Shown one piece after another: positions 1-33,510 of a stretch of 33,510 nucleotides of DNA; the stretch's first letter is position 1, and every line of letters begins with the position of its first letter. The DNA comes from Mycoplasmatota bacterium (lineage in GTDB: Bacteria; Bacillota_I; Bacilli_A; Acholeplasmatales; Acholeplasmataceae), in NCBI GenBank assembly GCA_024650045.1, contig JANKMU010000012.1, positions 26,050-59,559 of the forward strand, written 5' to 3'. Both the position numbers and the translations under genes were made by a program. The notes under the pieces were generated by a model. The model searched no databases. It worked only from the letters and a program-made list of their open reading frames with translations, and was not told the origin of the DNA.

Positions 1-935
<935 letters not shown>

Positions 936-951
936 GTATTAGATAACAATT

Positions 952-984
952 AGCGAGATTTCATTTTGAAGTCTTGCTTTTTTT
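952..984 (+). terminator. Rho-independent terminator after eno
   Basis: A 10-bp stem is formed by 952-961 and 969-978, with two G-U pairs and a 7-nt loop. It is followed by a run of seven T residues (978-984). It lies 17 nt after the enolase stop codon. Confidence 0.88.
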
Positions 985-997
985 GTTTGGTTTGGTA

Positions 998-1026
998 TTG
1001 AATAACGGTAAAACCTCATGTATACT
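998..1026 (+). promoter_or_regulatory. Sigma-A-type promoter for the Mpv17-like gene
   Basis: The -35 box TTGAAT (998-1003) and the -10 box TATACT (1021-1026) are separated by exactly 17 nt. The pair sits just after the eno terminator and 40 nt before the next start codon. It is a sequence match only. Confidence 0.65.
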
Positions 1027-1065
1027 AAAATCAACTCGAGCAAACATCAAAAAAATAGGTGAATC

Positions 1066-1746
1066 ATGAAAAGTAAAGACTTTATATGGATATTCATTAT
1101 TGTTTTAATAACAGCATTTGTTATGGTCCCTGCGACAAAATCCATTTTTGAAAGTATGACTAACAATTATCCTTATCTCATGGGGTTTATTAAAACAGCA
1201 ATATTAGCAAGTATGGGCGAACTTTTAGTCAATAGAATCAAGAGTGGCAACTATTTCTCAAAAAAAGGTATGATAGCTAAATTTATTGTATGGGGATTTT
1301 TAGGTATGATTTTTGTGCTTATTTTTAAAGTGTTCGCATCTGGAGTGGAAGCAGCACAAGCAGCAAATCTTTTACCTATAATAAATAACGATATATTTTT
1401 ATCAAAACTTTTAACAGCATTTTTAATCAGTTTTTCTATGAACATATTTTTTGCCCCAACGTTCATGATTCTACATCGTATTACCGATAATTATATCGAA
1501 CTAGGTTTAGGTAAGCCTAAATACATATTAAAAATAAGATTGTCTGAGGTTATAGATAAAATAAATTGGCAAGTTTTTTTTGGATTTGTTATCCTAAAAA
1601 CAATACCGTTTTTTTGGATCCCAGCACATACAATAACATTCTTATTACCAGAAAACTATAGGGTTTTAATGGCTGCATACTTATCTATAATTCTAGGTAT
1701 CTTACTAACGTTTTCCAACACTATAAAAGCAAAAAATAATAATTAA
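1066..1746 (+). CDS. Mpv17/PMP22-like integral membrane protein
   Basis: This is a 226-residue hydrophobic protein with about five to six membrane segments, for example near residues 8-25, 68-92, 112-135, 168-186 and 196-218. The C-terminal part reads FFWIPAHTITFLLPENYRV followed by AAYLSIILG. This resembles the conserved C-terminal signature of the Mpv17/PMP22 family, in which an aromatic-rich helix with a proline precedes an R-V and a final helix. Those proteins are best known from peroxisomes and mitochondria, and bacterial relatives exist without a settled function; a channel-like role is only inferred. A Shine-Dalgarno-like AGGTGA lies close before the ATG. The gene has its own promoter and stands apart from both eno and the glucan cluster. 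No obvious terminator follows. The family call is moderately supported. Confidence 0.6.
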   Translation: MKSKDFIWIFIIVLITAFVMVPATKSIFESMTNNYPYLMGFIKTAILASMGELLVNRIKSGNYFSKKGMIAKFIVWGFLGMIFVLIFKVFASGVEAAQAANLLPIINNDIFLSKLLTAFLISFSMNIFFAPTFMILHRITDNYIELGLGKPKYILKIRLSEVIDKINWQVFFGFVILKTIPFFWIPAHTITFLLPENYRVLMAAYLSIILGILLTFSNTIKAKNNN

Positions 1747-1778
1747 AAGCAAAATATATATATTATTGTTCATTTTAG

Positions 1779-1807
1779 TTGAAAAAAGAAAGCGGTTGCA
1801 TTATAAT
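1779..1807 (+). promoter_or_regulatory. Main promoter of the glucan cluster
   Basis: The -35 box TTGAAA (1779-1784), a 17-nt spacer and a perfect -10 box TATAAT (1802-1807) form a near-consensus sigma-A promoter. The start of transcription would be near 1813-1815, directly on the first operator copy. Binding of a repressor there would block initiation. This is the only strong promoter seen ahead of the whole 2030-29962 gene train. Confidence 0.85.
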
Positions 1808-1812
1808 GTAAC

Positions 1813-1825
1813 TGAAACGTTTCGA
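1813..1825 (+). promoter_or_regulatory. LacI-family operator copy 1
   Basis: The site reads TGAAACGTTTCGA, with the palindromic core AAACGTTT and the central CG typical of LacI-family operators. It overlaps the predicted transcription start. It matches operator copy 2 over 12 of 13 positions. The likely ligand is the LacI-type regulator encoded at 22670 or a CcpA-like protein; this is inferred. Confidence 0.75.
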
Positions 1826-2029
1826 TAGAGATATCGAACGAGACTGCAGATGATAAACTAACTTAACCCAGTTTCAGTAAAACCAAAGAAAGTCCTTGCT
1901 ACAACGAAGATGTAAGCGATTTCAAATGGATAATACATGAGCCTGGATTATATTTTAAGACAAACTCGAAACGTTTCGATTGAACGTTTTTTGTAATGTT
2001 CTAAGAAAGAAAAAAATAGGAGGAAAGAA
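1814..2029 (+). promoter_or_regulatory. Long structured 5' leader of the cluster
   Basis: About 215 nt separate the predicted transcription start from the first ATG, and no convincing small gene was recognised in between. Several pairings are possible. 1818-1826 with 1833-1840 is a short hairpin. 1811-1818 (ACTGAAAC) is fully complementary to 1871-1878 (GTTTCAGT), and this competes with that hairpin. A stem lies around TACA/TGTA near 1899-1917. A 7-bp stem pairs 1969-1975 with 1983-1989 and is followed by T residues (1987-1992 is a T run). The last looks like a weak attenuator. No known riboswitch class was recognised. A good Shine-Dalgarno AGGAGG (2018-2023) closes the leader. Confidence 0.5.
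1966..1979 (+). promoter_or_regulatory. LacI-family operator copy 2
   Basis: TCGAAACGTTTCGA is a perfect 14-bp palindrome, 154 bp (centre to centre) downstream of copy 1 and about 50 nt before the first start codon. It could act as an auxiliary operator for looping or as a roadblock to RNA polymerase. In RNA the same bases form the left side of the hairpin at 1969-1989. Confidence 0.75.
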
Positions 2030-5000
2030 ATGAAGAACGCGGTAAAATTTATAACTTTATTTTTAGTCATGGGCTTATTATTTACAATTGCTGCATGTAA
2101 ACAAGATGATCCAATACCAACTGAAGAGCCTACGCCTACAGTTGATCCGACACCAGTAATTGAAGATTTTAATGCTTTAGGTGGTTGGGCTGATGATGGT
2201 GATAGTGTTTATACAATCACAACCAACACTACAGCAGAACTTGAGTTCTCATATGCTAAAGGAACATTTCCTAATGCATCAATGAGCAGTGCAACTATAG
2301 CTGGGGATTTATCAGTTTACAACAAACTGGTAATTACAGTAGAAGGTGCAGGGACAATGTTATTAAGACTTGAAACTAGTGATACAACTCCGACTAGAGA
2401 AGTTGGTTTAAATGTTACTGGTATTCAAGGAACTTATGAATGGAACTTAATGAATGCAGCTAGCTTTTTAGAAAAAGTCAACAAGATAACCATTATTGCT
2501 GCTCCTGGTAAAGAAGAATCAATTGGGGTAATCAGTGTTACTGAGTTGATGTTTAAAGACACAGTTGCTGATGGATATATCATCAATGATGGATTCAACA
2601 ACATTCCTACAAATGTCAATGAATACAATGGAACTGATGAAATATTCAATTTCAATGATAAATGGGAAAATTTTGCTGAAGAGACATATACAATTGTAAA
2701 AGATGGTGATGTATTTAATGTTGATTTTGCAAAAGATGCAGGCTATGAATGGTCAGCTATGCAGTCTAAGGTACAAGGAACATTTACTGATTTTAACTAT
2801 GTTGTTGTAAAAGTTTCAGGTACAGCAGGGCAACCAATCATTGTAAAAGCAGCTGATGGAGTTGAAACAAGAATCATATTGAGTGGAGAAATTCAAGAAG
2901 TCGTCGTTGATATATCCGAAATGCCTGTAGCTCAAAAAAATGCTATACAAGCTATTTTAGTTTTTGGTAATGCAGGTAGAACAGGATCAGGCTCATTTAC
3001 GATTCATGAAGCATTTATGATTGATGATTATGATTATGAAGCACCTGTATTTGTAACGAATACATACAATGGCATTGATTCAGAATTTGCTGTTGGTCAT
3101 TGGTTTGATGGTGGCGATGTAGTGTATACCATTACCGAAACTGACACTGAGTATCATGTCGTATATTCAAAACTAGATGGCGGACTTGAATATGCAAATA
3201 TGCAAGCACTTATCGAAGGAAACTTTAGTAACTTTGCTAAGATAGAGTTTGAAATAACAGGCCAAAATGCTAAATCAGTTTTACTTAAAGTTGAGGGAAC
3301 TGAAGGAGTTAAAGAAGTACCTGTTACATTCGATGGAACAAGACAAATTATTGTTTTCGACTTAATGACAATGACATCTACACAACTAGATGCGCTTAAC
3401 AAACTTGTAATTTTTGCTGCACCTGGTGGTATCGGTGCTGGTGAGTTTACACTTCATAGTGTTAAGTTTATGACATCTGATTATGATGTAAATGCAATGT
3501 GGGAAGAAAATGATGCGGACACTTACGATTTTACATTTGGTGAAACCACTGTAGTCACATATACAAAGATTGCTGGACAAGAGTGGGCATTCATGAAAGC
3601 AATGTTTGATGAAACAGAAGTTGCTGGTCTCAACACATTGACCATGGTTATTAAAGGTGAAACTGGTAAACAAATTCTTGTTAAACCAAATGACAGTGGT
3701 GCTCTTGAACAATCGGTAACATTTGATAATACAGATCCAGTAACGCTAACATTTACAGCTGAAGCATTTGCATCTATTATTTTATTCGCTGAACCTAATG
3801 TTGCACCTGCTACAGGAACATTTGAGATTGTTTCTGCTGTATTAAGTTTTGTTGAAGAAGAAGTTGATGTAACTCAAGTATTCGATTTCAACAATGAATG
3901 GTTAGCAAACGTTGATACAATATACGATATTGATTTCCAAGTAGATAAAACAGTAGTTAGCTATGATAAACTAGCTGGAAACGAATGGGAGTGGATGCGT
4001 GTTGTATTCGATGCACAGTCTATTCCTGGTTTAAATACTATGACTTTGGTTTTAACTGGAGAAGTTGGCAAACAAGTATTAATTAAGCCAAACGATAGTG
4101 GTGCTCTTGAACAATTTGTAACTTTTGAAGATGCAAATCCAGTTGAAATAACAGTTCATGCAGATGCATTTACAAGTGTATATATATTCGGATCACCTGG
4201 TGTTGCACCTGCTACAGGAACATTTGAAATTCATGAAGCTAAACTATATTATAGTGTCAATGTGACAGAAGATTGGGAAGAAGCAGATTTAGATACATAT
4301 GATGTAGTTGTTGGTGAAACAGTTGTAATTAATTACACAAAAATAGCCGGACAAGAGTGGGTATTTGTTAGAAACACATTTAGTCCTGCAAGTACTGAAG
4401 GATTAAATACATATACAATCGTTATGATGGGTGAAGCTGGTAAACAAGTTCTAGTTAAAGTAAATAACAGTATAGAACAATGGGTTACATTTGAAGCCGA
4501 TACTCCTGCTGTTGTTCAAATTATGGCTGACAACATTACTGAAGTCATCATCTTTGCTGAAGGTGGAACAGCACCTGCAACAGGTACATTTGAAATCTTA
4601 TCAGCATTAATCACTTATATGACACCACCACCAGTTGACATTGAAGTTGAATATGACTTTACAATTGATGGATGGGAAGATAATGATGGTGGTATTTACA
4701 CATTCACGGATACAGCTGGTGTTAATGTTGTGACTTATGATAAAGTTGCTGGACAAGAATGGGCATTTATTAAAAATATGTTTGCTGACGATTTATCTAA
4801 CCATAACGTTATTGAAATGATTGTTAAAGGTGATGTTGGTGTACAATTAATTATTAAACCAAATGATAATGGTGCATATGAACAAACTGTTGATCTTGAT
4901 GGAACAGAACAAACCGTTGTATTTAAGGATATTATGAATCCAACATGGATACTTATATTTGTTGATCCAATTAATGGATCACTTACAGGCTCTTTTGAAA

Positions 5001-5818
5001 TTATAAGTGCAAAAGTTATATATATTGAGCCAGGCTTAGAAGTTGAAACAGATTGGGTTGATAACGACGGTGGTATTTATACAATTACCGATAATAACGG
5101 TGTTACAGAAGTTGACTATACAAAAACAGCTGGACAAGAATGGGCATACATCAAAAATGAATTTGTTGGCGATTTCTCTATGTATAACACAATAACAATG
5201 GTTGTTATGGGTGAGGTCGGCAAACAATTAATTATTAAACCAAACGATAATGGACTTTACGAACAAACTATCAATTTTGATGGTACAGAACAAACTGTTG
5301 TATTTAACGATATAATGAATCCAACATGGATACTTATATTTGTTGATCCAATCAATGGATCACTTACAGGTTCTTTTGAAATTATATCAACGAAGCTAAG
5401 TTATATTGAACCAGCTCCAGTAGACACTGAAATTGATGTAAACTTTACAGTAGGAGATTGGGTTGATAATGATGGTGGAACATATACATTTACAGATACA
5501 GCAGGTGTCAATGTTATTGATTATAACAAGTCAAGTGAGCAATCATATGCGTTCATCAAATATACTTTTGAAGAAAACTTAGCAAATCATAACACAGTAA
5601 CATTTGTTGTAAAAGGTGAAGTTGGTAAACAATTACTTATTAAACCAAACGATAGTGGCCTATTAGAAGAACTAGTTACATTTGATGGAACCGAACAAAC
5701 AATAGTCATTAATCTTGATACAACAATATTAAATGTACTAATATTTGCAGAACCTGGTCAAGTAAGCGTTACGGGTACTTTTGAACTTATTTCTGCTATA
5801 GTAAGTTACGAAGAATAA
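2030..5818 (+). CDS. Nine-repeat surface lipoprotein, putative glucan-binding
   Basis: This 1262-residue exported protein has a lipoprotein signal peptide, with a hydrophobic stretch ending at the lipobox IAAC (Cys23). A Pro/Thr/Glu-rich spacer (about 25-45) follows. The rest is nine tandem domains of about 120-130 residues, roughly at 46-176, 205-331, 352-482, 489-608, 617-742, 745-863, 876-999, 1005-1126 and 1137-1261. Each unit carries a W.(D/E)ND-like start, a YT/YDI strand, a Y.K.AGQEW-like motif, a GE.GKQ(L/V)(L/I)(I/V)KPND motif and a T(G)(T/S)FEI end. The regular beta pattern suggests beta-sandwich, carbohydrate-binding-like modules. No catalytic motif is recognised. As the first gene behind the twin operators, it is probably highly expressed. 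The role of capturing polysaccharide at the membrane surface is inferred from architecture and neighbours; I do not recognise a named family. Confidence 0.75.
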   Translation: MKNAVKFITLFLVMGLLFTIAACKQDDPIPTEEPTPTVDPTPVIEDFNALGGWADDGDSVYTITTNTTAELEFSYAKGTFPNASMSSATIAGDLSVYNKLVITVEGAGTMLLRLETSDTTPTREVGLNVTGIQGTYEWNLMNAASFLEKVNKITIIAAPGKEESIGVISVTELMFKDTVADGYIINDGFNNIPTNVNEYNGTDEIFNFNDKWENFAEETYTIVKDGDVFNVDFAKDAGYEWSAMQSKVQGTFTDFNYVVVKVSGTAGQPIIVKAADGVETRIILSGEIQEVVVDISEMPVAQKNAIQAILVFGNAGRTGSGSFTIHEAFMIDDYDYEAPVFVTNTYNGIDSEFAVGHWFDGGDVVYTITETDTEYHVVYSKLDGGLEYANMQALIEGNFSNFAKIEFEITGQNAKSVLLKVEGTEGVKEVPVTFDGTRQIIVFDLMTMTSTQLDALNKLVIFAAPGGIGAGEFTLHSVKFMTSDYDVNAMWEENDADTYDFTFGETTVVTYTKIAGQEWAFMKAMFDETEVAGLNTLTMVIKGETGKQILVKPNDSGALEQSVTFDNTDPVTLTFTAEAFASIILFAEPNVAPATGTFEIVSAVLSFVEEEVDVTQVFDFNNEWLANVDTIYDIDFQVDKTVVSYDKLAGNEWEWMRVVFDAQSIPGLNTMTLVLTGEVGKQVLIKPNDSGALEQFVTFEDANPVEITVHADAFTSVYIFGSPGVAPATGTFEIHEAKLYYSVNVTEDWEEADLDTYDVVVGETVVINYTKIAGQEWVFVRNTFSPASTEGLNTYTIVMMGEAGKQVLVKVNNSIEQWVTFEADTPAVVQIMADNITEVIIFAEGGTAPATGTFEILSALITYMTPPPVDIEVEYDFTIDGWEDNDGGIYTFTDTAGVNVVTYDKVAGQEWAFIKNMFADDLSNHNVIEMIVKGDVGVQLIIKPNDNGAYEQTVDLDGTEQTVVFKDIMNPTWILIFVDPINGSLTGSFEIISAKVIYIEPGLEVETDWVDNDGGIYTITDNNGVTEVDYTKTAGQEWAYIKNEFVGDFSMYNTITMVVMGEVGKQLIIKPNDNGLYEQTINFDGTEQTVVFNDIMNPTWILIFVDPINGSLTGSFEIISTKLSYIEPAPVDTEIDVNFTVGDWVDNDGGTYTFTDTAGVNVIDYNKSSEQSYAFIKYTFEENLANHNTVTFVVKGEVGKQLLIKPNDSGLLEELVTFDGTEQTIVINLDTTILNVLIFAEPGQVSVTGTFELISAIVSYEE
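2165..5815 (+). repeat. Nine tandem protein-coding repeats (about 360-400 bp each)
   Basis: These are in-frame tandem units inside the lipoprotein gene. Units 1-3 are the most divergent, and units 4-9 share GKQ...KPND and TGTFEI/TGSFEI motifs. Units 7 (about 4655-5026) and 8 (about 5042-5407) are nearly identical over long stretches at DNA level, for example 4922-5003 against 5300-5381. That indicates a recent duplication or gene conversion. Confidence 0.85.
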
Positions 5819-5847
5819 AATATTTAATTAACAAAAAATAATCCGAT

Positions 5848-5902
5848 AAAATTGCGAGCATGTTTAACATAAAAGTAGTAATGAAGACTGCTCGCAATTT
5901 TT
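5848..5902 (+). terminator. Terminator-like hairpin between lipoprotein and binding-protein genes
   Basis: A perfect 13-bp stem (5848-5860 with 5889-5901) encloses a 28-nt loop and ends in five T residues (5898-5902). The large loop weakens it as a terminator. It could give partial termination after the lipoprotein gene and lower expression of the transport genes, because no strong promoter was recognised between it and 5967. Confidence 0.65.
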
Positions 5903-5966
5903 AGATTATAAATAATTAATAAAAGCGAATACATGTTTCTCTTAAAAATAAACAAAGGAGGTAAAT

Positions 5967-7436
5967 ATGAAAAAGATTTTGATGATATTTGCATTTGTCC
6001 TTTTAACTGTTGGTTTAGTTGCTTGTGGTGGGACAGAAGATCCAACCACTCCAATTGATACAGAAGATCCAACATTATTACCTGGACAAATAGAAATCAC
6101 GTATGCATCATGGGATTTAGGTTCACCCGAGTCTGAAGAACCTAATATGCAGCGATTGATGATTGAAGCATTTGAAGAAGAATATCCCGATATAAAAGTT
6201 AGAATTATTGAAAGACCTAAAGTTCCTGGAACTAATGATGACTTAGGATGGAATGAGTTTTTAGCAGCACGTGCTTCAACTCAAACATTACCTGATGTTT
6301 TTCAAGCAGATAATATCCCATTTTATGTTATTAATGATTGGGCATATAATTTAACAGCTATTGCAACTGCTGATGCTGAGTATTTAAATGTTAGTGAAGA
6401 TATCAGAGGTGTTTCTACATATAATGGTAAAGTCATGGCTATACCTAATGCTGTTCATTATGCTGGATATGTAGTTAATGAAACATTATATGATCGTCAA
6501 GGGCAAAATTATCCTGAAATCGATACAAATATGACTGATTTTCTTGCTTACACCAAAGCAGCAGCAAATCATGCTAGTAATAACAACACAGGTGTTGTAG
6601 GTCTAGAAGGTATCGAACATATTATTCATTGGTATCCAGCACAACTTAATGAAAACTATCGCTGGTTTACTTTGTCTGATGACGGATTTAACCTTGATTC
6701 AACAGAGTTTACAACAACGATGGAGTTATATAGAACTCTAAGAACTGATTCAACTTATGTTCTTGAAGCTTTATATGATGCAGCAGGTGCTGAAGATTCA
6801 CAAATAGAAATTGGAAACATCTTCCCAGAGGGAGATCCTTTTAATAATGGAAATATTCTTGCAAAATGGTTTTATTCTTGGGATTTCGGATGGATTCAAG
6901 CAAACATTAATTCAGGTCAGTACACGTGGGATCTTGAGTTTATAGGAACACCTGTCGTTGGTGGAAACAAACGTGTTCCGATTGTTGCTGATTTCTACAC
7001 GGTTGCATCAAATTCAGCTCACCCAGAAGAAGCATATTTGTTAGCAAAATGGATGGGTTATGGAAAAGATGGATATTTAAAACGTGTTGAATTATCAAAA
7101 ACTGTACAAGGTATTTCTCAAGTTAACTTTGCACCAATACAAAATGATGTTGAATTACTTGATGCATATTTTGAGTTGTATCCTAATTTCCAAGGTTTAA
7201 GAACTATTATTGAAACAGGCACATTCATTGTTGAACCACCTAAATATTTGCCTGGATATATCGCAGCAAGATACACTGGAACATATGATGCAGAAAATAA
7301 GATGTCAGACATCATGACTAGTTTGATGGCTGGAGAAGTTGTTTTAGCAGATATAAGAGCGCAATTGAACATACGAGCAAATGCATTGTATAATGAAGCT
7401 AAGAACAATTTTGAAAGTGCACTACAAAATAAATAA
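5967..7436 (+). CDS. ABC transporter sugar-binding lipoprotein (family 1)
   Basis: This 489-residue extracellular solute-binding protein belongs to the CUT1 (carbohydrate uptake) type. The signal peptide ends at the lipobox LVAC (Cys20), followed by a Thr/Pro-rich linker and ITYASWDLG, the usual first strand of family-1 binding proteins. Other typical segments are the FEEEYPDIKV helix-strand, LPDVFQADN in the first hinge region, and the late PEEAYLLAKWMGY helix. The protein would hand oligosaccharides to one of the two permease pairs encoded downstream. A strong Shine-Dalgarno (AAAGGAGG) precedes the ATG. It is separated from the lipoprotein gene by a terminator-like hairpin and from the next gene by a stable stem-loop. 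The substrate is predicted from context to be beta-1,2-gluco-oligosaccharide; the sequence alone does not prove this. Confidence 0.9.
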   Translation: MKKILMIFAFVLLTVGLVACGGTEDPTTPIDTEDPTLLPGQIEITYASWDLGSPESEEPNMQRLMIEAFEEEYPDIKVRIIERPKVPGTNDDLGWNEFLAARASTQTLPDVFQADNIPFYVINDWAYNLTAIATADAEYLNVSEDIRGVSTYNGKVMAIPNAVHYAGYVVNETLYDRQGQNYPEIDTNMTDFLAYTKAAANHASNNNTGVVGLEGIEHIIHWYPAQLNENYRWFTLSDDGFNLDSTEFTTTMELYRTLRTDSTYVLEALYDAAGAEDSQIEIGNIFPEGDPFNNGNILAKWFYSWDFGWIQANINSGQYTWDLEFIGTPVVGGNKRVPIVADFYTVASNSAHPEEAYLLAKWMGYGKDGYLKRVELSKTVQGISQVNFAPIQNDVELLDAYFELYPNFQGLRTIIETGTFIVEPPKYLPGYIAARYTGTYDAENKMSDIMTSLMAGEVVLADIRAQLNIRANALYNEAKNNFESALQNK

Positions 7437-7450
7437 TAAACCAAGACTCG

Positions 7451-7485
7451 TGTGAGAAGGAGTCCTTAAAGGATTCCTTTTCACA
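7451..7485 (+). promoter_or_regulatory. Stable intercistronic stem-loop without T tract
   Basis: Fifteen consecutive pairs (7451-7465 with 7471-7485, two of them G-U) surround a 5-nt loop. A-rich rather than T-rich sequence follows, so it is not a normal terminator. Its position just after a binding-protein gene resembles the stem-loops that protect the upstream mRNA from 3' exonucleases and so raise binding protein over permease. The function is inferred. Confidence 0.7.
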
Positions 7486-7505
7486 AAATTATAATGGAGA
7501 AACAT

Positions 7506-10475
7506 ATGAAAATAACTGTTAAAATGAAAAAATACATAACACTCATATTGATTTTGATTGTTTCCTCCTTTATCGTATTGGGGCTAAGTGGAGTTTTTAG
7601 AAGTTCACAGACACCAAATCCAATTTTAACATCACTGGAATCAGTCTATCTAGAAGGATATTATTCTGAATATTTAAATATATACGAAGATAAACAAATT
7701 GGCACTGAACAATCTTATACGATTGATGCAGTGGATTTTGTCTTGCCTGAAGGTGAAACCTTAACAGAAGACTTGCAAAGTTTTGAATGGATTGATAATT
7801 CCAGTATCTTTATCAATGTAGATATTGATATTGAGGGTTTATATTATATACATGTAAATTTCAAATCATTATCTGTTTCACACATTCCAATTGGTCTTTC
7901 TATTAAGTTAAATGGAGAAGAGTTTGCACCTTATTATGAAGCCTCACAAATAACACTAGAAACATTATGGACTGAGACATCGTCAGAAATGGGTACAGAT
8001 CGATATGGTAATGACGTGAGCGTAACTCAAGAAACTTATAATATTGATCAAGACACAGTAATCAGAGATTCAAGAAAACTTTATAAAGATGGATTAGCAT
8101 TTTTCTTAGAACAAGGACATAATATAATTGAAATTGAAAAAATATCTGGTCAGTTACTTCTAAACGAAGTACGGGTTGAATCGAGAAAAACATATATTTC
8201 ATATGACCAGTATATCTCTTCATATTCTGAGCAAAATTTAAACTATATTAAAAGATTTGAAGCAGAAGAAAGTTTATATAAAAATTCATCAACGATATCA
8301 AGGGGTATAAATAGAGATCCATTGGTTGAACCATATTCAATGACAAAACTTAAACTTAACGTTTTAGGAACCGATTCATATGATAATGCTGGAGATGCAG
8401 TTACATGGAGTGCAGATATTGATCAATCAGGATGGTATTATATAACGTTTAAAGCATCGGTCGGAAGACAAAATACAACTTCCTATCGAACGCTATATAT
8501 TAATGGTGAACTACCTTTCGAAGAAGCAAGACATTTACCATTTTCTTATGATAGAAAATGGCAAAACATTACTTTGAAAACAGTGGATCATGAACCTTTG
8601 AGAATTTATCTTGAACCAGGTGATGAAATAACTCTTGAAGTTGATGGTACGCTATTTTCTGCTGTTTATGAAAAACTAAGAATTATAACAAATGAAATGA
8701 GTGAACTTGGTTTAGATGTAACTAAGTTGACTAGAAATAATACTGACAAAGGCATCGATTGGGTCATGCTAGATTATTTTCCAGATCTAAATGAGAAACT
8801 AGCTAAGTGGATAGAAGAATTAAATGGAGTTAATGATGTTTTAAGAGATTTATATGGCTTCGAAGGAGATGCACAGGTTGTGCGTGATATTGAAGCTGGA
8901 ATCTCAAGAATTGAAAAAATACAAAGTGATATTAATGAATTACCAAGGAGACTAACACTTTTATCAACAGGATCGTCAAGTGCAGTACAACTCATTACAA
9001 ATCAACTAGATAATATTTTAAAACAACCAGCAATCATTGATGCTTTCTTTATTCATGATAGTTTAGAAGATTTACCAAATCCTAACCCAGGATTCTTGAC
9101 GAATACATGGGTCTTTTTTGCTAGATTCTTCTTATCTTTTGTAGATCCTTCATATTCGGAGAAAGCTAGAGACGATGAATTAGAAGTCTGGGTCAATCGT
9201 TCTAGACAATATGTTGATATGATTCAAAAAATTTCGGATGATCAATTTACATTAGAGACCGGAATTAAAGTAAAAGTATCTTTAATTAATGATGATTCAA
9301 AATTACTTTTAGCAAATTCTGCAAACCAACAACCAGATGTTGCATTAGGTATATCAGCATGGATACCTAATGAATATGGTATGCGTGGAATGCTTTATGA
9401 TATGAGTCAAGCCAATGGATTTAGTGATACGATTCAAGTTTTTAACCCTGAACAACTCATTCCAATGACATACGATGATAAACTATATGGTTTACCAGAA
9501 ACTGAAAATTTCTTTGTCTTATTTTATAGAAGAGATATATTAGAACAACTTGATTTAACGGTACCAAATACATGGCAAGATGTGTTAAACATGTTGCCGG
9601 TCCTAAGAAGATATGGTATGAGTTTTTATATTCCATTATCATCATCAAGTGCTCTTAAATCTTTTGACTCAACAGCGCCATTCATTTATCAGTTTAATGG
9701 TCGTATTTATTCAGAAGATGGCTTATCATCAGCTATTGATAACGAGAACACGATACAAGCATTATCATTTATGACAGATCTTTATCGAGAGTATAGTATG
9801 CCATTCCAAGTTCCAAGTTTCTTCAATAGCTTTAGATATGGAGAAATACCTATTGGTATTGGTGACTTTGGTATGTATTTACAGTTAATGAATGCAGCAT
9901 CAGACATCAGTGGTTTATGGGAGATTGCATTAGTTCCCGGAATTGAACATGAGGTCTATAATGAGCAAACAAACTCTACAGAAACGTTTATAAACCGTTC
10001 AATTGGTGGTGCACAGCAAGCAAGCATTATATTTGAAAAGAGTGAGAAGAAAGATGAAGCTTGGCAATATATTTCATGGTGGATGTCAACAGAGACACAA
10101 CTATTATTTTCCGAAACAATGGTTAACACATTGGGAACTCGCTATTTATGGAATAGTGCCAATTTGGAAGCTTTTGAAGCATTTAGTTGGGATCCTAATC
10201 ATAAAGAAATTATTCTTGAACAATGGACTCACTTAAAAGAAGTACCAAAAATACCAGGTAGCTATATTATTGAAAGAGAGATAAGTAATACTTGGAATAG
10301 TGTTGTTTATAATGATGCAAATTTGAGAAGTACAGTTAGCGATGCACTTATTAAAATAGATCGAGAATTAGCACGAAAAATGATGGAATTTGGTTATTTA
10401 GATAATAGCGGTAACGTCGTTAAGCCATTTATACTACCAACAGTTGAGAATATCATGAGGTGGTATAATGATTAA
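7506..10475 (+). CDS. Membrane-anchored beta-sandwich / solute-binding fusion protein
   Basis: The protein has 989 residues from the ATG at 7506. This start is preferred over the ATG at 7494 because GGAG (7496-7499) sits 6 nt ahead of it, while nothing precedes 7494. Residues 10-30 form a hydrophobic anchor or signal without a lipobox. Two beta-rich, carbohydrate-binding-like domains follow at about 45-228 and 245-395; the second has FEAEES and [10 protein letters not shown] motifs. A largely helical stretch spans about 405-510. Residues 555-960 look like a family-1 solute-binding domain, with [43 protein letters not shown] and [12 protein letters not shown]. The family is usually 400-450 residues, so this is more than double length. 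Its stop overlaps the next permease start by 8 nt, which ties it to that transporter. The role as receptor and feeder for a glucan importer is inferred. Confidence 0.8.
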
Positions 10476-11415
10476 ACTAAAAAACGTTAAACAAAAACTA
10501 AATAAATATATTGAAAAAGAGAAGAAAGAGTTTAAAAACGATGATAAAGCAGCATATTTTTTCACTTTGCCTTATATTATTTTATTCATCACATTTATCG
10601 TTATTCCAATAGCGCTTGCTATGTTTTTATCATTTACGACATTTGATATGGTTTCATTTCCTAAATTTAACGGGTTTAACAACTATATTTACTTGTTAAC
10701 AAGTGATGAAGAGTTTATGAAATATATCTTACCAAATACGATTAAATTTGCGGTTATTGTTGGTCCTGGTGGATATATTCTTTCATATGTCATGGCATGG
10801 GCATTAGCTCAACTTCCACATAAATTGAGAACTGTTCTAGCCATCATTTTATATTCTCCATCACTAACAGCCGGTGTTACGATGACGGTTGTATGGCGTG
10901 TATTTTTTGCTGGCGATGAATCTGGATATTTAAACTTTATTTTGTTAGAGCTTGGTATGATTGTTGAACCTATTGCTTATTTACAATCCCCTAACTATTT
11001 ATTCACAATTATGATTGTGGTCGCTTTATGGGGTAGTATGGGTGTAGGGTTTTTAGCTATGCTTGCGGGTATATTAAATGTTGATCAAGAGCTCTATGAA
11101 GCTGCTTATATAGATGGTTTAAATAATCGTTTTCAAGAGGTCATCTACATTACGATTCCTGCAATGAAACCTCAAATGCTTTTTGGTGCTGTTATGGCTA
11201 TTGTAGGAACATTTAGTGCTGGAGCATTGGGGGTCTCACTATCAGGTTCCAATCCAACACCTAACTATGCTGGTTCCTTAATTGTTAACCACATCGAAGA
11301 TTATGGATTTATCCGTTATGATATGGGGTATGCAGCTGCCTTATCTTTAGTCTTATTATTAATCATTTATTTCTTCAGTAGACTAAGCTGGAAATTCTTT
11401 GGCGAGAAAGACTAG
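10468..11415 (+). CDS. Sugar ABC transporter permease, MalF type (pair 1)
   Basis: A 315-residue inner-membrane permease of the CUT1 class, with about six membrane helices beginning near residue 30 ([20 protein letters not shown]). The ATPase-docking EAA loop is clear near residue 211, reading [19 protein letters not shown]. The start overlaps the upstream fusion gene by 8 nt and has GAGGTGG ahead of it. It pairs with the MalG-type permease that begins 9 nt later. No ATPase gene is present in the window, so energy must come from a shared ATPase encoded elsewhere, as is common for CUT1 systems in Bacillota. Confidence 0.93.
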
Positions 11416-11424
11416 GAGGTCAAG

Positions 11425-12306
11425 ATGAGAAAAATAAAAAACTTTAAAGCAGTCAAAATTAATCCTCCAAAATTCACTTGGGCACAACTACCATTTTTAT
11501 TGATGGTTTTACCTATTGCAACATTTATGTTATTACCATTAATCTATATTTTTAATCATGCATTTAAACCTTTTGATGAATTAATTGAGTATCCACCAAG
11601 ATTCTTTGTTCGAAGACCAACATTAGAAAACTTATTCGAATTATTTGAGACTGCAACAACGACAGGAATCCCTGTATCTAGATATTTATTTAATAGTATT
11701 GTTATTACATTAATCGTTGTATTTTTATCCATCTTTTTAAGCACTATAACTGGATTTGCTCTTTCAAAACTTAAGTTTCATATTAAAGGAACTATTTCTC
11801 ATATCAATACGATTGCGATGATGTTTGTTGGCACAGCAGTTGTAATTCCTAGATACATTATTATAGAACATCTTGGTCTAGTTGATAATTTCTTTGTTCA
11901 CATTGTTCCTGTTATTGCAATTCCAGTGGGTTTATTTTTAGTAAAACAGTTTATTGATCAAATACCAGATGAGATTATGGATGCTGCAAAGATAGATGGG
12001 GCAAGTAGTTGGACGATTTATATTAAAATAATACTCCCATTAATTAAACCAGCAGTAGCAACCATCGCAATTTTATCATTTCAAGCAGTATGGAATGATG
12101 CAAGCATATCCGCGACTTACATTAATTCTGACTCTTTAAAAACATTTGCCTATTATATGGCAACTTTAGCATCATCATCAAATGTTGTAGCAGGACAAGG
12201 GATGAATGCAGTTGCATCTTTAATCATGTTTATGCCGAACCTAATTATTTTCATATTCCTTCAAAGTAAGGTTATGAACACTATGGTTCATTCTGGAATT
12301 AAGTAG
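11425..12306 (+). CDS. Sugar ABC transporter permease, MalG type (pair 1)
   Basis: A 293-residue partner permease with six predicted membrane helices. The EAA loop near residue 186 reads MDAAKIDGASSWTIYIKI and ends in LP, as expected for MalG-like subunits. An excellent Shine-Dalgarno (AGGAGGT) overlaps the upstream stop region. The C-terminus ends with the short cytoplasmic tail typical of this class. Together with the 10468 gene and one of the binding proteins it forms an oligosaccharide importer. Confidence 0.93.
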   Translation: MRKIKNFKAVKINPPKFTWAQLPFLLMVLPIATFMLLPLIYIFNHAFKPFDELIEYPPRFFVRRPTLENLFELFETATTTGIPVSRYLFNSIVITLIVVFLSIFLSTITGFALSKLKFHIKGTISHINTIAMMFVGTAVVIPRYIIIEHLGLVDNFFVHIVPVIAIPVGLFLVKQFIDQIPDEIMDAAKIDGASSWTIYIKIILPLIKPAVATIAILSFQAVWNDASISATYINSDSLKTFAYYMATLASSSNVVAGQGMNAVASLIMFMPNLIIFIFLQSKVMNTMVHSGIK

Positions 12307-12314
12307 GTGACCAT

Positions 12315-14336
12315 ATGAGAAAATATATCATCACCATTATTTTAATCATGAGTATCGTTTTATCATTGAGTTTCGATGTGAATGCATCGAGTCCTTCTTC
12401 GTATGGAATTCCTTATCAAACATATACTTTAAATGCAGAAAATCGTTTGATACCTACACAAACTGCATATATGCCAGTTGGTAATTTTGGAACTGAACTT
12501 AGCTTATCTTCTCCAGATGATATATTTTATGAAAATGATTTAATTTACATTGCAGATACAGGAAATAAAAGAATAGTTGTATCAGAATTAAATGGCCAAT
12601 TAGTTGATGTTATTACATTTCCTGAGTTTATGCAACCAACAGGCGTATTTGTTAAAGATGAGTTTATCTATGTTGCTGATAAACAAGCTAAAAATGTGTT
12701 TAAAATAGACATGTTAGCAAATGAAATCGTACAAACAATCGAAAAACCAACATCTCCAATATATGGACAGAAAAATGATTTTGTTCCCATAAAAGTTGCT
12801 GTTGATTCAAGTGATAGTATATATATTGTTGGAGAAGGATCGACTTCAGGAATTATTCAGTTAAATTATGCTGGAGAATTTGTTGGGTATTTAGGAATAA
12901 ACACAGTTGTCCTTAGTTTAAGAAGGATCTTATACAATTTTTTCGTTCAAGATCCAGATTTGGCATCATCACTTCCGGCATCTCCGACAAATATCGCTCT
13001 TGGATCTAAAGGATCTATTTTGTCTACCAATGTCAATGTTAATGAAACATTTAAAAGATTAAATATATCCGGGTTGAACACTTTACTACCAACAACTGTC
13101 TATCCTACACAGGCTTTATCTGATATTTGGATGAACCATGAAGATTATGTTTATCTTGTATCTGAAACTGGTGATGTTTATGAGTATGACAGTAATGGGA
13201 ATATGCTATTTTACTTTAACACTAGAGACCAAGCATTGACTCAAACACTTGGTTTAACATCAAATCCTAAGGGTGTTATAACTGATGCAAGTGGCAATCT
13301 ATATATTCTAGATCGCGGATATAATTCGATTCATGTTTACCAAAGAACAGTTTTTGTAGACTTAGTTCATGAAGCTGTAACATTATATAACGATGGAAAA
13401 TATCTTGAATCAAAACCTATTTGGGAAGAAATTATACGTCAAAATTCTTCGTTTGCATTAGCACATTCAGCACTCGGTGCTGCGCTAATGAAGGAAGGAG
13501 AATATGATAGAGCATTAGAAGAGTTTTATGATGCGAAAGATTATTTAGGTTACTCGAATGCATTTTGGGAAATCAGAAATGTCGCGATTCAAGAAAACCT
13601 TACAACATGGGCATTATTACTTATTGGTTTTTATGTATTCATGAAAATAGGGTTGAAAATATTTAGAAAATCCATGCTTTATCCGAAATATGAAAAGATA
13701 AAGCATACAATAAAAGATAAAAAACTTGTTCAGGAGTTAACTTTTAGCATGAATACATTTAAACACCCTGGAGATATGTTTTACGGAATAAAACGCGCCA
13801 ACAAAGCCAGTTATTTATCAGGATTTATAGTATTTTTGTTATTTGTTTTAGTTTATTTAATTAATTTTTATGGAACAGGATTCCTATTTAGATCAACTCA
13901 ATTAAATAGCGTACTCGTTCAACTTTTTACTGTTATTGGTGTATTTGTTCTCTATGTTGTTGTTAATTATTTAATTTCAACATTAAATGATGGTGAAGGA
14001 AGATTTAAAGATGTATTTATAGCAACAAGCTATATATTGGTTCCATATATTATTTTTACCCTTCCAATGACCTTGTTATCACACTATTTGACTTATAATG
14101 AAAGTTTCATTTTTGAGTTTTATCATCAGATCATTTTCGGTTGGACACTTATTTTGATGGTTATATCAATTAAAGGCGTACACAATTACACATTCTGGGA
14201 AACTATCAAAAATATAATAATTATTATTTTTGGTATGTTTATTTTAATTTTAATTGGTTTGCTCATATATTCATTCTTAGGTCAATTAATTGAGTTTATC
14301 CTATCAATCATCAAGGAGGTGATTTATCGTGTATAA
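12315..14336 (+). CDS. NHL/beta-propeller-TPR-Yip1 membrane protein
   Basis: A 673-residue modular protein. A signal peptide ends near VNA (residue 24). Residues 60-345 contain NHL-like propeller blades, with repeated patterns such as IYIADTGNKRIVV, IYVADKQAKNVFKID and LYILDRGYNSIHVY. A TPR-like helical pair lies at about 350-415 (LYNDGKYLESKPIWEEII and GEYDRALEEFYDAKDYLG). A membrane helix follows at 432-448. A C-terminal block of about five helices (490-670) resembles the Yip1 domain, with YLISTLNDGEGRFKDVF before the third helix. The propeller and TPR would face outside. It sits between two permease pairs and overlaps the next gene by 8 nt. I recall similar Yip1-annotated proteins beside large binding proteins and DUF5696 genes in Bacillota. 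The role, perhaps assembling or docking the surface machinery, is unknown. Confidence 0.7.
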   Translation: MRKYIITIILIMSIVLSLSFDVNASSPSSYGIPYQTYTLNAENRLIPTQTAYMPVGNFGTELSLSSPDDIFYENDLIYIADTGNKRIVVSELNGQLVDVITFPEFMQPTGVFVKDEFIYVADKQAKNVFKIDMLANEIVQTIEKPTSPIYGQKNDFVPIKVAVDSSDSIYIVGEGSTSGIIQLNYAGEFVGYLGINTVVLSLRRILYNFFVQDPDLASSLPASPTNIALGSKGSILSTNVNVNETFKRLNISGLNTLLPTTVYPTQALSDIWMNHEDYVYLVSETGDVYEYDSNGNMLFYFNTRDQALTQTLGLTSNPKGVITDASGNLYILDRGYNSIHVYQRTVFVDLVHEAVTLYNDGKYLESKPIWEEIIRQNSSFALAHSALGAALMKEGEYDRALEEFYDAKDYLGYSNAFWEIRNVAIQENLTTWALLLIGFYVFMKIGLKIFRKSMLYPKYEKIKHTIKDKKLVQELTFSMNTFKHPGDMFYGIKRANKASYLSGFIVFLLFVLVYLINFYGTGFLFRSTQLNSVLVQLFTVIGVFVLYVVVNYLISTLNDGEGRFKDVFIATSYILVPYIIFTLPMTLLSHYLTYNESFIFEFYHQIIFGWTLILMVISIKGVHNYTFWETIKNIIIIIFGMFILILIGLLIYSFLGQLIEFILSIIKEVIYRV

Positions 14337-16572
14337 ACCTTTGATTATTAAACGATTATTGATATTTATTATTGCAGTTTTATTTATTTCTTTCTCAGTT
14401 TCTGCACTCGATAAATCTTCTTTGGTGGATGTTGATATTCCAAGCTTTGATGTCATTAGTCCATATGTTGATTCAAACAAATACACGCATAAAAAAAGTG
14501 ATGCATTCGCATTTAACCAACAAAATTTCTTTAATGACCCTATTGAGATTGTTACCAGTTCAGGTATTGCTTATCTAGATGAAGAGTCATTAGCATTTCA
14601 AGTTGTTAATGGTAACGGTTATATATGGTCTTCAACAATAGATTATGATGTTGAAGGTTTACCTAATACATTTAAACAACGAGCGCGCAGTGCAATTATT
14701 TTAGAATCATATAATTCTGAAGCAACCAATTTTGCGATTACTGAAGAAAATTTATTTACTAACGATACTGTAGTAGCAACTCAAATAATTACAAATGGTT
14801 TTCATTCAACAATTACATTTGGACGATCAGGAATAACTATAGGATTATATGTGACATTTGGTTATAATAAAATAACTGTCGAAATACCAGATAATGAAAT
14901 TGATGAATCAGGTATTTTCAAAATATCTAGTATAAAAGTCTATCCATATTTCGGAGCTGTTTTAGAAGATAGTATTCCAGGATATGTATTTTTACCAGAT
15001 GGTATCGGAGCACTCATAGATTATAAAACAGCAAACCCATTGGTTAGCACAAATTATCAAAAAGAAATATATGATCGAAATATTGGTTACAATACAGAAA
15101 CTAACATGAATAATTTCTTAAGTGGTGGAACTAGAATCTACGCACCAGTTTTTGGATTTGTTCATGGTGTGAATCAAAATGCGGTTTTTGCAGAAATTAA
15201 AGATGGTGCACCTTATGGCATGATTAACTTGTATTTTCCTGCAAGAACAAGAGGATATACAACAGTCTTTGCAGAGTTTGTTTTTAGAAAAACGTATAGA
15301 CAACCTATAGATAAAGTCGGTAATACTATTTCATTACTACAACAGTTTAGCAATGCAGTTTCAATAAAGATAGAGTATACGTTACTAGAAAATGAAGATG
15401 CTAATTATGTCGGTATGGCAAAAGCATATAGAGATAGTCTGTCTTCTGAGTTAAATAAAAATGATTTTCAGTTTGATGACATACCATTAAAGTTAGACAC
15501 AATAGGCATTGAAAGAAAAGAAGGGTTATTATTCCCTAAGACGATTGTTATGACTACATTTGAGCAGTTTCATGAAATTGTTAAAGACTTAAATGATAAA
15601 GAGATTTACCATATTATTGGAAACTACCAAGGATTTACAAAGCAAGGTGTTACATGGTCAGCCCCAAATTATGAAAAAGCATCGTTGCGATTGGGAAATA
15701 TGAATGACCTTGAAGAGTTGAGTAGATCATTAACTGAGTTATATTTTGTTACGGAATATATGAAAGCTTCAAACCGCTCTAGTGGATACAATCAGTATTT
15801 TGATTTAGCTAAAAAAATAAATGATCAACTTTATCAATATTTATCGTCAACTGATCAGAAATATCTGTTACAGCACGATAAAATGGAAGCATTACTTTTA
15901 GAAAGTTATAATGAATTGAAAAAATATCCAATTGATGGTTTAGCAATTCAATCAATGGGAAGTTTGTTGTATGATGATTTTTCTAAACAAAATTATTTGC
16001 CAGAGTTAATTGATGTCCTTAAGTCATCGCTTGATTCTATAGATGCTCAAATCGCTTTATATGATGTTAATCAATATTTATGGGGTCATGTCTCAAATTT
16101 CTATGACTTCCCGATGTATTCTAGTCAATATATAACTTTTGATGACACCGTACCATTCTTATCGATTGTTTTAAGTGGAAGTGTTCAGTTATTTGGTCCA
16201 CATGCTAATTTTTATCCATACGCAAGAGATGAGTTATTAAGATTAATTGATTTCGGTGTTTATCCTTCGTTTATTGTAACGCATGAATCATCGATTAAAC
16301 TTCAAGAAACAGGACTTGAATCTATTTACTCATCTAGATATCAAGATATACAGTATTCTATTGATACATACTATCACTTTGTCAATGATGCATTAAAACA
16401 TGTGATTGGAGCAAATATTAATTATCGTGAAGTAATAGAAAATGGAGTAGTTTCTATTACTTATGATAATCATATTCAAATTGTTGTTAATTATCGTAGT
16501 ACAACTTTCATATATGCAGATCAAACGATTGATGCAAAATCATACATAATCATTAAATTAGATGAAGAATAG
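14329..16572 (+). CDS. Secreted DUF5696-like protein, possible glycosidase
   Basis: The protein has 747 residues from a GTG start at 14329. The start is fixed by AAGGAGGT (14313-14320) at 8-nt spacing, and the gene overlaps the previous one by 8 nt. A signal peptide ends near VSA (residue 26) with no lipobox. The N-terminal half (about 50-330) is beta-rich and contains PGYVFLPDGIGALIDY near residues 218-234, a segment I associate with DUF5696 proteins. The next part (about 355-690) alternates strands and helices in a way compatible with a TIM barrel, ending in a short beta tail. This two-part layout is like many glycoside hydrolases, but I cannot assign catalytic acids. It lies between two sugar permease pairs and upstream of GH144 genes, so a role in extracellular glucan processing is plausible. 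Family assignment is from memory of the motif. Confidence 0.65.
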   Translation: MYKPLIIKRLLIFIIAVLFISFSVSALDKSSLVDVDIPSFDVISPYVDSNKYTHKKSDAFAFNQQNFFNDPIEIVTSSGIAYLDEESLAFQVVNGNGYIWSSTIDYDVEGLPNTFKQRARSAIILESYNSEATNFAITEENLFTNDTVVATQIITNGFHSTITFGRSGITIGLYVTFGYNKITVEIPDNEIDESGIFKISSIKVYPYFGAVLEDSIPGYVFLPDGIGALIDYKTANPLVSTNYQKEIYDRNIGYNTETNMNNFLSGGTRIYAPVFGFVHGVNQNAVFAEIKDGAPYGMINLYFPARTRGYTTVFAEFVFRKTYRQPIDKVGNTISLLQQFSNAVSIKIEYTLLENEDANYVGMAKAYRDSLSSELNKNDFQFDDIPLKLDTIGIERKEGLLFPKTIVMTTFEQFHEIVKDLNDKEIYHIIGNYQGFTKQGVTWSAPNYEKASLRLGNMNDLEELSRSLTELYFVTEYMKASNRSSGYNQYFDLAKKINDQLYQYLSSTDQKYLLQHDKMEALLLESYNELKKYPIDGLAIQSMGSLLYDDFSKQNYLPELIDVLKSSLDSIDAQIALYDVNQYLWGHVSNFYDFPMYSSQYITFDDTVPFLSIVLSGSVQLFGPHANFYPYARDELLRLIDFGVYPSFIVTHESSIKLQETGLESIYSSRYQDIQYSIDTYYHFVNDALKHVIGANINYREVIENGVVSITYDNHIQIVVNYRSTTFIYADQTIDAKSYIIIKLDEE

Positions 16573-16582
16573 GAGGTAAAAC

Positions 16583-17473
16583 GTGAAGAAAAAACGTAAG
16601 ATGTCAAGAAGGCTAAGAGAAAATTTAATTGGTTACTCATTTATCGGCATCTGGATTGTCGGCTTTTTCGTTTTCATGTTTTATCCTTTTATGTCCTCTA
16701 TCATTTATAGTATGAGTGAAGTTAGAATTTTAGGTAGCGGTATTGAGTTAGAGTTTATATGGTTTGAGAATTTTAGAAGCATATTTAGAATTGAGGAAGG
16801 ATTTGCATTTATAGAAGCCTTAATTGATTTCCTTAAAGAAATTATATTTCAAGTGCCAATCATTATTGTTTTCTCAGTCATGATTGCAGTATTACTTAAT
16901 CAACCAATCAAAGGTAGAGGCGTTTTTCGATCAATTTTCTTCCTTCCGGTTATTATTTCTAGTGGTCCAGTTATTAATGAGTTGGTATCACAAGGTGCTG
17001 GGGGAGCTAACATTTTTGAAAGTTACGGATTTATCAATATTATTGAAAACACTTTAAATCCAAGTCTAGCAGCACCGATTATTAGTGTGTTTTCAGAGAT
17101 TATTATTATTTTTTGGTTTTCAGGAGTGCAAATCTTAATCTTTCTAGCTGGTCTTCAAAAAGTTGATCGTCAAATCTATGAAGCAGCATCTATAGATGGT
17201 GCTGGACCTTGGGAGTCATTTTGGAAAATCACATTGCCATCATTATCTAGTTTAGTTTTTGTCAATGTGATTTATACGATTGTTTTACTCTCAACATTCT
17301 CAGAAAATCCAGTTATTGTCAATATCAAATCAAACATGTTTAACATAAGTACAGGATATGGAATGGCTTCAGCAATGGCTTGGGTATATTTCATCATAGT
17401 CATGTTAATGATAGGTTTGGTTGCATTAATTTTCATCCCTAAAAATCCTAAGATAAGGGGGCGAAATCGATGA
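16583..17473 (+). CDS. Sugar ABC transporter permease, MalF/LplB type (pair 2)
   Basis: A 296-residue permease with six predicted helices. The GTG start at 16583 is set by AGGAGGT (16571-16577). The EAA loop near residue 200 reads YEAASIDGAGPWESFWKI and ends in LP. The gene ends in TGA, which overlaps the ATG of the next permease (4-nt overlap), so the two are translationally coupled. This second pair differs clearly from pair 1 in sequence and is closer to the LplB-like branch, judged by the RRLRENLIGYSFIGIWIVGF start. The binding protein that serves it is not next to it; candidates are the 5967 lipoprotein or the 7506 fusion. Confidence 0.92.
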   Translation: MKKKRKMSRRLRENLIGYSFIGIWIVGFFVFMFYPFMSSIIYSMSEVRILGSGIELEFIWFENFRSIFRIEEGFAFIEALIDFLKEIIFQVPIIIVFSVMIAVLLNQPIKGRGVFRSIFFLPVIISSGPVINELVSQGAGGANIFESYGFINIIENTLNPSLAAPIISVFSEIIIIFWFSGVQILIFLAGLQKVDRQIYEAASIDGAGPWESFWKITLPSLSSLVFVNVIYTIVLLSTFSENPVIVNIKSNMFNISTGYGMASAMAWVYFIIVMLMIGLVALIFIPKNPKIRGRNR

Positions 17474-18414
17474 ATCAAACAATTAGACAGAAACCAAAAA
17501 GATCTTGGAAAACAAAAATAAGAAAATTTGTTCTCGGTAATACTGGATCCGACTCAGCGCTTGCTAAAATCATTATTTATGTATTGCTCATCAGTATAGG
17601 CTTTTTATACATTTATCCAATGCTTTATATGTTATCAACAAGTTTGAAAAGTCAAGCTGACATTATCAATCCAATTGTCAATTGGGTACCAACTGCTTTT
17701 TACTTTGGTAATTATGAGCGTGCATTTAGAGTCCTAAGATTTTTTCCAACTTTAAGTGGTAGTTTAGTGATAACATTACTTCCAGCACTCATTCAAACAT
17801 TAATCACTTCATTTATTGGATATGGGTTTGCTAAATTTGAATTCAAATTTAAAAAAGTATGGTTGGTTTTAGTATTAATGACATTCATTATTCCAGTCCA
17901 AGTTTATATGATTCCAAGATATGTAATGTTTTTCGAGTTCAATTTATTAGAAAAACCAATGGCAATCATTTTACCTGCAATTTTTGGACAAGGCGTTAAT
18001 TCAGCCATATTCGTTTTAATATTCTATCAATTTTTTAGAATGATACCAAAATCGATTAATGAAGCTGCTGAAATTGATGGTGCAGGTCCTTATTACATAT
18101 TCTTTAGAATAGCAGTGCCACTTGCAGTACCTGCCTTTATTACATCCTTCTTATTTGGTATGGTATGGTATTGGAATGAAACATATATAGCATCATTATT
18201 TTTAGGATCCGGTTATCCTAACTTGCAGTTAAGACTAGCAAACTTTGTATCTGAGTATACACAAATATATGCTAGTGAAGAACTATTAAGAATTAATGAA
18301 GGTGTTCGCTTAGCTGCAACATTGCTTATCATTTTACCAATGCTCATCGTATACTTTACGATTCAACGTTGGTTTGTTGAAGGTGTTGAAAAAACCGGAG
18401 TTACAGGAGAGTAA
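17470..18414 (+). CDS. Sugar ABC transporter permease, MalG/LplC type (pair 2)
   Basis: A 314-residue partner of the preceding permease. After a basic N-terminus it has six predicted membrane helices, beginning with IIIYVLLISIGFLYIYPMLY. The EAA loop near residue 197 reads NEAAEIDGAGPYYIFFRI followed by AVP. AAGGGGG (17455-17461) precedes the ATG, which overlaps the upstream TGA. The end runs directly into the GH144 lipoprotein gene, whose Shine-Dalgarno lies inside this gene's last codons, so import and extracellular hydrolysis are co-expressed. Confidence 0.93.
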   Translation: MNQTIRQKPKRSWKTKIRKFVLGNTGSDSALAKIIIYVLLISIGFLYIYPMLYMLSTSLKSQADIINPIVNWVPTAFYFGNYERAFRVLRFFPTLSGSLVITLLPALIQTLITSFIGYGFAKFEFKFKKVWLVLVLMTFIIPVQVYMIPRYVMFFEFNLLEKPMAIILPAIFGQGVNSAIFVLIFYQFFRMIPKSINEAAEIDGAGPYYIFFRIAVPLAVPAFITSFLFGMVWYWNETYIASLFLGSGYPNLQLRLANFVSEYTQIYASEELLRINEGVRLAATLLIILPMLIVYFTIQRWFVEGVEKTGVTGE

Positions 18415-18415
18415 T

Positions 18416-19831
18416 ATGAAAACAAAATCAAGATTTAAAATATTCAATTTAAATAGGTGTTTATTAATCATCATCTTTGTCTTATTTTCAGTTGTATTGT
18501 TTGCATGTGCTTCACCTATTGAAACTATCGTCCCAACTGAACCAACAACACCAATTGAAACTGAATTTCCAGATGAAAATACAAAACTTTATAGAACAGA
18601 TGTTAGAACAGATGTGAGTCAGGTAGTTCTTGACGAACTTGAACTCGGATTTCTGTTTTTCTGGGAATTAGCAAATGATGATCTTGAATCTAATGGATAT
18701 GGTTTAATTCCAGATAGATTTAATACATTTACAGGTAATCCAGGAGGTGTTTCAAGTATAGCTTCTGTAGGTTATGGGTTGAGTGCGATTCCAATTGGTA
18801 TTGAAAATGATTGGATAACTAGACAAGAGGCTGAAGAAAGAGCTTATTATACATTAGTCACATTTCAAAATATGCAAAGAACACATGGTTTTTGGTATCA
18901 TTTTGTAAATATGTCGACTGGACTTAGAGAGTGGAACTCAGAAGTTTCAATTATTGATTCAGCTATTTTTATCAATGGTGCACTAACTGTAGGTAGATAT
19001 TTTGGCGGTCGTGTACAACAATTAGCATATCAACTTTATGAAGAAATTGAATGGAATTGGTATTTCGATGCAGTTAATAATATGTTTTACATGGGATATC
19101 GTCCTGAGTCAGGTTTCGAAGGATATTGGGATCACTATGGAGAGCAACTCATGATTTATGTTTTGGCTGCAGGTAGTCCAGATTATAAAGTCGGAAAAGG
19201 CGCATTTCAATTAATGAAATTTTCATCGACACTAACAAGTTCAACAGAAGATTATGATAGTTTTTATTTGACATGGACTGGATCATTATTTACCTATCAG
19301 TATTCACATGCATGGGTAGATTTTGCTTCATATGTCGATTGGCAAGGATATTCATGGTTTGAAAACAGTGTAAATGCAGTAGATGCAGCCATTGCATATG
19401 CAAAAACTAGAACGGACTTTATTGGAATACATGAGAATTCCTGGGGTATGTCAGCATCTGATGGTCCAAGTGGGTATGTAGGCCCATATGGAAGTGCACC
19501 ATCAGCAGGAAATGCACATGTTGTTGATGGAACAGTTCCTGCATATGGAGCGATAGGATCGATTGTGTTTAGACCACAAGAAGCAATAGCTGCTATGGAA
19601 AATTATCGAACATATAATCGTTTTTGGAGTCAATATGGATTTAAAGGTGCTTATAACCTCGATTATTCAACCAATGGTTGGTTCGCTAATGATATTATAG
19701 GTATTGATAAAGGGATTTCAGTATTAATGTTAGAAAATTACATGTCACAAATGATATGGAAAATATATATGGAAGTACCATATATTATTGATGGATTAGA
19801 AACACTTGATTTTACATTAATAGAGGGATAA
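18416..19831 (+). CDS. GH144-type lipoprotein, putative endo-beta-1,2-glucanase
   Basis: The protein has 471 residues from the ATG at 18416. AGGAGA (18405-18410) sits 5 nt before it, and an upstream in-frame ATG at 18374 lies inside the permease gene and lacks support. The signal peptide ends in LFAC (Cys31), so it is surface-anchored. The remainder (about 70-465) matches the glucoamylase-like (PF10091) fold that includes GH144. It shows GYGLIPDR, SSIASVGYGLSAIPIGIE, HGFWYHFVN, SEVSIIDSAIFINGALTVGRYF (E176, D181), YGEQLMIYVLAAGSP (E243), SASDGPSGY, DGTVPAYGA and GIDKGISVLMLENY. Characterised GH144 enzymes cut beta-1,2-glucan internally to sophoro-oligosaccharides. With the GH94 and GH3 genes downstream this specificity is likely, though not proven by motif alone. 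Confidence 0.85.
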   Translation: MKTKSRFKIFNLNRCLLIIIFVLFSVVLFACASPIETIVPTEPTTPIETEFPDENTKLYRTDVRTDVSQVVLDELELGFLFFWELANDDLESNGYGLIPDRFNTFTGNPGGVSSIASVGYGLSAIPIGIENDWITRQEAEERAYYTLVTFQNMQRTHGFWYHFVNMSTGLREWNSEVSIIDSAIFINGALTVGRYFGGRVQQLAYQLYEEIEWNWYFDAVNNMFYMGYRPESGFEGYWDHYGEQLMIYVLAAGSPDYKVGKGAFQLMKFSSTLTSSTEDYDSFYLTWTGSLFTYQYSHAWVDFASYVDWQGYSWFENSVNAVDAAIAYAKTRTDFIGIHENSWGMSASDGPSGYVGPYGSAPSAGNAHVVDGTVPAYGAIGSIVFRPQEAIAAMENYRTYNRFWSQYGFKGAYNLDYSTNGWFANDIIGIDKGISVLMLENYMSQMIWKIYMEVPYIIDGLETLDFTLIEG

Positions 19832-19849
19832 TAACTTAGAGGACAACTT

Positions 19850-21073
19850 ATGAAAAACTTAGATTTAGTGGAAATACAAAAAACAGCTTTTGATTATTTT
19901 ATGAACTATACGAATTTTAATCCAGAATCAAAGGGTTATGGACTAACAGTAGATGCAACACACAAACCAGAAAAGGCTTCTATTGCAGCCACCGGATTTA
20001 TGTTATCAAGTCTTGTTATTGGTATTGAAAATCACTATATATCGTATGAACAAGCTTATCATAAAGCGTTAATGACTTTAAATACTCTTGTAAGTCATGT
20101 TGATCATCAATTTGGTTTTTTTGCTCATTTTCTTGATATAGAAACTGGCCAACGTTACCATAAATGTGAGTACTCTACAATTGATACAGCTTTGTGTCTA
20201 TGTGGGGTATTGACCGTAGATGCATATTTTAAAGATCAAAAAATCACACAACTCGCAAAAATTATTATTGAACGCATTGACTGGGAGGTTCTTTTTCATC
20301 AATACTTAAATAGACCGATACTTTACATGTCTTACAATCCTGATAAAGGTGGAGATTATGTTGAAAAAAAACCAGGTTTCATTCACCAATGGGATATGTT
20401 TGCTGAACAACTTATGATGTATGTTATGATTGGTGGAAGTCAATATAGTCATCATGCAAAAGCTTTATATGATGGATTTGAAAGAGATAGAGGACAATTT
20501 CAAGATTTTGAATATATTTATTCACCTGGTAATGCATTGTTTGTTTACCAGTTTCCAATGGCATGGCTAGACTTAAAAGATGTTGTTGATCAAGATGGAA
20601 TGAATTGGTTTGAAAATGCTAGACAAGCAACACTTGCACATCAAGCATGTTCTATATTTTATCAAGATCAATTAAGGACTCATAATCAGTATTTCTTTGG
20701 ATTTACAGCCTCAGACACACCAAAAGGTTATCGTGTTTTTGGTGGATTGCCAAATCGTACAAACAAAATAAATAGTGATGGAACGGTTGCCCCATATGGA
20801 TGTATTGGATCACTTATTTTTACTCCAGAAATATCCATAGCTTCGATTAAAGAAATGCGCAAAATCAAAGGTTTATGGGGACCATATGGGTTTTATGATG
20901 CATTTAATTTTGAACACGAACAACCTTGGATAAGCAATCATTACATATCAATTGATAAAGGATTAGAGATGTTAATGGTTAATGCATTTTTATCTCAAGA
21001 TGTATATAAAGCTTTTATGTCACATCAAGTGATTAAAACCGGTATGGAGGTTTTAGGATGGAAAAGAAAGTAG
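19850..21073 (+). CDS. Cytoplasmic GH144-type paralogue
   Basis: A 407-residue protein without signal peptide or lipobox, so it is probably cytoplasmic. It is collinear with the preceding GH144 lipoprotein: GYGLTVDATH, SIAATGFMLSSLVIGIE, FGFFAHFLDIETG, CEYSTIDTAL (E107, D112), AEQLMMYVMIGGS (E186), TASDTPKGYR, DGTVAPYGCIGS and SIDKGLEMLMVNAF. The candidate carboxylates are retained in the same order, so it looks active rather than decayed, but identity to the paralogue is modest. The gene starts 18 nt after the lipoprotein gene behind AGAGGA and overlaps the GH13 gene by 16 nt. An internal endo- or exo-acting beta-1,2-glucanase would imply that fairly long or cyclic glucans enter the cell. 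Its exact mode is unknown. Confidence 0.8.
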   Translation: MKNLDLVEIQKTAFDYFMNYTNFNPESKGYGLTVDATHKPEKASIAATGFMLSSLVIGIENHYISYEQAYHKALMTLNTLVSHVDHQFGFFAHFLDIETGQRYHKCEYSTIDTALCLCGVLTVDAYFKDQKITQLAKIIIERIDWEVLFHQYLNRPILYMSYNPDKGGDYVEKKPGFIHQWDMFAEQLMMYVMIGGSQYSHHAKALYDGFERDRGQFQDFEYIYSPGNALFVYQFPMAWLDLKDVVDQDGMNWFENARQATLAHQACSIFYQDQLRTHNQYFFGFTASDTPKGYRVFGGLPNRTNKINSDGTVAPYGCIGSLIFTPEISIASIKEMRKIKGLWGPYGFYDAFNFEHEQPWISNHYISIDKGLEMLMVNAFLSQDVYKAFMSHQVIKTGMEVLGWKRK

Positions 21074-22683
21074 ATTGGTGGAAAAAAGCGATTGTCTATC
21101 AAATCTATCCATTAAGTTTTAAAGACTCAAACCAAGACGGTATTGGAGATTTAAATGGTATAAACTCTCAACTGGGTTATATCAAAAATTTAGGGGTAGA
21201 CGTTATCTGGTTAAGTCCTGTTTATCAATCTCCAATGGATGATAATGGATATGATATCAGTGATTATTTGAGTATAAATCCAATATTTGGGACCATGGAG
21301 GAAATGGAAAACTTAATTTCAAACATTCATAAAAGAGATATGAAGATTATTATGGATCTAGTTGTTAATCATACATCAGATGAACATCAGTGGTTTATTG
21401 AAGCTAAAAAATCAAAAAAAAATCCTTTTAGAGATTATTATATTTGGAGAGATCAACCCAATCAAATTGAATCTGTTTTTAGTGGTCCAGCATGGACTTA
21501 TGATGAAACAACCAATCAATATTACTTTCATTTGTTCAGCAAGAAACAACCTGATTTGAACTGGCAAAATACTGAGTTAAGGACAAAAGTTTATCGGATT
21601 ATTAATTACTGGTTGGACAAAGGAATTGATGGTTTTAGGTTAGATGTCATTGATTTAATTGGAAAAGATATTGAATCCATGAAATTAAGTGATGGTCCAT
21701 ATTTAAATCAATATCTTGAAGAAATGTATCATTATTGCTTTAAAGGACGAGATATAATGACGGTTGGAGAAATGCCTGGTTTATCGATTGAAAGAGCATC
21801 AGAAATTACAAATCAAGAAAAACCTTTACTTAATATGATATTTCAGTTTTCACACATTAGCTTAGATGAACAACCTGGTCAAGGAAAATGGGTACTTAAA
21901 AAACTAAATCTTGTTGAGTTTAAGAGCGTTTTTGAAAAGCTACAAAAGGCATTGTTTGAAAAAGGTTGGAATAGTTTGTTTTTAACAAATCACGATCAAC
22001 CAAGAGCAGTTTCTAGATTTGGCAACTTATCGTATCGAAAGAAAAGTTCAAAAATGCTTGCAACTATATTGTATTGCATGCAAGGGACACCTTATGTTTA
22101 CCAAGGTGAAGAAATAGGAATGACTGGTGTCAAATATAAATTAAGTCAGTATAAGGATATAGAAACACTGAACATGTATAACGAATATTTAAAAAAAGGA
22201 TTATCTCATGAAAAAATCATGGAATCTATTTATGCAAAAGGACGAGACAATTCAAGAACACCATTTCAGTGGGATGATACAGCATATGCAGGATTTTCAA
22301 AAGTTGAACCTTGGATTGATGTGAATCCCAATTATTTAGAAATAAATGCAAAAAAAGATTTAAAAGAAGATGATAGCATTTTTAATTATTTTAAAGAATT
22401 GTTTTCAATCAGAAAAAAATACCAAGTTTTTGATTATGGATCATTTGAGTTAATATATCCTGACCACAGTCAATTATTTATTTACCAAAGAACTAATCAA
22501 AATGAATCTATTTTGGTTATTGGATCTTTTTCAGATAAAGAAATCGAAGTCGATTTATTAAAATACGAAAAATATCATTGTTTATTATCAAATGAAGATA
22601 CAATTAATCTTAAACATGCGGTCATACCACCATATTATTGCGGAATCTATTATACAAAGGAGAATCATTATGCCAACCATTAA
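21058..22683 (+). CDS. GH13 alpha-glucosidase, oligo-1,6-glucosidase-like
   Basis: A 541-residue cytoplasmic enzyme of the GH13 oligo-1,6-glucosidase/alpha-glucosidase group. The N-terminus has WWKKAIVYQIYPLSF and DGIGDLNG. The catalytic barrel carries DLVVNHTSDEH, GFRLDVIDL (nucleophile D196), TVGEMPG (acid/base E238) and NHDQPRAVSRFG (D313). The residue after the nucleophile is valine (V197), which in characterised members goes with alpha-1,6 preference; alanine or threonine goes with alpha-1,4. A short beta domain ends the protein. The start is set by GGAGG (21046-21050). It overlaps the GH144 paralogue by 16 nt and the LacI gene by 14 nt. An alpha-glucosidase inside an otherwise beta-glucan cluster is unexpected; it may open the alpha-1,6 link found in some cyclic beta-1,2-glucans. 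Confidence 0.9.
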   Translation: MEKKVDWWKKAIVYQIYPLSFKDSNQDGIGDLNGINSQLGYIKNLGVDVIWLSPVYQSPMDDNGYDISDYLSINPIFGTMEEMENLISNIHKRDMKIIMDLVVNHTSDEHQWFIEAKKSKKNPFRDYYIWRDQPNQIESVFSGPAWTYDETTNQYYFHLFSKKQPDLNWQNTELRTKVYRIINYWLDKGIDGFRLDVIDLIGKDIESMKLSDGPYLNQYLEEMYHYCFKGRDIMTVGEMPGLSIERASEITNQEKPLLNMIFQFSHISLDEQPGQGKWVLKKLNLVEFKSVFEKLQKALFEKGWNSLFLTNHDQPRAVSRFGNLSYRKKSSKMLATILYCMQGTPYVYQGEEIGMTGVKYKLSQYKDIETLNMYNEYLKKGLSHEKIMESIYAKGRDNSRTPFQWDDTAYAGFSKVEPWIDVNPNYLEINAKKDLKEDDSIFNYFKELFSIRKKYQVFDYGSFELIYPDHSQLFIYQRTNQNESILVIGSFSDKEIEVDLLKYEKYHCLLSNEDTINLKHAVIPPYYCGIYYTKENHYANH

Positions 22684-23629
22684 AGATGTTGCAAAAAAAG
22701 CAGGTGTATCGATATCAACTGCTTCATACGCACTCAACCATTTACCCAATGTTCATCCAGACACAAGGAAGAAGGTGTTTCAAGCAGCACAAGAACTTAA
22801 TTACTATCCTAATGGCAATGCTAAGAATTTAAAAAAGAGAAAAACTGGAAATATTGGAGTTTTCATTTATGGATTCTCTGGACCGATTTTTAGCGATGTT
22901 TTAGAAGGTATTCGCCACAAATTACAAGAAAACAACTACAACATCATTGTAAGTAGTGGTAAATCTTCGACAAACTTACTACAAGAAAGACAAGTTGATG
23001 GAGCGGTTATATTTGATGCACAGATTACAGATTCTGATTTATCAGCATATGCAAGTCATGGACTACCACTTATCGTCTTAGATCGAAAACTTGAAGGATA
23101 TAATATATATTCTAGTGTTATTGAAAATGATGTACTTGTATATAATTTTATAAAACAAATGATTGAAAGAGGATATGATGATTTCGCATATATTAGTGGT
23201 CCATTGGATGCTTTTAATAATAACCAACGATATGAAGGGTTTAAAAAGGCTTTGCATGAAAAGGGTATTTTGAAACATCAATATTACCAAGGCGATTTTA
23301 CAATTCAAGCTGGATATGAGGCAGGGCGAAAAATCATTGGAAGAAAAGACCGTCCAAGATTTGTTTTCTGTGCAAATGATGAATCAGCGATTGGACTCAT
23401 TCAAGCACTTAATGAAGCCAATATAACGATACCAGATGAGATAGCTTTGGCTGGATTTGACAATATTTACTTAGGGCAATATATTAAACCCAAATTAACA
23501 ACAATAGGAATTGATCATATACTTTGGGGAGAGAAAGTAGCTGAAGCAATCATAAAAATCGTCTCAGGGCAAACAGTTAAGAAAATAGAAAAACCTGTAG
23601 GAGAAATATATGAGCGAGAAAGTTGTTAG
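22670..23629 (+). CDS. LacI-family transcriptional regulator
   Basis: The protein has 319 residues from the ATG at 22670. AAGGAG (22657-22662) at 7-nt spacing and the standard MPTIKDVAKKAGVSISTASY opening fix this start; an earlier in-frame ATG lies within the GH13 gene. Residues 3-22 are the helix-turn-helix, followed by the hinge helix (TRKKVFQAAQELNYYPN), with the effector-binding periplasmic-binding-like domain after about residue 60 (GNIGVFIYGFSG, FVFCANDESAIGLIQALNE, IALAGFDN). It is the obvious candidate to bind the AAACGTTT palindromes at 1813 and 1966. The gene lies inside the operon it may control, which would give autoregulation. The inducer is probably a sophoro-oligosaccharide; that is inferred. 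Confidence 0.93.
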   Translation: MPTIKDVAKKAGVSISTASYALNHLPNVHPDTRKKVFQAAQELNYYPNGNAKNLKKRKTGNIGVFIYGFSGPIFSDVLEGIRHKLQENNYNIIVSSGKSSTNLLQERQVDGAVIFDAQITDSDLSAYASHGLPLIVLDRKLEGYNIYSSVIENDVLVYNFIKQMIERGYDDFAYISGPLDAFNNNQRYEGFKKALHEKGILKHQYYQGDFTIQAGYEAGRKIIGRKDRPRFVFCANDESAIGLIQALNEANITIPDEIALAGFDNIYLGQYIKPKLTTIGIDHILWGEKVAEAIIKIVSGQTVKKIEKPVGEIYERESC

Positions 23630-24566
23630 ATGGATAGAACCAAAAGACTTCAATGATTTTTGGAACAATCAAATATCGAATATTGAATCAGTCAACCCAA
23701 ATTTTCAAGTTATAAAAACTGAAGATTTTACTCAAGATGGCACATGTGTATACTTTAAATTTACAGGAGCACAACATGAAACACTTTATGGTTTCTATCT
23801 CAAACATAACAAACAAGAAAAAACACCAGCTGTTCTACATTTTCATGGATATTGGTGGCATAAAGGTGAACCTAGCGATTATTTGGATTGGTTTTTAGAA
23901 GGTTATGCGGTAATTGTGATGGATATACGCGGTCAAAAAGGTGAGTCTAAAGATACATATCCTTATAAGAGTGGATTTAAAACTGAAGATCATCGGCTGA
24001 TGGTACGTGGTATTGAAGATCCGAATGAATCTTATCTGTTGCATGTTTGTCTTGATGGATATCAACTAGTCAAGATTGCAAAATCATTACCATTTGTTAA
24101 TAAGAATGAGATTATTTTAGATGGATACTCGCAAGGTGGAGGTATGGTTGTTACATTAGGTGGATTAACAAAAGTATCTTTAATATGTGCTGATGTTCCA
24201 GGTAATACCCACTTTTATTATAGATACCACAACCAATCTGGTTCAGGTATGGAGTTTTACAATTATGTTAAAGAAAATAATGCTAATGCTGAAAAAATAC
24301 TCAGCAATTTAAAATACTTTGATAATATATTCCACGCTAAACGTATTCAATCACCAATCTTAATATCTGTTGGTTTGGTAGATAAAATTTGTCCAGCTAG
24401 TTACTTTAAATATGCATATAAGAACATTAAATCCGATAAACATTTAGTAGAGTATGAAGGTGCAGGACATGAAGGCGGAGAAGAGAGACATCAAAAAATA
24501 AAACTTACTTGGGTGAGGGAGAAATTAAATGAAAATAGACAACTTGCTAAAACAACTAACAACTAA
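23610..24566 (+). CDS. CE7-type acetyl esterase (acetylxylan esterase family)
   Basis: A 318-residue cytoplasmic alpha/beta hydrolase with all three CE7 family marks: RGQ (107-109), GYSQG with Ser174, and the HE pair at His287. Asp258 (GLVDKIC) is the likely third triad member. Family members remove acetyl groups from xylo-oligosaccharides, cephalosporin C and small acetylated sugars, usually inside the cell as hexamers. The length matches the family. TAGGAG (23598-23603) marks the start. The gene overlaps the LacI gene by 20 nt and the GH3 gene by 38 nt. In this cluster it would most simply strip acyl decorations from imported glucan fragments; the true substrate is not visible. Confidence 0.88.
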   Translation: MSEKVVRWIEPKDFNDFWNNQISNIESVNPNFQVIKTEDFTQDGTCVYFKFTGAQHETLYGFYLKHNKQEKTPAVLHFHGYWWHKGEPSDYLDWFLEGYAVIVMDIRGQKGESKDTYPYKSGFKTEDHRLMVRGIEDPNESYLLHVCLDGYQLVKIAKSLPFVNKNEIILDGYSQGGGMVVTLGGLTKVSLICADVPGNTHFYYRYHNQSGSGMEFYNYVKENNANAEKILSNLKYFDNIFHAKRIQSPILISVGLVDKICPASYFKYAYKNIKSDKHLVEYEGAGHEGGEERHQKIKLTWVREKLNENRQLAKTTNN

Positions 24567-26682
24567 AGAAAAAATTGGACAGCTATTACAACTGGCACCT
24601 TTCTACTTTGATATAGATCTAAAAGCAGAAGTTGCTGGTAGAATTAGAAGTCTTAATATAGACCGAGAAGGTATCTTTATGTCTGGCTCAGTTTTAGGTA
24701 TTTCGAATGCTAGTGAAATGATAAAGGTACAACAAAAATATCTAGATATAAACAAACATAAAATACCATTAATGTTTATGGCTGATATTATTCATGGCTA
24801 TGAAACCATTTTTCCAGTCCCTATAGCTTTAGCATCATCATTTAATCCTTTAATAGCTTTTCAAACTGCTAGAATATCTGCAATTGAAGCATCAACTGCA
24901 GGTATCCATGTTACATTTTCTCCAATGGCTGATCTATCTAGAGATCCCAGATGGGGTAGAGTTGTAGAAAGTTTTGGTGAAGATCCTTATTTAGCAGGTG
25001 TGTTCTCAGCACAAATGGTGAAAGGTTATCAAAATGAAGGTATTGAAAAAATTGGTAATCTTGCTGCATGTGTTAAACATTTTGCAGCATATGGAGCATC
25101 AGAAGCAGGAAGAGACTACAATACTGTTGATGTTTCAAAAACAGCACTATATAATATGTATTTAAAAAGTTACAAAACAGCAATAGATGCTGGTGCGAAA
25201 ATGATGATGACAGCTTTTAATGTTCTTGATGGTGTACCAGCGACAATTAATAAATATTTGTTAAGAACAGTTTTAAGAGATCAATGGAAATCTGATGCAG
25301 TTACTATTTCGGATTATGATTCATTAAAACAAGTTTTAGATCATGGATGTGCGGAAAATGAAAAAGATGCTGCATACCGAGCAATTCAAGCTGGGCTTGA
25401 TATTGAAATGGCATCAGTTTGCTATGTTAATTATCTTGAAGAATTAATTGATGAAGGTATTGTTGATATCAAAAAATTAGATGAAGCTGTTTTGCGTGTC
25501 TTACAATTGAAAAAAGATTTAGGATTATTTGAAGATTCTTTTAAAGGTGCTAGTATTGATCGTGAAAAAGAATTAGTTCGTTCAAAAGAACATTTAAAAA
25601 TAAGTAAAAAAGTCGCGCTAGAAAGCGCTGTATTACTTAAAAACGAACAAACACTTCCACTAAATAAAAAACAAAAAATTGCTTTAATAGGACCCTATGC
25701 GAAATCTAAATCAACGAACGGACCATGGTCTTGGCACGGAAAAATAGAACACAATTTATCTCTTGAAGAAGTTTTTAGTAACAATAACATCAACCTAACA
25801 TTTGTTTCTGATGCAGAAAACATTGATCAATTAAGTCAACAGAATATTACTCAAATTGAAGCATCCGAAGTCGTTGTTTTAGCTTTAGGAGAGGATGCTA
25901 GACTAAGTGGTGAAGCACATTCACGTAGTGACATCAAATTGCCTAATCATCAAGATACACTGGTTAAACTAGCACGTTCACTAAATAAAGAAGTTGTCGT
26001 TATTTTATTTAACGGAAGACCTTTAGATTTATCAAATATTATGGACTCAAACGCTATTTTAGAAACATGGTTTTTGGGCAGTCGTGCTACAGAAGCGATA
26101 TTTGATTTAATATATGGACATGCTAATCCTTCTGGTAAACTTCCAATGAGTTTTCCTCGAACTGTAGGCCAAATTCCTGTTTATTATAACCACTTAAATA
26201 CAGGACGTCCTTTGACAGATAACAATCAAAATTATGAATATCTATCAAGATTTTTAGATGTTGAGAATACGCCATTATTTAGTTTTGGACATGGATTATC
26301 ATATGCTTCATTTAAGTATTCAGATTTAGAAATAAGTCAAATTGAATTTGATATAGATACGACATTGCGTCTTTCAATAAATGTCACAAATGAAAGTCAG
26401 ATTCCTGGACATGAAGTTGTTCAGCTATATATAAGAGACCATGTTGCAAAAATTTCAAGACCTGTTAAGGAATTAAAGAAGTTTAAAAAAATATGGCTTG
26501 AGGGAAAACAAACTCAAACAGTAGTTTTTGAATTAGATATTCACGATTTGTCTTATTTTGATTCAAATGGAAATGAAACATATGACTCTGGTAAATTCAC
26601 AATTATGGTTGGATCCAATTCACAAGAAACACTAAATATTGATATTTGGTTGAAGGGGGTTAAACATGATTATCAAAAATAA
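24529..26682 (+). CDS. GH3 beta-glucosidase, likely sophorose-type
   Basis: A 717-residue cytoplasmic GH3 enzyme with the usual order: a TIM-like domain, an alpha/beta sandwich and a C-terminal fibronectin-III-like domain (about 615-700). Visible motifs are FSPMADLSRDPRWGRVVESF, the CVKHFAAYG pair, TISDYDSL with nucleophile Asp262, and GEAHSRSD with the probable acid/base Glu462. There is no signal peptide. GAGGGAG (24515-24521) precedes the ATG; the gene overlaps CE7 by 38 nt and GH94 by 17 nt. GH3 next to a 1,2-beta-oligoglucan phosphorylase recalls the Listeria innocua lin1839-lin1840 pair, where the GH3 enzyme acts on sophorose. The family is certain; the linkage preference is inferred from context. 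Confidence 0.92.
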   Translation: MKIDNLLKQLTTKEKIGQLLQLAPFYFDIDLKAEVAGRIRSLNIDREGIFMSGSVLGISNASEMIKVQQKYLDINKHKIPLMFMADIIHGYETIFPVPIALASSFNPLIAFQTARISAIEASTAGIHVTFSPMADLSRDPRWGRVVESFGEDPYLAGVFSAQMVKGYQNEGIEKIGNLAACVKHFAAYGASEAGRDYNTVDVSKTALYNMYLKSYKTAIDAGAKMMMTAFNVLDGVPATINKYLLRTVLRDQWKSDAVTISDYDSLKQVLDHGCAENEKDAAYRAIQAGLDIEMASVCYVNYLEELIDEGIVDIKKLDEAVLRVLQLKKDLGLFEDSFKGASIDREKELVRSKEHLKISKKVALESAVLLKNEQTLPLNKKQKIALIGPYAKSKSTNGPWSWHGKIEHNLSLEEVFSNNNINLTFVSDAENIDQLSQQNITQIEASEVVVLALGEDARLSGEAHSRSDIKLPNHQDTLVKLARSLNKEVVVILFNGRPLDLSNIMDSNAILETWFLGSRATEAIFDLIYGHANPSGKLPMSFPRTVGQIPVYYNHLNTGRPLTDNNQNYEYLSRFLDVENTPLFSFGHGLSYASFKYSDLEISQIEFDIDTTLRLSINVTNESQIPGHEVVQLYIRDHVAKISRPVKELKKFKKIWLEGKQTQTVVFELDIHDLSYFDSNGNETYDSGKFTIMVGSNSQETLNIDIWLKGVKHDYQK

Positions 26683-29600
26683 GTTACAAACACAAGAAAT
26701 TAGAAATGGTGATTTGATCTTTCGTATACTCGAAAGTGGAGATATATATAGTATCGAGTATTATGATCATCAAATCAATTTATTAAATGGAAATATTATT
26801 GATGGATCAATTGCAAATATATATTTGCGTATATTTCAGGATGATAAAATATCATACACCAAATTAATAGGTACACATTCGCCAAGTTCATTTGAGTTAT
26901 TTTCTGATAGAATTATTTATTTCGGTGAATTTGAAAACATAAAATATCAAGTTACATTAACAGTTGAAAAGATGACATGGCAATATGATATATCTGTCAA
27001 AAGTGACAAAACTATTACATTTGATTTAATATATGGACAAGATGTTGCAATCTCAAATAAAGGTAGTATTTTAAGTAGTGAAGCATATACTGTGCAATAT
27101 ATTGACTATAAAGTGTTTAATCATCAAAATGGTTATGTTTTGTGTGCACGTCAAAATCAAGGTAAACCTCAATATCTTCAGTTAGGATCGCACCATCCCA
27201 ATGTAGCATATACAACTGATGGATTTCAATTTTTCGGACTGTCCTTTAAAGAAACTGGTTGTCCACAAGCAATGACTGAAGAGAGATTAGTATCTGAGAT
27301 ATATCAATATGAGTTTTCATATATGGCTTTACAAAGCGATAAGAATGTTATCGATGGCAACGAGGTAAATTATTCTTTTTATGGTCATTACCAAGATGAT
27401 CATCAAAAAGTCATCGAAAATTATTATGAGATAAAACCACTTGAAACTGACCTTAAATGGCGTGAGACTATTTCTGAAAAACGCTCAAAATCTTTACTGA
27501 ACACAAGTAACCAATTAAATGGTAAGCACTTAGAATATCATCAAATCAAAGATGAGTTTAAAGAAATAAGCCTTGAAGAATATCACGAAGATCAACTCAT
27601 TTCATTTTTTACTGCAAACCATCATCATGTCGTTTTAAAACAAAAAGAACTTTTGGTCGAGAGACCACATGGCCATTTATTACTTCATGGAGATATCAAA
27701 CACGTTAGTGAAAATGTAATGGCATCAACCAATTTTATGTTTGGTGTTTTTAGTTCTCATGTTGTTCTAGGGAATACCTCATTTAATAAACTAACTGGTA
27801 GTTTGAGAAATCCGTTAAATATAACAAAAATATCTGGTCAAAGAATATATGTGAATATCAAAGGTGTTTATTATATATTAGGAATCCCAAGTTATTATGA
27901 TATTGGGGTCAATAGCACAAAATGGGTATATGTAATTGAAAATGATGTTTTAACTGTCGAAGTTTTCGCGCATATCGATGACATGCAACAGGCGTTGCAT
28001 GTATACTCAAAAAAGGGTAATCAATATGATTTTATTGTGACCAATCAATTATTGATGGGTCCGAATGAATATGCATATGATATTCCAATCGAAGTAAATG
28101 ATGATGATGATGAAATAAACATCTTATTGCCTAAAGATTCAATGGCGATTCATCGGTATCCACATTTAAAGTATAAATTTATCATTGGTCAACCGTTCTC
28201 TTTAATCGATGAAGAAGAAGTATTTAATATAACTAACCAATTTGGTCTTTTAATGATTAAAATAGAAAAGCAAACACAATTTTCAATTGATGTTTTAGCA
28301 ACTATTGATGAAAAATTCCAACTACCCCTTAAGAAAACTTACAAGGAAGTTGATGACGAAGGGACATTATATTTCAAATCATTTACACATCACTTTAATT
28401 TAACTCAGAAAAAGGACAATGAAAACTTAAGAAAAACCAACCATATTGTTTTTTGGTATACACATAATGCTCTAACACACTATGCATCACCGCATGGACT
28501 TGAACAAAGTAATGGTGCAGCTTGGGGAACTAGAGATATTTGTCAAGGTCCTATAGAGTTTTTTTCAACAACTCAAAATTATGATATTGTAAGAGAAATC
28601 ATACTTAAAGTATATCAAAGACAATTTATAGAAACTGGTGATTTTCCACAGTGGTATATGTTTGATAAATATTATCAAATACAAGCACATGATTCACATG
28701 GCGATATCATCATTTGGCCATTAAGATCATTAGCATACTATTTAAAAGCAACGAATGATTTTTCAATACTAGAAGAACAAATTCCTTATATGTCATTAGA
28801 ACTTAATGATTTTACAGAAAAAACATCTCTAATGGAACATCTAAAATTGCAGATTGAAACCATGATTGAGTCTTTTATACCAAACACTTATTTACCAGCT
28901 TATGGTGGTGGAGATTGGGATGATACCTTGCAGCCAGCAAACCATGATTTAACCAAAATTATGGTAAGTGGTTGGACTGTTTCACTGCTTTATGAAGCAC
29001 TAAATCAATTGAGTATTGAGCTAAATGATTATGATAAATCATACTCAATAGAAGTAAAAACACTTGCTCAAAATATCAAAAAAGATTATGAAAAACATAT
29101 AATTGCTGATGGTATTCCATCAGGATTCGTTGTTTTTAATAACGAAGAAAAAACATATTTATTACATCCAAGAGATCAAAAGACTGGGTTAAAATATCGT
29201 TTATTACCTTTTACAAGAGCACTAATCTCTGAAATATCAAATCAAAGTCAAGTTGAAACCTATATGCAGATTATTAACGAACAGTTCAAGCATCCAGATG
29301 GTGTTAGACTTATGGATACAACTGTTGCTTATAAAAGCGGTAAAATGACATATTTTACGCGAGCTGAAACAGCAGCTAATTTTGGTAGAGAAATAGGGCT
29401 GCAATATGTCCATGCTCATATTAGATATATTGAAGCTATGGCAAAAATTGGAAAAGCAGATGAAGCCTTTGAAGGTTTATTGACAATCAATCCAATTCTA
29501 ATAGAAAAACAAGTTCCAAATGCCTATTACCGACAAAGTAATGTCTATTTTAGTAGCTCAGATGCTTGGTTCAAAGATAGATATGAGGCTAAAAAAGATT

Positions 29601-29962
29601 TTCATAAGATAAGATCTGGGGAAATAAAAGTTAAAGGAGGATGGAGATTGTATTCGAGTGGTCCAGGTATATATCTAAACCAACTGATATCCAATTTTCT
29701 TGGCATACGAATCGAACACCAACATTTGGTTATTGATCCAGTACTTCCAAAGAAACTAGATGGTTTAGTTTTTGAATACAACTATTTAGATAAACCGATA
29801 GAAATCCACTATCATTATGGAAGTGAGAACCATCTTATAAACAATCAACCATTACCATTTAAGCCTTACATGCAAAAATATAGACATTCCGGTATAATCA
29901 TCGATCGTAAAGTAGTTGAGAACATTAAGACCAATATCAAATTGGATATATGGTATAAATAA
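26666..29962 (+). CDS. GH94 phosphorylase, putative 1,2-beta-oligoglucan phosphorylase
   Basis: A 1098-residue cytoplasmic enzyme without signal peptide. The N-terminal third is beta-sandwich, and the C-terminal (alpha/alpha)6 barrel has GAAWGTRDICQGPIEFFSTT, ETGDFPQWYMFDKYYQIQ, DSHGDIIIWPL and YGGGDWDDTLQPA (746-758). The last corresponds to the DWND region of GH94, with Asp753 the likely general acid. Length and motif style fit 1,2-beta-oligoglucan phosphorylase (about 1100 residues) better than cellobiose or laminaribiose phosphorylases, which are shorter. The reaction would be phosphorolysis of sophoro-oligosaccharides to alpha-glucose-1-phosphate, which saves ATP. It lacks the glycosyltransferase part of cyclic glucan synthases. 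Last gene of the cluster, overlapping GH3 by 17 nt and followed by a terminator. Confidence 0.88.
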   Translation: MIIKNKLQTQEIRNGDLIFRILESGDIYSIEYYDHQINLLNGNIIDGSIANIYLRIFQDDKISYTKLIGTHSPSSFELFSDRIIYFGEFENIKYQVTLTVEKMTWQYDISVKSDKTITFDLIYGQDVAISNKGSILSSEAYTVQYIDYKVFNHQNGYVLCARQNQGKPQYLQLGSHHPNVAYTTDGFQFFGLSFKETGCPQAMTEERLVSEIYQYEFSYMALQSDKNVIDGNEVNYSFYGHYQDDHQKVIENYYEIKPLETDLKWRETISEKRSKSLLNTSNQLNGKHLEYHQIKDEFKEISLEEYHEDQLISFFTANHHHVVLKQKELLVERPHGHLLLHGDIKHVSENVMASTNFMFGVFSSHVVLGNTSFNKLTGSLRNPLNITKISGQRIYVNIKGVYYILGIPSYYDIGVNSTKWVYVIENDVLTVEVFAHIDDMQQALHVYSKKGNQYDFIVTNQLLMGPNEYAYDIPIEVNDDDDEINILLPKDSMAIHRYPHLKYKFIIGQPFSLIDEEEVFNITNQFGLLMIKIEKQTQFSIDVLATIDEKFQLPLKKTYKEVDDEGTLYFKSFTHHFNLTQKKDNENLRKTNHIVFWYTHNALTHYASPHGLEQSNGAAWGTRDICQGPIEFFSTTQNYDIVREIILKVYQRQFIETGDFPQWYMFDKYYQIQAHDSHGDIIIWPLRSLAYYLKATNDFSILEEQIPYMSLELNDFTEKTSLMEHLKLQIETMIESFIPNTYLPAYGGGDWDDTLQPANHDLTKIMVSGWTVSLLYEALNQLSIELNDYDKSYSIEVKTLAQNIKKDYEKHIIADGIPSGFVVFNNEEKTYLLHPRDQKTGLKYRLLPFTRALISEISNQSQVETYMQIINEQFKHPDGVRLMDTTVAYKSGKMTYFTRAETAANFGREIGLQYVHAHIRYIEAMAKIGKADEAFEGLLTINPILIEKQVPNAYYRQSNVYFSSSDAWFKDRYEAKKDFHKIRSGEIKVKGGWRLYSSGPGIYLNQLISNFLGIRIEHQHLVIDPVLPKKLDGLVFEYNYLDKPIEIHYHYGSENHLINNQPLPFKPYMQKYRHSGIIIDRKVVENIKTNIKLDIWYK

Positions 29963-30011
29963 ATATTTAAAGATTAAAAATAGAAAAGATTTCATTTATC
30001 TCCCTAATCAG

Positions 30012-30045
30012 AAAAGTAGCATCATATCATCGGTGCTACTTTTTT
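30012..30045 (+). terminator. Rho-independent terminator closing the glucan cluster
   Basis: A 10-bp stem (30012-30021 with 30034-30043) has a 12-nt loop and a T run through 30045. It lies 50 nt after the GH94 stop codon and separates the cluster from rnr. Confidence 0.88.
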
Positions 30046-30089
30046 GTAAATGATATCAAATTAAGTTGTCAAATACACCTTTATAATAC

Positions 30090-30118
30090 CTGTTTATGTC
30101 CCAACTCTATGTTATAAT
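30090..30118 (+). promoter_or_regulatory. Probable promoter of rnr-smpB
   Basis: There is a perfect TATAAT (30113-30118) only 18 nt before the rnr start. The -35 region at 17-nt spacing (CTGTTT, 30090-30095) is weak. It implies a very short leader. Confidence 0.45.
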
Positions 30119-30135
30119 ATATTCGAGGTATGCAC

Positions 30136-32181
30136 ATGGAAAATTTATATTTAGAGTTTTACAATCACCAAACTAGAAAACTACATAAAGACATAACAAA
30201 GGATGTTGATTTAGATAAATATCCTTATATCATGTTTGACGACCCCTATTACTGTTTAAAACCTGATATTCTAATAGGACGTCTAGACCATAAAAAAACA
30301 TTTGGATTTTTAAGACAAGAATTAGAAGATATTTATATTGATCAAAGATACTTAATTGATTCAATGCATGATGATATTGTTTTAGTGAAAGAAGGCGTAG
30401 AACCAAAAATCATTGAAATCGTTAAGAGAGCACTAACTGTTATTGTCGCAACCGTAAAAAAAACCAAGAGAGGTTTGTTTTTTGAAGCAGATACTTACCT
30501 AGACCGTCGACTTGAAGTTGATCCATATGACGGATTGGTTGCTGGTCATGTCGTCATGCTAGAAGTTGAAGCGATTGAACAATATGCAGTATTTGCACAA
30601 GTAACAAAAATTATCGGTCATATTAATGATCCAGATATCAACACATTAAAAATAGTTAATAGTTATCAATGGCCACAAACATTTAGTGAAGAAGTTATGG
30701 CATCACTGAAAGATATTAACATTGATATGGAAAAAGAGAAAAAAGAAAGAGTTGATTTAACAGATCAATTCATCGTTACCATCGATGGTAAAGATGCGAA
30801 AGATTTAGATGATGCGATTAGTTTAACCTTAAAAGATCATCAATATCATTTAGGCGTACATATTGCTGATGTTAGTCATTATGTAAAAGAAAACACACCT
30901 TTAGATGAAGAAGCATACAGTAGGAGTACAAGTTCATATTTAGCTGATCGAGTTATTCCAATGCTGCCACATTTATTATCTAATGATTTATGTTCATTAA
31001 ATCCTAATGAAATTAAGTTAACATTATCTTGTCAAATGGTATTAGATGAAAATGCAAAAGTTATTTCATATGATATCCAAAAAACATTTATCGAAAGTAA
31101 AAGAAGATTAAATTATGATGAAGTTAACCAATTTTTAGTTAAGAATAAATCTTTAAACGATAAAAAGTTAGAAGAGATGTTGTTAAATATGAACGAACTT
31201 TCTCAAAAACTAAAAGTTATCAGAAGACAACGAGGAGAAATTGAATTTGAAAGCAGTGAGTTAGGATTTATCGTTGATAAAGTCGGACGTGTATTAGATA
31301 TCTATGAAAGAAAAACTGATGAAGCAGAAGAACTTATAGAATCATTTATGCTCATAGCAAATGAAACGGTCGCGTTTCACATGTTTCACGCAGACCTTCC
31401 ATCAATTTATAGAATACATGAGAAGCCTGATATCGTAAAACTAAAGAATGCACTTCAAACTGTCGCAAAATTGGGTTTTCCAGTAAATATGAAGCAAATT
31501 GGAAATCCAAAACCTTTGCAAGTATTAACGAATAAAACAGCAGATACAACATATGGATATATTATTCATATGTTATTACTACGAGCAATGCAAAAAGCAA
31601 AATATAGTGAAATTCAAGCTCCACATTTTGGACTAGGAGCAAGATATTATACGCATTTCACGTCACCAATTAGAAGATATCCTGATTTCATATTGCATCG
31701 CTTAATTCACAAATTTGTTTTAGGCGAGTCAAAAAATATGAAAAAAGATATATACTATTATCAATCCATGATGCCGGATATTGCTCAACATACATCAGAA
31801 CAAGAAAGAAAATCTGTTCAAATGGAGCGAGATGTTGCTAAGCTTAAGAGCTGTGAATACATGCAAGATAAAATAGGAGATTACTTTAAATCTACAATTA
31901 CACAAATGATGCCATCAGGTATGTTTGTAAAATTAGTTAATGGTATTGAAGGTTTTGTGCCTTTAAGAGTATTAGATGATTACTATATGTATGATGAAAA
32001 CAATCTGACTTTTGTGGGTAATCGCGGAAAAAAATATCGTTTAGGAGATCAAGTTAAAGTTGAATTATTAGACGTTGATTTAGCTACTAAAAAAATGGAT
32101 TTTGGCATTGTTGATAAAACAAGAGGAAAACAAGGAAAAAGAAATGAAAATTATCGTTCAAAACAAAAAAGCAAGGCATGA
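30136..32181 (+). CDS. rnr: Ribonuclease R
   Basis: A 3'-to-5' exoribonuclease for structured RNA and for mRNAs released by trans-translation. The ATG at 30136 is preferred (681 residues): GAGGT (30125-30129) ends 6 nt before it, whereas the ATG at 30130 touches that motif. The N-terminal part carries cold-shock-like RNA-binding strands. The RNB catalytic domain has DGKDAKDLDDAISL (D217-D226) with the metal-binding aspartates, YLADRVIPMLPHLLS, and HFTSPIRRYPD near its end. An S1 domain (about 590-670; MMPSGMFVKLVNGIEGFVPL) and a short basic tail follow. It is shorter than B. subtilis RNase R (about 780). It overlaps smpB by 38 nt, the conserved rnr-smpB arrangement. Confidence 0.96.
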   Translation: MENLYLEFYNHQTRKLHKDITKDVDLDKYPYIMFDDPYYCLKPDILIGRLDHKKTFGFLRQELEDIYIDQRYLIDSMHDDIVLVKEGVEPKIIEIVKRALTVIVATVKKTKRGLFFEADTYLDRRLEVDPYDGLVAGHVVMLEVEAIEQYAVFAQVTKIIGHINDPDINTLKIVNSYQWPQTFSEEVMASLKDINIDMEKEKKERVDLTDQFIVTIDGKDAKDLDDAISLTLKDHQYHLGVHIADVSHYVKENTPLDEEAYSRSTSSYLADRVIPMLPHLLSNDLCSLNPNEIKLTLSCQMVLDENAKVISYDIQKTFIESKRRLNYDEVNQFLVKNKSLNDKKLEEMLLNMNELSQKLKVIRRQRGEIEFESSELGFIVDKVGRVLDIYERKTDEAEELIESFMLIANETVAFHMFHADLPSIYRIHEKPDIVKLKNALQTVAKLGFPVNMKQIGNPKPLQVLTNKTADTTYGYIIHMLLLRAMQKAKYSEIQAPHFGLGARYYTHFTSPIRRYPDFILHRLIHKFVLGESKNMKKDIYYYQSMMPDIAQHTSEQERKSVQMERDVAKLKSCEYMQDKIGDYFKSTITQMMPSGMFVKLVNGIEGFVPLRVLDDYYMYDENNLTFVGNRGKKYRLGDQVKVELLDVDLATKKMDFGIVDKTRGKQGKRNENYRSKQKSKA

Positions 32182-32587
32182 TTTCTTCATTGAAGAAACT
32201 TATGAAGCAGGTATTAAACTACTCGGTAGTGAAATTAAATCGATACGTTTAGGTAAAGTTACCATTAACGAATCATTCGTCACCATCAAAGATGGCGAAG
32301 CTTTTGTGCATAACATGCATATTGCAAAATACAATTTCTCTAGTATTTTCAATCATGAAGAGACAAGACAAAGAAAATTATTGTTGCATAAAAAGGAAAT
32401 AATCAAATTATTTAGCAAAATCAAAGAACAGGGATATACTATCATTCCATTAAAGTTATATTTAAAAGAAGGCTTATGTAAGCTAGAAATAGGTCTTGCT
32501 AAAGGTAAAAAAGATTATGATAAGCGCGAAACATTAAAAGAAAGAGATCAACAAATGCGCATGAAAAAAATATTAAAAAACAGGTGA
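32144..32587 (+). CDS. smpB: SsrA-binding protein SmpB
   Basis: A 147-residue tmRNA-binding protein of trans-translation. The start at 32144 is chosen because AAGGA (32132-32136) precedes it and the protein then begins MKIIVQNKKARHDFFIEET, the usual SmpB opening; a longer in-frame start inside rnr gives an atypical extension. Signatures are LLGSEIKSIRLGKVTINESF, KLLLHKKEI and the GKKDYDKRETLKERD tail that inserts into the ribosome. It ends in TGA. It overlaps rnr by 38 nt, which links rescue of stalled ribosomes with RNase R. The tmRNA gene itself is not seen in this window. Confidence 0.97.
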   Translation: MKIIVQNKKARHDFFIEETYEAGIKLLGSEIKSIRLGKVTINESFVTIKDGEAFVHNMHIAKYNFSSIFNHEETRQRKLLLHKKEIIKLFSKIKEQGYTIIPLKLYLKEGLCKLEIGLAKGKKDYDKRETLKERDQQMRMKKILKNR

Positions 32588-32591
32588 CAAA

Positions 32592-33476
32592 ATGAAAAGT
32601 AAAGTTGGTCTTGCACTTGGAGGTGGAGGTGCAAGGGGGAGTTATCAAATTGGTGTATTAAAAGCACTTGATGATGCCAAGGTTTTTAAGAATATTCGTC
32701 ATATCTCTGGGTCATCCATAGGTGCGATTAATACATTGATGATACTGGGTAATCTTTCATTCGATCATATGATTGATTTATGGCAAAGCATTAGTAATGA
32801 TGATTTATATGGTCTAAGCTTCGAACGATTCAAAAAGGATCGTTTAGGTATGTATAGTCTTGACGAAATGTATGACAGGTTATTAAGCGAAGTTCCACTT
32901 AAAAAAATCAGAAAAAGCAAAATTCAAGGATATGCAACAGCAGCTAAGATTAACAAAGACAGTCTATTAGAACAAGTTATGATTCACCATATGAATAAGA
33001 CTGTTTTTCAATTAAACAAATTTAAAGACCCTCATAAAGCTGTTCTAGCAAGTGCATCAATACCTCTATTGTTTGGATCTACAACCATCGATGATGTTCA
33101 TTATGTCGATGGGGGAGTAATTGATAATTGTCCAATTCAGCCACTCATTGATGCTGGATGTGATATTATTATAGCTATCCCAATCGATGGAAGATTTAAT
33201 CCGAAAAAATATAAGGATGAAAATATACTTTTAATTGATATTCAAACAAGAAAATTATTCCACACCATTCCATATGATATTCTAGACTTCAAACCGGAAG
33301 TTGTAAAAGATAAAGTTGAGTATGGATATCAAATGGGAAGTAAAATGTTCGAAAAATTAATTGAATTGAAGTATCTGAATAAGCGTGGTAGTTGGAATAA
33401 ACCTGATGGACACACTTTGATTTCTATAGCAAAAGACGAAGAGAAAAAAATAATAAAAGAGGTGACTAACTATTAA
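32592..33476 (+). CDS. Patatin-like phospholipase family protein
   Basis: A 294-residue protein with a complete patatin (RssA-like) active site: the glycine-rich oxyanion loop GGGGARG (10-16), the nucleophile elbow GSSIG with Ser42, and DGG with Asp173 for the Ser-Asp dyad. There is no signal peptide, so it is cytoplasmic or peripheral to the membrane; it would hydrolyse lipid acyl esters. The start follows smpB by 4 nt, so it is probably co-transcribed with rnr-smpB. The stop codon is at 33474-33476, and only 34 nt of featureless sequence remain. Natural substrate and role are unknown. Confidence 0.92.
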   Translation: MKSKVGLALGGGGARGSYQIGVLKALDDAKVFKNIRHISGSSIGAINTLMILGNLSFDHMIDLWQSISNDDLYGLSFERFKKDRLGMYSLDEMYDRLLSEVPLKKIRKSKIQGYATAAKINKDSLLEQVMIHHMNKTVFQLNKFKDPHKAVLASASIPLLFGSTTIDDVHYVDGGVIDNCPIQPLIDAGCDIIIAIPIDGRFNPKKYKDENILLIDIQTRKLFHTIPYDILDFKPEVVKDKVEYGYQMGSKMFEKLIELKYLNKRGSWNKPDGHTLISIAKDEEKKIIKEVTNY

Positions 33477-33510
33477 AAGTCAAGCACCTTTAGTAGATAA
33501 ACAGTAAAAG

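Follow-up and report, generated by a model that had tools for sequence, protein, structure and literature searches.

An NHL-TPR-Yip1 protein and a DUF5696 protein as constant components of a proposed twin ABC glycan importer

The window analysed here, a stretch of 33,510 nucleotides from a Mycoplasmatota bacterium (contig JANKMU010000012.1, positions 26,050 to 59,559), carries the genes and features collected in Table 1. Two genes overlapping by 8 bp were found exactly between two permease pairs, as had been described in an earlier reading made without database searches (the sequence-only reading); both open reading frames were confirmed, and the four frames flanking them were identified by Pfam as BPD_transp_1 permeases. 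In the first protein, Pfam matches to NHL (1.1e-9) and Yip1 (PF04893, 5.8e-13) and a sub-threshold match to TPR (1.9e-4) agreed with the NHL, TPR and Yip1-like membrane block assigned to it earlier, and its profile matched NHL/Pizza propellers and TPR designs in the PDB. Its predicted topology comprises an N-terminal signal helix, one transmembrane segment at approximately residue 429 and, in the Yip1 part, five transmembrane segments after residue 490. The N-terminal hydrophobic segment of the DUF5696 protein was the sole one predicted, and this protein could be fully secreted instead of anchored.

Table 1. Genes of the locus, with positions in the window and principal profile matches
Feature	Coordinates	Strand	Description and matches
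SBP2	5967..7436	+	Lipoprotein-type solute-binding protein, 489 aa; PF01547 7.9e-8; PDB 22hh 2e-48
SBPbig	7494..10475	+	Membrane-anchored solute-binding protein, 993 aa; PF13416 3.6e-18; N-terminal CBM35-like region (sub-threshold CBM35)
P1	10468..11415	+	ABC sugar permease, pair 1; PF00528 1.8e-8
P2	11425..12306	+	ABC sugar permease, pair 1; PF00528 3.6e-11
NHL-TPR-Yip1	12315..14336	+	673 aa; outside NHL propeller and TPR, TM, five-TM Yip1 block
DUF5696	14329..16572	+	747 aa, GTG start; PF18952 3.3e-139; exported, N-terminal hydrophobic segment
P3	16583..17473	+	ABC sugar permease, pair 2; PF00528 3.4e-6
P4	17470..18414	+	ABC sugar permease, pair 2; PF00528 6.2e-18
GA1	18416..19831	+	Endo-beta-1,2-glucanase-like, substrate-specific; PF10091 4.5e-54; PDB 8xul 1e-52, 5gzh (endo-beta-1,2-glucanase) 9e-30
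GA2	19850..21073	+	Second PF10091 enzyme, substrate-specific; PF10091 1.4e-48
LacI-family regulator of locus	22592..23629	+	PF00356 3.7e-19, PF13377 1.6e-25
GH3 beta-glucosidase, Lin1840-like	24529..26682	+	Substrate-specific; PF00933/PF01915; PDB 4zoa (Lin1840) 6e-194
SOGP, 1,2-beta-oligoglucan phosphorylase, GH94-like	26666..29962	+	Substrate-specific; PF21250, PF21958; PDB 5h3z 3e-252

The matches of SOGP to 5h3z, of the GH3 enzyme to Lin1840, of GA1 to endo-beta-1,2-glucanase structures and of the solute-binding domain of SBPbig to Lin1841 (its top PDB match, 9e-17) indicate that the window locus very probably serves beta-1,2-glucan, in line with the earlier proposal that both proteins are an uncharacterised part of a glucan import machine. 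Lin1841 of Listeria innocua is a beta-1,2-glucooligosaccharide binding protein according to reference 51 as cited in PMC10318527. The hallmarks of CUT1-type importers, a solute-binding protein and two BPD_transp_1 permeases, were present as two such sets in the window. SBP2 is probably the binding protein of the P3/P4 pair; a solute-binding protein lies on the far side, adjoining P4, in some cassette loci. No ATPase gene was found within this locus. Elsewhere in the same genome, three ATPases of MalK type (PF17912) are candidate partners of the cassette, and in Paenibacillus the gene immediately preceding the cassette is ugpC.

The gene order SBPbig-P1-P2-NHL/Yip1-DUF5696-P3-P4 was conserved in 62/62 DUF5696 loci, drawn from approximately 32 assemblies and read up to contig ends, and an SBPbig HMM match was found in every locus reaching far enough upstream. 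The same seven genes occur in this order on the Butyrivibrio fibrisolvens plasmid pNP243 and on a Paenibacillus cellulosilyticus plasmid; the arrangement does not vary across Bacilli and a Clostridium-class plasmid. The arrangement of the pair is not due to chance, since every DUF5696 locus surveyed has the two genes placed between the equivalent permease pairs, and the association with sugar transporters suggested by the sequence-only reading was clearly upheld by this survey. Within the literature collection covered, no paper on the cassette or on DUF5696 was found. Apparently missing permeases in L078-L080 were traced to antisense open reading frame calls, and P1-P4 were all present when every frame was rechecked.

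The two families were both present in an identical set of 61 among 101 related genomes, none of which had only one of them, and the gap between the two genes ranged from -50 to +16 bp (61 loci). Among the 21 pairs formed by the seven proteins, NHL/Yip1 and DUF5696 showed the highest correlation of distances (rank correlation 0.90 raw and 0.54 partial, against 0.41 for the expected P1-P2 pair), in a statistic that is confounded by shared ancestry. The EAA-type loop through which permeases couple to the ATPase was kept, by a relaxed motif, in 60/60 P1, 59/59 P2, 54/55 P3 and 57/57 P4 orthologues; a seeming loss of the motif in P1 was actually an EAG variant. Likewise, a seeming loss of P3 in four loci (L052, L096, L100 and L103) was a fusion of P3 to P4, indicating that these two permeases form a heterodimer.

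Since both permease pairs are complete, EAA loops included, and there are genes for two binding proteins, the locus might hold two independent importers that share an operon by chance, with the NHL-TPR-Yip1 and DUF5696 proteins serving just one of them or general envelope upkeep. The beta-1,2-glucooligosaccharide importer of L. innocua to which Lin1841 belongs, which we take to have one permease pair, would fit such an arrangement. However, in the examined loci uncut by a contig end the two proteins were always accompanied by both permease pairs and never by one, the gene order is constant over the range given above with the two genes exactly between the permease pairs, and envelope upkeep would not need one copy per substrate cassette. 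We therefore consider this explanation quite unlikely.

Three copies of the cassette were found in the same genome, beside beta-1,2-glucan (the window), GH16 (beta-1,3-glucan-type) and peptidoglycan-type genes, respectively. Across loci its neighbours include NamZ/GH3/kinase/MurQ-like genes, GH16, GH30, GH5, GH43, NAGPA and others. These findings show that the cassette is not glucan-specific and is reused for quite different polysaccharides, and the restriction to glucan in the sequence-only reading had to be given up in view of the peptidoglycan-type and other enzyme neighbours. The variety of loci also bears on the idea that the pair is not a transport subunit but a surface sensor which informs the locus regulator when glycan is bound. 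Extracellular propeller/TPR and glycosidase-like domains joined to a membrane block form a receptor-like layout, and a regulator is encoded nearby (LacI in the window, a response regulator in L039, a histidine kinase in L117). Yet the type of regulator varies while the pair is constant, and no cytoplasmic signalling domain was found in either protein, making a sensor very improbable.

When the DUF5696 profile was compared with the PDB, it matched DagB (5opq, 7.8e-11; 8rzk, 7.9e-11) and NagBb (5wzn, 1.2e-3), and hhalign aligned it with GH129 proteins over window residues 207-730 (96.5%, 8.5e-10). Judged by these matches, DUF5696 and the GH129/GH101-type glycosidases are distantly homologous. 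The glycosidase-like character proposed earlier was thereby borne out; the layout, given there as two-part, is better read as three-part, with a beta-sandwich, a TIM barrel and a C-terminal beta domain. Because AlphaFold2 models made from six sequences were poor (pLDDT 40.5 for DUF5696 and 51.9 for NHL-TPR-Yip1), the fold was assigned from sequence profiles. Weak PF18952 matches in GH13-like open reading frames were rejected as not being DUF5696 proteins; they fit the known resemblance of the GH101 barrel to the GH13 barrel (PMC8106489).

The counterpart of the catalytic NagBb D435 was found to be Q541 in the window protein; this position is aspartate or glutamate in 25/62 DUF5696 sequences and is not constant even in the nearest relatives (Q, E or L). 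NagBb Asp435 is said to be equivalent to DagB Asp486 (PMC5698469). The counterparts of DagB Asp486, Glu517 and Glu531 are not conserved in the DUF5696 alignment, in a region where the DagB alignment is shaky, and the region of DagB Asp202, from the partner chain, aligns near position 251, which is D in 48/62 sequences and N in the window. The NagBb chain has a glutamate at 478, which we take to be the second catalytic acid, and in 62/62 DUF5696 sequences the stretch containing it is replaced by a gap, with uncertain alignment there. The barrel residues H320, D322, D330 and H366 of NagBb, presumably with a metal or ligand role, correspond to N432, Q434, T442 and V474 in the window protein, with an acidic residue in 1/62 sequences at position 434 and 4/62 at position 442. 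H320, D322 and H366 are alanine in the variant chain 5wzq. No carboxylate was invariant across all 62 DUF5696 sequences: position 641 is acidic in every one, split into 31 D and 31 E, the D224 position is acidic in 58/62, and D606 is invariant within the window clade.

As aligned here, DUF5696 has lost or deleted, or varies at, every mappable position that serves catalysis or ligand binding in GH129, which leaves the cutting role proposed in the sequence-only reading unsupported; the protein is GH129-related and has no conserved paired carboxylates, and as far as its sequence shows, its fold is one without a plausible active site. An active hydrolase that relies on other catalytic residues and acts at the cell surface, trimming the substrate ahead of its uptake, is accordingly considered unlikely. 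It would agree with the GH129/GH101-like fold, with a gene placed among degradation enzymes, with the precedent of DagB, a GH129-like relative with part of its catalytic set changed (PMC5698469), and with the strongly conserved acidic positions 224 and 641, plus 606 in the window clade, which count against a non-catalytic reading. It agrees poorly with the unconserved Q, T and Q in place of D322, D330 and D435, the deleted E478 segment and the variation at position 541. Moreover, DUF5696 accompanies the importer whatever the substrate, unlike a linkage-specific enzyme, and the cassettes have dedicated glycoside hydrolases besides it. DUF5696 appears to have lost its catalytic residues and is more likely an importer helper than an enzyme.

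Taken together, the data support both proteins as invariable, uncharacterised members of a sugar import machine. We regard it as reasonably probable that they act as constant accessory subunits in a CUT1-type ABC importer of glycans with a twin build, with a non-catalytic DUF5696, an NHL-TPR-Yip1 tether and a shared ATPase. We infer a physical complex in which DUF5696 would lie on the outer membrane face as a pseudoenzyme, binding glycan chains or docking the binding proteins. NHL-TPR-Yip1 would use its outside propeller/TPR and its membrane Yip1 block to anchor DUF5696 and the permeases, letting the two permease pairs act as one unit, as may be compared with YknW, and P1/P2 and P3/P4 would both draw on one shared ATPase of MalK/MsmX type whose gene lies elsewhere. 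A further proposal, tentative and rather doubtful, is that this is an undescribed general glycan-uptake machine of Gram-positive and wall-less bacteria, two ABC importers linked into one supercomplex by a Yip1-NHL-TPR scaffold and a dead enzyme of glycosidase origin that would hold polysaccharide chains and pass them on, and as such a counterpart of SusCD built from unrelated parts. If true, this would place it among the few ABC importers that depend on additional subunits of their own and on a repurposed glycosidase. The importer model assigns DUF5696 and a class of Yip1 proteins a role that can be tested. It points to a glycan importer of modular build that Acholeplasmatales and other Bacillota have put to use on beta-1,2-glucan, beta-1,3-glucan-type and peptidoglycan substrates, and new polysaccharide utilisation loci in these genomes can be sought with the cassette as a marker.

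Like the CUT1-type importers (maltose/MsmX; Lin1841), the cassette has a binding protein, heterodimeric EAA-loop permeases and, presumably, an ATPase encoded elsewhere, and its likeness to the Listeria system extends to the Lin1841-like binding domain and to enzymes resembling Listeria SOGP (5h3z) and Lin1840. In contrast to classical CUT1 systems, it has two permease pairs, a CBM-bearing solute-binding protein, NHL-TPR-Yip1 and DUF5696. NagBb (a GH129 alpha-N-acetylgalactosaminidase), DagB (a GH129-like anhydrogalactosidase) and GH101 show detectable homology over most of DUF5696, through beta-sandwich, TIM barrel and C-terminal beta domain; DUF5696 differs from NagBb and DagB in its apparently lost, variable or deleted catalytic and ligand positions, its single N-terminal hydrophobic segment and its fixed place in an importer cassette. 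YknWXYZ, too, is an ABC transporter with an accessory membrane protein of the Yip1 family, YknW, which influences how the YknXYZ transporter is assembled (PMC4887032). However, YknW is a stand-alone protein of an exporter, whereas the Yip1 of the cassette belongs to an importer and is either joined to an NHL-TPR protein or encoded next to one. In the polysaccharide utilisation loci of Bacteroidetes, a constant SusCD uptake module is combined with variable polysaccharide-degrading enzymes, and the cassette is likewise a constant uptake module paired with variable enzymes; its parts, however, are unrelated to SusCD, and it belongs to Gram-positive or wall-less cells, in which uptake is ABC driven and there is no outer membrane.

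DUF5696 neighbourhoods were taken from relatives and from the rest of the sampled group, and family HMMs were built from these loci. With these HMMs, the order large solute-binding protein (SBPbig), ABC sugar permeases P1 and P2, NHL-TPR-Yip1 protein, DUF5696 protein and permeases P3 and P4 was found in 62/62 loci, except at contig ends (L083, L093) and in four loci (L052, L096, L100 and L103) where P3 and P4 are fused into a single permease of approximately 630 aa. With the same exceptions, the association with sugar transporters was kept in every locus, in line with the sequence-only reading, and the two genes that it had placed between the permease pairs of the window were found exactly as described, with an 8-bp overlap. 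In one clade, two adjoining genes encode the NHL-TPR-TM and Yip1 portions; in L105, a single protein of 1002 aa holds both. DUF5696 (over cut-off) and NHL-TPR-Yip1 were present in the identical 61 of 101 related genomes. Among the 21 pairs of seven cassette proteins, the tightest distance correlation, both raw and partial, was that of NHL-TPR-Yip1 with DUF5696, a measure that is confounded by shared ancestry. The cassette is also carried by named plasmids from a member of the Clostridia, Butyrivibrio fibrisolvens, and a member of the Bacilli, Paenibacillus cellulosilyticus; in the latter, ugpC adjoins it.

The window comes from an Acholeplasmataceae-like genome, and its gene run is listed below. 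The closest matches of the GH3, the phosphorylase, the first PF10091 enzyme and the solute-binding domain of SBPbig indicate that beta-1,2-glucan is the likely substrate of this locus, as judged from homology. A GH13 gene of the alpha-amylase family lies inside the same locus. The 1262-aa protein had no Pfam or NCBIfam match over cut-off and no PDB match; partial relatives of it were found in several cassettes of the beta-1,2-glucan type (L004-L008, L084, L096, L100).

Gene run of the window in gene order (between eno and rnr/smpB, all on one strand) and features of related loci
Locus	Feature	Position	Strand	Closest match
Window	226-aa unknown protein			
Window	1262-aa unknown protein	2030-5818	+	
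Window	SBP2, second solute-binding protein			
Window	SBPbig			Lin1841 (SBP domain)
Window	P1, P2			
Window	NHL-TPR-Yip1	12315-14336		
Window	DUF5696	14329-16572		Peloplasma aerotolerans, 85% (closest named)
Window	P3, P4			
Window	Two PF10091 enzymes			8xul and endo-beta-1,2-glucanase 5gzh (first enzyme)
Window	GH13	21058-22683		
Window	LacI			
Window	Acetyl-xylan-esterase-like hydrolase			
Window	GH3			Lin1840, 6e-194
Window	1,2-beta-oligoglucan phosphorylase			5h3z, 3e-252
L038	Gene set downstream of cassette	12841-17996		
L052	Fused P3-P4	7197-9077		
L056	DUF4127 protein after cassette	2380-3894		
L118	Three LLM-class flavin-dependent oxidoreductases after Paenibacillus cassette	12874-18338		

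The window's own genome carries three cassettes. Genes for GH16 and a response regulator follow one of the other two. The second (L038) is followed by DUF624, NamZ, GH3, BadF/ROK-type kinase and MurQ/GKRP-like genes, a combination that is likely to serve peptidoglycan-sugar utilisation, the substrate being deduced from these genes. This likely peptidoglycan-sugar locus occurs in a relative of wall-less bacteria. In other loci, the genes downstream encode GH30, GH5, GH13, GHL10, NAGPA or large Ig-like proteins, and the Butyrivibrio cassette has a GH43 gene on its upstream side. In L086, L088, L095 and L099, P4 is directly followed by Ig-like (PF16403) surface proteins of very large size (1156-2299 aa). 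The oxidoreductases after the Paenibacillus cassette hint at an unusual substrate. The transporter part of the cassette is constant and the enzymes vary. The glucan-specific role first proposed for the two genes is not supported, as the same cassette is found beside GH16, NamZ/MurQ-like, GH30, GH5, GH43 and NAGPA genes.

A profile of 31 DUF5696 sequences matched structures of DagB, a GH129-like anhydrogalactosidase, at approximately 8e-11 and the GH129 alpha-N-acetylgalactosaminidase NagBb at 1e-3. An hhalign comparison of DUF5696 with a set of three proteins from GH129, in which the first has a match to NagBb at 3.5e-195, gave 96.5% over residues 207-730. These profile comparisons place the predicted fold of DUF5696 as GH129/GH101-like. 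In the alignment with NagBb and DagB, NagBb residues H320, D322, D330, H366 and D435 correspond to N432, Q434, T442, V474 and Q541 of the window protein, and the segment containing NagBb E478 is deleted. The conserved positions in 62 DUF5696 sequences are mostly Gly, Pro, Tyr, Asn and Thr, and the only prominent acidic positions are 224 (58/62) and 641 (31 D, 31 E). The expectation of a glycosidase-like protein was upheld for the fold but, judged from sequence, not for the active site, since no member of the known catalytic sets was conserved, with the DagB alignment being shaky. Residue loss alone should not be taken as proof of inactivity, because DagB retains only D435/D486 of the NagBb pair, yet is active (PMC5698469). 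Among the three copies of the window's own genome, DUF5696 is far more divergent than the permeases, with 20-24% identity compared to 34-61% for P1/P2. DUF5696 is likely to be a pseudoenzyme subunit derived from GH129.

In the NHL-TPR-Yip1 protein, a signal helix precedes the propeller and the TPR, after which come a single TM, a linker that is basic and the five TM helices of Yip1; the propeller matched NHL/Pizza structures and the TPR matched TPR structures. The signal helix and the positively charged linker suggest that propeller and TPR are outside the cell. ATPase-coupling loops are retained in both permease pairs and MalK-type ATPases are encoded elsewhere in the genome, and therefore both pairs can be powered. 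In some loci, a further solute-binding protein adjoins P4, suggesting that SBPbig would serve P1/P2 and SBP2 would serve P3/P4. The NHL-TPR-Yip1 and DUF5696 frames, encoded between the pairs, overlap or nearly do so. The best reading is that both proteins would be subunits common to the two permease pairs in a putative complex, in which NHL-TPR-Yip1 would act as an assembly or tether protein and DUF5696 would be an outside, non-catalytic protein, putatively docking glycan or a solute-binding protein.

All components of the cassette come from named families. No description of the assembled cassette or of its GH129-derived likely pseudoenzyme subunit was found in the literature searched, with subscription papers mostly outside the search, and the whole cassette reads as a variant form of CUT1 ABC importer. 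A precedent for NHL-TPR-Yip1 as the Yip1 partner of an ABC transporter is found in the YknXYZ system, the assembly of which is modulated by the Yip1 protein YknW (PMC4887032).
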